Source: Vulcanococcus sp. (GTDB taxonomy: Bacteria > Cyanobacteriota > Cyanobacteriia > PCC-6307 > Cyanobiaceae). From it: DNA of 64,000 nucleotides. Below are positions 1 through 64,000 of this stretch, in pieces. Location of the stretch: the NCBI GenBank assembly GCA_019264575.1, contig JAHUZV010000020.1, positions 56,316 through 120,315 of the forward strand, written 5' to 3'. Each line of letters opens with the position of its first letter. The first letter of the stretch is position 1. Both the position numbers and the translations under genes were made by a program. The notes below the pieces were generated by a model that saw only the letters and a list, made by a program, of their open reading frames with translations, did not search any database and had not been told where the DNA came from.

Positions 1-1
1 G

Positions 2-520
2 AACCCACCGCTGTACGGAAATATTCTCGTTCGGATCCGTCCGGTTCCTCATCTTCGGGCCCATAGTCTTCTGCTTGAGCAGGCCTATGCGATTGCTCCA
101 AATGAACCTTATCGGGTCAGAGTTCTGCGGCCCGCTTATCTCGAAGATAGGACGCTTTCTATTCTGAACTTTTCTATCGAGTCGCCTGAGCGTTTTTACG
201 GCGCTGTTGAAGAGCCAGTGAGGCTCGCAGAGCTTGCTGAGGCTGATTTAAGGCTGCTGTCTGGCTGCACCTATTGGGTGGATCAGACCAGTGAGGGATT
301 CATTGGAAAAGTTGAACCTGGTTGTAATTGCAAGGTATTTCGCAAAGGCCGTGACTCCTATCTGCTTAGCGAGTTTGAGTTGACCCCTCAAACGATGCAA
401 ACCATTGACCGCGGCTATGACCCAGTTACCCATGAGTACCTTTGGGGCTCTATTGCTGGTCCATTCCGTTTTGAAAAGCTTTGCGACTGGAGCCAAGAGG
501 TGCCGACTAGTTGGAATTAG
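2..520 (+). CDS. cpcT: CpcT-type bilin lyase (5' truncated by window)
   Basis: Chromophore lyase of the CpcT/CpeT family; known members attach a bilin to the Cys-153 site of phycocyanin beta. The open frame runs from base 2 without a start, so the first residues lie outside the window. Family signatures are visible: NPPLYGNILVRIRP near the start, LLLEQAYA, GCNCKVFRKG, YLLSEFELT and DRGYDP...WGS near the end. A second, more CpeT-like paralogue lies at 7344. The NPPLY-type N-terminal region is closer to CpcT than to CpeT, which is the reason for the name. The downstream genes run the same way and probably form one transcription unit. Confidence 0.75.
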   Translation, partial: NPPLYGNILVRIRPVPHLRAHSLLLEQAYAIAPNEPYRVRVLRPAYLEDRTLSILNFSIESPERFYGAVEEPVRLAELAEADLRLLSGCTYWVDQTSEGFIGKVEPGCNCKVFRKGRDSYLLSEFELTPQTMQTIDRGYDPVTHEYLWGSIAGPFRFEKLCDWSQEVPTSWN

Positions 521-548
521 CCTTGTGAAGGCGACCCTCTGTTGAGCC

Positions 549-968
549 ATGAAGCGCCTGTTGGATTCCGAGATCGATCGGCTCCGTCTCCTGTCTGGCG
601 GCGAACGTGAACTGCGGTTTGATCGGGACGGCGAAGTGCTGAGGATTGACTTGCGTGAAGATTATATACAAATGTGGCAAGATGAGGCCGCTAATAATGA
701 TAATGCTGTCAATCTTTTCTTGGCCTGCGAGAGTTCTGCCGGCAACCTTGAGGCGACAAAGTTGACTTGGGTTGTCGGATCGGCCATTCGTCCTGAGTCT
801 GTTCAAACCAAAGAGGAGTTCACTCAGATTCTTTTGAGCCTTGGAGTTTCAGGGAACCTTGCTTCCTTGGCTCTTGAGCATTGTCCAGGTTTGATTAGCA
901 CGATTGCTTGGGCCCTCTATTTCGAAAGGCACGGATGGCTGACGGCAACTCCCATCTGCAATCTTTGA
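549..968 (+). CDS. Hypothetical protein of the phycobilisome region
   Basis: A 139-residue protein I do not recognise. It is acidic and soluble, with no signal peptide or membrane segment. It begins 28 bases after the cpcT stop and its end overlaps the next gene by about 34 bases, which argues for translational coupling. Base composition is low-GC like the rest of the cluster. Position between a bilin lyase and a phycobiliprotein-like gene suggests a phycobilisome-related role, but that is inference from context only. Confidence 0.6.
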   Translation: MKRLLDSEIDRLRLLSGGERELRFDRDGEVLRIDLREDYIQMWQDEAANNDNAVNLFLACESSAGNLEATKLTWVVGSAIRPESVQTKEEFTQILLSLGVSGNLASLALEHCPGLISTIAWALYFERHGWLTATPICNL

Positions 969-1522
969 TCTGTCGGGCCAAGGTCTTTAATCCCGATCTA
1001 TTCATCGACTTCCCCGCTGACCTTCATCAAGCTCTCGTTGAGGCGAATAGCAGTAAGCGTCTGCTCAATGATGCTGAACTGACTCAATTCTCTGCTTATT
1101 CCAGACTCCCTTTTGAGCAGTTGTTGGTGCTCAGGCGTTTGGTTGAACCGTGTGTTCGCGAGGCCCGTGCTGCGTTGGCCTCGCGGCATCCGGAGTTGTT
1201 CGTTGCCGGTGGGGCCTTGGCGACCCCAGCGCGAGCCGAGGCTTGTTGGCGTGATTGCGAGAACTTCTTTCGGGTTGTGATTTATGCCGTTGCCGCAGCC
1301 CGTCCTCGCTTTAGTGATCAGCAGTCCATCGACGCCTTAAACGAGCTCTATGGCCTCATGGGCGTCCCGACAGAAGGACTCGCTTTTGCATTGAACCAAT
1401 TGAGTGCTATCTCGATCGCATCCTTCGAAGCGCTGTACAGCCACTCCCCAGTTGGAGCTTTGCTTCAAGACTCTTTTAATAATTTACGTGAACTGCTTTT
1501 TGGGGCCTCTGTAAAGAGCTAA
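935..1522 (+). CDS. Divergent phycobiliprotein-like protein
   Basis: A 195-residue protein with features of the phycobilisome (phycobiliprotein globin) fold. Residues 104-115 (C-W-R-D-C-E-N-F-F) align with the Cys-82 chromophore region of phycobiliproteins (A-A-C-L-R-D). Residues 133-147 (LNELYGLMGVPTE) align with the [14 protein letters not shown] block of CpcB. The N-terminal 70 residues do not resemble the X-Y helices of classic subunits. The start at ATG 935 overlaps the upstream gene; an in-frame codon at 908 is possible. Function unknown: it could bind bilin at Cys-104, or act as an assembly helper. I infer membership from motif pattern, not from a search. Confidence 0.65.
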   Translation: MADGNSHLQSLICRAKVFNPDLFIDFPADLHQALVEANSSKRLLNDAELTQFSAYSRLPFEQLLVLRRLVEPCVREARAALASRHPELFVAGGALATPARAEACWRDCENFFRVVIYAVAAARPRFSDQQSIDALNELYGLMGVPTEGLAFALNQLSAISIASFEALYSHSPVGALLQDSFNNLRELLFGASVKS

Positions 1523-1583
1523 GAAGTTTTTTCAGGCACCTGCAGCGGCCTATTGCACTATGGTCGCAGCGCATTGATGGTTA

Positions 1584-2312
1584 ATGGCTCTTCCCCTCCT
1601 GGAAGCCCCCTATTCCACCCAGAACTCCCGGGTTCCCCTAACGGCCTCCCTGCAAGGTAGTGGTGCCACCTATGATCAGGACGCGCGTAAGGCTCTTATT
1701 GAAAAGTCATATAAGCAGATTTTCTTTCATGCCCTGAAAGTTGATCGAGAGCCCTATTTAGAGTCGCAATATCTCAACGGCTCGATTACTATAAAAGACT
1801 TTATTCGTGGCCTGCTTCTGTCTGGTCGCTTTCTGCGCGACTACTACCAGTGCAACTCCAACTACCGCATGGTCGACCAGGTCATTGGGCGTGTCCTTGG
1901 CCGTCAGGTCTATTCCAACGCAGAGCGACTGCGCTGGTCGATTGTGATTGCGGAGCAGGGCTTCCCCGCTTTCGTTGATCAGCTGCTGGATAGCGACGAA
2001 TACCTGTCGAACTTCGGCCTTGATCGGGTACCCTCCCAGCGCTCCAGGCTCTTGCCTGGTCGTGCGATTGGCGAGCTGCCGATCTATCAGCAATTCCCCC
2101 GCTACGGCTCGGATTGGCGCGATGTGATGGCTCAGCGGGCCCCTGTGCCTGCTCAGGCTTGGGCGTCGACCGGTCAGGTTTCTGACGCTTGGGCCAATGG
2201 TCAGCCTCCGGCTTGGGCGCTGAAGGTCTGGCTTGCCGTCGCCATCGTTGGCGGTGTCGAGATCACCCGTGTGTTGCTGACTGTCGCTCTGGGGGCCCTC
2301 CGCCACACCTGA
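1584..2312 (+). CDS. cpcL: CpcL/CpcG2-type rod linker with C-terminal hydrophobic segment
   Basis: Rod linker of 242 residues. The start MALPLLEAP...TQNSRV is the hallmark of CpcG-type linkers. Residues about 30-160 form a PBS linker domain (SYKQIFFHAL, YLNGSITIKDFIRGLL, LLDSDEYLSNFGLDRVP). Residues about 210-239 are strongly hydrophobic (ALKVWLAVAIVGGVEI then RVLLTVALGAL), as in CpcL proteins that tether core-less rods to the thylakoid membrane near photosystem I. Ordinary CpcG1 lacks this tail. The internal charged residues make the helix imperfect but match the pattern I recall for CpcL. The next gene starts 26 bases later. A plain CpcG2 is the alternative name. Confidence 0.75.
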   Translation: MALPLLEAPYSTQNSRVPLTASLQGSGATYDQDARKALIEKSYKQIFFHALKVDREPYLESQYLNGSITIKDFIRGLLLSGRFLRDYYQCNSNYRMVDQVIGRVLGRQVYSNAERLRWSIVIAEQGFPAFVDQLLDSDEYLSNFGLDRVPSQRSRLLPGRAIGELPIYQQFPRYGSDWRDVMAQRAPVPAQAWASTGQVSDAWANGQPPAWALKVWLAVAIVGGVEITRVLLTVALGALRHT

Positions 2313-2338
2313 TCTCTTCGGACCCTTAGCGTTTCTCC

Positions 2339-3028
2339 TTGACGTCACTGAATCCAGTGCTCAACCTTCTGCAGTGGCAGCCCCCTGAAGATCTGCTGCC
2401 AACGGTTGGTTTTGGGGCGCCCCTGGATGCTCGAGGTGCCGATTGGAGTGGGCGGGATCTCGCTGGAATTGATCTTCGAGGGGCGGCCCTCTGCCGGGTC
2501 GATTTGCGTGGCGCTGATCTCAGCACCTGTGACCTCGATGGTGCTGACCTGCGTTTGGCGCGTTTTGACGTGTTCACGCGCTTCCCTGAAGGGTTTGACC
2601 ACCGCTCATCGGGAGCCGTTGGTCCTGGGGCCAAGCTGAACGGCGCTTTTCTTAATAGTGCGGACCTGCGCGGCTTGGACCTGCGTAGCTGCAACTTGAT
2701 GGGGGCTTATCTCAGCGGAGCAGACCTCAGTGGTTCGCTGCTGGATGGCGTTCGCTTGGTCGGCGCTGACCTGCGTCATGCTGTTTTGCGGGGTGCTTCC
2801 TGTGTGGGCGCCAGCTTCTCGTGCTGTCAGTTGGACTTTGCCGATTTCAGGGCTGCCGATCTGAGCTCCGCCCGCCTCGAGGGCGCTGAGTCACTCTCTG
2901 GAGCTGATTTTTCGGGTTGCTTGGGACTCGACGCCGAGCGCTCTGCACTGCTGTCGAGGCCTTACAAGGAGTTGGACACCTGGAACCCCTTGACCCGTGA
3001 GACGACGCGGACCAGCCTCGAGGCCTAG
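2339..3028 (+). CDS. Pentapeptide-repeat protein
   Basis: A 229-residue protein made largely of A(D/N)LXX pentapeptide repeats between about residues 30 and 195 (GADLSTCDLDGADLRLA, GADLSGSLLDGVRLVGADL). These fold into a right-handed beta-helix. An insertion around residues 75-100 interrupts the helix. No ATG lies at the beginning of the frame; TTG at 2339 is the first candidate and GTG at 2357 the next. Pentapeptide proteins are common in cyanobacteria and their function is rarely known. It sits between a cpcL-like gene and cpeC on the same strand, so a phycobilisome role is possible but unproven. Confidence 0.7.
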   Translation: MTSLNPVLNLLQWQPPEDLLPTVGFGAPLDARGADWSGRDLAGIDLRGAALCRVDLRGADLSTCDLDGADLRLARFDVFTRFPEGFDHRSSGAVGPGAKLNGAFLNSADLRGLDLRSCNLMGAYLSGADLSGSLLDGVRLVGADLRHAVLRGASCVGASFSCCQLDFADFRAADLSSARLEGAESLSGADFSGCLGLDAERSALLSRPYKELDTWNPLTRETTRTSLEA

Positions 3029-3140
3029 GGCTTCGTTGAGTCACGCAACGTTGAGAAACAATTGGTTGATCTTTATGAAGGCGGGAGGCTCCTCGTTTCC
3101 TTTTCCCTGAGGATGATTCAGCTGATTACGTCCGCAGTCC

Positions 3141-4025
3141 ATGCCCTTCGGTCCTGCCTCTCTCCTTGGGGTTGAGCGCTTTGTTCAAGAGAGTGAAGCC
3201 CCCCTCGAGCTCATCCCTGGTGATGACGACGCCAAGAAAGAACAGATCATCACGGCTGTTTACAAGCAGGTCCTAGGCAATGCCTACGTGATGGAGAGCG
3301 AGCGCCAGCTCGTCGCCGAATCCCAGTTCAAGCTTGGCGAAATCAGCGTGCGCGAATTCGTGCGCAGAATTGCTAAGAGCGAGCTCTATAAAGCCCGTTT
3401 CTTCGACGCTTGCCCCCGCTATCGCTACATCGAGTTGGCATTTCGTCACCTGCTGGGCCGCGCTCCTGTTGATTTCCAGGAGATGCGGAATCACGCCGAG
3501 CGCCTCGATGCCAAGGGCTACGACGCTGACATCGATAGCTTCCTCGATTCAGACGACTACCAGAACACCTTCGGTGAGTGGACCGCCCCCTACCAGCGAG
3601 GATGGAAGACCGAGAGCTGCGGGACCATGCAGGAATTCACATGGAGCTTCCAGCTTCTGCGCGGTAACAGCAGCAGCAGCCTGAAAGGTGATCTGGCTGG
3701 CATCTCCAGCAAGTTGGGCGGCGCCGCCTACCAGAACCGTCCCATGTCGGTTGTCCCTCCATCCTCGGCGAACTCCCAAGGTTTCAGCTTCCGTCCTTCG
3801 AAGAACCTGGCCGACGCGGTAACCCGTGTTGGTGTGGGTGCGTCCGACCAGGGCAAAACCTTCCGCGTCGAGGTCACGGCCTACAGCGCGAACAATGTGC
3901 GTCGCGTGTCCCGTTACACCCGTAGCAACCGCGTGTATTACGTGCCCTTCGACAAGCTCTCCGAGCAGTTCAAGCGCATTCACCGCGAGGGCGGAAAGAT
4001 CGCCAGCATCACCCCTGTGAGCTGA
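3141..4025 (+). CDS. cpeC: Phycoerythrin-associated rod linker CpeC
   Basis: A 294-residue rod linker. The start MPFGPASLLGVERF is typical of CpeC. A PBS linker domain spans about residues 30-165 (AVYKQVLGNAYVMESER, FRHLLGRAP, SFLDSDDYQNTFGEW). A CpcD-like domain lies at about 238-292 (FRVEVTAY, YYVPFDKLSEQFKRIHREGGKIASITPV). It holds PE-I hexamers together within the rod. A 112-base gap precedes it. Two perfect hairpins lie between it and the next linker, suggesting differential expression of the two. MpeD/MpeE-type linkers are related but serve phycoerythrin-II, which is absent here. Confidence 0.85.
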   Translation: MPFGPASLLGVERFVQESEAPLELIPGDDDAKKEQIITAVYKQVLGNAYVMESERQLVAESQFKLGEISVREFVRRIAKSELYKARFFDACPRYRYIELAFRHLLGRAPVDFQEMRNHAERLDAKGYDADIDSFLDSDDYQNTFGEWTAPYQRGWKTESCGTMQEFTWSFQLLRGNSSSSLKGDLAGISSKLGGAAYQNRPMSVVPPSSANSQGFSFRPSKNLADAVTRVGVGASDQGKTFRVEVTAYSANNVRRVSRYTRSNRVYYVPFDKLSEQFKRIHREGGKIASITPVS

Positions 4026-4031
4026 TCGTCA

Positions 4032-4055
4032 GGCCCTCGCTTCAGAACGAGGGCC
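4032..4055 (+). terminator. Hairpin 1 after cpeC
   Basis: A perfect 8-bp inverted repeat: GGCCCTCG at 4032-4039 and CGAGGGCC at 4048-4055, with an 8-base loop. It begins 6 bases after the cpeC stop and has no T-run, so it is more likely an RNA-stability or processing stem than a classic terminator. Confidence 0.55.
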
Positions 4056-4067
4056 ACCAAAAGCTGG

Positions 4068-4097
4068 ATGACTGAGCAGCGCCAACTGCTCAGTCAT
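4068..4097 (+). promoter_or_regulatory. Hairpin 2 between cpeC and cpeE
   Basis: A perfect 12-bp inverted repeat: ATGACTGAGCAG at 4068-4079 and CTGCTCAGTCAT at 4086-4097, loop CGCCAA. It lies 12 bases after the first hairpin and 54 bases before the chosen cpeE start. No T-run follows. The ATG in its left arm opens an in-frame extension of cpeE but is unlikely to be the start because it would be buried in the stem. Confidence 0.6.
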
Positions 4098-4151
4098 CTC
4101 AGGGAGCGAAACCTGCCATCTGACCAAGGATCTCCCCCATCTAATTTTCCC

Positions 4152-5768
4152 ATGCCTGCCAATCGTTCGAAATCCCTCGGCTTTGGTGCCACCCAGCTGA
4201 TCGAGGGACCGGTCTCCTACAGCCGCACGCGCATTCCCGCCGGCGACGCGGCGCTGACCAACGGCTCCTTCCGGAATCAAGACCTCTCGCCCGCCCGTGA
4301 CGAGTTCGCTCCGGACGACGAGACGGCCCTCGCCTTTGTCATTCGTGCGGCCTATCGCCAAGTGTTTGGCAACGTGCAGCCGATGGAGAGCGAGCGCTGC
4401 ATCAGCGCGGAGTCCCGTCTGCGCCAAGGCGAAATCACGGTGCGTGAGTTCGTTCGTCAGCTGGCCAAATCCGAGTTTTATCGCTCCCGCTATTTCGAGG
4501 CGGTTGGCCCCCATCGATCTGTGGAGCTGAGCTTCAAGCATCTGCTGGGCCGCGGTCCCTCCACCGAGGCGGAGATCACCGCTCAAGTGGCCCAGATGGC
4601 CACCGGCGGTTTCGACGCCGCGATCGATCAACTTCTTGATTCCGACGAGTACTTCGCGGCCTTCGGTGAGGACACGGTTCCCTACGCCCGCAGCTGGGCT
4701 TCGGCTGCAGGGATGCCCCAGGTCAGCTTTAACCGCATCGCTGTCCTCGAGCAAAACTTCGCCGGTAGCGATACAGCCATTGGCGCCAGCAGCCAGCTGC
4801 TCGGGAACCTCGCCCAGGGCAACCGGCTCGCCATCAAGGTCCCGGCCCAGGTCTACCGGAGTGCTGGCGCTGCTGGTGGCTTCTCGGGCACCGGCTCAGC
4901 ACGCACCGCCTTTACTGCGGTGAAGCGTGCCCTCTCCGATGGAGGCGATAGCGCACCTATCCGCGGGGATCTGTATGTCGGCTTCGGCCTGGGTCAGCGG
5001 GAACAGGAGGTCTTTGCACGCACGTCCGGTGATTCTGCCGGTCAGATCCAGGCGCTGATTCGCGCCTCCTACCGCCAGGTGATGGGTAACCCCCACCTGA
5101 TGGAGAGTGAGCGCAACCTCACGGCAGAAAGCAAGTTCGCCGAGGGCGTCTCCAGCACCCGGGAATTCGTTCGGGCCATTGCCCTCTCTGCGGAGTACAG
5201 CCGTCGCTTCTTTGAAAGCAACGCTCCTTACCGCTTTGTCGAGCTGAACTTCAAGCATCTCCTTGGTCGTGCCCCCACCTCCCAGGCCGAGGTCAGCGAG
5301 CACATTCAGCGGCTCGCCAACGATGGCTACGAGGCCGAGATCAACAGCTACCTCGACTCCCCTGAATACCAGCAGACCTTTGGTGAGGACACGATTCCTT
5401 ACCAACGCATTGCAACGGAAGCTGGTCGCTCCCAGGTGGCCTTCAACCGTCATCTTTCCCTGTCCCAGGGCTACGCCGCCAGCGATACGGTTCAGTCCGC
5501 CTCCAGCCTGGTCGCATCGGTGGCCACGAACAGTGTCCCAAGCAATTGGAACTCCACGACACAGCGCATCAACCGCGTTGCAGCCGCCTCGGGTACCACC
5601 GAAGCCACCGGCAAGCGCTACCGGATCGTCGTTCAGGCTCAGCCGGCAGGTGGTCGCCAGCGCACCCCTAACGCCAGCTATCTGGTGTCGGGCAAGGATA
5701 TGACCTCTCAGCTGGGGTACATCCATCGCCGTGGCGGACGGATTGTCTCGATCACCGAGGTGATGTGA
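4152..5768 (+). CDS. cpeE: Two-domain phycoerythrin rod linker CpeE
   Basis: A 538-residue linker containing two PBS linker domains and one C-terminal CpcD domain. The first linker domain is around residues 60-190 (AAYRQVFGN, FKHLLGRGP, LLDSDEYFAAFGEDTVPY). The second is around 300-435 (ASYRQVMGNPHLMESER, FKHLLGRAP, YLDSPEYQQTFGEDTIPY). The CpcD-type module is at about 480-536 (YRIVVQAQP, LGYIHRRGGRIVSITEV). I place the start at ATG 4152 (MPANRSKSLGFG), because this begins the usual linker N-terminus. An in-frame ATG at 4068 falls inside a hairpin. The double linker could bridge two PE-I hexamers. The symbol is assigned by architecture and context. Confidence 0.7.
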   Translation: MPANRSKSLGFGATQLIEGPVSYSRTRIPAGDAALTNGSFRNQDLSPARDEFAPDDETALAFVIRAAYRQVFGNVQPMESERCISAESRLRQGEITVREFVRQLAKSEFYRSRYFEAVGPHRSVELSFKHLLGRGPSTEAEITAQVAQMATGGFDAAIDQLLDSDEYFAAFGEDTVPYARSWASAAGMPQVSFNRIAVLEQNFAGSDTAIGASSQLLGNLAQGNRLAIKVPAQVYRSAGAAGGFSGTGSARTAFTAVKRALSDGGDSAPIRGDLYVGFGLGQREQEVFARTSGDSAGQIQALIRASYRQVMGNPHLMESERNLTAESKFAEGVSSTREFVRAIALSAEYSRRFFESNAPYRFVELNFKHLLGRAPTSQAEVSEHIQRLANDGYEAEINSYLDSPEYQQTFGEDTIPYQRIATEAGRSQVAFNRHLSLSQGYAASDTVQSASSLVASVATNSVPSNWNSTTQRINRVAAASGTTEATGKRYRIVVQAQPAGGRQRTPNASYLVSGKDMTSQLGYIHRRGGRIVSITEVM

Positions 5769-5819
5769 TCCATTCTTGATCACGTCAAAAGCGATTGAAA
5801 ACTCCACCTACCTCTTCAA

Positions 5820-6518
5820 ATGACTGATTCCACCGCCGTAATTCGAGCTGCCTACCGTCAGGTGTTCGGCAACGCTCACCTGATGGACGAGGAGCGCTGC
5901 GCTTCTGCGGAAAGCTTGTACGTGAACGGTGACCTCACAGTTCAGGGTCTGGTCACCGCCTTTGCCCAATCCGACACCTACCGGCGCTTATTTCTCGAGA
6001 AAAACGGTCCCTACCGTTTCGTTGAACTCAACTTCAAGCACCTGCTGGGCCGTGCACCCCAGAGCCTGGCCGAAGTCAGCGAACACGTTCAGCGTCTCGC
6101 TAATGAAGGTTATGAAGCTGAGATCAACAGCTATACCTTCAGCGACGAATACATCCGGGCTTTTGGTCTCGATCATGTGCCTTCGATGCGTGGGGCATCC
6201 ACTCAGGTCGGTCTGAGCAATCTGAGCTACACCCGTTCAGTCGTGATGGATTCCGGCTTTGCCGGTTTCGATGGCTCCAGCCAATCCCGTTTGACCCTCA
6301 GCATTGGCACAGCCTCTGCGCCAGCCACTGGGCCCAAGCTGCCTGGCCCTGGTGGCCGGGACAGCAAGCGCTTCACGATCAGGTGGACCACCGCCACACC
6401 GGTCGGTGTACGCCGACGTTCTGTGCAGACCAGCACAGCTCCCTACAGTTCCTTGAGCGAGGTCATGCAAGGCATTCACCGTCGCGGTGGCCGTATCCTT
6501 ACTGTTGCGAACACTTAA
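5820..6518 (+). CDS. Single-domain phycoerythrin-type rod linker
   Basis: A 232-residue rod linker that starts almost directly with the linker domain (MTDSTAVIRAAYRQVFGN), lacking the usual 25-40 residue leader. Its segment FVELNFKHLLGRAP through GYEAEINSY is nearly identical to the second linker domain of the preceding cpeE. A short CpcD-like module closes it (FTIRWTTATP, SEVMQGIHRRGGRILTV). Likely arisen by duplication of the 3' half of cpeE. It probably links a phycoerythrin hexamer, perhaps at a rod end. The expected DSDEY motif is replaced by FSDEY. A terminator follows at 6569, closing the cpeC-cpeE-linker unit. Confidence 0.75.
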   Translation: MTDSTAVIRAAYRQVFGNAHLMDEERCASAESLYVNGDLTVQGLVTAFAQSDTYRRLFLEKNGPYRFVELNFKHLLGRAPQSLAEVSEHVQRLANEGYEAEINSYTFSDEYIRAFGLDHVPSMRGASTQVGLSNLSYTRSVVMDSGFAGFDGSSQSRLTLSIGTASAPATGPKLPGPGGRDSKRFTIRWTTATPVGVRRRSVQTSTAPYSSLSEVMQGIHRRGGRILTVANT

Positions 6519-6568
6519 TCATTGACGCCTTGGGCCCCAGTCCAGCTTGGCTCTGAACGATGATTGAC

Positions 6569-6594
6569 CCCGGAAGGTTGCCTTCCGGGTTTTT
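6569..6594 (+). terminator. Rho-independent terminator after the linker operon
   Basis: Perfect 9-bp stem CCCGGAAGG (6569-6577) and CCTTCCGGG (6581-6589), loop TTG, followed by five T at 6590-6594. It lies 51 bases after the third linker stop and fits termination of the linker transcript. Confidence 0.85.
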
Positions 6595-6628
6595 CTGTGG
6601 CCTACAGGCGCTTTACACGTCAACTCTG

Positions 6629-6799
6629 ATGAACGCGAATTCCTCACGTCAGCGTGATCGTCGATCCAATTTTCAGGACAAAGTTTCAGATTCTGCCTCC
6701 CAGGCTGAATCTGCCATTTCGATGATGGTCGAGTCGTTGGTTCATATGGTACAGAACGCACGCAACGGTTCTGCCTCCAGCTTTGACGAGCGCATCTGA
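6629..6799 (+). CDS. Small hypothetical protein before cpeS
   Basis: A 56-residue hydrophilic protein (MNANSSRQRDRRSN...). The frame opens earlier at 6560, but that part runs through the terminator, so ATG 6629 is the better start. The middle (AESAISMMVESLVHMVQNA) could form an amphipathic helix. It ends 12 bases before cpeS and may be co-transcribed with it. No family recognised. Confidence 0.45.
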   Translation: MNANSSRQRDRRSNFQDKVSDSASQAESAISMMVESLVHMVQNARNGSASSFDERI

Positions 6800-6810
6800 G
6801 CTTCGACTTA

Positions 6811-7344
6811 ATGGATTTGGCGACGTTCGTTGAGCGCAGCGAAGGGACTTGGCGCTCAATGCGCAGTGGCCATTCCCTGGCCTTTCAGCAGTTTGAAGAG
6901 GTTCTCAGCCAGATCAAGATCGAGCGCCTTTCCCCCGCTGATCCGCAGGTTGTTGAGCTTCTTGAGTCCACCTCCCAGGATCCTGGGTTGATTCAGTCTC
7001 CGTTCCGAATGGAATGGAGTGCAGAGAGCGACTGGGAACCTGATGACCCCTCTGAGGTCTCCAGTGGATCCTGTGTCTTGGTGCCGGTCCCTGCTGATCC
7101 AAGTAGTGGCAGCCTGCTGCGCAGTGTTGGCTATGCCGAGGCTGAGCAGGCGATCTCTTCTTACCGCTTTCTCTCGGACGGCACGTTTGTGTTGAGCACA
7201 AAGTACGGCCAGTCCATCGCGGAGGAGCGCATCTGGTTCGTTTCTGAACATGTGCGCTGTCGCTCCTCTGTTCTCCGTACGTCAGAGGGCTCGGGTGTCC
7301 TGCAAACATCCTTTGCTTCTGAAGTCAGGAGGCTGACGCTCTGA
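6811..7344 (+). CDS. cpeS: Phycoerythrin beta-subunit bilin lyase CpeS
   Basis: A 177-residue member of the CpcS/CpeS lyase family, a lipocalin-like beta-barrel. Known CpeS attaches phycoerythrobilin at Cys-82 of CpeB, which is present in this window. Seen here: N-terminus F-V-E-R-S-E-G-T-W-R-S-M-R-S (family FxxxSxGxWxSxR), GSCVLVPVP, YRFLSDGTFVLSTKY, and the ERIWF motif followed by VRCRSSV. Its TGA overlaps the cpeT ATG by one base at 7344, so cpeS and cpeT are translationally coupled. Confidence 0.9.
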   Translation: MDLATFVERSEGTWRSMRSGHSLAFQQFEEVLSQIKIERLSPADPQVVELLESTSQDPGLIQSPFRMEWSAESDWEPDDPSEVSSGSCVLVPVPADPSSGSLLRSVGYAEAEQAISSYRFLSDGTFVLSTKYGQSIAEERIWFVSEHVRCRSSVLRTSEGSGVLQTSFASEVRRLTL

Positions 7345-7955
7345 TGCACGAGTCGCTTCTTTTCGCCCGCACACTCTGCGGTCACTACAGCAATCGCGAT
7401 CAGGCCCAGGCTGACCCGAGCAAGTTTGCTCACATCAATATTTTCTTTTTACCGCTTCCCTGGGAGGTGTTTCAGGGCCCAGGCTTCTACTCAGAGCAAA
7501 GTTATGACCACGATCCTTGGCGCCCGTACCGCCAAGGCGTTCATCGCTTGCGCGAAGGCCAAGCTGGAGCCCACGTTGTTGAGAACTTTGGTCTGAGCAA
7601 TCCCGAGCGTGTTGCTGGAGCGCCGCAACACCGCTCACTCCTTAACGAAATCAAGAGTGATCGCCTGCAACCGCGTTGCGGTTGTTCGATGCATTTCAAG
7701 GGTGACGCTCAGCGGGGTTACGAGGGCTCGGTTGAGCCAGGTAAGGGCTGCTTGGTCCCCCGCGATGGCAAGCCCACTTATCTCGTCAGCGAGGTCTTCG
7801 TCGATCAGACCTCCTGGTCGAGTCGGGATCGGGGGTTCGACCCCGACACCGATCAGTTGGTTTGGGGTTCAGAGCATGGATTGCTCAAATTTGAGCGCTT
7901 GGCTTTTCTTGCGGACCATCTTCAAGATGACTGGCTCGTTGGCCTGAGCGACTAG
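7344..7955 (+). CDS. cpeT: Phycoerythrin beta-subunit bilin lyase CpeT
   Basis: A 203-residue CpcT/CpeT-family lyase. Known CpeT joins phycoerythrobilin to Cys-165/167 of CpeB. Family marks include FARTLCGHYSN, FFLPLPW, FYSEQSYD, PYRQGVHRL, RCGCSMHFK, GSVEPGKGC, YLVSEVFV and DRGFDPDTDQLVWGS. The FYSEQ...PYRQGVHRL block separates it from the CpcT-type paralogue at the left edge. It lies between cpeS (1-base overlap) and cpeR (18-base gap), the usual cpeSTR order. Confidence 0.88.
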   Translation: MHESLLFARTLCGHYSNRDQAQADPSKFAHINIFFLPLPWEVFQGPGFYSEQSYDHDPWRPYRQGVHRLREGQAGAHVVENFGLSNPERVAGAPQHRSLLNEIKSDRLQPRCGCSMHFKGDAQRGYEGSVEPGKGCLVPRDGKPTYLVSEVFVDQTSWSSRDRGFDPDTDQLVWGSEHGLLKFERLAFLADHLQDDWLVGLSD

Positions 7956-7973
7956 TCGTCAGGGGGTTGTCTG

Positions 7974-8285
7974 ATGCCGGTTTCTCCATCCGAGAACCAG
8001 TTGCGCGTATGGATTCGCTCCCAACATTTGATTTGCTTAGGAACGGATTTCATTTTTGAAACGGTTGATCAGGCTCAACTGGAGCGTTTTGAGCGCTGTT
8101 TGGAGGCCATCGGCGGTTTGATCCGCACGGTGGAGGCCGTTGGGAACTGGCCGATGGGACCGAATCGCGCCTTCAAAATCCTCCGGGCCACGGCCAGTGT
8201 GCCCCGGCCAGGGGGCGAGAAGCTTGTCCAGTATTGGGCTTCCCGCGGCTCAAGCCAGACCCGCTACAGCGAGATCAGTCGTTAA
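7974..8285 (+). CDS. cpeR: Phycoerythrin operon activator CpeR
   Basis: A 103-residue protein. CpeR is required for expression of cpeBA in Fremyella diplosiphon. Conserved features present: LRVWIRSQHLICLGTDFIFETVD, then WPMGPNRAFKILRA and VQYWASRG. The length matches the family (about 100). It is the last gene of the cpeS-cpeT-cpeR run and its 3' end overlaps that of the opposing cpeY by 11 bases. No DNA-binding motif is obvious, so its mode of action is not readable from sequence. Confidence 0.88.
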   Translation: MPVSPSENQLRVWIRSQHLICLGTDFIFETVDQAQLERFERCLEAIGGLIRTVEAVGNWPMGPNRAFKILRATASVPRPGGEKLVQYWASRGSSQTRYSEISR

Positions 8286-9558
8286 ACGACTCGATCCTTG
8301 CCGTGACAAACGGGTTCGGATCGCTCCTGTGGATTGGTTGTAGTCCAAGCTGTTCCATCGCCATTATCGCCGCATACCGGCTTTCCCAAAACGGCGTCTG
8401 CTCGGGATCACTCCAACGTCCGAGCTCTTCATGGCATCGCTTGGGCAGAACTGTTGCCAGAGTCAAAATTGCGGCCGGTTTTGATTTCATGAACTGCGGA
8501 CGCAGCGTGTCTGCGGCATCCAGCAACCAGTTCTCAATCACGCTCAGGGCAGCCTCGGGCCAATCCACGAGTTCTCGAAACAGGTGGATAAAGAAATAGT
8601 GGGCTCCGTAGTCGTTATGCGCTTCTTCCTCCCAACGCTGCTGGATTAATGGCCAGAGGGTCGTTGCAGATTGGCCCTTCAGGGTTTGAAGCGCGAGATA
8701 ACAACGACTGAAGTCCGTGCCAAAAAATTCCTGTAGCAGGAAGGCTTGTTCTGGAGCTTGGTCATACCGATGCACCAGGACTAGATCTTCAGGCTCGTCC
8801 TGCAACAGTGCATCGATTGCTGTGGTTAGCGATAGACCCATGCACTCTTTTGCCCCTTCCGGCCAAAGGGCTTTGAGGGCTCTTGAGCGAAAGGCTGGAG
8901 AGACCGGTGCTTTCAGCACACTCGGCAATAGCTCGAGCGAATGGGCGTCGATGAGATCCTGGATAGCTGCCTGGCGATCCATCTGGTTTGGCAACACCAG
9001 GTGATCCTCGATGGCCTCGAGATGGTCTCGCTCGTCAATCAATTGAGCCATTGCCGCTCGGGCGGCGCCGCGGACACCTGGTTGCGGGTCTTCGATCAAG
9101 GGTCTGATGCTGGCGGCGGCCTCTTTGACCCCTAGGCCGGCCAGGCTTTGGATCACGACCCGCCTGTTCTGCGTTTCATCCTGGAGTAGGGCGATCAGGC
9201 GCTGATGCAGTGCCTGATCTCGGCAGTTGAGCTGTTGCAGTGCCCAGGCGCTGTTCTCCACTAGGTAGATGTCGTCGCTGTTCAAGCAATCGCCGATGAC
9301 GGGTATGGCTTGCTCAGCCTTGAGATGACCCAGGACTTCCACCGCTTTGCGTTGCGCGAGCCTGGTGGATTGCTCGTCGCTGGGTTTCTTGAGCAGGGCG
9401 ATCAGGGCTGCCTCGGAGGTCTCCCCTGGGAAATTGATCAGGTGAGAAGCCGCCATGTAGTAGTCGCTAGCGGCGTCAAGCTCTGCCTCAGGAAGCGTGA
9501 GGATGCGCAGAGCCTCTTCGTGCGACAAGCCCAAGTGGATGTTGTTGAAGCGACTCAC
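8275..9558 (-). CDS. cpeY: Phycoerythrin alpha-subunit bilin lyase CpeY
   Basis: A 427-residue HEAT-repeat lyase of the CpcE/F type. Known CpeY adds phycoerythrobilin to Cys-82 of CpeA, aided by CpeZ; both partners are in this window (16650 and 15881). Seen: N-terminus MSRFNNIHLGLSHEEA, HEAT-like units at about residues 60-180 (RKAVEVLGHLKAEQAIPVIGD, VENSAWALQQL, GVRGAARAAMAQL) and a C-terminal region rich in aromatic residues. It faces the cpeSTR genes with an 11-base 3' overlap. Its upstream region is shared with the divergent CpcD-like gene at 9708. Confidence 0.87.
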   Translation of the reverse strand: MSRFNNIHLGLSHEEALRILTLPEAELDAASDYYMAASHLINFPGETSEAALIALLKKPSDEQSTRLAQRKAVEVLGHLKAEQAIPVIGDCLNSDDIYLVENSAWALQQLNCRDQALHQRLIALLQDETQNRRVVIQSLAGLGVKEAAASIRPLIEDPQPGVRGAARAAMAQLIDERDHLEAIEDHLVLPNQMDRQAAIQDLIDAHSLELLPSVLKAPVSPAFRSRALKALWPEGAKECMGLSLTTAIDALLQDEPEDLVLVHRYDQAPEQAFLLQEFFGTDFSRCYLALQTLKGQSATTLWPLIQQRWEEEAHNDYGAHYFFIHLFRELVDWPEAALSVIENWLLDAADTLRPQFMKSKPAAILTLATVLPKRCHEELGRWSDPEQTPFWESRYAAIMAMEQLGLQPIHRSDPNPFVTARIESFND

Positions 9559-9707
9559 CGATGCAACCTGCGACGCGCGCAGACGTTGAACACAGCGTCG
9601 ACTTTGCTGCCTCAGGGGCCCTGGCCGCGCCCTCGTTAAGAACTGTCTACGGGCTGGCTTCGCCGACGGGACCCCGGCACCCTTAGGTCAGTCAACAGAA
9701 GGAACCC

Positions 9708-9980
9708 ATGGGTCCGTCGCTCACCAATGCTCTGACTGTGACAACGGCCATTGGCACCGGCTTGTCACTGGCCACTCCCCGTCAGTTCCGCGTTCCCGTC
9801 GCCGCGCTTTCCCAGGCGATGCGCGCCATGCGGCAGAACGGATCCGCTGTCATTGGGGTGCAACACCATTCCCAGCTCCAACTGGCGAGCGGCGCCTCCC
9901 ACGAGCCCGAGCAACCCTGCGAAGCGGTTACTCAGACCGAAGCCAAGCCCCGTCGCCGGAACCGTAAAAAGCAGGGTTAG
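9708..9980 (+). CDS. Small CpcD-like protein
   Basis: A 90-residue protein. Residues about 27-50 (FRVPVAALSQAMRAMRQNGSAVIGVQ) match the core of the CpcD linker domain, whose usual form is VPFxxLSxEMQRIxRxGGKIVSV. The N-terminus has a Thr/Ala-rich stretch (TVTTAIGTGLSLATP) and the C-terminus is a basic, disordered tail (RRRNRKKQG). It could cap rods or bind a phycobiliprotein trimer. It lacks a PBS linker domain. Divergent from cpeY; its stop overlaps the end of the opposing gene at 9977 by 4 bases. Assignment rests on one motif. Confidence 0.55.
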   Translation: MGPSLTNALTVTTAIGTGLSLATPRQFRVPVAALSQAMRAMRQNGSAVIGVQHHSQLQLASGASHEPEQPCEAVTQTEAKPRRRNRKKQG

Positions 9981-10402
9981 CCCCTCGCTTCAAACACTCC
10001 ATCAGCGGGACGGCCTGCTTTGAGTCCGTCCCAATTGATGGTCTTGAGGAACGCGTCTCCGTTCGGCGTCTCCACGACGTCGACCCCCCAGCTTCCCTCT
10101 TGGAGCGGTGATCCCGGTATCCCCGGATTGTCCTTGCGTCCGCCCAAAGCCAGAAGCTCATGGTCTGCGCCATGCCCCAACGTCTGTCGCATGGCACGCC
10201 AGGCGCGAGGCAGTTCCACAGCTAGGGCAGTGGCTTCGAGCTCTGAATCAATCCTCACGAGCCAGTGGGGGTGCTCGAGGGCTTCAGCTGCGCTGATGTG
10301 CGGGCTGCTTGCTTTCAGCGTTTCCGCCAGCACTGCGGGGGGCAAGCTTGGTACGGCTTCCGAGTGAACCTGCAGGTTGTGGGAGAGAACGAAGCAGGTC
10401 AT
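9977..10402 (-). CDS. Hypothetical protein of the phycobilisome region
   Basis: A 141-residue soluble protein that I do not recognise. No transmembrane segment or signal. Features: MTCFVLSHNLQ at the start, a Leu/Pro-rich middle, and a C-terminal half with HELLALGGRKDNPGIPGSP and GVDVVE. Low-GC composition matches the cluster. It converges with the CpcD-like gene, overlapping by 4 bases. Gene-poor context and small neighbours give no functional hint beyond the phycobilisome setting. Confidence 0.55.
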   Translation of the reverse strand: MTCFVLSHNLQVHSEAVPSLPPAVLAETLKASSPHISAAEALEHPHWLVRIDSELEATALAVELPRAWRAMRQTLGHGADHELLALGGRKDNPGIPGSPLQEGSWGVDVVETPNGDAFLKTINWDGLKAGRPADGVFEARG

Positions 10403-10487
10403 GTCAGCTCGAGGGCGACGTAGACCTTAAAGCTTGTGACCTGTGGTTGAGACGGTGATCTGGCTTGGTGCTCCAGGATCCCGATCC

Positions 10488-10748
10488 TCAGGGCTCTTCA
10501 GGCTGAGAAGCCTCGCCTTGAGAGCGGCGAATCAGCTCGGCGAGCATCTCCAATTTGGAATTTTCTGATTCAGAGGCACGGGTGGCCATCCAAGCCCGTG
10601 CCGCTTTTTGCTGGGCCAGCTGTTGCACAAGCAGTAGAGCCATTTCCCGGAGCTCTTCGAGGTCCGTGCAGTCATTGATCAGACGAACGAGCTTCTCACT
10701 TTCGAAAGAGGATTCAAGTGAGTGCTTGATCGGGTCCATCGAGGCCAT
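10488..10748 (-). CDS. Small helical hypothetical protein
   Basis: An 86-residue, mostly helical, charged protein (LVRLINDCTDLEELREMALLLVQQLAQQKAARAWMATRA). The heptad-like spacing of Leu suggests a coiled coil around residues 20-55. It lies 12 bases downstream of the membrane protein at 10761 on the same strand and is probably co-transcribed with it. I do not recognise a named family. Confidence 0.55.
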   Translation of the reverse strand: MASMDPIKHSLESSFESEKLVRLINDCTDLEELREMALLLVQQLAQQKAARAWMATRASESENSKLEMLAELIRRSQGEASQPEEP

Positions 10749-10760
10749 GGATAAAAACGG

Positions 10761-11471
10761 TTAGTCCTTGGTCTGTTTCAGTGTGGCAAAACGACGGCGA
10801 ACAGTGCGCTGGATAAACGCTAGAAGAAACACGCCCACAACCGCTGCGACCAAGGTGGCTTTCCCGCTGTCGAAGACACCAGCGCCAAGGGCAACAATCG
10901 GCAGGTCACTCACGACGACACTCAGGACTAAGGCAGGGAAGAAACGCTGCGGCGAGGTTCCAGCAAGCCCGAGGCCGTAACTCACGAAATCGAAAAACCC
11001 GGTCATCAAGAGACCAGTCATCAACAAAAAATTTGACTCAAGCCTGGAGCTGCTGAAACGCTCCACCACAGACATGGCCTTCTCCCCAACCAGTCGGCGC
11101 ACAGGTCCTCTTCCCCAGTGGCGAGCCAATCCAAAAGCAAAGGAACAAGCGACGACATCGGTGACGGCGATCGTCAAAAAGCCGGCCTTAAAGCCAAGAA
11201 GAGCTCCCGCCAACAGGGAGTAAGCGGTGCTCGGCAAGGCCGGCAGAACAATGCTGACTCCGCGCAGCAGCATGATCCCGAGGGGTGCCCAAACACCCAT
11301 GGCGCCAACGGCTTGACGGATCGGAGGCATGACATGGGCTTGAGCCAGCAGGGTCAGGCCAACAAACCCTGCCAGCACCAGGAGGACCAGCAGCACTCGA
11401 CGCAGCGACGGGACGCTCAAGGTTCCTCGGGAGGGCACAGTCCAGTATTTTTTCACAACCACTTCAACCAA
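10761..11471 (-). CDS. DedA/TVP38 (VTT domain) membrane protein
   Basis: A 236-residue integral membrane protein. Hydrophobic segments lie near residues 25-45, 58-95, 98-118, 145-170, 178-200 and 205-222. The block LPALPSTAYSLLAGALLGFKAGFLTIAVTDVVACSFAFGLARHWGRGPVRR matches the VTT/SNARE-associated domain (G-x-x-x-G and F-x-x-x-R-x-x-G type motifs). Such proteins are linked to lipid scrambling or membrane homeostasis. Its presence in a phycobilisome region is unusual. Upstream of it and facing away is the gene at 11533. Confidence 0.75.
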   Translation of the reverse strand: MVEVVVKKYWTVPSRGTLSVPSLRRVLLVLLVLAGFVGLTLLAQAHVMPPIRQAVGAMGVWAPLGIMLLRGVSIVLPALPSTAYSLLAGALLGFKAGFLTIAVTDVVACSFAFGLARHWGRGPVRRLVGEKAMSVVERFSSSRLESNFLLMTGLLMTGFFDFVSYGLGLAGTSPQRFFPALVLSVVVSDLPIVALGAGVFDSGKATLVAAVVGVFLLAFIQRTVRRRFATLKQTKD

Positions 11472-11532
11472 CCAGACTCGCTACACTTCCCGTATCGAAG
11501 AGCTCATGAATAATTCAATGGAGGAGCAATAA

Positions 11533-12183
11533 ATGCTAGATAGTCGACAGCAGATCGACCTGCGTGAACGGCAGAAAGCTCATCTAATCAAGGCTAACTC
11601 TGGGGAGTGGAAGAGCATTTTTGTTCGCATTGGCTCCAATCGAATTGAGCTTGAGCGCTTTCCATGTCGCCTCAGCGTGGTCGAAAAGAGCGGCTTGATC
11701 GAAGCTCAACTGACTTATCTGTCGTCGGGGAAAGTCGCGCGCTCCGCCTTTCGCGACATACCCGATTCAATGCAGATTCAGGCCGCTGGGCATTGGTCTC
11801 TCGGCCCCCAGTTCCTCACGCAAGAGTTTTGGACCACTGAGTTCTGCCGTTGTGGACCCCACGAGCGCCGTAGATCGGTGGTCCGTCAACGCCGTGACGG
11901 GCTGGAGTCGTTGGTTGTGATCGTGGAATGGAGAGCCGGGTATGCGTGTCCCCCTCTCTTGCCTGGGAGGGAAGGATCCCTCTGCCTTGAGCAATCCAGG
12001 GGCGACGCCACCTCGACCTTTGCAGTCATGGGCGAGGGCCTCCCACTTGGCTTGGGGCTCACGATTTCCCATACCCCTGAAGAGCAATCAACCACCTGGA
12101 GTTGGGACTCAGCGTCCATCACCCGGCGATACGGCTCAGATCGTCAACTCATACGGGAATCGGTGATGACTAGCCCTTCCTGA
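11533..12183 (+). CDS. Hypothetical protein, possibly calycin-like
   Basis: A 216-residue protein. The start is well supported by GGAGGAG eight to twelve bases upstream of ATG 11533. The N-terminal part (H-L-I-K-A-N-S-G-E-W-K-S-I-F-V-R) resembles the W-x-G-x-(F/Y) opening of lipocalin-like cyanobacterial families such as CpeS or DUF3598, and alternating beta-type strands follow (ERRRSVVRQ, ESLVVIVEWR). I infer a beta-barrel fold at low confidence. It may bind a bilin or lipid. Its end overlaps the opposing small gene at 12170 by 14 bases. Confidence 0.55.
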   Translation: MLDSRQQIDLRERQKAHLIKANSGEWKSIFVRIGSNRIELERFPCRLSVVEKSGLIEAQLTYLSSGKVARSAFRDIPDSMQIQAAGHWSLGPQFLTQEFWTTEFCRCGPHERRRSVVRQRRDGLESLVVIVEWRAGYACPPLLPGREGSLCLEQSRGDATSTFAVMGEGLPLGLGLTISHTPEEQSTTWSWDSASITRRYGSDRQLIRESVMTSPS

Positions 12184-12391
12184 ATTCCCGCAGGACCTCG
12201 GCATCTTTCTCCGGATCGATGCTCAGATCCGTCAAAACCAGTGCCTTGCCAATCGTGTTGATGGCGCACTCAATGGCGGCCAAGGACTCAGCACCGGCCG
12301 CACTCTTGCGGGCAGCGCGAATGACCGCTGGGGTGACAAACGCTGCAGCCTCATTGAGTTGAGTCGCAATCTGAGCCAATTGCTCATCCAT
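12170..12391 (-). CDS. Small hypothetical protein
   Basis: A 73-residue protein (MDEQLAQIATQLNEAAAFVTPAVIRAARKSAAGAES...). The frame extends upstream to 12499, but the extension is unlike coding sequence and ATG 12391 gives a natural start. Mostly alpha-helical, with an acidic C-terminal stretch (IDPEKDAEVLREFRKG). No family recognised. Convergent 14-base overlap with the gene at 11533. Confidence 0.5.
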   Translation of the reverse strand: MDEQLAQIATQLNEAAAFVTPAVIRAARKSAAGAESLAAIECAINTIGKALVLTDLSIDPEKDAEVLREFRKG

Positions 12392-12659
12392 CGTCGAGGG
12401 GGCCAGGGAGGTCGCCTTTGAGCATCTCATTGGCCACCAGCCTCCGAAAGCATCGTGAGAAAATGAGACTTGCGCGTCTAGGCCCGTGTCATCACCCATG
12501 AAATCAAGGCTTTCCAGGCTTGCGCGTGGTGCAAGGGGCGGCAGCCATAGCTGTCTTCCGGCTCGGGCTGCAGCGGCATTTCACTGCCCCGAGCGCAGCG
12601 AAATGCTCACCACCTTTCTTTTGGTTGGCTCTTGGTCGTCAAGGACCCGGTTCGGGCGA

Positions 12660-12794
12660 CTACCCCTCACGCTCAACCGCTGGGGGCAGTTCTGCGCAAT
12701 GCGTGGCCCTGGGCTCTTGAGGGAGCTGCAAGTGTTCAATCGCAAGTCGGCGCCAGCGGTCATCACAGAGGCCAGGGGCCTTCCGCGTGGTCAT
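12660..12794 (-). CDS. Possible small ORF
   Basis: A 44-codon frame with an ATG at 12794 (MTTRKAPGLCDDRWRRLAIEHLQ...) and a TAG stop. It is too short to be sure. The open frame continues upstream of the ATG. The Arg/Trp-rich N-terminus looks protein-like, but no family is recognised. Confidence 0.25.
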   Translation of the reverse strand: MTTRKAPGLCDDRWRRLAIEHLQLPQEPRATHCAELPPAVEREG

Positions 12795-12836
12795 TCGGCG
12801 GTTGCGCTGTGAGGCCAAGAAGCCCCGCAAACGGGC

Positions 12837-12861
12837 AAAAAAAGAGCCCCAAAAGGGGCTC
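12837..12861 (-). terminator. Minus-strand rho-independent terminator without an adjacent gene
   Basis: Perfect 7-bp stem GAGCCCC (12844-12850) and GGGGCTC (12855-12861), loop of four bases, with an A-run at 12837-12843 that reads as seven U on the minus strand. It would stop leftward transcription. The nearest minus gene to its right is the small one at 13210, beyond a plus-strand gene. Confidence 0.7.
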
Positions 12862-12919
12862 GACGCATTTCTCTTGGTAAGAACCTAAAGAAAATCCGGC
12901 AGGCGATCAAGCGAGATCA

Positions 12920-13201
12920 ATGACGCTAACAGAGGCGATAAGGCTGACTTATTCCTCGGTCTGTGAGGCGGCTCTGGCGGGCGCAACAATGGATCACCGA
13001 AGTCTTCCCCCAGTGGATCAAGCCTGGAAAGAGAGTGAGCAAGTCCGGCTTGAGAAGGTGCTGGCCATCGCGATGGCCAGTGGGAACAAAGAAATGCAGG
13101 CCAGCATCGAACGGGAGCTCGAAGCCCTCAAGCGCGAAGAGCCCTCCCCGCTGATCGCGGAATACCTCAACGAGAACGGAGAGATCCGTGCCGATCTCTA
13201 G
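12920..13201 (+). CDS. Small hypothetical protein
   Basis: A 93-residue acidic, helical protein (MTLTEAIRLTYSSVCEAAL...; then ASGNKEMQASIERELEALKREEP). No signal or membrane segment. It ends 9 bases before the end of the opposing small gene at 13210. I see no recognisable family. Confidence 0.5.
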   Translation: MTLTEAIRLTYSSVCEAALAGATMDHRSLPPVDQAWKESEQVRLEKVLAIAMASGNKEMQASIERELEALKREEPSPLIAEYLNENGEIRADL

Positions 13202-13209
13202 CGCGCAGC

Positions 13210-13359
13210 TTACGTCGGGAATTCATTCAGCTCGGCCAGGGGATCCGGTCGCCCCTCGGCAATCGCTTTTGCCCGGGCGTAAAACCAGCTCCCCGCGGAA
13301 TCAGACCGCACCAGGCTGGCGGCGATTTTGAGCCAGTTCGCGCGCGATACTGAATCCAT
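13210..13359 (-). CDS. Small protein, FYxRAK-PDPL family (copy 1)
   Basis: A 49-residue protein starting at ATG 13359 (MDSVSRANWLKIAASLV...). Its core ANWLKIAASLV / WFYARAKAIAEGRPDPL matches the protein at 14651 (NNWRKLAAELE / KFYERAKMIALGYPDPL). The two are clearly paralogues. The frame extends upstream to 13467, but that part has no match in the paralogue. Function unknown; a small helical adaptor is the most one can guess. Confidence 0.55.
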   Translation of the reverse strand: MDSVSRANWLKIAASLVRSDSAGSWFYARAKAIAEGRPDPLAELNEFPT

Positions 13360-13499
13360 CGTAAGCCCTAAACACCCGAAACCTTCGTGGGCCCAGGGCC
13401 GCAGCGCGAGCCTGTTGGGGTTCGGGTCCCCGAAGGCGCTGACAGGATCCACGTCACGACCGCTCAATCTGTAAAATTTTGTAAAGACATGCCCCCGTT

Positions 13500-14390
13500 G
13501 TGTCCCAGCGCTTTGGTGTTATCGGCTGCGGCTACGTGGGTTCTGCGGTTTGCAGGCGACTCCGTCTTGCCGGTCACGACGTCCTCGCGACGATTCGCGA
13601 TGCAGCGCGATTCCCGCGCGTTGAGGCGCTGGGTGCAACACCCACCCTCCTCGACCTTGTCTCCGATCAAGCGAACTTCAGTTTCCTTGAGGAGCTTGAT
13701 GGTCTGCTGATCAGCGTGGCGCCTACGCGACAGGAAGAGAGCTACGAAGAGGTCTTTTCCAAGGGAATCAAAAACCTTGTTCAGGCCCTAAAGACCTGTC
13801 CCCGCCAGAGGCCGCTGCACATCACATACATCAGCACTGTCGGCGTCTTTGGAGATCAAGGTGGACAAGAGGTAGGCGAGGGATCGCCACTGGATCGGAG
13901 TCATCCGATTAACCGCCTGCTGATTGAGGCGGAGCAGCAGCTTCTTGACTTGCAGGGGCCTAACCGGAGTGTTTGTGTCTTGCGCTTGGGAGGGATTTAC
14001 GGGCCTGGGCGAGACATGGTTTCGCTTGTGCAACAAGCCGCTGGCCGACCCATCTCTCGCGATGGCGATCACATTCCAGCGTGGACGCACCTCGAGGACA
14101 TCAGCCGGGGCGTTGAATTTGCTTGGTACCACGATTTGGAAGGGACGTTCAATCTGGTCGACGACATGCGCCTCAGCCGAAGGCAGCTGTCCAACATCAT
14201 CTGCGAGCGAAGGGGGCTCCCTCCTGTGATTTGGTGCGGCGCACCCAACGGAGCACGGGTGGTGAACGCGTCGGTCTCCAATGCGAAGATTAAGCGTCGT
14301 GGATTCAAATTCCTTTCTCCGTCCATGTTGGGTCTGCCAACACAGAGTGGCGATGTAATCAGCCGTCAAGCTCGGTCTGAATTGAGCTAA
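13500..14390 (+). CDS. NAD-dependent epimerase/dehydratase (SDR family)
   Basis: A 296-residue extended/atypical SDR. The N-terminal Rossmann motif is F-G-V-I-G-C-G-Y-V-G-S-A-V (a GxGxxG type). ITYISTVGVFGD near residue 105 supplies the serine region, and WTHLEDISRGVEFA near 200 is typical of NAD-binding epimerases. The usual YxxxK is not clear (NRLLIEAEQ is at that place), as in atypical SDRs related to nucleotide-sugar or YeeZ-like proteins. Starts at GTG 13500. Substrate unknown; no pigment-related role can be read from sequence. Confidence 0.7.
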   Translation: MSQRFGVIGCGYVGSAVCRRLRLAGHDVLATIRDAARFPRVEALGATPTLLDLVSDQANFSFLEELDGLLISVAPTRQEESYEEVFSKGIKNLVQALKTCPRQRPLHITYISTVGVFGDQGGQEVGEGSPLDRSHPINRLLIEAEQQLLDLQGPNRSVCVLRLGGIYGPGRDMVSLVQQAAGRPISRDGDHIPAWTHLEDISRGVEFAWYHDLEGTFNLVDDMRLSRRQLSNIICERRGLPPVIWCGAPNGARVVNASVSNAKIKRRGFKFLSPSMLGLPTQSGDVISRQARSELS

Positions 14391-14441
14391 ATGAAGTAAC
14401 TCAAGCCAAAGACACATTTACGGCTCACTTGACGCTGGCTT

Positions 14442-14654
14442 TCAACACAAAGTTTGTACGCAGAACTCCTTGATTTCTTCGGAAAGAGCGACGTCAAAAA
14501 ACCAGTCTTGGCCACTTGGGCTTCTGCGGTTAACTTTCCAATGTCTAATCTCTGCGTCCTGAAGCGCGAGCATCAGTGCATCGCCGCTGCATCCCTCGCA
14601 TTCCACCTCCTGCGGGAGAAAGTCCTTGGCAGAGACCAGAAAGCGACGTTTCAT
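14442..14654 (-). CDS. Small protein, CSGDAL-NRRS family (copy 1)
   Basis: A 70-residue protein (MKRRFLVSAKDFLPQEVE...). The block GCSGDALMLALQDAEIRHW and VNRRSPSGQDWFFDV matches the small protein at 26162 (GCSGDALQFAFHE, VNRRSDDGLTWWFQ). Its start overlaps the stop of the upstream FYxRAK-PDPL gene by 4 bases, so the two form a coupled pair. No known family recognised. The regular beta-like pattern suggests a small alpha/beta fold. Confidence 0.6.
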   Translation of the reverse strand: MKRRFLVSAKDFLPQEVECEGCSGDALMLALQDAEIRHWKVNRRSPSGQDWFFDVALSEEIKEFCVQTLC

Positions 14655-14860
14655 CTGGGCAGTGTTTTGGAGGTTTTGAGCTGTTCGAATGGTTCTTGCA
14701 CTTCGTCTAATGTCGAGTCGTTGGAATCTCCCAGTGTGAGTGGGTCGGGATATCCCAAGGCGATCATTTTGGCACGCTCATAGAACTTGCTCTCGGTCTC
14801 CCCAGACGCTTCAAGTTCTGCTGCAAGCTTGCGCCAGTTGTTCAGCTCATCATGTTCCAT
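14651..14860 (-). CDS. Small protein, FYxRAK-PDPL family (copy 2)
   Basis: A 69-residue protein (MEHDELNNWRKLAAELEASGETESKFYERAKMIALG...). The first 40 residues match the protein at 13210; the rest is an acidic tail (DSNDSTLDEVQEPFEQL). Overlaps the downstream CSGDAL-type gene by 4 bases (ATGA-type coupling). Function unknown. Confidence 0.6.
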   Translation of the reverse strand: MEHDELNNWRKLAAELEASGETESKFYERAKMIALGYPDPLTLGDSNDSTLDEVQEPFEQLKTSKTLPR

Positions 14861-14987
14861 TGCGTCAGCCTAGCCAGCGTGACAGCGTGTTGAGTCGCTG
14901 AACCCTCGCCATGAACCTCTGGCGGAGCGGATCCGCAGCCATCCCGCTCAACTTGTCCAGGTCACTGCAGGAACCCCATAATTCAGC

Positions 14988-15905
14988 TTGCTCTTCCCCT
15001 TGCTTGTGTCTGAGGCCTATTCCCTAAGCGTTAATGGGCAGCCCCAGCAGCTCAATGAACAGGAAGCCAGTCAGCTCGCAAAAGAGCTCAGGCAACAACT
15101 CCGCAACGGAAATCTTCCCCCGAGTGACGCGGACGCCATCGAAAAAATGGTGGCCGGCCTTGGTGACCCAAGAGGGCTGATGCGTCTGACCTTTGCGGAG
15201 AGCTTGGGGGTTGTTGGCAAAGCAGCGGTCCCGTCCCTTTGTAGAGCGCTCTCCAGCCATGAGAGCGTCACGGTTCGCCGGGCGGCCGCCAAGACCTTGA
15301 CCTTGATCGAGGATCCCCGTGCATTGCCAGTGCTTTTGGAAGCCCTGCGCGGCGATCCTGATCCGGTCGTTCAGGGCTCAGTCGTTGGCGCGATGGCTGC
15401 CGTTGGTGCGGAGGCCATTCCCTTGCTCCTTGATGTGCTGATCGATCCCGAGAGCACGGCGATGCAGCTGGGCCTTGCCAGTTGGGCGCTTGCCTTTGTC
15501 GGTGCGCGTGCACCTGAAGCGCTTCGGGATGCGGCCGCGTCTGACCATGCCGAAATCCGCTGCGCTGCCATCGCCGCCCTCGGCGACCAAATCCAGAGCT
15601 TGGCGGATGACGTCGCCAAAGCTCTTGTGGTTGGAGCTCTATCAGACATAGATGCTGATGTCCGTGCCGAGGCGGCAACCTTGCTCGGCAAGCTCCATGA
15701 CCCCGACTGGGCCGCACCTCAGCTAGAGCCTTTGCTCATCGATGCAGTGGGTCAGGTGCGCAAGAACGCCGCTCTGTCTCTGATGAAACTCAGGGCATCT
15801 GGATCAATTCCTTCTCTGCAAGCACGGTTGGATCAAGAAAACCAATCTGACGTGCAAGCCGTTCTTTCTTTGGCGATCAATCAGCTAAGCAACGAGGACG
15901 CCTGA
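14988..15905 (+). CDS. cpeF: CpeF (MpeV/MpeU-like) HEAT-repeat bilin lyase
   Basis: A 305-residue HEAT-repeat lyase. Its N-terminus (SEAYSLSVNGQPQQLNEQEA, then LRQQLRNGNLPPSDADAI) and GLGDPRGLMRLTFAESLGVVG are characteristic of the MpeU/MpeV/CpeF branch. HEAT units fill residues about 70-290. Known CpeF attaches the doubly linked phycoerythrobilin to Cys-48/59 (50/61) of CpeB. With no phycoerythrin-II genes in the window, CpeF is the preferred name. There is no ATG near the beginning; a stop precedes TTG 14988, which is the first usable start (GTG 15006 is next). Its 3' end overlaps cpeZ by 25 bases, tail to tail. Confidence 0.8.
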   Translation: MLFPLLVSEAYSLSVNGQPQQLNEQEASQLAKELRQQLRNGNLPPSDADAIEKMVAGLGDPRGLMRLTFAESLGVVGKAAVPSLCRALSSHESVTVRRAAAKTLTLIEDPRALPVLLEALRGDPDPVVQGSVVGAMAAVGAEAIPLLLDVLIDPESTAMQLGLASWALAFVGARAPEALRDAAASDHAEIRCAAIAALGDQIQSLADDVAKALVVGALSDIDADVRAEAATLLGKLHDPDWAAPQLEPLLIDAVGQVRKNAALSLMKLRASGSIPSLQARLDQENQSDVQAVLSLAINQLSNEDA

Positions 15906-16507
15906 CGCGCCTTCAGGTCCTTGAGTCGCATCATCGCTGAAGTCAAGGTCTCCTTGACGTAGCTGTCCAAGCTCTCCTCATGGAGAAGTGCGTTGAATCC
16001 CGCTTCGACGGAGGGATCATTGATCTCGGCGAGGGCATTGATGGCCGCGACCCCTTGGGCTGGGTTGTCACCGCGGCTGACTTCAAGCAGTAAGGCGACT
16101 GCCTGTTCCCCCACCTGGCCGAGGGCCATCACAGACGCCACGGCAACGACGGGGGAGTCATCGCCGAGGCCGTCTCTCAGCACCGCCATCGCCCCCTCGC
16201 TGAACGGGAGTCCCGGGTAGTTCGAGGCCAGTTGTGCGTAGGCCTTCACACAGCTTGCGCGCACCGTGGCGTCGTCTGTTGTCCGAAAGCAATCAGCGAT
16301 CGGTTGCATGGCTGCCTCGCCGAAAGAGCCCAGGGCCCGCACTGAGGCCCGTCTCAAGCCGACGTTGGGTTGACTGAGTAAGGCAATCAGCCTGGGGGTT
16401 GCTTCCTCTTGCCAGTGCTCCGCCATGGCGGTGAAGGCTTGGGTCTGGATATAGGGATTCGGATGCTCTAGGTCTTCAAATAATTTGTCGAGTACCTGGT
16501 TGCTCAC
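15881..16507 (-). CDS. cpeZ: CpeZ, chaperone-like partner of CpeY
   Basis: A 208-residue HEAT-repeat protein. CpeZ assists CpeY in chromophorylation of CpeA and is thought to stabilise subunits. Seen: N-terminus LFEDLEHPNPYIQTQAFTAMAEHW and repeats such as LLSQPNVGLRRASVRALGSFGEAA and VVAVASVMALGQVG. It lies downstream of cpeBA on the same strand, beyond the terminator at 16597, so it may be expressed by readthrough or from its own promoter. It converges on cpeF with a 25-base overlap. Confidence 0.85.
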   Translation of the reverse strand: MSNQVLDKLFEDLEHPNPYIQTQAFTAMAEHWQEEATPRLIALLSQPNVGLRRASVRALGSFGEAAMQPIADCFRTTDDATVRASCVKAYAQLASNYPGLPFSEGAMAVLRDGLGDDSPVVAVASVMALGQVGEQAVALLLEVSRGDNPAQGVAAINALAEINDPSVEAGFNALLHEESLDSYVKETLTSAMMRLKDLKARQASSLLS

Positions 16508-16596
16508 GCCGATCTCCGGTGCCTTGCTCTGTTTCTGGCCACCTTAATCCTCGCTTTGTCGGCCTCGCTTTCTTCGCTCTTGATGTGCAAGAAAAC

Positions 16597-16622
16597 TAAA
16601 AAAGGAGGCCCGAAGGCCTCCT
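16597..16622 (-). terminator. Terminator after cpeBA
   Basis: Stem AGGAGGCC (16603-16610) and GGCCTCCT (16615-16622), loop CGAA (a stable tetraloop class), with an A-run at 16598-16603 giving U residues on the minus strand. It closes the cpeBA transcript 28 bases after the cpeA stop and separates it from cpeZ. Confidence 0.85.
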
Positions 16623-16649
16623 GCACTCAAGCTGATTTCGATGAAGAGA

Positions 16650-17186
<537 letters not shown>

Positions 17187-17201
17187 CTATCTCTTGTTGA
17201 T

Positions 17202-18157
<956 letters not shown>

Positions 18158-18367
18158 ATGGACGCAACCCCCCAGGACATACAAGAGTCCATCGAGCAGC
18201 TCGTGGCCTACCGCGATCGTTTGCGCCAGGACGTCATTGCCATGGGGCAAAAGCTGAAGCTGCCCCAAGCCAAGATCGACCGCACCCTGGCGGATCACCC
18301 GGAGCTCACTCGCCTGGAAGAGGTGCTGGGTCAGCTCCAGAGCCAGTTGTCCCAGCCCCAGGGTTGA
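18158..18367 (+). CDS. Small coiled-coil protein upstream of cpcS
   Basis: A 69-residue helical protein (MDATPQDIQESIEQLVAYRDRLRQDVIAMGQKLKLPQAK...). The Leu/Ile heptad spacing suggests a helical hairpin or short coiled coil. It ends 26 bases before the cpcS start and probably shares its transcript with cpcS, pebA and pebB. No named family recognised; context suggests a helper for bilin synthesis or attachment. Confidence 0.55.
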   Translation: MDATPQDIQESIEQLVAYRDRLRQDVIAMGQKLKLPQAKIDRTLADHPELTRLEEVLGQLQSQLSQPQG

Positions 18368-18393
18368 TCGTGGAGGCTTCGTTTATCGTCCCT

Positions 18394-19684
<1,291 letters not shown>

Positions 19685-19689
19685 ATCCG

Positions 19690-20487
19690 ATGTCTATTCC
19701 TGCGGCACCACGGGCGACCAGCCTTGACCCTGTTCAACTCCCCGATTGGCGTTGGCAGTGTTTTTTGGATGAAGCGGTTGCCGCTCTGCAACCGCTGGGC
19801 CCAGAGCCCTATCCCATTGATCCTCAGTTCCTCAGCCGTGAGGGGGTGACTGGATCCAAGGCGAAGCCAGTGCCTGTGGCGACAGCAACCTGGGCTTGCC
19901 AGACCGAGAAATTTCGCCAAGTCCGTGCCGCGTGTGTGTCTGCGGGGAGCGCTGCTTCGGTGCTCAACTTCGTTATCAATCCACGGACGTGCTACGACCT
20001 GCCGTTTTTTGGCGCCGATTTGGTCACCCTCCCCAATGGCCACTTGCTGGCCTTGGATCTTCAGCCGGTTGACCGGGGAGATCGCCTTCATACCGAAGCG
20101 GTTTGGCCGGAGCTCCTGACGATCTTTGAGCGGTGGAAGCAGGCCTTGCCTGACGGAGGCCCAATCCCCGAAGAAGCCCAGCCCTACTTCTCGCCGGGAT
20201 TCCTGTGGACGCGGATTCCCCTGGGGGCCGAGGGAGATGCCCTCATCGATGCAGTGATTCGTCCGGCCTTTCAGGAGTATCTCCAGATGTATCTCAAGCT
20301 GGAGGCTTCCGCGAGCCCAGTATCAGCGGAGCGATCAGAGCAGTTGCTGGCGGGCCAAAAGCGCTACACGCGCTACCGCGCTGAGAAGGATCCGGCCCGA
20401 GGCATGCTCAGCCGTTTCTACGGCTCGGAATGGACCGAGGCCTACATCCATGATGTTCTCTTCGATCTCGAGTCTCAGTCCGTTTAG
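19690..20487 (+). CDS. pebB: Phycoerythrobilin:ferredoxin oxidoreductase PebB
   Basis: A 265-residue ferredoxin-dependent bilin reductase converting dihydrobiliverdin to 3Z-phycoerythrobilin. Family marks: [58 protein letters not shown] and [28 protein letters not shown]. Start at ATG 19690; TTG 19681 lies upstream in frame. Its stop TAG is followed immediately by the edge of an IS-like sequence, so the insertion removed any native downstream region but spared the gene. Confidence 0.93.
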
Positions 20488-21716
20488 GAGTTCGCTGAAA
20501 ACCCACTGGCGTCTGCGAAATGGGTCATCTGCCCAGCTGAGATGGGAGGCCAGCGGGAGCGCAGCGGCTCCCTGTTCTCCTACGGCTCGATCGAGGAGCG
20601 GATCCCAGCCAGCCATCCGCTGCGGCGGATCCGGACACTGGCCGATCAGGCTCTCGACCGGCTCAATCCCACCTTCTGCGCGCTGTATGCCGCAGAAGGC
20701 CGGCCATCGGTGCCACCTGAGCAGCTGCTGCTGGCCTCGTTGCTGCAGGTGTTCTACGGGATCCGCTCGGAGCGGCTGCCGTTGGAGCAGCTCAACTACA
20801 ACCTGCTGTTTCGCTGGTTTGTGGGCCTGAGTCCGGATGACCCGATCTGGCATCCCACCACATATGGCCTCCGGCCGACTTCGTCTACACCAAGAACCGC
20901 GAGCGGCTCCTCAACGACCAGTTGATGGGTCGCTTTCTGGAGAAATTGATGGCCGCCCCAGAAGTCAAACCATTGCTCAGCGATGAGCACTTCTCAGTGG
21001 ATGGCACCTTGCTGCGCAGGCTTGGGCGTCCCATGCCTCGCTGGAGCGGATCGACGGAGAGGACGATCCACCACCTCCGCCGTCAGGCCCTGGTGAGGGT
21101 TTTGGAGCTGCAAAGCCGAGCAAGAAGCGAGCCAAAGGGGATTTCCGCGGCATCAAGCTCAGCAACAAGACCCATCGCTCCAGCACGGATCCCGATGCCT
21201 TACTGACCCGGAAATCCAATGCCCACCCAGCACTGCCCAGCTACCGGGGGCACGTGCTCATGGACAACCGCCATGCCCTGATTGTCGATTGCAAGGTGAC
21301 GCAGGCGGTGCAAACAAGAACTTCGACACCAGAGGCTTTGTCGCTGAGATGCGGCGGCTTGGCGTCACGCCGCACGTGGCGCAGAACACCACCCGCTCTG
21401 GTGGTTCCGCGATCGATGGGCGCACCACCCGCCAGGAGGGCTACACCAAGTCGATCAACGCTCGCCGCGGTATCGAGAAGGTGTTCGGCTGGATCAAACA
21501 GTGGGGTGGGCTGCGCCAGTTCAAGCTGCGCGGCACAGGCAAGGTGAGTGCAGTATTTGGCCTGCACGTGATCGCCTACCACCTGATTCGGCTGGGCAAC
21601 CTGCTCAAGCCGGCGATGGCAGCAGCATGATCAGCGGGTTGCCCAGAGGTGTGGCCAAGCAGCAGTAATCAGAGCGCCGCAAAGGGATAAAACGTCTGAA
21701 ATCGGGTGTTCCGAAC
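20488..21716 (+). mobile_element. Decayed IS5-type insertion sequence
   Basis: An element of about 1.2 kb bearing a broken transposase. It appears to begin immediately after the pebB stop codon. I do not find intact terminal inverted repeats, so the right boundary is approximate (near 21716). An 11-base direct match (CGCTGAAAACC) occurs at 20493 and at 21725. The element separates the rod cluster from hemH and marks a change in base composition. Confidence 0.6.
20542..21630 (+). pseudogene. IS5-family transposase, frameshifted
   Basis: The protein is readable in pieces across three frames. Segment 1 (20542-20875) has SIEERIPASHPLRRIR and LFRWFVGLSPDDPIWHP. Segment 2 (about 20880-21015) has FTKNRERLL-like sequence and LLSDEHFSVDGTLL. 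Segment 3 (about 21015-21300) has FRGIKLSNKTHRS and HVLMDNRHALIVDCKVTQA. Segment 4 (21300-21630) has TRGFVAEMRRLGVTPHVAQNT, RRGIEKVFGWIKQ and FGLHVIAYHLIRLGNLL. Frameshifts near 20875 and 21015 and an internal deletion near 21300 destroy it. The D-D-E region is therefore split and the enzyme cannot be active. Confidence 0.85.
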
Positions 21717-21769
21717 CGCTGAAACGCTGAAAACCAGCCCGAACAGAGCCTGATCAGCGCTCATGAGAG

Positions 21770-21796
21770 AAAAACGCGCCTCATCAGGCGTTTTTT
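21770..21796. terminator. Bidirectional terminator near hemH
   Basis: Stem CGCCT (21777-21781) and AGGCG (21786-21790), loop CATC, with an A-run before it and six T after it (21791-21796). It can act for leftward hemH transcripts and for any rightward transcript from the IS. Confidence 0.6.
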
Positions 21797-21806
21797 CCGC
21801 ACACTC

Positions 21807-22982
21807 TTAGAGCAATCCCAGGGAATGAAGCGGGCCACGGCCGCTGAGCAGCTCCAGCAGGAAAGCGGAGAAGCCGAGCATTGCCAAGCGACCGTTCCAC
21901 ACCTCGGAGCTGTTGTTCCAGCCCCAGGCCCACTTGTCCTGGGGGTAGAGCTTCACCTTGGTGGGCAATGCCGCCGCCTGATCCAGGTTCACCTCAGGCC
22001 CCTCAAGGGCGTGCTGCACCAGGTTGGCCAGGCCTTCGATGAAGGACGGCGTGGTGTCGAGGGCGGGCACGCGGCGGAAGTTGGTGATGCCGGATTCGGT
22101 GGCGATCTCCCGGTATTCGATGTCGATTTCTTCGAGCGTTTCGATGTGCTCGCTCACGAAGCTGATCGGCACCACCACCAAATCCTTCACCCCTTGTTCG
22201 CCGAGCTCATGGAGCGCGTCGTCGGTGTAGGGCTTGAGCCACTCCACGGGACCCACCCGGCTCTGGTAGGCCAGGGTGAACGGGTTGCGGTAGCCCAGCT
22301 GCTGCTCCAGCCGATCGATGATCAGGCCGGCACAGGCCTGGATCTCCTCTTGATAGGGATCGCCCGCCTCTTCCACGTAGCTCTTGGGCACCCCGTGGGC
22401 GCTGAAGAACACATGGGCGCTGGCCGGATCGGGGCAGGCCTGGATCTCCTTGGCGATCAGCTCGGCCATGGCGCCGATGTAGCCGGGATCGTTGTAGTAG
22501 CTGCGGATGCAGCGAATCGGCAGGCGAGCGAAGTTCGTGTCGGCCTGGCGCAGCCGCTGCAGTTCCCGGAAGCTCGAGCCGCTGGTGCTGATCGAGAAGT
22601 GGGGGTAGAGCGGCAACACCACCACCTCATCGATGCCGTCGGCCTTGATATCGGCCACCGCCGATTCGGTGAACGGGTGCCAGTAGCGCATCGCCACGTA
22701 GCTGGTGGCTTCGATGCCGCGCTGGCGCAGGGTGCTCTGTAGCTCGCGCGCCTGCTGCTCGGTGATCCGGCGCAGCGGTGAACCGCCGCCGATCGAGCGG
22801 TAAGCCGCCTGGGATTTACCGGCCCGCAGGGTGCTGATCAACCAGGCCAACGGCTTCTGCAGGGCCGGGTTGGGCAACCGGATGATCTCCGGATCCGCAA
22901 ACAGGTTGTAGAGGAACGGCCCCACGTCCTGAATGCGCTCAGGCCCGCCGAGGTTCAGCAACAGCACGCCGACCTTGGCCAT
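21807..22982 (-). CDS. hemH: Ferrochelatase with C-terminal CAB-like domain
   Basis: A 391-residue ferrochelatase, inserting Fe2+ into protoporphyrin IX to make heme. Motifs: [12 protein letters not shown] at the start, [36 protein letters not shown] (active-site His) and [16 protein letters not shown]. The last about 35 residues ([19 protein letters not shown]...) form the chlorophyll a/b-binding-like segment typical of cyanobacterial HemH. Sampled GC is about 70%, like the right part of the window and unlike pebB. It lies alone between the IS remnant and cpcBA. Heme is the substrate of Ho1 at 26413. Confidence 0.95.
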
Positions 22983-23247
22983 GACCTGTTCTATCCACTA
23001 ATGATGGGAAAGACCGTAAGGGGCGCGAGGCCGGTCAGTGGAAAAACCGCAGGGACCTCAAGAACTTGTCATCCCTTGCTGCCACTGGCTACTTGAATGG
23101 AACTGGTTAAAGATTATGAACGCCCTGACGGGTGCACACTGGGCTCTGGCGACAATCCCCCTGACGGGATGCGGTATGCCTCCCGGCAGACCCATCCGTA
23201 GTGTCTGCAGTCCCCATCCCTCAGACGAAGCCCAAAGGAGTTAACTC
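22983..23247 (+). promoter_or_regulatory. cpcBA leader/promoter region with repeated CCCTGACGGG
   Basis: A region of 265 bases between divergent hemH and cpcB. It carries two exact copies of CCCTGACGGG at 23123-23132 and 23159-23168, start-to-start spacing 36. Each copy has CCC/GGG arms and could form a small stem or bind a regulator. An AAAGGAG ribosome site lies a few bases before cpcB. Confidence 0.45.
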
Positions 23248-23766
23248 ATGTTCGACGCCTTCACCAAGGTTGTCGCCCAGGCTGATGCCCGGGGTCAATT
23301 CATCGGCGCTGGCGAGCTTGATGCTCTCGCCGCCATGGTTTCCGACAGCAACAAGCGTCTGGATGCGGTCAACCGCATCACCAGCAACGCTTCCACCATC
23401 GTGTCGGCCGCTGCTCGCCAGCTGTTCGCTCAGCAGCCCGCTCTGATTGCTCCTGGCGGCAATGCCTACACCTCCCGCCGCATGGCTGCTTGCCTGCGCG
23501 ACATGGAGATTATCCTTCGCTACGTCACCTACTCGATCTTCACTGGCGACGCTTCCGTGATGGAAGACCGCTGCCTGAATGGTCTGCGTGAGACCTACCT
23601 GGCCCTGGGCACCCCCGGCGCTTCCGTGTCCGCTGGCGTGAACCTGATGAAGGAAGCCGCCATCTCGATCGCCAATGCCAAGGCCGGCATCACCCAAGGT
23701 GATTGCACCGCCCTCATGAGCGAGATCGGCACCTACTTCGACCGTGCTGCTTCCGCTGTTGCCTGA
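23248..23766 (+). CDS. cpcB: Phycocyanin beta subunit
   Basis: A 172-residue phycocyanin beta subunit. The N-terminus [18 protein letters not shown] is classic CpcB. Bilin cysteines are Cys-82 (AACLRDMEI) and Cys-153 (TQGDCTAL). A strong ribosome-binding sequence precedes the ATG. First gene of cpcBA, 39 bases before cpcA. Cys-82 would be served by CpcS and Cys-153 by CpcT, both in this window. R-phycocyanin RpcB is the alternative, but neighbouring cpcE/cpcF and the lack of a fused RpcG favour C-phycocyanin. Confidence 0.95.
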
Positions 23767-23805
23767 TCCGGCACCAGTTCACGTCCACCCCTATTTTTCT
23801 CCGTC

Positions 23806-24294
23806 ATGAAGACGCCTCTCACCGAAGCCGTTTCCGCTGCTGATTCCCAGGGCCGTTTCCTGGGCAACACCGAAATCCAAGGCGCTTTCGGCCGTTTCAA
23901 CCGCGCCAAGGCTGGTCTCGAAGCCGCCAAGGCGCTGACCGCAAAGGCCGACACCCTGGTGAACGGCGCAGCCCAGGCTGTGTACTCCAAGTTCCCCTAC
24001 ACTACCCAAATGCAAGGTCCCGCCTACGCCGCCACGGAAGTAGGCAAGTCCAAGTGCTCGCGCGACATCGGTTACTACCTGCGCATGGTGACCTACTGCC
24101 TCGTGGCAGGCGGTACCGGCCCCATGGATGAATACCTGATTGCTGGTCTCGACGAGATCAACCGCACCTTCGAACTGTCCCCCTCCTGGTATGTCGAAGC
24201 TCTGAACTACATCAAGGCCAACCATGGTCTGAGCGGTGAGGCTGCCACCGAAGCCAACAACTACTTCGACTACGCCATCAACGCCCTGATCTGA
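23806..24294 (+). CDS. cpcA: Phycocyanin alpha subunit
   Basis: A 162-residue phycocyanin alpha subunit, standard length. The bilin site is Cys-84 ([14 protein letters not shown]). N-terminus [20 protein letters not shown] and C-terminus YFDYAINAL are diagnostic. Second gene of cpcBA. CpcE/CpcF encoded next door would attach phycocyanobilin at Cys-84. A strong terminator separates it from cpcE, so the two abundant structural subunits are made in excess of the lyase. Confidence 0.95.
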
Positions 24295-24314
24295 TCAGCG
24301 TACGATTGGCCTTC

Positions 24315-24345
24315 AAGACCCCCCAATCGGGGGGTCTTTCTTTTT
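24315..24345 (+). terminator. Strong terminator between cpcA and cpcE
   Basis: Perfect 10-bp stem AAGACCCCCC (24315-24324) and GGGGGGTCTT (24329-24338), loop AATC, followed by TCTTTTT. It lies 20 bases after cpcA. Partial readthrough would give low cpcEF expression. Confidence 0.9.
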
Positions 24346-24367
24346 GTCTTGCGTTTCAGAGCGGGTT

Positions 24368-25195
24368 ATGTCGGCTCCCTCCTCCACAACCATTGAGATG
24401 GCTGACCCCATCGATGAAGCGGAGGCTTTGCGGCGGTTGAGGGCGACCGATGACCCCTCTGCTCAGTACTACGCCGCCTGGTGGTTGGGTCGTCATCGCA
24501 GTCAGCATCCAGACACGCTCCCGTTGTTGCTGGCTGCCATGCGTCAGCGGCGGGCGCGCCAGCTCGGTGATGGCGTGGAGGAGAACGCCGTCGCCCGCAA
24601 CGCCACCCGTGCCGTGGGAAAGTTGGGCCCGTCCGCGAGTGAGGCAATTCCAGTTCTCCTTGAATTACTGGATGACCCTGATTACGGCTTGAGGGAAGCT
24701 GCCGCCCGCTCCCTTGGTGAACTGAAGGCCACGGTGGCGCTACCGGCCCTAGTTGCTCGACTGAGATCGGGCCCGAACGTGGCCGGGGCCCGGGCCTCCG
24801 ATTCGGCCAATTTGGTCGAGCCCTGTGAGGCTCTCCTGGAAGCCATCGGTGATCTGGGGCCCTCAGATGAGGAGGTTATAGGAGTTCTGGAGTCGTTCTT
24901 GGCTCATGAGCGTCCTGTCGTTCAATGTTCGGCGTGCCGATCACTGCTTCAACTCACCCAAGAGCCCCGCTGGGGTGAGCGACTGAAGACCCTGTTGTTG
25001 CATCCCCAGTTGCAGGTCAGGCGCGCTGCATTGATGGACCTCGGAGCGACGGGTTGGCGTCCCGCGGCTCAGGCGATTGCTGCCACCCTGGCTGAAAACA
25101 GCCTCAAACTCATTGCCTTAAGGGGGTTGGTTGAGTCGGCTCCGAGTGACGGTCTTGATGAGGAGATTTTCGACGTGATGGATGGGTTGCTCTAG
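24368..25195 (+). CDS. cpcE: Phycocyanin alpha-subunit bilin lyase, E subunit
   Basis: A 275-residue HEAT-repeat (E/F type) lyase subunit. Typical marks: DEAEALRRLRATDDPSAQYYAAWWLGRHRS, AVARNATRAVGKLG and LLELLDDPDYGLREAAARSLGEL. With CpcF it forms the heterodimer that attaches phycocyanobilin to Cys-84 of CpcA. The start at ATG 24368 avoids the upstream terminator tail. It abuts cpcF with no gap (TAG then ATG). RpcE is the close alternative if the alpha subunit carried phycoerythrobilin. Confidence 0.88.
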   Translation: MSAPSSTTIEMADPIDEAEALRRLRATDDPSAQYYAAWWLGRHRSQHPDTLPLLLAAMRQRRARQLGDGVEENAVARNATRAVGKLGPSASEAIPVLLELLDDPDYGLREAAARSLGELKATVALPALVARLRSGPNVAGARASDSANLVEPCEALLEAIGDLGPSDEEVIGVLESFLAHERPVVQCSACRSLLQLTQEPRWGERLKTLLLHPQLQVRRAALMDLGATGWRPAAQAIAATLAENSLKLIALRGLVESAPSDGLDEEIFDVMDGLL

Positions 25196-25882
25196 ATGGT
25201 GCCTGACGACATGAACTCCCAAACCTCCGTTGAACAACGGATTGCCAATGTGCAATCGGCTGATTCTGCGGAGGCTCTCTTAAGTGCCGTTGAGCACTTG
25301 GCTGCAGCGAAGCATCCCTCGGCAACAGCCTGTTTGTTGGAAATCCTTGGTTTCAACAATCCAGGTGCGGCAGTAGCAGCGGTTGATGGTCTGATTGCTA
25401 TTGGAGAACCTGCTGTGGAGCCGATTCTTGCTTCGCTGGGTACTAACAACTATGGCGCTCGGGCATGGTCGGTTCGTGCCCTCGCCGGGATTGCTGATCC
25501 CCGTGGTCTTGAGGTGCTCGAGCGGGCCTTGGCGACGGATATTGGACCTTCCGTTCGGCGCGCTGCGGCGTCTGGCCTCGGACGCCTTGATCTGAGATCC
25601 CTGCCTGACGAGCAGGCCTCGGGCTTGGTCGAGAGGTGCTTGCAGGCGTTGCTATTGGCCTGTGGGGACGGAGAATGGATCGTTCGCTATGCCGTCGTTG
25701 TCGGTCTAGAAGGGTTGGCGCTGAAGCAAGCCGAACGGATTTCGGTCCTGAGCTTTGAAGCCCTCAGACATGCGCTGGCTGGCCTGGCCGCTGGATCGGA
25801 TCCGCTCACGCCTGTCGTGGTTCAAAGGCGTTCAGCCTTGGCTCTGCATCGCATTGATCACTCTGGAGGTCCCCATGGCTGA
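25196..25882 (+). CDS. cpcF: Phycocyanin alpha-subunit bilin lyase, F subunit
   Basis: A 228-residue partner of CpcE. HEAT-like units: AVEHLAAAKHPSATACLLEILGFNNPGAAVAAVDGLIAIGEPAVEPI and GARAWSVRALAGIADPRGLEVLE. It starts directly after the cpcE stop. Its own stop overlaps the ATG of a broken phosphatase gene (bases 25875-25882), an arrangement that suggests the phosphatase once belonged to this operon. Confidence 0.88.
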   Translation: MVPDDMNSQTSVEQRIANVQSADSAEALLSAVEHLAAAKHPSATACLLEILGFNNPGAAVAAVDGLIAIGEPAVEPILASLGTNNYGARAWSVRALAGIADPRGLEVLERALATDIGPSVRRAAASGLGRLDLRSLPDEQASGLVERCLQALLLACGDGEWIVRYAVVVGLEGLALKQAERISVLSFEALRHALAGLAAGSDPLTPVVVQRRSALALHRIDHSGGPHG

Positions 25883-26097
25883 ACAACGAATGCTTTTTAT
25901 CTGCCTCGGCAACATTTGCCGCTCTCCGGCCGCTGAAGGGGGCTTTCTGCACCTGATCCGCCCAAGCCGGACTGGAGGACCGCTTTGTGGTCTACAGCGC
26001 CGGCACTGGCGGCTGGCATGTGGGCAACCTCGCCGATCGGCAGATGCGGGCTGCTGCCCAGCGCCGTGGCATCCAGATGCCGATCCTCGCTCGCCAT
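25875..26097 (+). pseudogene. Truncated low-molecular-weight protein tyrosine phosphatase
   Basis: The first 28 codons read MAEQRMLFICLGNICRSPAAEGGFLHLI, the active-site loop of LMW phosphatases. The frame then breaks near 25960. The next segment continues in another frame as GLEDRFVVYSAGTGGWHVGN and RQMRAAAQRRGIQ. Similarity stops near 26097, so the C-terminal catalytic Asp region is lost. The intact copy at 27342 is very similar along the same stretch. This is a dead duplicate, in the position where cpcF ends. Confidence 0.85.
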
Positions 26098-26161
26098 CCT
26101 TGCCATCGTCCATTGCCATCTGCGGCCCATCCCTATCTACGGCATCGAAACCTCGGGTCTG

Positions 26162-26338
26162 ATGACCCTGGTGCAGCGTTCTACAGGCTGCAGCGGCGAT
26201 GCATTGCAATTCGCCTTCCACGAGCGGGGGGTGTCCAGCTTCCAGGTGAATCGGCGCAGCGACGATGGACTCACCTGGTGGTTTCAGGCCACGTTTAAAG
26301 TTGGTGTGCTCGACCCAATGGCAACTGCAGAGCGGTGA
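26162..26338 (+). CDS. Small protein, CSGDAL-NRRS family (copy 2), possibly a remnant
   Basis: A 58-residue frame from ATG 26162 (MTLVQRSTGCSGDALQFAFHE...). The block GCSGDAL...VNRRSDDGLTWWFQ matches the gene at 14442. The homologous N-terminus is only partly covered, so the true start may be upstream or the gene may be truncated. It directly follows the phosphatase pseudogene. Function unknown. Confidence 0.5.
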   Translation: MTLVQRSTGCSGDALQFAFHERGVSSFQVNRRSDDGLTWWFQATFKVGVLDPMATAER

Positions 26339-26412
26339 CCCAGCGGGTCAAGGTGACCCGCCTCGAGGACTGACTCTGGGCTTGAAGCGGCTTGTTGTTC
26401 CGCCGCTCAGCC

Positions 26413-27132
26413 TCAGGCGGCCACCGCCTCCGTGCTGCCGGCGCGCTGGCGGCGCGTGAGGAAGCCAAACAGCACCTTCCCGATGGCGGCGATCAGATTG
26501 CCTTCCAGCTCTTGGAACATCTTCATGTTGAGGTGAAAGGCGTGGTTCGCTTCCTCCACGATCCGATCGGCCATGGACTGATCGATCGGCAGGCTGTCGA
26601 GGGTGGCGCGGTAGTTGGTTTTGAAGCTCTTCTCGTTAGGAATGGCGTCGAACTCGTAAAAGCGCAGGCCATCGTGCTCGCCGAGGCCCATGGCTTTCTG
26701 AGCGATGTTCTTGAGGATCTGGCCACCGGAGAGATCGCCGATGTAGCGGGTGTAGTGGTGCCCTACCAGTAGCTCAGGGGCCTCCTGCGCCAACTGGTGA
26801 AGACGGGCCACGTACGCCTGGGCGGCGGGCGTGGGCCTCACGGCTTGGCGCCAGTTGTCACCGAAGTAATAGGAGAGATCCTGCTCCAGGCTGTCGCGGC
26901 GGTTGAGTTCCGGGAAGCCCACGGGGCCCACCACAGGGTGGCCTGTGGCCCTAAGGCGCCCAATCTCCTCTTCCATGGCGGAGTAAACGAAGAAGAGGTC
27001 GGCCACCAGGGTGCGGTAGCTGGCCTTGTCCACAACCCCTTTGAGGAAACAGCTGACGAAGCCAGTGTTTTCGGCCATGGTGTGGGCCTTCTTGGTGCCC
27101 TCACGCAGCTGCAGAGCCAGGTTGGCGGACAT
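26413..27132 (-). CDS. ho1: Heme oxygenase
   Basis: A 239-residue heme oxygenase, splitting heme to biliverdin IXalpha, the substrate of PebA. Motifs: LALQLREGTKKAHTMAENTGF (proximal His), VADLFFVYSAMEEE, HHYTRYIGDLSGGQILK (distal helix) and NHAFHLNMKMFQELE. The start ATG 27132 matches known Ho1 length (about 238); the upstream extension in the frame is not family-like. It is divergent from the intact phosphatase gene. Confidence 0.95.
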   Translation of the reverse strand: MSANLALQLREGTKKAHTMAENTGFVSCFLKGVVDKASYRTLVADLFFVYSAMEEEIGRLRATGHPVVGPVGFPELNRRDSLEQDLSYYFGDNWRQAVRPTPAAQAYVARLHQLAQEAPELLVGHHYTRYIGDLSGGQILKNIAQKAMGLGEHDGLRFYEFDAIPNEKSFKTNYRATLDSLPIDQSMADRIVEEANHAFHLNMKMFQELEGNLIAAIGKVLFGFLTRRQRAGSTEAVAA

Positions 27133-27341
27133 GGGTTCTGATCCAAGGGGGCGGCAATCTCCACAAGCTAAGGGCTGCCTCCTCGTTTGGAAGAGGCCCG
27201 TTGCGAACCATTGCTGGCCCCGCGCTTCAACCCTGTCGAGTGCGGAGGCCGGCAGCAACCTGGACCTGGGGCGTGCCTGGAGTTAACTTGCCGCTGGCGT
27301 TGCTTTAGGGCTCCTGTTGCCTCAGCGACTAGGGGTTGGCT

Positions 27342-27839
27342 ATGGCCTTGCAGCACGTGTTGTTTGTTTGCCTGGGCAATATCTGCCGCTCACCAGCGGC
27401 GGAGGGGGTGTTTCTGCACCTGATCGCTCGCGAGGGCCTGGAGGATCAGTTTGTGGTGGATAGCGCTGGCACCGGCGGATGGCATGTGGGCAACCCAGCG
27501 GATCGCCGCATGCGAGCGGCCGCTGAGCGACGCGGCATTCATCTGCCCAGCCGCGCCCGTCAGATCGAGCTGGCTGATTTCACAAGCTTCGATCGCATCC
27601 TCACCATGGATGACGACAACCTCCGCAACGTGAAGGCCCTAGGGCGTGAGCTCGGCAACCGCCCGGGGCTGGCTCGGGTTGAACCGATGACCAGCTACTG
27701 CCGCCAGCACAGCGCCACGCACGTTCCCGATCCCTATTACGGCGGCGAGCAGGGCTTTGAACACGTGCTCGATCTGCTCGACGATGCCTGTGCCGGCCTG
27801 CTCGAAAGCCTGCTTCAGGACAGCGGCCGGCGCCTTTAA
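27342..27839 (+). CDS. Low-molecular-weight protein tyrosine phosphatase
   Basis: A 165-residue LMW-PTP. The catalytic loop C-L-G-N-I-C-R-S is at residues 10-17 (CX5R). The C-terminal acid region VPDPYYGG supplies the general-acid Asp. It is complete, in contrast to the broken copy at 25875. It may regulate polysaccharide export or photosystem proteins as in other bacteria, but targets are not known from sequence. The 3' end overlaps the opposing panC-cmk by 4 bases. Confidence 0.9.
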   Translation: MALQHVLFVCLGNICRSPAAEGVFLHLIAREGLEDQFVVDSAGTGGWHVGNPADRRMRAAAERRGIHLPSRARQIELADFTSFDRILTMDDDNLRNVKALGRELGNRPGLARVEPMTSYCRQHSATHVPDPYYGGEQGFEHVLDLLDDACAGLLESLLQDSGRRL

Positions 27840-29392
27840 GACCCCGGCTCCGGCCAGGCATCGTGGGGAACGCGCTCGCGGAAGAGCTGCACCAGCTGAT
27901 CAATCACCGCCTCGATGCTCAGGCCATCGGTGATCAGCTCCACCGCATCAGCGGCCTGGGTGAGCGGGGCCACGTCACGGGTGGAATCGAGGTGGTCGCG
28001 CTCGGCGATCTGGGCCTCCAGCTCCTGCAGGGCCGGCACAGGGAATCCCCGTTGCTCCAGATCCAGGGCCCGCCGCCGGGCCCGCTCCGCCGTGGTGGCG
28101 GTGAGAAACACCTTGAGCTCGGCGTCCGGAAACACAGCGGTGCCAATGTCGCGGCCTTCCGCCACCAAGCCGCCGCGCTCGCCCATGGCCTGCTGCTGGC
28201 GGGTGAGGGCTTCGCGCACACAGCCGTGGGCAGCCACCACCGACACCTGCGCCGTCACCTCCGGTGAGCGGATCGCCTCGGTCACATCGTGGCCGTTCAC
28301 CAACACCCGCTGGCTGCCGGCGGCGGCGGTGCTCAGCTGCAGGTCGAGGTCTTGCAAGAGCGGCGCTACGGCGGCGGCATCGGCGGCATCCACGCCGCTC
28401 TGCTGCACCAGCCAGGTAACGCCCCGATACATGGCGCCGGTGTCGAGATAGATCAGCCCCAGCCGCTCGGCAAAGGCGCGGGTCACGGTGCTTTTGCCGG
28501 CGCCGGCAGGGCCATCGATGGCAACGATCGGGGCTCGACTCATCAGAAACACGTGATCGATCAGGCGGCTGGGGCCGCAGTGGGCGGCGGCGGCCAGCAA
28601 GGTGAGGCCCGTGAGTGCGCTGCGGGGCTGCAGGCTGCGCGGACATACCGCTTCTACATAGTCGAGCACCAGGCCGGCTCGCTCCAGTGCTTGCCGCACC
28701 TGCAGCAGCGTGGGTGCCAAATCGCTGCCCGGGGGGAGGGGTGTGGCGGCAGCGGCTTGCAGGGCTTGCGGCAGGGCTGCAGCCTGCCGGCGCTGCTCAG
28801 CGCTGAGGTAGCTGTTGCGCGAGCTGAGGGCTAGCCCATCGGGCTCACGCAGGGTGGGGCATCCCACCACCTGCACCGGCAAGCCCAGATCCGCCGCCAT
28901 CCGCTGCAGGATCACCAGCTGTTGCCAGTCTTTCTCGCCCAGCAGCAGCTGATCCGGGCGGACCAGGCCCAAGAGCCGAGCCACCACAGTGGCCACACCA
29001 TTGAAGTGACCAGGCCGGTGGCGCCCGCACAGGCCCGCCTGCAGGGATTGCGGTGGTTGGATCCGGGTGAGCTCGCCTTCGCCGGCGGGATAGAGCTCTT
29101 CCACGCTTGGGGCAAAGAGCGCATCGGCGCCAGCGGCTTCGGCCAGCTCGGCATCACGCTCGAGCTGGCGGGGGTAGCGGCCGAAATCCTCGTTGGCTCC
29201 GAATTGCAGCGGGTTCACGAACACGCTCACCAGCACCTGCGGCCGCACCCCCGCCTGCCGCCTGCCGGCTCGAGCGATCAGGCTCTGATGCCCCGGGTGC
29301 AGGGCGCCCATGGTGGGCACGAAATGCAGGGGAGCCTCACCGCAGCTGCGGCGCCAGGCCTCCAGATCGGTGCAGCGGCGCAGCAGGCGCAC
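27836..29392 (-). CDS. panC/cmk: Bifunctional pantoate-beta-alanine ligase/cytidylate kinase
   Basis: A 518-residue fusion typical of cyanobacteria. N-terminal about 280 residues are pantothenate synthetase (FVPTMGALHPGHQSLIARA, VFVNPLQFGANEDFGRYPR, GEKDWQQLVILQRM). C-terminal about 225 residues are CMP kinase (IVAIDGPAGAGKSTVTRAFA P-loop, YLDTGAMYRGVTWL, VAEGRDIGTAVFPDAELKVFLTA). The first makes pantothenate for coenzyme A; the second phosphorylates CMP/dCMP. Ends tail to tail with the phosphatase gene. Confidence 0.95.
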   Translation of the reverse strand: MRLLRRCTDLEAWRRSCGEAPLHFVPTMGALHPGHQSLIARAGRRQAGVRPQVLVSVFVNPLQFGANEDFGRYPRQLERDAELAEAAGADALFAPSVEELYPAGEGELTRIQPPQSLQAGLCGRHRPGHFNGVATVVARLLGLVRPDQLLLGEKDWQQLVILQRMAADLGLPVQVVGCPTLREPDGLALSSRNSYLSAEQRRQAAALPQALQAAAATPLPPGSDLAPTLLQVRQALERAGLVLDYVEAVCPRSLQPRSALTGLTLLAAAAHCGPSRLIDHVFLMSRAPIVAIDGPAGAGKSTVTRAFAERLGLIYLDTGAMYRGVTWLVQQSGVDAADAAAVAPLLQDLDLQLSTAAAGSQRVLVNGHDVTEAIRSPEVTAQVSVVAAHGCVREALTRQQQAMGERGGLVAEGRDIGTAVFPDAELKVFLTATTAERARRRALDLEQRGFPVPALQELEAQIAERDHLDSTRDVAPLTQAADAVELITDGLSIEAVIDQLVQLFRERVPHDAWPEPGS

Positions 29393-29427
29393 GGGCTCTT
29401 GCAGCTTGGTGCGACCCTACCGGGCCA

Positions 29428-29461
29428 GCAAAAAGCCCACCGGCCGAAGGGCCAGTGGGCT
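29428..29461 (-). terminator. Terminator after rlpA
   Basis: Outer stem AGCCCAC (29434-29440) and GTGGGCT (29455-29461) with an inner CGGCC/GGCC-type pairing. An A-run at 29430-29434 reads as U on the minus strand. It follows rlpA and precedes panC-cmk. Confidence 0.75.
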
Positions 29462-29483
29462 CACAAGGCTGCAGTAACCCCGA

Positions 29484-30017
29484 TCAGGGCTGGAGCACTT
29501 CCAACTTCACGTTGGCGATTCCGCTGGAGATCAGGCCAAGGTTGTTGGCTGCGCCGTGGGCCAGGTCGATCACGCGGTTGCCGTGGAAGGGGCCGCGATC
29601 ATTGATCCGCACGATGGCGCTGCGGCCGTTGCCCATGTTGGTTACGCGCACCTTGGTTCCGAAGGGAAGGGTGCGGTGGGCGGCGGTGAGGGTGCCCGGG
29701 CGGAGCACTTCACCACTGGCGGTGCGGTTCCCAAAAAACCCGGGGCCGTACCAACTGGCCTGGCCCTGGCTCACCGACTTCACCCGTGGCTGCTGCGGAG
29801 GGGTGGCGATGGGGAGCGCGGGCGCGGCAGGTTTGATCTGAAGCTCGTCTGAAGGATCGGCCGACTCGAGGCTGGGATCCACGCTGCGGATCGCCAGTTC
29901 AAGCGAAGGGTTGCTGGTTTCGGCAGCAACGCGGCCGGTGGTGGCGAAGGCCGGGGGAAGACCTGTGCTGCCGGAGAGCAACAGGGCGGAGCCACCAAGG
30001 AGACAGAAGCGACGCAT
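29484..30017 (-). CDS. rlpA: RlpA-like double-psi beta-barrel protein
   Basis: A 177-residue exported protein. Signal peptide at residues 1-26 (MRRFCLLGGSALLLSGSTGLPPAFA). Residues about 88-177 are the RlpA/DPBB domain: GQASWYGPGFFGNRTASGE, LTAAHRTLPFGTKVRVTN, NGRSAIVRINDRGPF and RVIDLAHGAANNLGLI. The Asp of NDRGP matches the catalytic position of RlpA lytic transglycosylases. It may act on peptidoglycan in the periplasm. Single gene with its own terminator. Confidence 0.88.
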   Translation of the reverse strand: MRRFCLLGGSALLLSGSTGLPPAFATTGRVAAETSNPSLELAIRSVDPSLESADPSDELQIKPAAPALPIATPPQQPRVKSVSQGQASWYGPGFFGNRTASGEVLRPGTLTAAHRTLPFGTKVRVTNMGNGRSAIVRINDRGPFHGNRVIDLAHGAANNLGLISSGIANVKLEVLQP

Positions 30018-30432
30018 AACAAGCGAAACTCGCCGCGATCAACGCAGCAGCCACTGAAAAAGGTGTGGCCCATCAGCCTCAAGAGCGGATTTCAGATAGA
30101 GGCGATCGCAATGTGCGAGGCATTTCTGAACCGATGTGCTGACGGAGTTCCTATCGGGAATTGACGACGACGCAAAGTTACTGGCAGTGCGTGGTGGATT
30201 TGGTCTGCAATTGCGAGCGTTTGATTGATCAGCATTTGCGATCAAATCCCGAATTGAGGGCCATCGCAGGGATCTGATGGGTTGGCAAGGGGGTGCTTTG
30301 ATCACGGCCGCTGATCGCCTGGATAAGCGGGGCTGATTGAACGGTGTGCCAATCCCGCAGGCGGTTGTGGATTTGCTGGTGGCGGCGCCCCCTGGCGGGG
30401 CAGGATCAAGGAACCCGTGAGTGGTTGCTGGG
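30018..30432. other. Intergenic region before purM, no gene seen
   Basis: A region of about 415 bases between divergent rlpA and purM. It is less GC-rich than its neighbours and contains one GCGATCGC octamer (30102-30109). A minus frame at 30039-30305 exists but has no recognisable protein character. Likely holds the two promoters. Confidence 0.5.
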
Positions 30433-31467
30433 ATGGACTACCGCACAGCTGGCGTTGATGTGGAGGCCGGGCGTGCCTTCGTGGAGCGCATTCGCTCGAG
30501 TGTGGAGTCCACGCGCCGGCCCGAGGTGCTGGGCGGTTTGGGTGGTTTTGGCGGGCTTTGTCGCTTGCCCCAGGGCATGCGCAAACCCTTGTTGGTGTCA
30601 GGCACCGATGGCGTGGGTACCAAGCTCGAGCTGGCTCAGGCCCATGGGCGCCATCACGGCGTGGGCATCGATCTGGTGGCGATGTGCGTGAACGACGTGA
30701 TCACCAGTGGTGCCCAGCCCCTGTTTTTTCTCGATTACATCGCCACCGGCAAGCTCACCCCGGAGGCGATGGCCGAGGTGGTGGAAGGCATTGCCGATGG
30801 CTGCCGCCAGAGCGGTTGTGCGCTGTTGGGCGGTGAAACCGCCGAGATGCCCGGCTTCTACGGCCCCGGCCGTTACGACCTGGCGGGGTTCTGTGTGGCT
30901 GTGGTGGAAGAAGACGAGCTGATCGACCCGGCGCGGGTGCAGGCGGGTGATCGCATCGTGGCCGTGGCCAGCAGCGGTGTGCACAGCAACGGCTTCAGCC
31001 TGGTGCGCCGCATCCTGGAGATGCGCGGCGTCACCCCCGAAACCAGCCTCACGCCGGGTGGCCCGGCTGTGCTTGATGCCTTGCTGGCGCCCACTGTTCT
31101 GTATGCGTCGCTGGTGCAGGCACTACTGGCTGCCGAGGTGGAGCTGCATGGCATGGCCCACATCACCGGTGGTGGTCTGCCGGAAAACCTGCCTCGGGCA
31201 CTGCCGGAAGGTCTGCACGCCCGCCTGGATCCAGGCAGCTGGGAGCGCCCGGCCCTGTTCCGTTGGCTGCAGGAGAACGGTGAGGTGCCGGAGGCCGATC
31301 TCTGGAACACCTTCAACCTTGGAGTGGGTTTCTGCCTGGTGGTGCCGGAGCGGGCTGTGGATGCGGCCCTGCAGGTGTGTGCCAGGCAGGGGCACCAGGC
31401 CTGGCTGCTCGGCCAGGTGGAACCCGGATCGGCAGGATCCGCGCCCCTGGCTGGATTGCCGTACTGA
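30433..31467 (+). CDS. purM: Phosphoribosylformylglycinamidine cyclo-ligase
   Basis: A 344-residue PurM (AIR synthetase), forming aminoimidazole ribonucleotide in purine synthesis. Motifs: [80 protein letters not shown], and [13 protein letters not shown]. The start ATG 30433 gives the conserved MDYRxAGVD N-terminus; GTG 30421 would add 4 residues. Single gene on this strand, with a separate downstream unit. Confidence 0.96.
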
Positions 31468-31638
31468 TCGGGCCGCCTTGGCTGCCAAATTGCATCAGCC
31501 TGGCGCTTGAGCCCGGTGAAACCGCTCCAGGCCGTTAGGGTCTGGGCACTGCGGCGCGGCGTTGATCACGCCCGCGCCGAGCCTGATTGTTCGGCAACGC
31601 AGAACACAGCGCATAGGTCTGTTCTTTATAGGTTTGAG

Positions 31639-32316
31639 ATGTCGTTAAACGGCTCGCTTTTAAACGCCTCCAGCCGCGTCACCCGTCGGCGCAGCTCCGC
31701 TGGTCCGATTCCCCCGAACCGCCCGCTGCGCCCCCGCGACGCTTACCCCAGCCGCAGCAGCGTTCGCCCCACCTTCCTCACCCTGCGCGATCACGGCAAG
31801 GTGTTTGTGGCGGATCTGCCCCGCCTCTCCGATGGCCAGCTGGCTCACGTGGGCAAGGAAGCCCGGGAAGTGCTCGAGAGCATCAGCCGCCGGCTTGAGG
31901 AGCTCGATCAGCAGCTCCAGCTCTCGCCCCAGGAGCAGGAAACCCGCATCCGCGCCGCCACCAAGCGTGATGTCACCGAGCGGTTCATCCGCGCCGTGGA
32001 AGAGGAGCAAGAGCAGCGCCGCACCAACCCTGCCCTGAAGGCAGCCGCTGGTGAATCCCTGGCTCGGGCCTTCCTGGAGATCGCCCGCCACCGTTTGCCC
32101 GGTGCCACCTTTGATTCCCTGCTGCAGGAGGCGCTCACCGCCTGTGATGAGGGCCCTGCCGCTCCGGAAGCGCCAGCAGCACCGGCGGTGCTGGAAGCCC
32201 CTCGCCCCAGGCTTATCTCGTTGAGCCGGCCGGCGGAGAGCGCCGAGGCCCCCGAGCGCGAGCGCATGCCGGTGGTGCTGACCCCCGATCCTTCGCCCCT
32301 GATGGGTCAGGCCTGA
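31639..32316 (+). CDS. Hypothetical protein, cyanobacterial
   Basis: A 225-residue protein. N-terminus MSLNGSLLNASSRVTRRR is basic and Ser-rich. The middle (HGKVFVADLPRLSDGQLAHVGKEAREVLESISRRLEELDQQL) is probably helical, with coiled-coil tendency, and the C-terminus is Ala/Pro-rich and likely disordered. An in-frame codon at 31507 exists but ATG 31639 gives a better N-terminus. I do not recognise its function. The following aldo/keto reductase is on the opposite strand and ends at the next base. Confidence 0.6.
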   Translation: MSLNGSLLNASSRVTRRRSSAGPIPPNRPLRPRDAYPSRSSVRPTFLTLRDHGKVFVADLPRLSDGQLAHVGKEAREVLESISRRLEELDQQLQLSPQEQETRIRAATKRDVTERFIRAVEEEQEQRRTNPALKAAAGESLARAFLEIARHRLPGATFDSLLQEALTACDEGPAAPEAPAAPAVLEAPRPRLISLSRPAESAEAPERERMPVVLTPDPSPLMGQA

Positions 32317-33306
32317 TCAGGCGCTCTGGAAGGGATTGGCCGGCATTCTCGGAGCGCCGGCGAATCCCACCAACTGATCAAGGCTGCCGCGTTCGTCGCC
32401 GCTGAGCTGCCAGCTGAGGGCAGCGGCCGTGGCATTCACCTGCTCGCAGCTGCGCAAGCCCGGGATGGGCATGGCGCCGTGGGCGCGGCACCAGTTGAGG
32501 GCAACGGCAGCTAGTCCACCCGGCCTGCCCGCACTGATCTCCGCCATCTGCTGGCGCAGGGTTTGCACCTTGGGCTCCAGCTGCTGGAACAACCGCCGGC
32601 GGGTGCCGGTGAGTGGCCGGGCGCCAGCTTTGCTTTGGCCGTTGCTGCGGCTGAGCAGGCCGAGGGCCAGCGGGCTGTAGGCGATCAGCTCGATGTTGAG
32701 CTCGCGGCACACCTCCGCCACCCCGCCCGCAAGCACTGGTTGTGGCGCCAGCAGGGAGAGCTGCACCTGCAGGCTGCGCAAGGGAACGCCCTGATCGGCC
32801 AAGCGCTGGTGCAGCTGCCGCAGCCGCTGGGGCCCCACGTTCGATACCCCCAGGCTCTCCACGGCTCTGCTGCGCACAAGATCCGCCAGCCCATCGAGCA
32901 GCGGCCCTTCCTGCCAAGGGGCGTAGCGAGCGGTGCTCCAGTGCAGCTGTACCCGGCGTAGTTGCCCCTGCAGCCGCTCTTGAGAAGCGGCGAAGGCGCG
33001 GCGGTAGCCCTGGCGCCCTAGCCGCCAGGGGAAGGGGGCCAATTTGGTGGCGATGCAGAGCTGGGCCCGCTCTTCGGCTGGTGCTGCCATGGCAAAACGG
33101 CCGAGCAGAGCCTCACTGCGCCCGTTGAGCCGGCCGGTGCCGTAGGAATCTGCCGTGTCGAAAAAGTGCAGCCCCTGCTCCAGGCAGCGGCGGAAGGTGG
33201 CGGCTAAGGCCTCGTCGTCGCGCTCTGGCTCGTAGCCCCACAGGAATTGGTTCCCCCAGGCCCAGGTGCCCACCCCGATCCCAGGTTGCTGGCTGCTGCT
33301 TGCCAT
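32317..33306 (-). CDS. Aldo/keto reductase
   Basis: A 329-residue member of the aldo/keto reductase superfamily (TIM barrel, NADPH). Motifs: IGVGTWAWGNQ, EQGLHFFDTADSYGTGRLNGRSEALLG (catalytic Asp and Tyr), IATKLAPFPWRLG (catalytic Lys), ESLGVSNVG and LIAYSPLALGLLS. Start at ATG 33306; the longer frame to 33360 is less likely. It shares its 5' end region with the divergent small gene at 33305, overlapping by 2 bases. Substrate unknown. Confidence 0.88.
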   Translation of the reverse strand: MASSSQQPGIGVGTWAWGNQFLWGYEPERDDEALAATFRRCLEQGLHFFDTADSYGTGRLNGRSEALLGRFAMAAPAEERAQLCIATKLAPFPWRLGRQGYRRAFAASQERLQGQLRRVQLHWSTARYAPWQEGPLLDGLADLVRSRAVESLGVSNVGPQRLRQLHQRLADQGVPLRSLQVQLSLLAPQPVLAGGVAEVCRELNIELIAYSPLALGLLSRSNGQSKAGARPLTGTRRRLFQQLEPKVQTLRQQMAEISAGRPGGLAAVALNWCRAHGAMPIPGLRSCEQVNATAAALSWQLSGDERGSLDQLVGFAGAPRMPANPFQSA

Positions 33307-33514
33307 GATCGAGCCAATCGGGGCCAACTCTGTGGTGAATTCTCTGCCCAGCTCAGCCATCGCCGCCGCCGACCTTCAGCCGCCATGCGCTGCCGAGCCA
33401 CCCCAGGAGACCAGCGAGGCGCCGCCTGATCCTGTGCTGTGTGGCCACTGCGGCCGCACCGCCAGCAATGGGCTGGTGTGCATCGGCATGTGCGTGGCCG
33501 ATTCCGGATACTGA
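33305..33514 (+). CDS. Small Cys-rich hypothetical protein
   Basis: A 69-residue protein starting at ATG 33305. The C-terminal block is CGHCGRTASNGLVCIGMCVADSGY. Its C-x2-C...C-x3-C spacing suggests a zinc-binding or redox-active knuckle. I recall similar short proteins in picocyanobacteria but no assigned role. It overlaps the next gene in a TGATG arrangement, which indicates coupling. Confidence 0.6.
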   Translation: MIEPIGANSVVNSLPSSAIAAADLQPPCAAEPPQETSEAPPDPVLCGHCGRTASNGLVCIGMCVADSGY

Positions 33515-34032
33515 TGGTGAACCGCGCCTTCGGTTGCGGTGCGGTGCTGGCGGCAGCGGCGCTGCTGCTGGGGCCCTGGCGGCCCCTGGCGGCCGCGGAG
33601 GAGGCCTTTGGCCGTTGGCGCTACCGCCCCAACAGCTGCGTGGTGGAACATGGGGCGGCGCCGCGGCTGCGCTGCCAGGAGCTGCAGCTGGATCAACGCA
33701 GCTCCGATGTGCTGCGCCTGAGTGTGCAGGCCGACGCCAAGGAGCCCGGAGCCTCGATCCGGCTCACCTTGGTGGGTGCCTTGGCGGAGGGCAGCCAACC
33801 GATGGGCTGCCGCAATGGCAGTTGCTCCCTGAAGCGTCCGCTCAGCTTCAACCTCGTGAGCCTCAGCCTGGCTCGCTTTGATGGGCGCGGCCTGGTGCAA
33901 TCACTCCCGCGCACCTGGTCGGTGCGCGGTGGCTGCCAGATCGACCCCAGTGATTTGCGCTGCGAAGCGTTGAACAGCGATCTAGCGGCCCTCGGAGAGC
34001 CGCCGTGGATCATCCAGGCTCAGCTGCGCTGA
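33514..34032 (+). CDS. Exported hypothetical protein
   Basis: A 172-residue protein with a signal peptide at residues 1-28 (MVNRAFGCGAVLAAAALLLGPWRPLAAA). The mature part contains several Cys (SCVVEHG, RLRCQELQ, GCRNGSCSL, GGCQIDPSDLRCEA) that may form disulfides in the periplasm. No known family recognised. Translationally coupled to the small Cys-rich gene at 33305. Confidence 0.6.
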   Translation: MVNRAFGCGAVLAAAALLLGPWRPLAAAEEAFGRWRYRPNSCVVEHGAAPRLRCQELQLDQRSSDVLRLSVQADAKEPGASIRLTLVGALAEGSQPMGCRNGSCSLKRPLSFNLVSLSLARFDGRGLVQSLPRTWSVRGGCQIDPSDLRCEALNSDLAALGEPPWIIQAQLR

Positions 34033-34043
34033 TCGGAAACGAG

Positions 34044-34114
34044 AGGCGGCACCCAGATTCGAACTGGGGGTAAAGGATTTGCAATCCTCTGCCTTACCAC
34101 TTGGCCATGCCGCC
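34044..34114 (-). tRNA. trnC: tRNA-Cys (GCA)
   Basis: Folds as a 71-base tRNA on the minus strand. Acceptor GGCGGCA pairs with TGCCGCC, T arm CCCAG/CTGGG with loop TTCGAAT, anticodon arm AGGAT/ATCCT with anticodon GCA. The discriminator U is normal for tRNA-Cys. No CCA is encoded. It lies between two plus-strand genes. Confidence 0.95.
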
Positions 34115-34156
34115 TTGCGGGAGCAAACTCCCAGGGCGGATCGTATCAGTCACGGG

Positions 34157-35416
34157 ATGCCCGGCCGTTTGCTGGTGCTGAGCAACGGCCATGGGGAGGA
34201 CCTGATCGCCCTGCGGGTGCTGCAGGCGCTTCATCGCCGCAGGCCCGAGTTGGAGATCGCGGTGCTGCCCCTGGTGGGGGAGGGCGGAGCGTTTGCCGCC
34301 GCCGAGGCGGCAGGGGTGCTGCGGCGGATCGGGCCGCGTCGCCACCTGCCCAGCGGCGGCTTCAGCAATCAGAGCTTGCGGGGGTTGCTGGCTGATCTCG
34401 GGGCTGGGGTGCTGGGCCTGAGCTGGCGGCAGTGGCGGCTGGTGCGCCGCTGGGGGCGCAGCGGTGATCCGGTGCTGGCGGTGGGTGATCTGCTGCCGCT
34501 GCTGCTGGCCTGGGGCAGCGGCGCGCCCTACGGCTTCCTTGGCACCCCCAAGAGCGATTACACCTGGGCGAGCGGGCCTGGTTCAGCCGGTCTTGCGGCG
34601 CTCTATCACCGCTGCAAGGGCAGTGAGTGGGATCCCTGGGAATGGGCCCTGATGGCGAGGCGTCGCTGCCGCCTGGTGGTGATGCGCGATGCCCTCACCG
34701 CCCGCGGTTTGCGCCGCCATGGCGTGGATGCGCTGGCGCCGGGCAACCCAATGATGGATGGCCTGCAGGCTGAGCCTCTACCGCCAGTGCTGCAGAGGCG
34801 CCGCCGGCTGCTGTTGCTCGGTGGCAGCCGCATGCCCGAGGCCCTGGGCAACCTGCGCCGGCTGCTGGAGGCCCTCGACCTGCTCCGCGAAGCCGAGGCT
34901 CTGTTGGTGCTGGCCCCTTGCGGCTCGCGGCCATCGCCAGAGGAGTGGGCTCCGCTGCTACTGCAGCTGGGGTTTGAGCCGGTGCCTGGGCCGCCGCCAG
35001 CGCAGGCCGCCGCGGCCTGGCAGCGCGGCAGCGTGCTGCTGTTGGTGGGGCCCGGGCGGTTTGCGGCCTGGGCTGGCTGCGCCGAGGTGGGCCTGGCGGC
35101 CGCGGGCACCGCGACGGAGCAGCTGGTGGGGCTTGGGGTGCCGGCGTTGTCGTTGCCGGGGCCAGGCCCGCAGTTCAAGCTCGGTTTCGCCCAGCGCCAA
35201 AGCCGCTTATTGGGGGGATCTGTGGCGGTGTGCCGCACGCCGCAGGCGTTGGCCCAGGCCCTGGCGCAGTTGCTGCGCGATCCGCAGCGGCGGGCGGCGC
35301 TGGGCCGGATCGGTGCTCGGCGGATGGGCCCCGCCGGGAGCAGCGAAGCCCTGGCCCTGTTGCTGGAGCAGCGGCTGCTCCGGCCCGCTACGGGGTCAGG
35401 CGGGATGATGGGCTGA
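34157..35416 (+). CDS. Lipid-A-disaccharide synthase-related protein
   Basis: A 419-residue protein related to LpxB and other GT-B glycosyltransferases. N-terminus LLVLSNGHGEDLIALRVLQAL is characteristic of the cyanobacterial LpxB-related family. Further blocks: DPVLAVGDLLPLLLAWG, YGFLGTPKSDYTW, and TEQLVGLGVPALSLPGPGPQF near the donor-binding C-terminus. It is distinct from true LpxB. Start ATG 34157. Function unproven; a sugar transferase role is inferred from fold. Confidence 0.8.
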   Translation: MPGRLLVLSNGHGEDLIALRVLQALHRRRPELEIAVLPLVGEGGAFAAAEAAGVLRRIGPRRHLPSGGFSNQSLRGLLADLGAGVLGLSWRQWRLVRRWGRSGDPVLAVGDLLPLLLAWGSGAPYGFLGTPKSDYTWASGPGSAGLAALYHRCKGSEWDPWEWALMARRRCRLVVMRDALTARGLRRHGVDALAPGNPMMDGLQAEPLPPVLQRRRRLLLLGGSRMPEALGNLRRLLEALDLLREAEALLVLAPCGSRPSPEEWAPLLLQLGFEPVPGPPPAQAAAAWQRGSVLLLVGPGRFAAWAGCAEVGLAAAGTATEQLVGLGVPALSLPGPGPQFKLGFAQRQSRLLGGSVAVCRTPQALAQALAQLLRDPQRRAALGRIGARRMGPAGSSEALALLLEQRLLRPATGSGGMMG

Positions 35417-35433
35417 CGCCTCTTGCAGCCCGC

Positions 35434-35691
35434 ATGGCAGCCCCCCAGGACAAGGACTACGTGACCGCCTGCGGAAAGCTGGCCAGCGCTTTGAGCATCA
35501 GCATCGCCGCGGCTCGCCGCAAGGTGGATCTGGTGGCCTCCAAGGAGGGGGTGCGCGATCCAGCCGGCCGGCTCCTGATCGCCCAACGCTTGCTGCTGGA
35601 GAGCGAAGGCGTGGGGCAGGAGTCGCGCCAGCTGCTCGATGTGCTGCTGGAAGCTGTGGCGGAAGAGGCGAACTATCTGGGCGACGACTGA
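35434..35691 (+). CDS. Small hypothetical protein
   Basis: An 85-residue helical protein (MAAPQDKDYVTACGKLASALSISIAAARRKVDLVASKEGVRD...). The ALSISIAAARRKVDLVAS block resembles a DNA-binding-like helix-turn-helix but this is weak. Starts 17 bases after the LpxB-related gene and is probably co-transcribed. I recall similar proteins in other picocyanobacteria, with no function assigned. Confidence 0.6.
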   Translation: MAAPQDKDYVTACGKLASALSISIAAARRKVDLVASKEGVRDPAGRLLIAQRLLLESEGVGQESRQLLDVLLEAVAEEANYLGDD

Positions 35692-35704
35692 GCGGCCCCT
35701 GGCC

Positions 35705-36394
35705 TCAGCTGCGGTGCTCGAAGATCGCGCCGTAGCGGCCGCGATCGAGTTCGGCGATCACCGGGATGCACTGGAAGCTGCGTTGGGCTAAATCCAGGCG
35801 CTCCTCACGCTCCAGCATCTGGATCAGCCGTTCCCGGGCCGGCAGCAGGTAGCGCACATCATTGGCGGCGTAAGCGAGCTGCGCTTCGCTCAGCTCCTCT
35901 ACGCGGCCCCAGTCGCTGCTCTGGGCGCCTTTGTCGAGCTCCACGCCGCACAGTTCGGCAACCAGCTCCTTGAGGCCGTGGCGGTTGGTGTAGGTGCGGG
36001 CCAGGCGGCTCGCCACCTTGGTGCAGAACAACGGGTTCACGGCGATGCCGAGCCCCTCGCCCAGGGCGGCCACATCGAAACGCGCGAAGTGGAACACCTT
36101 CACGATGTCGGCGCGCTCCATCAGCTGCTTGAGCAGCGGCGCTTCGCTCTGCCCCCGCAGGATGCGGATGCAGCACACGTTGTCTTGATCGTCGCTGATC
36201 TGCACCAGGCAGAGCCGATCGCGGCCATGCACCAGGCCCATGGCTTCGGTGTCCACCGCCAGAGCGCTGGAGCGGCCGAGCAGCTCATGCCATTCCGGCG
36301 TGAGGTCGGCATCGAGCACGGCGAAGCGGGCCGGGCTGGAGCCGGCGGCCGGCGCTGTGGGGCTGGGCAAGGTGTTGACAGGAGCTGAGGTCAT
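35705..36394 (-). CDS. RNase D-type 3'-5' exonuclease
   Basis: A 229-residue DEDD-family exonuclease, single catalytic domain. Motif Exo I is LAVDTEAMGL (D and E). Exo II region is FHFARFDVAALGEGLG, and Exo III is LSEAQLAYAANDVRYLLPARERL (Y-x3-D). The LKELVAELCGVELDKGAQSSDWG segment is RNase D-typical. It lacks the HRDC domains of E. coli RNase D. Start at ATG 36394; upstream in-frame ATG at 36424 is less likely. Probably trims tRNA or other small RNA 3' ends. Confidence 0.85.
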   Translation of the reverse strand: MTSAPVNTLPSPTAPAAGSSPARFAVLDADLTPEWHELLGRSSALAVDTEAMGLVHGRDRLCLVQISDDQDNVCCIRILRGQSEAPLLKQLMERADIVKVFHFARFDVAALGEGLGIAVNPLFCTKVASRLARTYTNRHGLKELVAELCGVELDKGAQSSDWGRVEELSEAQLAYAANDVRYLLPARERLIQMLEREERLDLAQRSFQCIPVIAELDRGRYGAIFEHRS

Positions 36395-36501
36395 CGTCGC
36401 GGACGGCCGGCCAAACAGCACCAAAACCCAAGATCATCTTTCGCTCTTGAAAATCGAAATGAGATTGCGCTAGCAGGTGGGTGTGCTGCTTCGCGGTTGT
36501 G

Positions 36502-36975
36502 ATGCGATCTCCCCGTTCTACGGAGCTTGCGGGCCTTGGAGCCATCCAGGCCTTTTTTGAGCAGCCCCCCATTCAGCACCTGGGGCTGGAGCTGGCGGTG
36601 TGCTGGATCCTGGAGTGCCTGCTGGATCACGACAGCTACCCCACCGCCTTGATGCACGACCTCAGCGATGCCCACCCCAAGCTGAGGCTCTCGGAAACGG
36701 TGCTGCAGCAGGCCATTCACTTCCTCGATCACGAGGGGGCGATCAGCACTTACAGCCAGCGCTGCCCCAGTCGGGGGCGTCCCCGCCGCATGCTCCATCT
36801 GCAGGAAACCCACCGGCAGGCTGCGCTGGAGCTGATGACGCCATGGCGGCATTGGCTTGAGGAGAATGAAGCGCATCTGCATGGCGGCGCGCATGCCCCC
36901 AGCTCTGGGTTCCACCCTGCTGCTCACCCTGCTCCTGGCTGTCGGCCTGGTGTTCTTCCTGCGGGCCGCCAGTAA
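36502..36975 (+). CDS. Winged-helix-like hypothetical protein
   Basis: A 157-residue protein. Residues about 18-100 (LGLELAVCWILECLLDHDSYPTALMHDLSDAHPKLRLSETVLQQAIHFLDHEGAISTYSQR) have the pattern of a winged helix, with R-G-R-P-R-R-M-L-H-L as the wing. It may be a DNA-binding regulator. The C-terminal 50 residues are low-complexity and overlap the next gene by about 80 bases, so the true stop or frame in that area is worth caution. No target is known. Confidence 0.55.
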   Translation: MRSPRSTELAGLGAIQAFFEQPPIQHLGLELAVCWILECLLDHDSYPTALMHDLSDAHPKLRLSETVLQQAIHFLDHEGAISTYSQRCPSRGRPRRMLHLQETHRQAALELMTPWRHWLEENEAHLHGGAHAPSSGFHPAAHPAPGCRPGVLPAGRQ

Positions 36976-37447
36976 AGACCGCACCACAGTGGTGGAGGTG
37001 CGCTCGTCGCGGCCGCCTCTGGAAGTTCTGCCGGTGATGGCTGATTGGCTGAAGCAGCGCGGTTGGCTGGAGCAGGAAAGCAATCCTGAGCGGCGGCTAC
37101 TGCGGTTCCGCGGCCAGGTGCAGGCCAGCGGAGGGCTGGCGGTGCTGCTCTCGCTGCTGGGGGGTGTGGGCGCTGGTTGTCTGGGCCTCGTGCTGCGCCA
37201 GCTTCTGCCCCAGCTGCACTGGTGGCCGCTGCTGCTGATCGCCCTGGGCCCTTTGGCCGGTGTGCTCTATCGCCGCCGCGCGGCCCGCGATGAATCGGTG
37301 GAGCTGCGCCTGATCAGCCACGATCAGGCCACCGGCAGCGCCCTGCGTTTAAGGGCCCATCGCGATGAGTTGATTGCCCTCGAGCAGGAGCTCGGGCCGC
37401 AGCTGGGGCTTTTCAGCGACGGCAACCTGCTCAGTTCCCCGATCTGA
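36893..37447 (+). CDS. CCB1-like (DUF3529) cytochrome b6 cofactor assembly protein
   Basis: A 184-residue membrane protein. Hydrophobic helices are near residues 5-25 (STLLLTLLLAVGLVFFLRA) and 80-125 (LAVLLSLLGGVGAGCLGLVL, WWPLLLIALGPLAGVLY). The RAASKDRTT sequence after the first helix is, as I recall, typical of the family annotated as cofactor assembly of complex C subunit B. That family is tied to heme c(n) attachment in cytochrome b6. The start is uncertain (36857 to 36893). It overlaps the previous gene. Confidence 0.6.
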   Translation: MPPALGSTLLLTLLLAVGLVFFLRAASKDRTTVVEVRSSRPPLEVLPVMADWLKQRGWLEQESNPERRLLRFRGQVQASGGLAVLLSLLGGVGAGCLGLVLRQLLPQLHWWPLLLIALGPLAGVLYRRRAARDESVELRLISHDQATGSALRLRAHRDELIALEQELGPQLGLFSDGNLLSSPI

Positions 37448-37482
37448 GCCAGAGTGGTGGGCTGACACTGGCGCCTTCACGC

Positions 37483-38319
37483 ATGGCCTGCCTGAGCGGT
37501 CTTCGCCGCAGTGTGCTGCTGGCAGGTCTGCTGCTGGCCACCTTGGGCTTGGCGGCAGCGGCCGAGGCTCCCGCACCACGCAGTGGCGGCAGCGATCCGC
37601 TCACGGGGGTGCGCAGCCGCCTCCAGCGCGATTGGGTGGGTCGCCGCGCCGTCGGGCGTGAGGTGGAGATCCTGGTGATGGCCGGCCATGCGGATTCCCA
37701 GGGCATCCCCGGGGCCGGAACCTCTGGCGCCGCTGTGGATCTGGCTGGTGCACGCCCGATGCAGCCCGGCATCCGCGATGAGCTCTACTGGAACCTCGAG
37801 GTGGCCCGCCGGGTAGTGGAGCTGGGCCGGCAGCGCGGGCTCAACATCCGCTTCTACGACCCGCTGGTGCGCACCATCCACAACGGCGACGACCCCCGCA
37901 CCAACTGGAGTGTGGGCAAGGCCCATGCCGCAGCCGGGGGCTATGCCCTCGAGATTCACTTCGATGCCTACGGCCCCGATGGGGTGGGTTCTGGGGTGAT
38001 CCCGGCCCTGCACCGCCCCCACAGCAGCATTGATGAAAGCCTGGCTCAGGCGTTCGGCGGTTACCCGCGCCAGTTCCGCGGCGGCCTGGGTGGTCCCCGC
38101 CGCGGCATCACGATCCTGGAGATCGGCAAGCTCGAAGCTCCCCTGGAGCCGGCGCTGCGCAACCCAGCCACCCGCGAGCAGGCCCTCGCTGCGATCACTG
38201 CACGGGTGGTGAATGCCCTGGAGCTGGGCGTCGGCGGGGTGGCAGAACCCACAGCCGCCGCAGCCCCAACGCCCGCTTCAGTTCACAGCCCCGTGGGGCT
38301 CGCAGCGGGCGATCAGTGA
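37483..38319 (+). CDS. Exported amidase-like protein
   Basis: A 278-residue exported protein. Signal peptide at residues 1-27 ([22 protein letters not shown]). The domain at about 60-245 has the H-E-H arrangement of N-acetylmuramoyl-L-alanine amidases: [31 protein letters not shown] and [11 protein letters not shown]. The family's catalytic Glu may be in LEIGKLEAP. It may cleave peptidoglycan or be a divergent relative. The C-terminal Ala/Pro-rich tail overlaps hemF tail to tail by 42 bases. Confidence 0.65.
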
Positions 38320-39372
38320 GTCGTCGCCCAGCCAGTTCTGGGGCTTGGTGAACAGCTCGGTGAGCAGCGCTTCACGGCTGCCGGCCTCGGGCTGGTAGCC
38401 GTACTCCCAGCGCACCAGCGGCGGCAGTGACATCAGGATTGACTCGGTGCGGCCGTTGGTCTGCAGGCCGAAGATCGTGCCCCGGTCGAACACCAGGTTG
38501 AACTCCACATAGCGGCCGCGGCGATAGAGCTGGAACTGGCGCTCCCGCTCGCCGTAGGGGGTGTTGTGGCGCTTCTCGGCGATCGGCACATAGCTGGGCA
38601 GGAAGGCATTGCCGCAGGCGCTGGCCAGGGCGAACAGCTGCTCCCAGCTCTGGGGCTGAGCGCCCACCCGTTGGCCGGCGGCGGCGGCGGGGCCTTGGGG
38701 GGCCTGACCTTTGTAGAGAACGCCGCGGGGGTCTTGGTAGTCATAGAAGATGCCGCCCACGCCGCGGGTTTCATCGCGGTGCTTCAAATAGAAGTATTCG
38801 TCGCACCAGGGCTTGAACACCTCGTAGAAGGCGGGGTTCACGCTGTCGCAGGCGCCTTTGAGGGTGCGGTGGAAGTGCTTGGCGTCTTCGAGGAAGGGGT
38901 AGTAGGGGGTGAGGTCGGCGCCGCCGCCGAACCACCACACCGGGCCCGCCTCGAAATAGCGGTAATTGAGGTGAACGGTAGGGATGTAGGGGTTGCGCGG
39001 GTGCAGCACCATCGAGGTGCCGGTGGCGAACCAGCGGTGGCCTTTGGCTTCCGGGCGCTGGCTGAGGATTGAAGGAGGCAGCTCACTGCCTTCCACCTCG
39101 GAGAAATTCACGCCGCCCTGCTCAAACACGCGGCCGCCCTTCATCACGCGGGAACGGCCGCCGCCGCCCTCGGGCCGCACCCAGCTTTCTTCTGCAAAGC
39201 GCCCGCTGCCATCGAGCTGCTCCAAGCCAGCGCAGATCGAGTCCTGCAGACCCATCAGCAGCGCCTTGGCCCGCTGACGCGAATCGGCCGGTGGCGCCTC
39301 CAGGGTTGGCGCGGCGTCGGGTGCGCTGCCCAGCTTGGCTTTGGCTCGCGACAGCAGGCCCTTCAACATCAA
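38278..39372 (-). CDS. hemF: Oxygen-dependent coproporphyrinogen III oxidase
   Basis: A 364-residue HemF, oxidatively decarboxylating coproporphyrinogen III in heme and chlorophyll synthesis. Motifs: [73 protein letters not shown], and [26 protein letters not shown]. The C-terminus has the [21 protein letters not shown] block. About 30-60 residues longer at the N-terminus than E. coli HemF. It overlaps the amidase-like gene at its 3' end. Confidence 0.95.
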
Positions 39373-39547
39373 TCCAACCGCCCGGGGGGCTCAGGCAAAC
39401 CGCATCACCTTTTCAGCTCACCGGGCCGAGGCACAAGTTTTCGAGAGGGTTCGTGATCACGCTGGCGCTGTGCCCGCAGCGGATCAGGTCCCGCTTCAGG
39501 CCCCTCCAGCCACCGCTTCTAGGATCCGGATCCTTTCCTCCCGCCCG

Positions 39548-40651
39548 ATGGCCAGCGCAGATCAGGCCTTAGCCCAGGCCCTCGCCGCCCTCGAGCTCCT
39601 CACCGATGCCGGCAGCGGCCGCAGCCTGCTTGAGCTGCAGTGGATTCAGCAGGTGCGCGTGCAGAACAACCGGGTGGTGTTTCGCTTGGCTCTGCCTGGG
39701 TATGCCAATGCTCAGCGCGAGCGCATTGCCGCCGATGCCCGCGGTGCCCTGCTGCAAGTGGGCGGTATCGACGATGTGCAGATTGAATTGGCGCCCCCGC
39801 CGGCTCCGGCGGCGGCCCATCAGCAGGCTCCGATCGGTGCGGCGGGCCATGGCGGCGGCGGACCTGAGAAGCAGTCGATCCCCGGCGTGAAGCAGGTGAT
39901 TGCGGTTAGCAGCGGCAAGGGCGGTGTGGGCAAGAGCACCGTGGCCGTGAACCTGGCCTGTGCCCTGGCCGCCTCCGGCCTGAAGGTGGGCCTGCTCGAT
40001 GCGGATATTTATGGCCCCAACGCCCCCACGATGCTTGGGGTGGCGGATCAAACGCCGCAGGTGAGCGGCAGCGGCAACGCCCAGATCCTCACGCCGCTGG
40101 AGAGCTGCGGCATCGCCATGGTGTCGATGGGGCTGCTGATCGATGCCGATCAGCCGGTGATCTGGCGCGGCCCGATGCTCAACGGCATCATTCGCCAGTT
40201 CCTCTATCAGGTGGAGTGGGGTGAACGCGACGTGCTCGTGGTGGATCTGCCCCCCGGCACCGGCGATGCTCAGCTCAGCCTGGCCCAGGCGGTGCCGATG
40301 GCGGGCGTGATCATCGTCACCACGCCGCAGATGGTGTCGCTGCAGGATGCGCGCCGCGGCTTGGCGATGTTCCAGCAGCTCGGCGTGCCCGTGCTGGGCG
40401 TAGTGGAGAACATGACGGCGTTCATCCCGCCCGATGCGCCCGAGAAGCGCTACGAGCTGTTTGGCTCAGGTGGCGGCGCGCAGCTGGCGAAGGAGAGCGG
40501 GGTGCCGCTGCTGGCGCAGTTGCCGATGGAGTTGGCGGTGGTGCAGGGCGGTGATGGTGGCCGGCCGGTGGTGCTAAGCGCTCCGGAATCAGCCACCGCT
40601 CAGGCGTTCCGCGATCTGGCGGCAAGCATGCCGCTGGCGGCCGCCGCATGA
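39548..40651 (+). CDS. mrp: Mrp/ApbC family iron-sulfur carrier ATPase
   Basis: A 367-residue Mrp/NBP35-type P-loop ATPase. An N-terminal MIP18-like domain (residues 1-95) is followed by IAVSSGKGGVGKSTVAVNLA (deviant Walker A), LLDADIYGPNAPTMLG and DVLVVDLPPGTGDAQLSL. The C-terminal Cys pair of classic Mrp (CxxC) is not evident. Known roles are in Fe-S cluster loading. Start ATG 39548. Its stop overlaps the rodA start (ATGA), so the two are coupled. Confidence 0.92.
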   Translation: MASADQALAQALAALELLTDAGSGRSLLELQWIQQVRVQNNRVVFRLALPGYANAQRERIAADARGALLQVGGIDDVQIELAPPPAPAAAHQQAPIGAAGHGGGGPEKQSIPGVKQVIAVSSGKGGVGKSTVAVNLACALAASGLKVGLLDADIYGPNAPTMLGVADQTPQVSGSGNAQILTPLESCGIAMVSMGLLIDADQPVIWRGPMLNGIIRQFLYQVEWGERDVLVVDLPPGTGDAQLSLAQAVPMAGVIIVTTPQMVSLQDARRGLAMFQQLGVPVLGVVENMTAFIPPDAPEKRYELFGSGGGAQLAKESGVPLLAQLPMELAVVQGGDGGRPVVLSAPESATAQAFRDLAASMPLAAAA

Positions 40652-41937
40652 CCCTGCTCGGGCTTTGGGGCCGGCGCCGCAGCGCCATGTTCGCGGCCGG
40701 TGGGCCGCGCCGGCGCCGCTGGGTCGACCGCGTCGACAAGCTGCTCTGGTGGATTCCCCTCGCGATGATTTTCGTGTCGGGAATCCTGATCGCCAGCACC
40801 CAGCGCCAGGCGGATTACGCCGATTGGTACCAGCACTGGATCACAGCAGCGGTGGGCTTGGCCATTGCCCTCGGCCTGGCCCGCGTGCCGGTGGAGAGCA
40901 TCACCCGCTGGCCCTGGGTGATCTACGGCGTCACCGTGGCCAGCTTGATCGCGGTGCGGGTCGTGGGGGTGAGTGCCCTCGGCGCCCAGAGCTGGATCAA
41001 CATTGCCGGCTTCAATGTGCAGCCCTCGGAGTTCGCCAAGATCGGCGCGATCCTGCTGTTGGCACGGGTGCTCTCGCGCCATCCGGTGGAGCGCCCGGTA
41101 GATCTGGTGCGGCCGGTGGCGATCATCAGCTTCCCCTGGCTGCTGGTGCTGGTGCAGCCAGATCTGGGCACCTCTTTGGTGTTTGGCGCGGTGCTGCTGG
41201 TGATGATGTTTTGGTCGGGGATGCCCGGCAGCTGGGTGGTGCTGTTCCTCTCGCCGGTGATCACCGCGATCGTGGCGGGGGTGTTTCCGTGGCTGCTGCT
41301 GGCCTGGATCCCGGCCATGGGTTTGTTGGCCTGGAAAAGCCTGCCCTGGAAGCGCGCCGGCCTCGCGCTGGTGCTTGCGGTGCAGGGGCTCTTCGCTGTA
41401 GCCACCCCGTGGTTGTGGAACAACTTCCTGCAGCCCCACCAACGCGATCGCCTCACCCTGTTTCTCGATCCCAATCAGGATCCGCTCGGCGGGGGCTATC
41501 ACCTCCTGCAGAGCACTGTCGGCATCGGCTCTGGAGGTTGGTTCGGCACCGGCTTGCTGCAGGGCCATCTCACCCTGCTGCGCTTCATCCCCGAGCAGCA
41601 CACCGATTTCATCTTCAGTGCCCTGGGCGAGGAGCTGGGCTTTGTGGGCTCGGTGCTGGCGGTGCTGGGCTTTGTGTTCTGGATCTGGCGCCTGCTGCAG
41701 ATCGCCGGCAAGGCTCGCAGCGATGTGGAGTCGCTGGTGGTGGTGGGCGTTGGGGCGATGGTGATGTTCCAGGTGGTGGTGAACATCAACATGACCATTG
41801 GCCTGGGCCCGATCACCGGCATTCCCCTGCCGTGGCTCAGCTATGGGCGCTCGGCGATGTTGGTGAACTTCATTGCGCTGGGGCTGTGCGCCTCGGTGGC
41901 CCGCCGGGGCGGGCATCAAGGGGCTGCCCGCTGGTGA
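40648..41937 (+). CDS. rodA: Rod-shape/peptidoglycan polymerase RodA
   Basis: A 429-residue SEDS-family membrane protein with about ten transmembrane helices. Signatures: GAQSWINIAGFNVQPSEFAKIGAILLLAR, LVQPDLGTSLVFGAVLL, STVGIGSGGWFGTGLLQGHLTLLRFIPEQHTDFIFSALGEELGF and TGIPLPWLSYGRSAML. It polymerises glycan strands with a class B PBP in cell elongation. It overlaps mrp by 4 bases and the next gene by 4 bases. Confidence 0.92.
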   Translation: MTLLGLWGRRRSAMFAAGGPRRRRWVDRVDKLLWWIPLAMIFVSGILIASTQRQADYADWYQHWITAAVGLAIALGLARVPVESITRWPWVIYGVTVASLIAVRVVGVSALGAQSWINIAGFNVQPSEFAKIGAILLLARVLSRHPVERPVDLVRPVAIISFPWLLVLVQPDLGTSLVFGAVLLVMMFWSGMPGSWVVLFLSPVITAIVAGVFPWLLLAWIPAMGLLAWKSLPWKRAGLALVLAVQGLFAVATPWLWNNFLQPHQRDRLTLFLDPNQDPLGGGYHLLQSTVGIGSGGWFGTGLLQGHLTLLRFIPEQHTDFIFSALGEELGFVGSVLAVLGFVFWIWRLLQIAGKARSDVESLVVVGVGAMVMFQVVVNINMTIGLGPITGIPLPWLSYGRSAMLVNFIALGLCASVARRGGHQGAARW

Positions 41938-43304
41938 GCGCTGCAGAGCCGCTGAGCCTGGAGCAGCTGCGGCAGCTGCTGGCGGAGGGGGTGCCGGCGG
42001 GCAGCAGCGACGACGACAGCGTGCGGCGCCAATGGTGGGCAGCCCTCGCCACTTTGCAAGACGACTTTTTGCTGCCCCTGGGCGCTCAGCAGGGTGTTTG
42101 GCTGGCTTCTCCGCTGCCGGCGTTGCATGAGCCGGCCTTACTGCAGCAGCTGCAGGGCTGGGTGTGGGCGCCGGCTGAGCTGGGGGATCTGTTGCAGGCC
42201 GGTTCGCCGTTGTTGCCGCCGGGGGTGAGCACGGCGCCGGCGCGGGCCGCCGGTGGGTTCCAGCGCTTGCCACTGCTCGAGGCTGATGGCACCGACCCAC
42301 TGCTGCTGGTGCTCACCCCGCGGCTGCAGGTGGCCATGGCTCTGCTGGGAGATCCCGGCCAGCGGCGGCTGGTGGTGCGCTTTGATCCGCCCACCCTCTC
42401 CGCGGCCCTCAGCCTGTTGGATGAGCGCCTGCAGCACACCGACCCCGAGCAGGGCCAGCGGCTGCGCCAGGCGATTCAGGCCCTGGGGCCGCTGCAGAGC
42501 GATGAGCAACTCGCCCAACGCTTCTGGCCGCGGCTGGCGGAACGGCTGGCGGCCATGGCGCCCAGCCTCACCCTGCAGCCGCTGGTGCACCGCAGCGCTG
42601 CCGCCGATGCCACGGCCGCCTCAGGCCCCAGCAGCGAACTGGCGTTGCTGGAGGCCCTCACCCATGAGGTGCGCACACCGCTGGCCACGATTCGCACCTT
42701 GATCCGATCGCTGCTGCGCCGCAGTGATCTGCCCGAGCTGGTACGCCAGCGCCTGCAGCAGATCGATGGGGAGTGCAGCGAGCAGATCGATCGCTTCGGG
42801 CTGATCTTTCTGGCGGCGGAACTGCAGCGGGAGCCCCCCACTGGCGATCAGGCCCTGGCCCGCACCGATCTGGCGCGGCTGCTGGAGCAGCTCGAGCCGG
42901 TGTGGAGCCGGCAGTTGCTGCGCCGCAGCTTGGCGCTGGAGCTCCGTTGCAGCCCTGAGTTGCCGCTGGTGCTGAGCGATCCGGCTCGGCTTGAAACGGT
43001 GCTGGGCGGCTTGGTGGATCGCTTCAGCCGCGGTCTGCCGGCTGGTGCGGTGGTGCGCCTGAGCCTGCAGCCCGCCGGAGCTCGCCTCAAATTGCGCTTC
43101 AGTGCCAGTGCTGCGGTGCTGGTGGAGCCGGGTGAAGCCGCAGCAGCGGAGCGGGTGGGACCGGTTCTCAGCTGGAACCCTGGCACCGGCAGCCTGCAGC
43201 TCAGCCGCCAGGCCACCCAGCGGTTATTTCACAGCCTGGGGGGGAGATTGGCGGAGCGGGCTGGCAATGATCTCACCGTGTTTTTCCCCGTGGCGAGCAG
43301 CTGA
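41934..43304 (+). CDS. Histidine-kinase-like protein with degenerate ATPase motifs
   Basis: A 456-residue protein starting at GTG 41934, overlapping the rodA stop by 4 bases. An intact H-box is present (LTHEVRTPLATIRTLI, His about residue 244) and a dimerisation helix follows. The C-terminal region resembles a HATPase fold, but the N-box Asn is missing (VLGGLVDRFSRG in its place) and no DxGxG box is seen; GTGSLQLS stands at the G2 position. It may be a pseudokinase or phosphatase-type sensor. The N-terminal 230 residues contain no recognised sensor domain or transmembrane helix. Confidence 0.75.
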   Translation: MSAAEPLSLEQLRQLLAEGVPAGSSDDDSVRRQWWAALATLQDDFLLPLGAQQGVWLASPLPALHEPALLQQLQGWVWAPAELGDLLQAGSPLLPPGVSTAPARAAGGFQRLPLLEADGTDPLLLVLTPRLQVAMALLGDPGQRRLVVRFDPPTLSAALSLLDERLQHTDPEQGQRLRQAIQALGPLQSDEQLAQRFWPRLAERLAAMAPSLTLQPLVHRSAAADATAASGPSSELALLEALTHEVRTPLATIRTLIRSLLRRSDLPELVRQRLQQIDGECSEQIDRFGLIFLAAELQREPPTGDQALARTDLARLLEQLEPVWSRQLLRRSLALELRCSPELPLVLSDPARLETVLGGLVDRFSRGLPAGAVVRLSLQPAGARLKLRFSASAAVLVEPGEAAAAERVGPVLSWNPGTGSLQLSRQATQRLFHSLGGRLAERAGNDLTVFFPVASS

Positions 43305-43425
43305 TCGGGCGGGTTTGTTGACGGGTGTGAAGACCCCGCGGTGAGCGGCTGTTGGGCCCAAAACACGGTGCTAGCTTCCGATCGAAACGGTCTGCGGTCC
43401 GCCGACTCCCCTCTCCGGAACAGCC

Positions 43426-43848
43426 ATGGCATTGAGCGGTCAACTCCCGAAGTACATCGGCAGCACGGGCGGTCTGCTCAACGCCGCTGAAACGGAAGAG
43501 AAGTACGCCATCACCTGGACCAGCAGCAAGGTTCAGGCCTTCGAGCTCCCCACCGGTGGCGCCGCCCACATGAATGAGGGCGAGAACATCATGTATTTCG
43601 CCCGCAAAGAGCAGTGCCTGGCTCTGGGCACTCAGCTGCGCACCAAGTTCAAGCCCCGCATCGAGGACTACAAGATCTACCGGATCTTCCCCGGCGGCGA
43701 CACCGAATTCCTGCACCCCAAAGATGGTGTGTTCCCCGAGAAGGTGAACGAAGGCCGTCAGATGGTGGGTCACAACGCTCGCCGCATCGGTCAGAACGGC
43801 AACCCCGCCAGCATCAAGTTCACCGGCAAGAACACCTTCGATTCCTGA
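43426..43848 (+). CDS. psaD: Photosystem I subunit II
   Basis: A 140-residue PsaD, the stromal/cytoplasmic docking subunit for ferredoxin on photosystem I. Signatures: [52 protein letters not shown] and [37 protein letters not shown]. Length is typical (about 140). It forms its own unit with a terminator at 43903. Confidence 0.97.
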
Positions 43849-43902
43849 GTGCTGCACGCCCCATCCCGCTGCCAGCGGCGGGGCGATCAACCTCTATAAA
43901 GG

Positions 43903-43927
43903 CGGGGCCAGGCGCCCCGTTTTTTTT
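43903..43927 (+). terminator. Terminator after psaD
   Basis: Stem CGGGGC (43903-43908) and GCCCCG (43914-43919), loop CAGGC, followed by eight T (43920-43927). It lies 54 bases after psaD, 17 before trpE. Confidence 0.88.
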
Positions 43928-43943
43928 GCCTGCACGCCCCGTG

Positions 43944-45464
43944 ATGCCTTCTCCCGACCGCGCCACTGTTCTGGCCCAGGCTCAGGCGGGCAACAGCTAC
44001 ATCCCCATCTGGCGCACCTGGCCGGCGGATCTGGAAACACCGCTCACCACCTGGCTGAAGGTGGGATCGGGCAGCGAGCACGGCGTGCTGCTGGAGAGCG
44101 TGGAGGGCGGCGAGCGCATCGGCCGCTGGAGCTTTGTGGTGAGCGATCCGCTGTGGACGCTCACAGTGCGCGGCGATCAGGCGGAGCAGTGCTGGCGCGA
44201 TGGTCGCCGCAGCCAGCGCAGCGGCAATCCCTTTGATCTGCTGCGGGAGGCGCTGCAGCCCTACACCCCCTCATCGATCCCAGGCCTGCCGCCGGTGGGT
44301 CAGCTGTTTGGCTTCTGGGGCTATGAGCTGATTCGCTGGATTGAGCCCACCGTGCCGGTGCATCCCACCGCTGCGGATGGCCCACCGGATGGCTGCTGGA
44401 TGCTCGCCGATAGCCTGCTGGTGTTCGATCAGGTGAAGCGGCAGATCACGGCCGTGGCCTATGCCGATTGCACCGATGGTGCGGATCCTGCCGCCGCCTA
44501 CGACGCGGCGATCCAGCGCCTGGATCGGCTGGAGCGGCGCATGCACGCCCCGCTGCCGCCCGATCTCACGCCGCTCGATTGGCGTGAATCGCCCACGGCC
44601 GAACTACCCACCCGCAGCAACCGCAGCCGGGAGGATTTCGAAGCGGCAGTGCTCACCGCCAAAGACCACATCGCGGCGGGCGATGTGTTCCAGCTGGTGA
44701 TCAGCCAGCGGCTGGAAACGCAGGTGCAGCGTGAGCCCTTTGAGCTGTATCGCAGCCTGCGGATGGTGAATCCCTCGCCCTATATGGCGTTCTTCAACTT
44801 CGGCGGCTGGCACCTGATTGGCTCCAGCCCGGAGGTGATGGTGAAGGCCGAACCGATGGCCGATGGCAGTGGCCGGGTGAAAGCGTCGCTGCGTCCGATC
44901 GCCGGCACACGGCCCCGTGGCGCTGATGAGGCCGAGGATCGGGCGCTTGAAGCCGATCTTCTGGCCGATCCTAAGGAGCGGGCCGAGCACGTGATGCTGG
45001 TGGATTTGGGCCGCAACGATCTCGGGCGCGTCTGCCAGCCCGGCAGCGTCAGCGTGAGTGAGCTGATGGTGATCGAGCGCTACTCCCACGTGATGCACAT
45101 CGTGAGTGAGGTGGAGGGATTGCTCGATCCCCAGCGCGATGTGTGGGATCTGCTGATGGCTTCTTTCCCGGCCGGCACCGTGAGTGGCGCCCCCAAGATC
45201 CGCGCCATGCAGCTGATCAACGCTCTCGAACCCGATGCGCGCGGGCCCTATTCCGGTGTGTACGGCGCCATGGATCTCGGCGGCGCCCTCAACACCGCCA
45301 TCACGATCCGCACGATGGTGGTGCTGCCAGCGGAGGGCGGCGGCTGGCGGGTGCAGGTGCAGGCTGGTGCTGGGCTGGTGGCAGATTCCGTGCCGGCGTC
45401 AGAGTTCCAGGAAACCCTCAACAAGGCCCGCGGCATGCTCAAAGCTCTGGCTTGTCTGGCATGA
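43944..45464 (+). CDS. trpE: Anthranilate synthase component I
   Basis: A 506-residue TrpE, making anthranilate from chorismate in tryptophan synthesis. Seen: YIPIWRTWPADLETPLTTWLKV near the start with the LLESVEGG motif of the feedback site, GDVFQLVISQRLE, PSPYMAFFNFGGWHLIGSSPE, PIAGTRPRG, LVDLGRNDLGRV and the catalytic block FPAGTVSGAPKIRAM. Start ATG 43944. It overlaps gshA by 4 bases (ATGA). Confidence 0.93.
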   Translation: MPSPDRATVLAQAQAGNSYIPIWRTWPADLETPLTTWLKVGSGSEHGVLLESVEGGERIGRWSFVVSDPLWTLTVRGDQAEQCWRDGRRSQRSGNPFDLLREALQPYTPSSIPGLPPVGQLFGFWGYELIRWIEPTVPVHPTAADGPPDGCWMLADSLLVFDQVKRQITAVAYADCTDGADPAAAYDAAIQRLDRLERRMHAPLPPDLTPLDWRESPTAELPTRSNRSREDFEAAVLTAKDHIAAGDVFQLVISQRLETQVQREPFELYRSLRMVNPSPYMAFFNFGGWHLIGSSPEVMVKAEPMADGSGRVKASLRPIAGTRPRGADEAEDRALEADLLADPKERAEHVMLVDLGRNDLGRVCQPGSVSVSELMVIERYSHVMHIVSEVEGLLDPQRDVWDLLMASFPAGTVSGAPKIRAMQLINALEPDARGPYSGVYGAMDLGGALNTAITIRTMVVLPAEGGGWRVQVQAGAGLVADSVPASEFQETLNKARGMLKALACLA

Positions 45465-46618
45465 GCCAACCGCTGTTGCTCAAGGGCTTCGAGGTGGAGC
45501 TCTACACCGGCCGCTCCGACGGCACGGTGGTGGGTTGCTCCGCTGAGGCCGCAGCGGCCCTCGAGGGATTCGTCACCGAACCCGACTGCCGCAACCTCGA
45601 ATACACCACCCCGCCGGCGGCCAGTTACACCGAGCAGCTGCAGCTGTTACTGGAGCCGCGGCTGCGCCTGCGCCACTGGCTGGCAGACAGGGATCTCACC
45701 CTGCTGCCTGGCAGCACCTTGAGCACCGGCGATAGCCACCGCTTCGAGCGCTCCAATCCTGATAACCCTTATCACGCCTACATCGAGGCCACCTACGGCA
45801 CCCGGGTGGTGACGGCCAGCGTGCACATCAACCTTGGCCTCACCGATATGGAGGCCCTGTTTGCGGCCTGCCGGTTGGTGCGCTGTGAGGCGGCGCTGCT
45901 GCTGGCGTTGAGCGCCAGCTCACCGTTTTTGGATGGGGCGGCCACCGGCGCCCATTCCCAGCGTTGGTTGCAGTTCCCGCTCACCCCGGAGCAGGTGCCG
46001 CTGTTTGAGAGCCATCAGCACTACGTCCGCTGGGTGGAAGAGCAGCTCGAGCTGGGCACCATGCAAAACGTGCGCCACCTCTGGACTTCGGTGCGCCCCA
46101 ATGGCGACGACCGGCCCCACGATCTCAACCGGCTGGAGATCCGCATCTGCGATCTGATCGCCGATCCTCTGCTGCTCCTGGCGATCACGGCCTTTGCCGA
46201 GCTCCGCATTCAGCAGTTGCTCAGCGATCCCAAGGCCCACGACCCGTTGCACGCCAGCACCCTCAGCCTTGAGCAACTGGCGGAGCTGGCCGATGCCAAC
46301 GATCGGGCCGCTGCCCGCAGCAGCCTTGATGCGGAGCTGCGGCATTGGCGAGGCGGTGAGCCTCTGCGCGCCCGCCACTGGCTGGCCACGGAGCTGGAGG
46401 CGCTGGCTCCCCTGGCCAAGCAGCTGGGGATGGAGCGCTGGTTGGCGCCTCTCCAAAGCGTGCTGCAGGCGGGCAACCAGGCGCAGCAATGGATCTCGGC
46501 CCATGCCGCCGGCGCGTCTGTGGCGCCCTTGATCGCGGCGGGCGCTGCTGCGATGGCCCAGCGCGAAAGCGAGCTCATGGCCTTGCTTGCGACAGACGGC
46601 GCAGCCCCTTTGGGATGA
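45461..46618 (+). CDS. gshA: Glutamate-cysteine ligase, cyanobacterial type
   Basis: A 385-residue gamma-glutamylcysteine synthetase, the first glutathione step. Signatures: [62 protein letters not shown], and [30 protein letters not shown]. Start overlaps trpE by 4 bases and its end overlaps the ppc start by 4 bases, so trpE-gshA-ppc read as one unit. Confidence 0.9.
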
Positions 46619-49600
46619 TCATGGCCAACGTCTCCGCCTCGCACAGTTCCATGGGGCTCACCCTCGCCGCCAACGAAGCCTCTGCTGTCGCGGTTGAGCC
46701 CCGGGTGATGCGTTTGCTCGATGAGCGGCTCGAGCTGGTGGAAGACCTCTGGCAGACGGTGCTGCGCAGTGAATGTCCGCCGCAGCAGGCGGAGCGGCTG
46801 CTGCGCATGAAAGAGATCAGCTGCGCGGTGGATGGTCTGCCCGGCGATGCTGCTTCGGTGGAGGCCACTGAGCGCTCCACGGCTGAAATCATTCAAGTGA
46901 TCCGCGAAATGGATTTGGCGGAGGCCATCGCTGCCGCCCGCGCCTTTTCGCTCTATTTCCAGCTGGTCAACATCCTCGAGCAGCACATCGAGGAAGACAG
47001 CTATCTCGCCAGCCTTAGGGCCCATCACCCGCAGGATCTCAACGATCCCTTTGTGCCGCCCCTGGCCAGCCAGACAGAACCGGCCACTTTCCGCGAGCTC
47101 TTCACTCGCCTGCGGGCCCTGGGGGTGCCGCCCGCCCAGATCGAGCAGCTGCTGGTGGAGCTCGACATCCGGCTGGTGTTCACCGCCCACCCCACCGAGA
47201 TCGTGCGCCACACCGTGCGCCACAAGCAGCGCCGGGTGGCAGCCCTGATTCAGCAGCTGCAGCAGAGCCAGCCCTCCAACCTCAACGATCACCAGAACCT
47301 GCGCCTGCAGCTCGAGGAAGAGATCCGGCTTTGGTGGCGCACCGATGAACTGCATCAGTTCAAGCCTTCGGTGCTCGATGAGGTGGATTACGCCCTCCAC
47401 TACTTCCAGCAGGTGCTCTTCGGGGCCATGCCGCAGCTGCGGCAGCGCATCCGCAATGCCCTCACGGCCACCTACCCCGATGTGCTCCCCCCGAGCGATG
47501 CCTTCTGCACCTTCGGCTCCTGGGTGGGCTCCGACCGCGATGGCAATCCTTCGGTTACCCCAGATATCACCTGGCGAACAGCTTGCTACCAGCGCCAGCT
47601 GATGCTCGAGCGCTACGTGGCGGCTGTGGGTGATCTGCGCGATCAGCTCAGCATCTCGATGCAGTGGAGCCAGGTGAGTGCGCCGCTGCTCGAATCCCTG
47701 GAGATGGACCGGCTGCGCTTTCCCGAGATTTACGAGGAGCGCGCGGCTCGCTACCGGCTCGAGCCCTACCGGCTCAAGCTCAGCTATGTGCTCGAGCGCC
47801 TGCGGCTCACCCATCAACGCAACCAGCAGCTGGCCAGCGCCGGCTGGGAAGCCCCAGGCGAAGCCCGCCCGCCCCTGCCGGAATTCGGCCAGGGGGTGCT
47901 GGCCGCGGCCCCGGCCCCAGAGCTGCACTACGCCACGGTGACGGAATTCCGCACCGACCTTGAGCTGATCAACGACAGCCTTCAGGGCACAGGCCTGAGC
48001 TGTGAGCCCCTGGAAAACCTGATCGCCCAGGTGCACACCTTTGCCTTCTGCCTGGCCAGCCTCGACATCCGCCAAGAGAGCACCCGCCACAGCGATGCCC
48101 TCGATGAACTGAGCCGCTACCTGCAGCTGCCGGTTCCCTACGGCGAGATGGAAGAGGCCCAGCGGGTGGAGTGGCTGCTCACCGAGCTGCAAACCCGCCG
48201 GCCCCTGATTCCTCCCGCGGTGCAGTGGAGCCCCGCCACTGCTGAAACCTTTGATGTGCTGCGGGTGGTGCATCGCCTGCAGCAGGAATTCGGCAGCCGC
48301 ATTTGCCGCACCTATGTGATCTCGATGAGTCACACGGTGTCGGACCTGCTGGAGGTGCTGCTGCTGGCGAAGGAAGCTGGCTTGGTGGATCCGATGGCTC
48401 AGCGCTCGGATCTGCTGGTGGTGCCGCTGTTTGAAACGGTGGAAGACCTCAAGGCCGCCCCGGCGGTGATGGAGCGCCTGTTCAGCGAGCCCTTCTACCG
48501 GCAGCTGATCGCCAGCACCAGCCCCACCGGCAAGCCCTTGCAGGAACTGATGCTCGGCTATTCCGATAGCAACAAGGATTCAGGCTTCCTCTCCAGCAAC
48601 TGGGAGATCCATCAGGCGCAGATCGCCCTGCAGCAGCTGGCCACCCGCCACAGCGTGGCGCTGCGCATCTTCCATGGCCGCGGCGGCTCCGTGGGGCGTG
48701 GCGGCGGCCCGGCTTATCAGGCGATCTTGGCCCAGCCCAGCGGCACCCTCAACGGCCGCATCAAGATCACTGAGCAAGGCGAGGTGCTCGCCTCCAAATA
48801 CTCCCTGCCTGAGCTGGCGCTCTACAACCTGGAAACCGTGTCCACCGCGGTGATCCAAAACAGCCTGATCACCAGCCATGTGGATGACACCCCCGATTGG
48901 AATGAGCTGATGGCGCGGCTGGCGGCCTCCTCCCGCAGCCATTACCGCGCCCTGGTGCACGACAACCCGGATCTGGTGGCCTTCTTCCAGCAGTGCACTC
49001 CGATCGAGGAGATCAGCAAGCTGCAGATCTCCAGCCGGCCGGCCCGCCGCAAAAGCGGTGCCAAGGATCTCTCCAGCCTGCGCGCCATCCCCTGGGTGTT
49101 CGGCTGGACCCAGAGCCGTTTCCTGCTGCCCAGCTGGTTTGGTGTGGGGGCCGCCCTGCAGGAAGAGCTCGATGCTGATCCTGGGCAGCTGGAGCTGTTC
49201 CAGCAGCTCTATCAACGCTGGCCCTTCTTCCGGATGCTGATCTCCAAGGTGGAGATGACCCTCTCGAAGGTTGATCTGGATCTGGCCCATCACTACGTGC
49301 GCTCGCTCGGGCGCCCCGAGTTGCGCGAAGCCTTTGAGCAGATTTTTGAGGTGATCGCCAAGGAGTTTGTGCTCACACGCGATCTGGTGCTGGCGATCAC
49401 CGGGCATCAGCGGCTGCTGGATGGTGATCCGGCCCTGCAGCTCTCGGTGGAGTTGCGCAACCGCACGATCGTTCCGCTGGGTTACCTGCAGGTGGCGCTG
49501 CTGCGCCGCTTGCGCGATCAAAACCGCCAGCCCCCCATGAGCGAGGCGGCCGCCAGCGACGACGGCCGCACCTACAGCCGCAGCGAGCTGCTGCGCGGGG

Positions 49601-49650
49601 CTCTGCTCACGATCAATGGCATCGCCGCCGGCATGCGCAACACCGGCTGA
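46615..49650 (+). CDS. ppc: Phosphoenolpyruvate carboxylase
   Basis: A 1011-residue PEP carboxylase, fixing bicarbonate onto PEP to give oxaloacetate. Signatures: [19 protein letters not shown] (catalytic His), [39 protein letters not shown] and [19 protein letters not shown]. It ends with R-N-T-G instead of the usual Q-N-T-G; the terminal glycine needed for activity is present. Start ATG 46615 or 46621 ([10 protein letters not shown]). Confidence 0.96.
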
Positions 49651-49659
49651 GGCGGCGCT

Positions 49660-50127
49660 GTGCTCGATTCCCTGCTGATTCCCTTCCGCTCGCAGCCGCA
49701 GCCGCCGGCGCTGCCCGAGGGGTACAGCCTCGAGAGCGAGCGGCCTCCTCTAGCTGAAGAGCTCAACGCTCTTTTGGTCGTGTGCGGCGACCCCAGCCGG
49801 CCGCTGGCCCGGCTGGAAGCGGCCTTGGAGCGCAGCACCTGGCAGCTGAGTGTGCGCAATCCCGTCGATCAGTTGGTGGGCTTTGTGCGGGTGACCAGCG
49901 ATCTGGCCCTGAACGCCAACCTCTGGGATCTCAGCGCCCATCCGGCTGATCCCCAGCAGGAGCAGCTGATGATCGTGCTGGTGCACACCGCCTTGAGCCG
50001 GCTGCGGCGGGAGCTGCCGGGCTGCAGCATTTCGGTGGCAGCGGCCCCGATGGCCCAGGAAGCCCTTAAGCGCCATGGCTTCGTGGTGGACCCCGGCGGG
50101 ATCCGGGCCATGGGCCTCAGCCTCTGA
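49660..50127 (+). CDS. GNAT family acetyltransferase
   Basis: A 155-residue GNAT-like protein beginning at GTG 49660, 9 bases after ppc. Blocks: QLVGFVRVTSDLALNANLWDLSAHP and a helix plus strand LVHTALSRLRRELPGCSISVAAAP, then EALKRHGFVVDPGGIRAMGL. The expected Q/R-x-x-G-x-G/A acetyl-CoA loop is degenerate (PADPQQEQ in its place). Substrate unknown. Similar proteins occur in other picocyanobacteria. Confidence 0.7.
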   Translation: MLDSLLIPFRSQPQPPALPEGYSLESERPPLAEELNALLVVCGDPSRPLARLEAALERSTWQLSVRNPVDQLVGFVRVTSDLALNANLWDLSAHPADPQQEQLMIVLVHTALSRLRRELPGCSISVAAAPMAQEALKRHGFVVDPGGIRAMGLSL

Positions 50128-50156
50128 TCAGCAGCTGCCGGCCGCTTCCAGGCATC

Positions 50157-50180
50157 AAAAAGCCCCGCCGAAGCAGGGCT
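50157..50180 (-). terminator. Terminator after tRNA-Arg
   Basis: Stem AGCCC (50161-50165) and GGGCT (50176-50180), with an A-run at 50157-50161 reading as U on the minus strand. It lies 30 bases downstream of the tRNA-Arg gene. Confidence 0.65.
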
Positions 50181-50209
50181 GAGGGGTGAGGGGGCGGCTC
50201 CGTGTCTCA

Positions 50210-50283
50210 CGAGCATGGAGGGACTCGAACCCCCGACACTCAGAACCGGAATCTGATGCTCTATCCAACTGAGCTACATGCCC
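50210..50283 (-). tRNA. trnR: tRNA-Arg (CCG)
   Basis: Folds as a 74-base tRNA on the minus strand. Acceptor GGGCATG pairs with CATGCTC (one G-U), anticodon arm TCAGA/TCTGA with loop TTCCGGT giving anticodon CCG, T arm with TTCGAGT. Discriminator G is normal for tRNA-Arg. No CCA encoded. It diverges from recF. Confidence 0.95.
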
Positions 50284-50338
50284 TCGCGGGAGCAGCACCT
50301 CTCGGGCTTTACCTTAGCCGTCAGAGCGCCCCAGACCC

Positions 50339-51448
50339 ATTCGGCTGCATCGCCTGGAGCTGCGCCAGTTCCGCAATTACAGCGGCCTGAATCTCGCCTT
50401 CGAGGCGCCGCGCTTGCTGGTGATCGGCCGCAATGGCGAGGGCAAATCCAACCTGCTCGAAGCGGTGGAACTGCTTGGCAGCTTGCGCTCGCACCGCTGC
50501 AGCAGCGACCGCGATCTGATCCGCCAGGGGGAGCGCCAGGCGCTGATCAGTGCTGCCTGTGAGGGCGGTGATCAGCTGGAACTGGAGCTGCGCCGCCAGG
50601 GCGGCAGGCAGGCGCGCCGCAACGGCAAGCTGCTGGAGCGCCAACACGAGCTGATCGGCCCGATGCGCTGCGTGGGCTTCAGCGCCCTCGATCTGGAGCT
50701 GGTGCGCGGAGAGCCGGCCCTGCGGCGCCAGTGGCTCGATCGGGTGGTGCTGCAACTCGAACCCGTGTATGCCGAGCTGCTCAGCCGCTATGGGCGCCTG
50801 CTGCGCCAGCGTTCGCAGTTGCTGCGGCGCGGCCTGGGAGCTGGCATGCAGCCGGAGCTGCTGGAGGCGTTTGATCAGCAGATGGCCCTGATCGGCACGC
50901 GCTTGCATCGCCGTCGCCTCAGGGCCCTGCGTCGCCTGGAGCCGCTGGCTGCCGCCTGGCAGGAGCGCCTCAGCGGCGGCCGCGAGCAGCTGCAGCTGCG
51001 CTACGTGCCCGGCAGCGTGCTCGAGGGGGAGGAGGCGGAAGCACCCTGGCGTGATGCGCTGCTGGAGCAGCTGCGGCAGCAGCGGCCGGAGGAGCTGCGG
51101 CTTGGTCAGTGCAGTGTGGGGCCCCATCGCGATGAAGTGGCTCTTGAGCTGGGGGAGCAGCCGGCCCGGCGCTATGGCTCAGCCGGCCAGCAGCGCACGC
51201 TCGTGCTCGCCTTGAAGCTGGCGGAGCTGGAGCTGGTGCAGCAGCTCTGGGGAGAGCCGCCGCTGCTGCTGCTCGACGACGTGCTGGCCGAGCTTGATCC
51301 AGGCCGGCAGCAGCTGTTGCTGGAGGCTGTGGGTGAAGGGCATCAGTGCCTGGTGAGCGCCACGCACCTGGGGGCCTTCACCGGCGGTTGGCATCAGCTT
51401 TCGCAGGTGGTGACCGTTGAGGCCGGCAGCCTGCTGCCCAGCCAGTAA
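50339..51448 (+). CDS. recF: DNA repair protein RecF
   Basis: A RecF of about 369 residues. The conserved N-terminus [21 protein letters not shown] and Walker [10 protein letters not shown] are in frame. Walker B is [17 protein letters not shown] and the signature motif is [18 protein letters not shown]. An in-frame stop (TAG 50315) precedes it and no ATG, GTG or TTG lies before the conserved start; candidates are ATT 50339 or CTG 50345. TTG 50414 would remove the N-terminal strand and leave the protein short. RecF loads RecA at gaps. Confidence 0.9.
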
Positions 51449-51475
51449 GGTGATTTGCTGTTTTGCCTGGATCTG

Positions 51476-51952
51476 ATGACCCAAGCGGCCTGCCTCCACC
51501 CCAACCCGGGATGGACCGGAGCTGAGACCTTCTCCGCGAGCCCCCAAGCACCCTGTGCCACCGAGATGGTGGGTAAACACTGCATTCTCGAGCTTTACAA
51601 CTGCGATTCCGCCAAGCTCGACGACGAGGCTTTCCTCAGGAACGCCATCACCACCGCTGCGAAGCGTGCTGGCGCCACACTCCTGAATCTGATCACCCAC
51701 CGGTTCGACCCCCAGGGTGTGACGGGGCTGGCTCTACTGGCCGAATCCCATATTTCGATCCACACCTGGCCCGAATCCGGCTACGCGGCTGTGGATGTGT
51801 TCACCTGCGGTGATCACACCATGCCCGAACGGGCCTGCATCGTGCTCAGCGAAGAGCTCGACGCCGGCAACTACAAGCTCAAGAGCTTCCGCCGCGAAAC
51901 CCCGGGTTCCGTAGCTGGCGCTGAGCGCGAACCCGCCCTGGCAGCCGCCTAA
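51476..51952 (+). CDS. speD: S-adenosylmethionine decarboxylase proenzyme
   Basis: A 158-residue SpeD, making decarboxylated SAM for spermidine synthesis. The self-cleavage site is [26 protein letters not shown] (Ser becoming the pyruvoyl group). [14 protein letters not shown] begins the conserved domain at about residue 31. An N-terminal extension of 30 residues is present if ATG 51476 is used. Internal ATG at the MVGKHC position is the alternative start. Confidence 0.93.
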
Positions 51953-51976
51953 CCGCACCGCTGTTTTGGCTCGCTC

Positions 51977-52002
51977 AGCCCCTCCCGCGGGAGGGGCTTT
52001 TT
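51977..52002 (+). terminator. Terminator after speD
   Basis: Stem AGCCCCTC (51977-51984) and GAGGGGCT (51991-51998), followed by five T in all (51998-52002). It lies 24 bases after the speD stop. Confidence 0.85.
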
Positions 52003-52124
52003 CATGGCTGCTCGCTGCTGCGCAGCTGCAGTGTCGCCAGGCATGGCAACAGGATCACTGTCACCATGTCGCCAGTGCCATAGCCACAAACAGCTTGGCG
52101 ATCTGGGTTTCGTGGCCTTGCATC

Positions 52125-53003
52125 TCAGCGCTGCGGCAGGTCCCGGTTGAGCTTGCCGCTCACCAGACCCTCGAGATCGAGGCTCATGGCCGTGAAGCCC
52201 AGATCGAGAAAGGCGGCCACCAGGGCTTCTCGTAAGCCGGGCTCAAGCAGGAGCGGGAGCTGCGCGGGCGGTAGTTCGATGCGCGCCGCCTCTCCCTGGC
52301 TGCGCACCCGCAACTCCTGAAAGCCCCGCTGGCGCAGCCAGGCCTCGGCCGCTGCCACCCGCTGCAGCCGCTCGGCGCTGATCGCTTCGCCGTAAGGAAA
52401 GCGGGAGGCCAGGCAGGGCTGGGCAGGCTTATCCCACCAGGGGAATCCCAGGGCCCGGGAGATGGCGCGCACGCCGGCTTTGCTGATGCCCAGCTCCGCC
52501 AGCGGTGAGATCACCTGGCGTTCCTGGGCGGCGCGGATGCCGGGGCGGTGATCGCCGAGGTCGTCGTGGTTCACCCCATCGAGCACCACGGCATCGGCGG
52601 TGCCGATTGCCTGTAGCAGTTCCGCCAGCAGGCTGTGCAGCTCCCGCTTGCAGGCGTAGCAGCGCTCGGCAGGATTGCGGCTGTAAGCGGGATCGTTGAG
52701 TTCGGCGGTGGGGATCTCGCGATGCTGGATGCCCATCCAGGCCGCCTGCTGCCGGGCTTCCTCGCGCAGGTGAGGGGCCAGCGCTGGGGATACACCTGTG
52801 ATCGCCTGAGCCCCCTCCCCCAGTTGCTCAGCGGCGATGGCTGCCACCAGAGCGCTGTCCACCCCGCCCGAGTAGGCCACCAGGGCTGCTGGATGGGCGG
52901 CGATGCTGCGACGCAGGGCGGCGAGGGCCTCGCGCAGATCTGGTTCGAGCTGCTCCACCGTGGGGTGAAGCGTGGTGGGTTGGCGGCTGGACTGTGCCGG
53001 CAT
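52125..53003 (-). CDS. larE: ATP-dependent sacrificial sulfur transferase LarE-like
   Basis: A 292-residue PP-loop protein of the LarE family. The PP-loop is VAYSGGVDSALVAAIA. The sulfur-donor Cys is in NPAERCYACKRELHSLL (the CYxCK motif of LarE). Further: DGVNHDDLGDHRPGIRAAQE and PLAELGISKAGVRAISRALGFPWWDKPAQPCLASRFPYG. LarE helps build the nickel pincer cofactor of lactate racemase; cyanobacterial homologues often lack obvious LarA/B/C partners nearby, as here. Confidence 0.88.
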   Translation of the reverse strand: MPAQSSRQPTTLHPTVEQLEPDLREALAALRRSIAAHPAALVAYSGGVDSALVAAIAAEQLGEGAQAITGVSPALAPHLREEARQQAAWMGIQHREIPTAELNDPAYSRNPAERCYACKRELHSLLAELLQAIGTADAVVLDGVNHDDLGDHRPGIRAAQERQVISPLAELGISKAGVRAISRALGFPWWDKPAQPCLASRFPYGEAISAERLQRVAAAEAWLRQRGFQELRVRSQGEAARIELPPAQLPLLLEPGLREALVAAFLDLGFTAMSLDLEGLVSGKLNRDLPQR

Positions 53004-53073
53004 CAGCGCTGCAAACCGGGGTGGGTGGCCTTCCGGACGCCCTCGTTAGAGTCCGACGGTAAGTGGCTTGGCC

Positions 53074-54285
53074 ATGGCCCCGCAGGCAACCTCCGCCACC
53101 ACAACCAGCCGCGGCACGGGCCGGGGCATCGGCATTCGCACCGCCGCCGGCAGCAGTGAACGCAGCCACGGCCAGCTTCACGTTTACGACGGTGAGGGCA
53201 AAGGCAAGAGCCAGGCGGCGCTGGGCGTGGTGCTGCGCACCATCGGCCTGGGCATCTGCGAGCAGAAGCAAACCCGCGTGCTGCTGCTGCGCTTCCTCAA
53301 GGGGCCTGGCCGCGCCTACGACGAAGACGCCGCCATTGAAGCCCTTCAGCAGGGTTTCCCCCATCTGATCGATCAGGTGCGCACCGGCCGCGGCGACTTT
53401 TTCGGGGCCGATGAGATCACCCGTATCGATCTTCAGGAGGCCGAACGCGGCTGGACCATCGCCAAGGGGGCGATCGCCAGCGACCTCTATTCCGTAGTGG
53501 TGCTCGATGAGCTCAACCCGGTACTGGATTTGGGGCTGCTCGACACCGAGGAGGTGGTGCGCACCCTGGCCGCCAAGCCCGCGGGCATGGAGGTGATCGT
53601 GACGGGCCGCGGCGCGCCGCGGCAGCTGGTGACGATTGCCGATCTGCATTCGGAAATGCGCGCCCACCGCCGCCTCGATGCCGCGGCGGCTGCGGAGCTG
53701 GATTCCGACGGCTTCGAGCGCCCGCCTGCCGGTCTGGAAGGGATCGAGGTGTACACCGGCGAGGGCAAGGGCAAATCCACCAGTGCCCTGGGCAAAGCCC
53801 TACAGGCCATCGGCCGCGGCATCTCGCAAGACAAGAGCCACCGCGTGCTGATCCTGCAGTGGCTCAAAGGCGGCAGCGGCTACACCGAAGATGCTGCGAT
53901 TGCCGCTCTGCGCGAGAGCTATCCCCACCTGGTGGATCACCTGCGCTCCGGCCGAGACGCGATCGTGTGGCGAGGCCAGCAACAGCCGATCGATTACGTG
54001 GAAGCAGAGCGCGCCTGGGAGATCGCCCGCGCCGCCATCTCCAGCGGCCTCTACAAGACGGTGATCCTCGATGAGATCAACCCCACCGTGGATCTCGAGC
54101 TCTTGCCGGTGGAGCCGATTGTGCAGACCCTGCTGCGCAAACCCTCCGAAACGGAGGTGATCCTCACGGGCCGCTGCAAAAACCCGCCCGCCTATTTCGA
54201 TCTGGCTTCTGTGCACTCAGAAATGGTGTGCCACAAGCACTACGCCGAGCGGGGTGTGGATCTCAAGCGCGGCGTGGATTACTGA
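53074..54285 (+). CDS. Tandem CobO/BtuR-type P-loop protein
   Basis: A 403-residue protein with two cob(I)yrinic acid adenosyltransferase-type domains. The first has VYDGEGKGKSQAALG at about residues 37-51 and VVVLDELNPVLDLGLL. The second has VYTGEGKGKSTSALGKALQAIGRG near 226 and TVILDEINPTVDLELL. Both P-loops look intact. It may adenosylate corrinoids or be a divergent P-loop enzyme. Start ATG 53074; TTG 53068 is in frame. Divergent from larE. Confidence 0.85.
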   Translation: MAPQATSATTTSRGTGRGIGIRTAAGSSERSHGQLHVYDGEGKGKSQAALGVVLRTIGLGICEQKQTRVLLLRFLKGPGRAYDEDAAIEALQQGFPHLIDQVRTGRGDFFGADEITRIDLQEAERGWTIAKGAIASDLYSVVVLDELNPVLDLGLLDTEEVVRTLAAKPAGMEVIVTGRGAPRQLVTIADLHSEMRAHRRLDAAAAAELDSDGFERPPAGLEGIEVYTGEGKGKSTSALGKALQAIGRGISQDKSHRVLILQWLKGGSGYTEDAAIAALRESYPHLVDHLRSGRDAIVWRGQQQPIDYVEAERAWEIARAAISSGLYKTVILDEINPTVDLELLPVEPIVQTLLRKPSETEVILTGRCKNPPAYFDLASVHSEMVCHKHYAERGVDLKRGVDY

Positions 54286-54307
54286 GCGATCCGTCAAACG
54301 CTGCCAG

Positions 54308-54333
54308 CAAAAAGCCCGGGCCTGAGCCCGGGC
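54308..54333 (-). terminator. Terminator after moeB
   Basis: Perfect 7-bp stem GCCCGGG (54314-54320) and CCCGGGC (54327-54333), loop CCTGAG, with an A-run at 54309-54313 reading as U on the minus strand. It lies between the converging cobO-like gene and moeB and may act in either direction. Confidence 0.8.
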
Positions 54334-54356
54334 GGATGAGGGCCTGTGGGCCTTGT

Positions 54357-55529
54357 TCAGTAGCGAGGAACGCTGGGATCCACGTCTTGGCTCCAGGCGT
54401 CGATGCCGCCGGCCACATTGATGCCTTCGATGCCATGGCGCTTCAGCGCGATCAGGGCCTTAGCGCTGCGGCCGCCCAGTTTGCAGTGGGCGTAGAGCGT
54501 TTTGCCGGCGGCCAGCTGCTTGATCCGCTCCACCGCCGTGCCGTTCTCAATCTGATCGAGGGGGATTAGCTCGGCGCCGGGGATTACGGCGATTTCCGCT
54601 TCGGGCGGATTGCGCACGTCGATCAGCACCATCCCTGAGGTGTCGCCATCGAGCAGGGTCTTCAGCTCGCTCACGCTGATGCTCTCCACGGCACCGGCTT
54701 CTTCCTGGCCGGGGGCCGTGCCGCCCACGCCGCAGAACTCCTGGTAGTCGATCAGCTTGTCGATCACCGGCCGCTCGGGGTTGGGCCGCAGTTTGAGCTC
54801 GCGGAACTTCATGCCCAGGGCGTCGAACAGCAGCAGGCGGCCGCTGAGGGTGGTGCCGATGCCGGTGATGATCTTCACGGCTTCGGTGGCCTGGATCACG
54901 CCGATGATTCCAGGCAGTACACCCACCACGCCGCCTTCGGCGCAGGAGGGCACCATGCCCGGCGGGGGCGGCTCGGGGAAGAGGTCGCGGTAGTTGGGGC
55001 TTTCGGCATCCAGGTTGAACACCGTGGCCTGGCCTTCAAAACGGAAGATCGAGCCGTACACGTTGGGCTTGCCCAGCAGCACGCAGGCGTCGTTCACCAG
55101 GTAGCGGGTGGGGAAGTTATCCGTGCCGTCGCAGACGATGTCGTACGGGCGGATGATCTCTAGGGCGTTCTCACTGGTGAGCGCCGTTTCGTAGAGATCC
55201 ACCTGGCAGTGGGGATTGATCTCGAGGATGCGTGCCTTGGCCGATTCGATCTTCGGCTTGCCCACCCAGCTGGTGCCGTGGATCACCTGCCGCTGCAGGT
55301 TGGAGTGATCCACCACATCGAAATCCACGATGCCGATGCGGCCCACGCCGGCGGCAGCCAGATAGAGCAGTAGCGGTGAGCCGAGGCCGCCGGTTCCCAC
55401 ACACAGGACGGAGGAAGCCTTGAGCCGCTTCTGCCCCTCCATGCCCACCTCCGGCAGGATCAGGTGGCGCGCAAAGCGAGCCACCTCATCGGGGCTGAGC
55501 TCGATGCCGGTGGTGTCGGGGGGAAGCAT
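54357..55529 (-). CDS. moeB: MoeB/ThiF-type adenylyltransferase with rhodanese domain
   Basis: A 390-residue E1-like enzyme. The ATP motif is VLCVGTGGLGSPLLLYLAAAGVGRIGIVDFDVV. The region CDGTDNFPTRYLVNDACVLLGKPNVYGSIFRFEGQATVF is typical of MoeB/ThiF. A C-terminal rhodanese domain (residues about 285-390) has the catalytic loop ending LYAHCKLGGRSAKAL. Such fusions activate MoaD- or ThiS-type sulfur carriers for molybdopterin, thiamin or thio-modification. The neighbour M67 peptidase could process carrier proteins. Confidence 0.93.
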   Translation of the reverse strand: MLPPDTTGIELSPDEVARFARHLILPEVGMEGQKRLKASSVLCVGTGGLGSPLLLYLAAAGVGRIGIVDFDVVDHSNLQRQVIHGTSWVGKPKIESAKARILEINPHCQVDLYETALTSENALEIIRPYDIVCDGTDNFPTRYLVNDACVLLGKPNVYGSIFRFEGQATVFNLDAESPNYRDLFPEPPPPGMVPSCAEGGVVGVLPGIIGVIQATEAVKIITGIGTTLSGRLLLFDALGMKFRELKLRPNPERPVIDKLIDYQEFCGVGGTAPGQEEAGAVESISVSELKTLLDGDTSGMVLIDVRNPPEAEIAVIPGAELIPLDQIENGTAVERIKQLAAGKTLYAHCKLGGRSAKALIALKRHGIEGINVAGGIDAWSQDVDPSVPRY

Positions 55530-55556
55530 GGGGCGAGCGAAACGCTGTCCAGCTCC

Positions 55557-56066
55557 CTACTCTCCCAAACGCTCGGCACCCGGTGCTGGAGTTCCCCCTG
55601 TGATCAGCAGCTCGATGGGGGGCTGCAGTGCTTCGCAGTCGTCTGGGCGCTCAGGGTTGGCGTCTGGGATCCACCAGGCACGCAGCGTCGCCGAGCCAAG
55701 TGGGAGGCCGCTGCGGATCAGCATCAGCGTGGGGCCGACGCACAGCGCTCGATCGGTGCTGGAGGGCACGGCTTCGCTGCTGGGGTGGCTGTGGGCAGCG
55801 CCAAGCACCGTGAGGCCGCGGCTGCGGCACCAGCGCTGGGCCAGTAGCTGCTCGCGCGGGTCGAGGCTGAAGCGTTGGGGCCTCGCTTGCGCGGGCTGCC
55901 ACACATTCCGGCAGGGCCAGACCCATTGCACCCGCAGGGTTGCCCCTTCGTGTGCCCCCAGGAGCAGGGCGCAGCCTTCCTCCGGTGCTGCCGCCAGCAG
56001 CGTGCGCTCCAGAACGATCAGGCAATGCCCATCGAACTGCAGTCGCTCTGGCGTAGGTGCACGCAC
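55557..56066 (-). CDS. JAMM/M67 family metallopeptidase
   Basis: A 169-residue Mov34/MPN (JAMM) protein. The zinc motif is AAHSHPSSEAVPSSTD (HxH...SxxD), and the catalytic Glu is in APEEGCALLLG. Enzymes of this class trim the C-terminal extension of sulfur-carrier proteins or deconjugate them. It lies 28 bases upstream of moeB on the same strand, which supports a shared sulfur-transfer role. The end (LLITGGTPAPGAERLGE) is unstructured. Confidence 0.85.
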   Translation of the reverse strand: MRAPTPERLQFDGHCLIVLERTLLAAAPEEGCALLLGAHEGATLRVQWVWPCRNVWQPAQARPQRFSLDPREQLLAQRWCRSRGLTVLGAAHSHPSSEAVPSSTDRALCVGPTLMLIRSGLPLGSATLRAWWIPDANPERPDDCEALQPPIELLITGGTPAPGAERLGE

Positions 56067-56107
56067 CCGGATACCTTATGGCGAAGCAATAATTCACGAT
56101 CTGGCCG

Positions 56108-56473
56108 ATGACCGTCGAGACCCCCGACCTCAAGGATCAGGCCAGTCCTGCTGCAGACGAGGCCGGCGCCAGCTTCACTGAGCGCTACAGCGAAGTGCTG
56201 AGCAAGGTGAACGAGACCCTCGACAAGGTCGATTGGAGCCAGATGGGCCGCATCGGCAAGGGCGTTGGCGTTCTTGTGGTTGTGATCGTGGCCCAGGTGC
56301 TGATCAAGGGCGTGATCGACACCATCAATCTGCTGCCAGTGGTTCCCGGCCTGCTCGAGCTGCTGGGCCTGGTGGTGGTGGGTCAGTGGAGCTGGCAGAA
56401 CCTCACCACCAGCGACAAGCGCTCGGCGGTGATCACCAAAGTTCAGAACCTGCGCAAGGAATACCTGGGCTGA
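56108..56473 (+). CDS. CAAD-domain thylakoid membrane protein
   Basis: A 121-residue protein with the CAAD/CURT1 domain. Two transmembrane helices at about residues 53-72 (GVGVLVVVIVAQVLIKGVID) and 76-98 (LLPVVPGLLELLGLVVVGQWSW) follow an N-terminal amphipathic helix (TERYSEVLSKVNETLDKVDW). Plant CURT1 proteins curve thylakoid membranes; in cyanobacteria the same domain also occurs appended to aminoacyl-tRNA synthetases. Starts with ATG 56108, divergent from the M67 gene. Confidence 0.9.
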   Translation: MTVETPDLKDQASPAADEAGASFTERYSEVLSKVNETLDKVDWSQMGRIGKGVGVLVVVIVAQVLIKGVIDTINLLPVVPGLLELLGLVVVGQWSWQNLTTSDKRSAVITKVQNLRKEYLG

Positions 56474-56488
56474 GCCCGCATCGAGCCG

Positions 56489-57391
56489 TCAGCTCCATTG
56501 GCGCAGCAGCGCCTGGATGCTGGCGGCACTTTGTTGCCAGTACCCGCCGCCGAACAGGTTGGCGTGATTGAGCAGGTGGTACAGGTTGTACAGATCCACC
56601 CGTTGCCGGTGCCCGGCGGGCAGGGGCCATTCCTGCTCGTACCCCTCGAAGAAGGCCGCTGGGAACCCACCGAACAGGCGCGCCATCGCTAGGTCCACCT
56701 CGCGATCGGAGCGGGACACCGCCGGATCGAATAAGGCGCTTCCGCCACCGATCAGCAACCCGGCGTTGCCGCTCCACAGATCGCCATGCACCAAGCAGGC
56801 CTCCGGTTCATGGGCGGCTAACCAGTGCGGAACCTGTTCAAGTAGGGCGCGCGCCTCGGGAAGGGCCCGTCCGGCGGCTGCGGCGAGCTCCAGCTGAACC
56901 CCTAGGCGTTGCTCGCTAAAGAACTCGGCCCAGCTGCCGCGCCAGCTGTTGTCTTGCGGGCCAGAGCCGATGAAGTTGTTCTGGTGCCAGCCGAAGCGTC
57001 CATCGCTGCTGGCCAGGCTGGCGCGGTGCAGCCCGGCGAGGCCTTGGCCTAGTTCCAGCCAGCCCTGCTGGCTTCCGCCGCCCAGCTCCAGCCAGCTCAG
57101 CAGCAGCACTGCCTCACCCTCCAGTTCCGCTAAGTCCAGGGGGTCGGGAATCAAGGGAAGTGGCGCCTCCGTTGGCTCCAGCTGTGCCGCCGCCCTCAGG
57201 GCGTTCAGACCATCGGCCTCGGCCTCAAGCACCGGCAGGAGCGCGGCGCGATTGGTCTTGGCAAAACGCTGGCTGCCATCGCGCAGCTCCAGCCGCCAGG
57301 CGCGGTGGATGCAGCCGCCACCCACCGGCTGCATCGCCGCCAGCTCCAGCCCCTGCTGCGCCAGCCAGCGCGCCATCACCTGCTGCTGCAT
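56489..57391 (-). CDS. Fructosamine kinase family protein
   Basis: A 300-residue protein kinase-like fold enzyme. VGGGCIHRAWRLEL near the start, RFAKTNR (ATP Lys), FGWHQNNFIGSGPQDN, LVHGDLWSGNAGLL (catalytic HGDLWxGN loop), ALFDPAVSRSDREVDLAMARLFGGFP and FFEGYEQ are family signatures. It phosphorylates protein-bound fructosamines or ribulosamines, repairing glycation. Start at ATG 57391 (MQQQVMARW) or 57421. It faces away from the desaturase-like gene at 57428. Confidence 0.9.
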   Translation of the reverse strand: MQQQVMARWLAQQGLELAAMQPVGGGCIHRAWRLELRDGSQRFAKTNRAALLPVLEAEADGLNALRAAAQLEPTEAPLPLIPDPLDLAELEGEAVLLLSWLELGGGSQQGWLELGQGLAGLHRASLASSDGRFGWHQNNFIGSGPQDNSWRGSWAEFFSEQRLGVQLELAAAAGRALPEARALLEQVPHWLAAHEPEACLVHGDLWSGNAGLLIGGGSALFDPAVSRSDREVDLAMARLFGGFPAAFFEGYEQEWPLPAGHRQRVDLYNLYHLLNHANLFGGGYWQQSAASIQALLRQWS

Positions 57392-57427
57392 GGCCACTCC
57401 AGGCGCGCGCGCTGCCAGCATGCCGGG

Positions 57428-58930
57428 ATGTTGAGCCGTTGTGATGTGGCGGTGGTGGGGGGCGGCGTCGCCGGCCTCACCGCTGCAGCCTTGCTCGCCG
57501 CCGAGGGGCTGCAGGTAGAGCTGCTCGAGGCCCACAGCCAGACCGGTGGCTGCGCCGGGACCTTCCGCCGCGGGCCTTACACCTTTGATGTGGGCGCCAC
57601 CCAGGTGGCGGGGTTTGAGCCGGGCGGGATCCATGAGCGCTTGTTCCGCCATTTCGGCTTGCCGCTGCCCCAGGCCACACCGCTGGATCCGGGGTGCAGC
57701 GTGCAGCTGGCCGGCGACCCTGGGCCTATTCCGCTCTGGCGCGATCCGGAGCGCTGGCAGCAGGAACGGCAGCGGCAGTTCCCCGGCAGTAAACGCTTCT
57801 GGCAGCTCTGCGCCTGGCTGCACCAGAGCAACTGGGCCTTCGCTGGTCGTGATCCGGTGCTTCCGCCGCGCAGCCTCTGGGATCTGCGCCAGCTGCTGGG
57901 CGCCGTGAGGCCGGCCAGCCTGGCCAGCGGCGTGCTGGTGGGCGCCACGGTGGCTGATTTGCTCAGCCTCTGCGGCTGCGGCAGTGATCAGCGCCTGCGG
58001 CGCTTTCTCGATCTGCAGCTGAAGCTCTATTCCCAGGAACCCGCCGATCGCACCGCCGCGCTCTATGGCGCCACGGTGCTGGCCATGGCGCAGGCACCGC
58101 TGGGGCTCTGGCACCTGCAGGGCTCGATGCAGAGGCTCAGCACTGCCCTGGAGCAGGCCTTGGCCCAGGCGGGTGGCCGGCTGCGACTGCGCCATCGCCT
58201 CCAGAGCCTCAAACCGGTAGCCGGCGGCTGGAGGCTGGAGGGTGTGGTGGCCGGCCAGCGGCCGTTTGTGCTGGAAGCCGAGCAGGTGGTGAATACCCTG
58301 CCGCCCCAGCTGCTGCCAGATCTCCTGGGCGAGAGCCTGCCCCAGAGCTATCGCCAGCGGATCGACGCGTTCCCCGATCCCTCCGGCGCCCTGGTGCTCT
58401 ATGGCGCCGTGCCGCGCGCCTGTCTGCCCTCCCATCTGGGGCTGCATGCCCAGCTGGAGTGGGGGGATCCCGGCAACCTGTTCGTGTCGATCAGTGCTGA
58501 GGGCGATGGCCGCGCCCCTGAAGGCGAGGCCACGGTGATCGCCAGTGTGTTCACGGCCGCCCGGCCCTGGTTTGGCCTGCCCGAGCCCGTCTACCAGGAG
58601 CGCAAGCAACAGGCGCTGGCCGGGATTCAAGCGGGGTTGCAGCAGCTGTTGGGTTTGCGCCAGGAGCAGTACTTGCATGTGGAGCTGGCCACGCCGCGCG
58701 GGTTCGCCGGTTGGACCGGCCGACCTTTCGGGTTTGTGGGGGGGCTGGGGCAGCACCCGAGCCGTTTTGGCCCCTTCGGCTTGGCCAGCCGCACGCCGCT
58801 GGCTGGGCTGTGGCTCTGCGGCGATGCGATTTATCCAGGAGAGGGCACTGCGGGGGTGAGCCTCTCGGCCTTCACCGCCTGCCGGCAGCTCCTCGCCGCC
58901 AGCGGCCGCGAACTCCAGCTCGCGGCGTAG
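57428..58930 (+). CDS. crtD: Carotenoid desaturase/isomerase-like FAD oxidoreductase (CrtD-type)
   Basis: A 500-residue FAD protein. N-terminal dinucleotide-binding fold CDVAVVGGGVAGLTAAALLAAEGLQVELLEAHSQTGGCAGTFRRGPYTFDVGATQV is typical of the CrtI/CrtD/CrtH superfamily. The C-terminus RTPLAGLWLCGDAIYPGEGTAGVSLSAFTACRQL completes the FAD site. I favour a C-3',4' desaturase (CrtD) over CrtH isomerase from recollection of picocyanobacterial sequences, at moderate confidence. Start ATG 57428. Divergent from fructosamine kinase with a short gap. Confidence 0.75.
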   Translation: MLSRCDVAVVGGGVAGLTAAALLAAEGLQVELLEAHSQTGGCAGTFRRGPYTFDVGATQVAGFEPGGIHERLFRHFGLPLPQATPLDPGCSVQLAGDPGPIPLWRDPERWQQERQRQFPGSKRFWQLCAWLHQSNWAFAGRDPVLPPRSLWDLRQLLGAVRPASLASGVLVGATVADLLSLCGCGSDQRLRRFLDLQLKLYSQEPADRTAALYGATVLAMAQAPLGLWHLQGSMQRLSTALEQALAQAGGRLRLRHRLQSLKPVAGGWRLEGVVAGQRPFVLEAEQVVNTLPPQLLPDLLGESLPQSYRQRIDAFPDPSGALVLYGAVPRACLPSHLGLHAQLEWGDPGNLFVSISAEGDGRAPEGEATVIASVFTAARPWFGLPEPVYQERKQQALAGIQAGLQQLLGLRQEQYLHVELATPRGFAGWTGRPFGFVGGLGQHPSRFGPFGLASRTPLAGLWLCGDAIYPGEGTAGVSLSAFTACRQLLAASGRELQLAA

Positions 58931-58954
58931 ACGCCTGGCGCCAGTGCTGCCGTG

Positions 58955-59845
58955 TCAAAGAAACTCCGGCCGCAGGGCCTGGCAGTGCTCCAGCCGCTGC
59001 TGCAGGGCTGGCCAGGCTTGCTGCTCCACCAGGGTTTCCAGCTCGGCCAGTTGCTGGCGGTAGAGCGCGATCGACTGCAACACGGCCTCCCGGTTGCAGC
59101 GCGCCATCAGTGCTCCGAGCTCCGGGTTACCGCCGCCGATGCGGCTGGTGTCGGCGAAGCCGCTGGAGGCCAACTGACGCACCAGGGCCTCGGCACCGGC
59201 GGCATGGCCGCCCTGCTCCGCCGCCTCCAGCAGCGCGGCGCTCACCAGCACCGGCATGTGGGAAATCAGGGCCACGGCTCGGTCGTGAGCGGCGGCTTCA
59301 CAGCAAAGCCACTGGGCCTGCACCACGGCGGCCAGCTCCTGCACCAGCGCCAGAGCAGTCGGGTCGGTGCTGCTGCTTGGGGTGGCCACCCAAGGGCGCC
59401 CGGCAAACAGCCCGGCCAAGCCCGCTTCCACACCGGCCTCAGCCGTGCCCGCCATTGGATGGCTGGGCACGAAGCGCGGGTGCAGCGGCTGCCAGCGCTT
59501 CAGCACCGGTTGCTTCACCGAGCCCACATCGGTGATCACCGCATCCGGAGGCAGTGCCGCCAGCAGCTCCGCTGGTGGCTCGAGCAGCCGATCGAGGGGC
59601 AGGGCCAGCACGATCAGACCGCAGCCCTGCAGCACGGCGGGGTCGGTGTCGATGTGCTGGGCCAGCTGCCGCTCCCGCGCCCGTTCAGCGGTGCTCTCCC
59701 GGTGCACCAGGGCCCGCACCTCCAGGCCAGCGGCCTGCAGATCCAGCCCGAGCGAACCACCGATCAACCCCAGCCCTACCAGCCCCACCGGCCGCTCGCG
59801 CAGGGCGCCCTGGCCCTTGGCGGACTCCCCTTGGCTGGATGTCAT
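58955..59845 (-). CDS. tyrA: Prephenate/arogenate dehydrogenase
   Basis: A 296-residue TyrA, converting prephenate or arogenate toward tyrosine. NAD(P) motif VGLVGLGLIGGSLGLDLQ. Other blocks: VITDVGSVKQPVLKRW, FVPSHPMAGTAEAGVEAGLAGLFAGRPW and HDRAVALISHMPVLVSAALLEAAEQ. The catalytic His is in SHMP. It diverges from the helicase-like gene at 59887 and ends 24 bases after the stop of the CrtD-like gene. Confidence 0.92.
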   Translation of the reverse strand: MTSSQGESAKGQGALRERPVGLVGLGLIGGSLGLDLQAAGLEVRALVHRESTAERARERQLAQHIDTDPAVLQGCGLIVLALPLDRLLEPPAELLAALPPDAVITDVGSVKQPVLKRWQPLHPRFVPSHPMAGTAEAGVEAGLAGLFAGRPWVATPSSSTDPTALALVQELAAVVQAQWLCCEAAAHDRAVALISHMPVLVSAALLEAAEQGGHAAGAEALVRQLASSGFADTSRIGGGNPELGALMARCNREAVLQSIALYRQQLAELETLVEQQAWPALQQRLEHCQALRPEFL

Positions 59846-59886
59846 TGCTGAACAGTGGCTTCAGGCCAGCTTCCTACGATTTCGCG

Positions 59887-61320
59887 ATGCTGGAAGCGCG
59901 GGCCCATCACCAACTCAAGGCCTTGCTCCGCCAGGCCGGTGAACCGCGCTGGCCCCATCACCTCACCTTGAGCCGGCTGGTGGCCCGTAGCCTGCGCCGC
60001 GCCGACCAAACCCTGATCCGCCTGGCCCCCGGCAGTGATCCCAGCTGGCTGCTGGGCCTGCTCGTGCCCCTGGCTCTGCAACCCCAGCGCGTGGCGATGG
60101 TGGTGAGCCCGGTGTTGCGGCAGCGGCTGCTTCAGGTGGAATTGCCGCGGCTGGAGGCGGTTGGCCTCAGCCTCGCCTGCTGGGAAGGCCCGCAGCCTCC
60201 GCCTGCGGGCCAGCTCTGGTTGCTGTCGCACGAGCAGTTGGTGTCGGCTTGGCGCCTTGGAGCTCTGGCGGATCACCAGCTGGTGGTGCCGGAGGGGGAG
60301 CTGCTGGAGCCGCTGCTGCGCCAGGCCCTCGCCGTGGTGATCGACACGGGCCACTGGGAGCAGCTGCGCCGCAGCCTGCCCTCGGCCGCTGCGAGTTTGC
60401 TCCAGCTGCATGAACGCCTTAGCCGGCGGCTGCTGGCCCGGCCCTGCGGTCCCCATCAGCAGGTGGCCATTGCCCCGGAGGAAGAAGCGCCGCTGCGGCA
60501 GTTGCTCGCGGTGCTCGGCCCGCTCCCCGATCCCTGGCCGCGCTGGCTGGAGTGTGCCGGTGAGGGCTGGACCAGCTGGGCTCAGGTGAATCCCACCGTG
60601 CTGCAGTGGCAGTGGCATCGCCAGCCGCTCCAGCCCCTGGCGGAACTGCCTGGCCTGCTGCAGGAGCGCGGCGTGGTGCTGGTGGGGCCCTGGCCGGAGA
60701 CCCAAGGCCCGGTGCTGGGCTTCTCGCCGCAGGTGCAGTTGAGCCTGGCAGATCCGCCGTTGCTGGATCCTTTGCCCCTGTTTGCGCCCCAGGGTCAGCC
60801 ACTGCCCAATGCTCCCCACTACGACACCCACTTGCTCGATCAGTGCCGCCGGCTCGTACTCGGCCAGAGCGGCCTCACGGTGGTGCTGGTGGATGACGAC
60901 GGGTTGCGGTTGCGGCTCACCAGCGCTCTGGCCGCCGAATTCGGCACACGGGTGGGCCATGAGCTCACCGCGCCGGAGAGCAATGGCGTGATCTGTTGCA
61001 GCTGGCGGTGGTGGCTTGAGCACCAGGGCCGCTTGCCGCTGCCGGCTCAGCTGGTGGCCGCCACCTTGCCGATCGCCAGCCTCGAGGATCCGCTTACGGC
61101 CGCCCGCGTTGCAGCGCTGCGCCTGCGGGGGCGCGACTGGTTCCGGGAGCTGCTGCTGCCGGAAGCCCTGCAGCGCTTGCAATTGGCGGTGGCTGGCGTG
61201 CGCCGCAACAGCGGCCGCTTGGCCGTACTCGATGGGCGGATGCGCCGCAGGGGTTGGGGGCGCACGGTGCTGCAGGCCCTGGAGCCTTGGGTGGAGCTCA
61301 CCCGTTTGCGGCCGGATTAA
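59887..61320 (+). CDS. Helicase-related hypothetical protein
   Basis: A 477-residue protein. The first 50 residues (MLEARAHHQLKALLRQAGEPRWPHHLTLSRLVARSLRRADQTLIRLAPG) are typical of a picocyanobacterial family I recall being annotated as helicase. Helicase-like traces are SHEQLVSAWRL, VVIDTGHWEQLR (a DEAH-like position lacking the acidic pair) and RVAALRLRGRDWFRELLLPEALQRLQLAVAGVRR at the C-terminus. A normal Walker A is not seen. It may be a degenerate DinG-like protein. An upstream ATG at 59839 is possible. Confidence 0.6.
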   Translation: MLEARAHHQLKALLRQAGEPRWPHHLTLSRLVARSLRRADQTLIRLAPGSDPSWLLGLLVPLALQPQRVAMVVSPVLRQRLLQVELPRLEAVGLSLACWEGPQPPPAGQLWLLSHEQLVSAWRLGALADHQLVVPEGELLEPLLRQALAVVIDTGHWEQLRRSLPSAAASLLQLHERLSRRLLARPCGPHQQVAIAPEEEAPLRQLLAVLGPLPDPWPRWLECAGEGWTSWAQVNPTVLQWQWHRQPLQPLAELPGLLQERGVVLVGPWPETQGPVLGFSPQVQLSLADPPLLDPLPLFAPQGQPLPNAPHYDTHLLDQCRRLVLGQSGLTVVLVDDDGLRLRLTSALAAEFGTRVGHELTAPESNGVICCSWRWWLEHQGRLPLPAQLVAATLPIASLEDPLTAARVAALRLRGRDWFRELLLPEALQRLQLAVAGVRRNSGRLAVLDGRMRRRGWGRTVLQALEPWVELTRLRPD

Positions 61321-61356
61321 GCCCCTTAGCCTGGGGCGCTGTTGCGAACAGGCTCG

Positions 61357-61602
61357 ATGGGAGAGGCCAAGCGCCGCTCTGAACAGGGATTGCCCCCTCG
61401 GCCCAAACCGGCCAAGGCCAAGCCCGCCGACACCTCACCGCGCCTGGCCCCGTGGCTGCCGCTCACCCAGCGTCAGGGCGAACAATTTGTGCAGATCACC
61501 ACCCGTGGTGCCTGGGTGGGGATCGGCGCTCTGGTGCTGTTCTGGGTGATTGTTCGCTTTATTGGCCCCGCCGCCGGTTGGTGGACCTTGGCGGACGGCT
61601 GA
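61357..61602 (+). CDS. DUF2839 family small membrane protein
   Basis: An 81-residue protein typical of DUF2839. MGEAKRRSEQGLPPR at the start, LPLTQRQGEQFVQITTRGAW, then one transmembrane helix VGIGALVLFWVIVRFIGPAAGWW. Only found in cyanobacteria as far as I know; function unknown. ATG 61357 gives the conserved MGEAKRR start. Confidence 0.85.
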   Translation: MGEAKRRSEQGLPPRPKPAKAKPADTSPRLAPWLPLTQRQGEQFVQITTRGAWVGIGALVLFWVIVRFIGPAAGWWTLADG

Positions 61603-61716
61603 TCCCGCCGATCGCGGGCAGGTTTGCGAGCCGTGACACACCCGCAGGCCTGAGTATTCCTACCCGCGCAAACCTGAAGAAAAGCTTAGGATCGGTGCAT
61701 TCAATGCTCTGCGCTC

Positions 61717-62055
61717 ATGTTCGCGCGTCTGGCTGAGCACTACCGATCGGTTGTTGAAGACCTGGTGATGAGCCTTCGCGCTCTCGCGGATGGTCTGCAG
61801 CAACAGGGATTTGCCGCAACTTGTTACGTCTGCGGCGATGACCGTGACGGCCACGGTGCCTCGTTTGTGGCCGATCTCGGTGACGGCCACATGGTGCGTT
61901 TTCTCGTGTCGGATTACGGGATCAGCTGGGTGGAATCCCGCAACGGCCACGAGCTGGTGAAATTTGAAGGAGCCGAGGCCATCCAGGAGCTCGAGCGCGT
62001 TGCCGCTGCGCTGCATCTCTCTCCTGCCCCCGTTGTCTCCACTGTCAGCGCCTGA
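61717..62055 (+). CDS. DUF1815 family protein
   Basis: A 112-residue protein of the cyanobacterial DUF1815 family. MFARLAEHYRSVVEDLVMSLRALADGLQQQGFAATCYVCGDDRDGHGASFVADLGDGHMVRFLVSDYGISW is the hallmark. Small soluble protein of unknown role. A bidirectional terminator follows, shared with recA. Confidence 0.88.
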   Translation: MFARLAEHYRSVVEDLVMSLRALADGLQQQGFAATCYVCGDDRDGHGASFVADLGDGHMVRFLVSDYGISWVESRNGHELVKFEGAEAIQELERVAAALHLSPAPVVSTVSA

Positions 62056-62077
62056 GGCGCTGTCCATCGCTTGCTCT

Positions 62078-62107
62078 GCCCCCGCCGCACGGCGGGGGCT
62101 TTTTTTG
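62078..62107. terminator. Terminator between the DUF1815 gene and recA
   Basis: Perfect 9-bp stem GCCCCCGCC (62078-62086) and GGCGGGGGC (62091-62099), loop GCAC, followed by seven or eight T. Serves the DUF1815 gene; there is no matching A-run on the other side for recA. Confidence 0.9.
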
Positions 62108-62140
62108 TGCTGGCTGGCGCCAGCCAGCACCCCGCGGGGT

Positions 62141-63280
62141 TCAGCTGGCGGCCGGTACGGCCTCCTCGCTGGTGCTGGAGGCGCTACCGCTGGCGGCTAG
62201 GCGAGCGGCGGCAGCGGCCACCGGCTTGAGGGAGTCGCTGGTTTCGCTGAGCTTCTCCCGCACCTGGCGCTCGATCCGTTCCTTGGGCTCGGGGTTCTGC
62301 TCCAGCCAGGTGATCGTGTTGTCGCGGCCCTGGCCGATGTTGTCGCCCTCGTAGCTGTACCAGGCGCCCTTGCGCACCACCACGCCGTTTTCCTCGGCCA
62401 GATCCAGCAGACAGCCCACGGTGCTGATACCGCGGCCGAACAGGATGTCGAACTCCGCGATGCGGAAGGGGGGCGCCACTTTGTTCTTGGCCACCTTTAC
62501 CTTGGCGCGGATGCCGTATTCCTCGGTGCCGCGCTTGAGGGTCTGGATGCGGCGGATATCGAGCCGCACCGAGGCATAGAACTTCAGGGCATTACCGCCG
62601 GTGGTGGTTTCGGGGTTGCCGTAGGTCACGCCGATCTTCTGGCGCAACTGGTTGAGGAAGATCACGGTGCAACCGGATTTGCCGATGTTGCCGGTGATCT
62701 TGCGCATCGCCTGGCTCATCAGGCGGGCCTGGCTGCCCACCGCTAGATCGCCCATCTCGCCTTCGATTTCAGCGCGGGGGGTGAGGGCGGCCACCGAGTC
62801 GACCACCACGATGTCCACCGCGGCAGAGCGCACCAGCTGATCCACGATCTCCAGCGCCATCTCGCCGGTGTCGGGCTGGGAGACCAGAAGATTCTCGATA
62901 TCAACGCCCAGGGCGGCGGCATACACCGGATCGAGAGCGTGTTCCGCGTCCACGAAGGCGGCGACGCCGCCGCGCCGCTGCACCTCGGCGATGGCATGCA
63001 GGGTGAGGGTGGTTTTACCGGAGCTCTCCGGGCCGTAGATCTCCACTACGCGGCCCTTGGGATAGCCCCCGCCCAGCGCTAGGTCGAGGGTGAGGGCGCC
63101 GGTGGGGCTGGTTTCGATCCGCATGCGGGAGGCATCTCCCAGGCGCATGATCGAGCCCTTGCCGAAGTTGCGCTCGATTTGATTGAGCACAAGGCCCAGG
63201 GCCTTGTCGCGCTCGGTGTTGGTGGCGCCGTTGTTGGCTGCGCCAGCGGCGGGACTGCTGGTTTTGGTGTCGGCTGGCAT
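62141..63280 (-). CDS. recA: Recombinase RecA
   Basis: A 379-residue RecA. Walker A is [62 protein letters not shown] and [26 protein letters not shown] are classic. The C-terminus is Ala/Ser-rich. It catalyses strand exchange and promotes LexA cleavage. A putative LexA box is seen upstream (63415). RecF is also in this window. Confidence 0.97.
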
Positions 63281-63414
63281 GTCTGCGATTCAGCGATGGG
63301 GGCAGGCCGCGGTGCAGGGAGCCGGCGGAACCGGGCTCATCCTGGGCGACCTCATCAAAAGAAGTGCCACCGCAGGCGCCAGATGTTTCACCGATGCGGG
63401 CTTCACCTGGCTGT

Positions 63415-63428
63415 AGTACAGGCGTACG
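63415..63428 (-). promoter_or_regulatory. Putative LexA (SOS) box upstream of recA
   Basis: AGTACAGGCGTACG on the plus strand. Read on the other strand it is CGTACGCCTGTACT, one mismatch from the cyanobacterial consensus RGTACNNNDGTWCB. It is about 135 bases before the recA start. A real role in SOS control is plausible but unproven. Confidence 0.45.
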
Positions 63429-63436
63429 CTAGCGGA

Positions 63437-64000
63437 TCAGGGCCAGCTCGCCAGGGGCGCGGCGAATTGCTCCGGTTGCAGCGGGCTGATGCCGGGCGGT
63501 AGTTGCTCCAGGTCCCCCGGCGCCAGGTAGCCCCAGGCCACCAGGAAGCAGCGCACGGCGTCCAGCCCTGCCGTGGCGCGCACGCTTTCCAGGGTGGGGC
63601 GGCGATCCTCCACGAACCAGATGGGGCGCGTTTGGTTTTGGCTCAGCTGCAGCAGCACCTCAGGCTTGCTGCCCTGCTCGTGGCCATCCACCGCCTCGGG
63701 CTGCAATCCATAGGCCTCGAGCAGCTGCCGCGCAAAAGCACCGCCTTTGGTGGTGAGCACCCTCCAGGGGCTGCCTTCGGCCTCCAGGACCTTCAGCCGC
63801 TGGATCACCCCCGGGTAGGGATGGTGCAGCGCCAGCCAGGCATCGGGGTCGGCCTGGATCGCCTCGGCCCGCAGCTGTTCGAGGGCTTGCTGCAGGGCCT
63901 GGGGTTCCAGCTTCCAGCGCTGCAGGGCGGAGTGCAGGTGGTTGTCGTAGTCGGCCAGGTAGGCCGGCAGGTTGAGGTCGGCCCTGGAGAGCTCCAGGGC
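63437..64000 (-). CDS. HAD-like hydrolase (5' truncated by window)
   Basis: At least 188 codons; the frame is open to the window end, so the start is outside. Visible parts: HPYPGVIQRLKVLEAEGSPWRVLTTKGGAFARQLLEAYGL (HAD motif II with Thr) and IWFVEDRRPTLESVRATAGL (motif III/IV acidic pair, EDR-type). This suggests a haloacid-dehalogenase-fold phosphatase. The nucleophile Asp motif would lie in the missing N-terminal part. Substrate unknown. Confidence 0.75.
   Translation of the reverse strand, partial: ALELSRADLNLPAYLADYDNHLHSALQRWKLEPQALQQALEQLRAEAIQADPDAWLALHHPYPGVIQRLKVLEAEGSPWRVLTTKGGAFARQLLEAYGLQPEAVDGHEQGSKPEVLLQLSQNQTRPIWFVEDRRPTLESVRATAGLDAVRCFLVAWGYLAPGDLEQLPPGISPLQPEQFAAPLASWP

Follow-up and report, generated by a model that had tools for sequence, protein, structure and literature searches.

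The right end of the phycobilisome rod cluster in this Vulcanococcus genome carries a recombination scar, and we put at roughly 85% the probability that it was left when a resident rod locus had its interior exchanged for a phycoerythrin cassette of about 26 kb. The analyzed stretch of 64,000 nucleotides (the window, C11:56316–120315) belongs to a 27-contig draft of 2.67 Mb (completeness 99.99, contamination 0.29). Three ancestries meet there within 4 kb: cpcF and a severed phosphatase gene (ptp′) close to genome G017, a heme oxygenase piece (ho1) close to G007, and a right flank close to G013, G009, G002, and G016. A preliminary description, made from the sequence alone, had read the duplicated phosphatase as a scar between a rod-gene cluster and a resident locus. 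The scar is borne out by the trees given below, with the amendment that three ancestries are present rather than two, a piece from a third source lying between the copies.

The phosphatase gene as border of the rod cluster

The genus set comprised 25 genomes; ptp was found in 20 and cpcF in 20, the genome under study (G000) being included both times. The other 19 genomes provided 20 cpcF/ptp loci, G013 contributing two. At 19 of these 20 loci cpcF and ptp overlapped or lay at most 120 bp apart by match ends, G007 being the exception. A wider search returned 76 related loci, of which 36 were mapped (L068–L103), 34 of them cyanobacterial by title; the 40 left unmapped are mostly titled as other bacteria and also include L105 (Synechococcus sp. 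UW140). The mapped loci and the genus genomes are partly the same records, so the two counts overlap. At all 34 mapped cyanobacterial loci panC/cmk followed ptp on the opposite strand, and at 30 of them the cpcF match ended less than 200 bp ahead of ptp. The four exceptions were L074 and L075 (no cpcF match), L085 (the same locus as G007), and L097 (Prochlorococcus, with pebB in that place). The proximity of cpcF at 19 of 20 loci, together with panC/cmk at 34 of 34, identifies ptp as the right border of the phycobilisome rod cluster.

A cpeA match of at least 91% was obtained in eight of the 25 genus genomes, including the one under study, and none in G002, G009, G013, and G016; for G013 this absence is a weak point, because that genome is only 68% complete. 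The comparison with strains lacking phycoerythrin that had been suggested at the outset was informative: strains without cpeA keep cpcF directly ahead of ptp. Across Cyanobiaceae, 131 of 151 genomes gave a ptp match (E 1e-5), and besides the genome under study only G047 gave a second one, which was distant (37%). In the 68% complete G013, full-length ptp occurs twice, on separate contigs, and either copy is accompanied by a cpcF and a panC/cmk of its own. In the genus search, a ptp fragment beside a second ptp copy was found in no genome except the one under study. Given this single-copy cpcF–ptp border elsewhere, a second ptp copy calls for a special reason.

The severed copy and the seam

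The broken copy (25875..26096, plus strand) is a 222-bp 5′ piece of the border gene that belonged to the incoming cluster, a gene for a low-molecular-weight tyrosine phosphatase. Its ATG at 25875 overlaps the cpcF stop codon (25880–25882) by eight bases, and over its whole length it aligns to the intact gene at 27342 with a score of 206, the best of 200 shuffles reaching 45; both the overlap and the intact partner had been noted in the preliminary description. The Pfam family LMWPc matches the fragment in two separate frames (E 3e-5 and 0.003). There is one inserted base near 25958, the C-terminal half is absent, and of the PF01451 catalytic domain only about the first 74 codons remain, frameshifted. 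The fragment is a pseudogene, cut at the seam. Compared with the ptp gene of G017 it shows, besides the inserted base, 43 substitutions, of which 31 fall on third codon positions, so most of the divergence accrued before the gene lost its function, in the donor line. Of the 36 bases preceding it, 32 are identical to the end of G017 cpcF.

The resemblance of the two copies through the first half of the gene was correctly seen (25875–26096), and the gradual decay said to follow it was not found: ptp homology ends at about 26096, beyond which, from about 26101 on, the sequence matches the ho1 flank of G007. We place the seam at 26085..26105, between the end of ptp′ homology (L058, 26096) and the start of homology to the following piece (L064, 26077 or 26101 depending on the alignment). 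About ten similar bases, judged by eye, are common to both sources at this point. The 23-base seam sequence had no occurrence in viral contigs.

DNA between the copies and the right flank

The preliminary description had missed a complete heme oxygenase gene between the two phosphatase copies (ho1, 26413..27132, minus strand, Pfam E 4e-82). It is the second ho1 of the genome, the other lying at G000:C14:126058-126768. Ahead of it is a fragment lacking its start and related to the small rod-cluster ORF unk70 (unk70′, 26147..26338, plus strand), with 83% nucleotide identity to the ho1 flank of G007; it also gave short matches (39–53 bp, E 7e-5 to 0.003) to the unk70 stretch of L059 and L099. In the ho1 tree the gene groups with G007 (100/100), where the same kind of ho1 adjoins ptp and cpcF is on a separate contig. 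The order unk70–cpcG–ho1 occurs in G005, G013a, and G022; the first two continue with cpcBA–EF–ptp, and in G022 the contig runs out early in cpcB. From gene order, the ho1–ptp end seen here looks like such a right end minus cpcG and cpcBA–EF. It could have arisen by loss of these genes in place or as a piece from a G007-like strain, and the nearer kinship to G007 favors the latter. Because the ho1 piece is closer to G007 than to the sister genome G013a, plain inheritance from the resident is improbable, a point that counts against the scar reading.

Among cluster-linked ho1 genes, two pairs (L164/L175 and L176/L177) were almost the same in sequence: that of G022 and G001, and that formed by the two copies in G013, whose panC/cmk differ strongly. 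Both pairs look as if recently exchanged or, for G013, mixed in binning.

The intact, resident ptp (27342..27839, plus strand) contains the full PF01451 (LMWPc) domain (139.8 bits, profile positions 1–144 of 144, E 1e-40). A CX5R loop and a DPYY stretch are visible in its sequence, which we take to be the phosphatase motifs. Its nucleotide identity is 84–85% to G023, G013a, and G009 and 79% to G017. It lies 1.5 kb from the severed copy and differs from it at 26% of nucleotides over the fragment. The bases just ahead of it (27318..27341, plus strand) are a possible 3′ tail of a lost cpcF, as judged by base sharing with cpcF ends: 36 bases before intact ptp share 17–20 positions with seven members of the resident clade, 20 with G007, and 12 with G017. 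By position-specific score (PWM) the candidate ranked 160 of 127934, and 3913 of 127934 when the last 12 columns were left out. Since G007 fits these bases as well as the clade does, the tail cannot tell a resident source from G007, and its use as proof of a resident cpcF was downgraded accordingly. The resident right flank (27836..33360, both strands) holds panC/cmk (minus), rlpA (minus), purM (plus), and two further genes, with 90–98% amino acid identity to G013a and G009.

Conflicting ancestries of cluster and flanks

Trees of both phosphatase copies had been proposed as a check, and they gave a firm answer for one of the two. The severed copy groups with G003 and G017 (98/94), apart from the intact copy, which stands nearest to G023, G013a, G016, G009, and G002 without firm branch support. 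The copies are not each other's nearest kin in the best tree: ptp′ is nearer to 16 other loci than to the intact copy, and the intact copy is nearer to several others. Forcing both into one clade gave an AU p value of 0.058 on 222 bp only, so that sisterhood is nearly but not formally rejected.

The cpcF of the cassette (25196..25882, plus strand) has 83% amino acid identity to that of G017 and at most 62% to the other genus matches; its tree places it with G017 (100/98), and a constraint putting it in the resident clade was rejected (AU 9e-91). panC/cmk, on the right flank, falls next to G013a (99/99), within a clade of G002, G016, G009, and G013a (100/96), and both its placement with G017 (AU 4e-7) and that with the G017 clade (AU 0.001) were rejected. 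The cluster and its flanks thus have conflicting trees, as a transferred cluster should.

The same pattern was seen when 500-bp tiles were scanned against fetched stretches of 20 genomes, not every one of which spans both flanks. On the left, G002 was nearest from −9.0 kb (the start of the G002 stretch) to about −2.3 kb, followed by about 2.1 kb without a match. A G017-like run then extended from about −0.16 to 26.1 kb, interrupted by a matchless part (10.5–14.9 kb), by pebAB (closest to G008), by a transposase, and by hemH (closest to G007 in that set). From 26.1 to 27.2 kb G007 was nearest, and from there to about 33 kb, the end of the fetched stretches, it was G013, G009, or G023. The GC content changes as had been reported, from 0.59 in the cluster to 0.67 on its right. 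We rejected this change as evidence of transfer, for the rod clusters of G017, G008, and the phycoerythrin-free G002 show a dip as well.

Content of the proposed incoming cassette

The first 26 kb of the window form a phycobilisome rod cluster with phycoerythrin genes. The cassette (1..26096, with its left end at about window position −158) runs from cpcT through cpeBA, pebAB, hemH, cpcBA, and cpcEF to ptp′. Its gene order is the same in G017, most genes having 77–98% amino acid identity. By tile, the nucleotide identity to G017 is 72–96%, which is roughly species-level divergence; the actual donor is therefore unsampled, and this counts against the scar reading. So does the mosaic nature of the cassette itself, apparent from pebAB, which is nearer to G008, and from hemH, which is nearer to the host clade.

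The arrangement has the features of the type II pigment clusters of Larsson et al. (2014) (PMC4139726), namely cpeBA, hemH directly after pebAB, cpcBA–EF at the ptp end, and a heme oxygenase gene (hmuO/ho1) downstream of cpcEF. A broken transposase (20542..21630, plus strand, DUF772/DDE pieces) is now interposed between pebB and hemH in this otherwise type II order. The hemH gene (21807..22982, minus strand) is a second ferrochelatase, of host-clade type within a mainly G017-type cassette; the chromosomal copy lies at G000:C18:109409-110578. Within a strain, cluster and chromosomal hemH are 99.5% identical in G017 and 100% in G008. The cluster hemH of the genome under study is 91.5% identical to its own chromosomal copy, 91.9% to the chromosomal copy of G002, and 83.2% to the cluster copy of G017. 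These identities would most simply be accounted for if a host hemH copy had overwritten that of the cassette, in a manner resembling gene conversion between the two ferrochelatase copies.

Between cpeY/unk141 and cpeZ–mpeV the cassette holds an insert of 4.4 kb (10450..14950) that is absent from the G017 cluster. The block, observed in the window and at L227:1241-5861, is made up of small genes without known function, a membrane protein that by eye is VTT/SNARE-like, and an epimerase. DNA 68–72% alike occurs at another place in G017 and, in G008, some 11 kb past the left end of the rod cluster; an 86% piece was found in G011. The G008 block carries its own copy of unk141. This gene could have been the entry point of the insert.

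In the type IIB clusters of G001 (L221, L045) and G022 (L222–L224), a phycoerythrin cassette apparently is nested between the halves of a type I operon, an order pieced together from separate contigs.

Relics of an older cluster

Left of the window (L065), outside the view of the preliminary description, lie remains of a resident-type cluster that extend the scar reading. They comprise a cpcT without stops, a cpcG, and a coil gene, with 88, 91, and 92% nucleotide identity, respectively, to G002. The cpcG relic has two single-base deletions relative to G002 and is frameshifted. At about L065:13.7 kb, ahead of cpcC, the match to G002 stops. Past the relics is a broken IS256-type (Transposase_mut) gene with two in-frame stops; it was searched as three pieces, and no further copy was found in the genome, short weak matches aside. 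The start of the cassette was placed by eye at L065:15842, some 120 bp ahead of its own cpcT. In this comparison G002 alone stood for the clade, the left ends of G009, G013, G016, and G023 not being covered.

Another remnant lies on a different contig, where an orphan cpcB (C13:67750-68265) has no neighboring cpcA (L154) and shares 99% amino acid and 93–94% nucleotide identity with the orphans of G013, G002, and G016. By comparison, G017 and G008 (both complete), G015 (86% complete), and G007 (84% complete) show a single cpcB, in the cluster. By position, similar lone cpcB genes also occur in G002, G003, and G014, those of G003 and G014 scoring equal to the cluster copies. An orphan cpcB is not exclusive to strains without phycoerythrin, since G001, G018, and G022 combine cpeA with at least two cpcB genes. 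Relics of the resident cluster, as a replacement should leave, are thus present on the left side and in the orphan cpcB.

Proposed history and alternative explanations

We infer the following order of events. The ancestor, a type I or IIB strain, would have had a rod locus of the clade type with cpcF–ptp at its right border. A type II cassette, its ends lying about 120 bp ahead of cpcT and, past cpcF, 222 bp inside its own ptp, would then have arrived from a lineage related to G017 and displaced the interior of the resident locus, its ptp being severed at the seam. The cut gene would have been joined, probably by illegitimate recombination over the ten or so similar bases, to the G007-type unk70′–ho1 piece, which either already stood ahead of the resident ptp or came with the joint. 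The resident ptp would have been left intact and presumably does the job. The broken transposase on the left may have had a part in the joining. As vehicles, phages and plasmids were considered and rejected: cpcF had no match in 50,697 phage records and, as far as close relatives go, none among viral contigs, and cpeB matched five plasmid records, none of them picocyanobacterial.

Copying of ptp in place, with decay of one copy, would accord with the 1.5-kb spacing and with a sisterhood that the AU test (p 0.058) leaves standing. We nevertheless regard such a duplication as highly improbable, because the copies differ by 26% and are each nearer to other loci, because the sequence just ahead of the broken copy agrees with the end of G017 cpcF in 32 of 36 bases, against 12 of 36 for the intact one, and because the linked cpcF rejects the resident clade. 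Equally hard to credit is a chimeric assembly of two co-cultured strains. The draft consists of 27 contigs and read coverage is not visible, which leaves room for it; the completeness and contamination values speak against it, as do the frameshifted cut ptp, the decayed cpcG, and the broken transposase, none of which is expected in a fresh chimera. Moreover, Larsson et al. (2014) described other type II clusters in which hmuO likewise follows cpcEF and a 4.4-kb stretch of hypothetical genes separates cpeY from mpeV (PMC4139726).

A slightly better case, still an improbable one, can be made for a native phycoerythrin cluster that was lost in the sister strains, with the type I relics added later. 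The distance between cassette and G017 is about that between species, and Sanchez-Baracaldo et al. (2019) argue that strain CB0205 kept its cpeBA genes (PMC6363710). A native border gene should, however, group with the host clade, and ptp′ groups with G003 and G017. Resident-type genes stand left of the cassette within a host-type flank, the right flank is of host type too, and a host-clade-type orphan cpcB lies elsewhere in the genome. Replacement of the interior of a resident locus by the cassette remains the preferred reading. A more general scheme strikes us as conceivable and rather doubtful: pigment clusters would take shape as rod cassettes are nested and swapped again and again between borders that stay fixed, with second copies of hemH, ho1, and ptp carried in the cassettes serving as homology for exchange and later being overwritten by the host version, and the doubled ptp and the type IIB clusters would be arrested steps.

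Comparison with known pigment clusters

Transfer of whole rod clusters is already known and has been argued from trees at least since 2007. In marine Synechococcus, Six et al. (2007) gave ptp as the conserved 3′ end of the rod region, proposed lateral transfer of rod genes between lineages, and noted that RS9917 and WH5701, which lack phycoerythrin, carry an additional cpcB outside it (PMC2246261). The genome under study resembles that system in its ptp border, its probable transfer of rod genes, and its extra cpcB, and differs in the doubled border gene and the seam, which the passages of that paper on the rod region do not describe. Among the literature matches listed (titles and abstract openings), none concerned a doubled phosphatase or a seam with a cut border gene.

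For type II and IIB clusters of subcluster 5.2, Larsson et al. (2014) described hemH after pebAB, hmuO downstream of cpcEF, and, between cpeY and mpeV, 4.4 kb of hypothetical genes like those of CB0205, a block that they found in no other strain; 97% nucleotide identity of this block to CB0205 is a further mark of the type (PMC4139726). The positions of hemH, hmuO, and the block are common to those clusters and to the genome under study. We claim no kinship to CB0205, only shared features of type II clusters. If the block in the window is the same as that of Larsson et al., related DNA (68–72%) does occur in G017 and G008.

The type of rod cluster sets the light color that a picocyanobacterium can use, and the literature is split over the phycoerythrin of brackish type II strains, held to be either retained or lost and later regained. 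Larsson et al. (2014) favored re-acquisition, arguing from trees, GC content, transposases, and a doubled cpcGII (PMC4139726); the word phosphatase is absent from their main text. Sanchez-Baracaldo et al. (2019) concluded that CB0205 most likely kept its phycoerythrin genes (PMC6363710). The joint bears on this dispute, and relics of older clusters, scored in more strains, can settle it case by case, beyond tree shape alone. Further parallels are the whole-cluster replacements in RCC307 and WH7805 reported by Sanchez-Baracaldo et al. (2019) (PMC6363710), where likewise one pigment cluster took the place of another. There the replacement was inferred from trees; what is new here is that the joint itself can be read, with the donor border gene cut, the resident one kept, and resident-type genes left behind.
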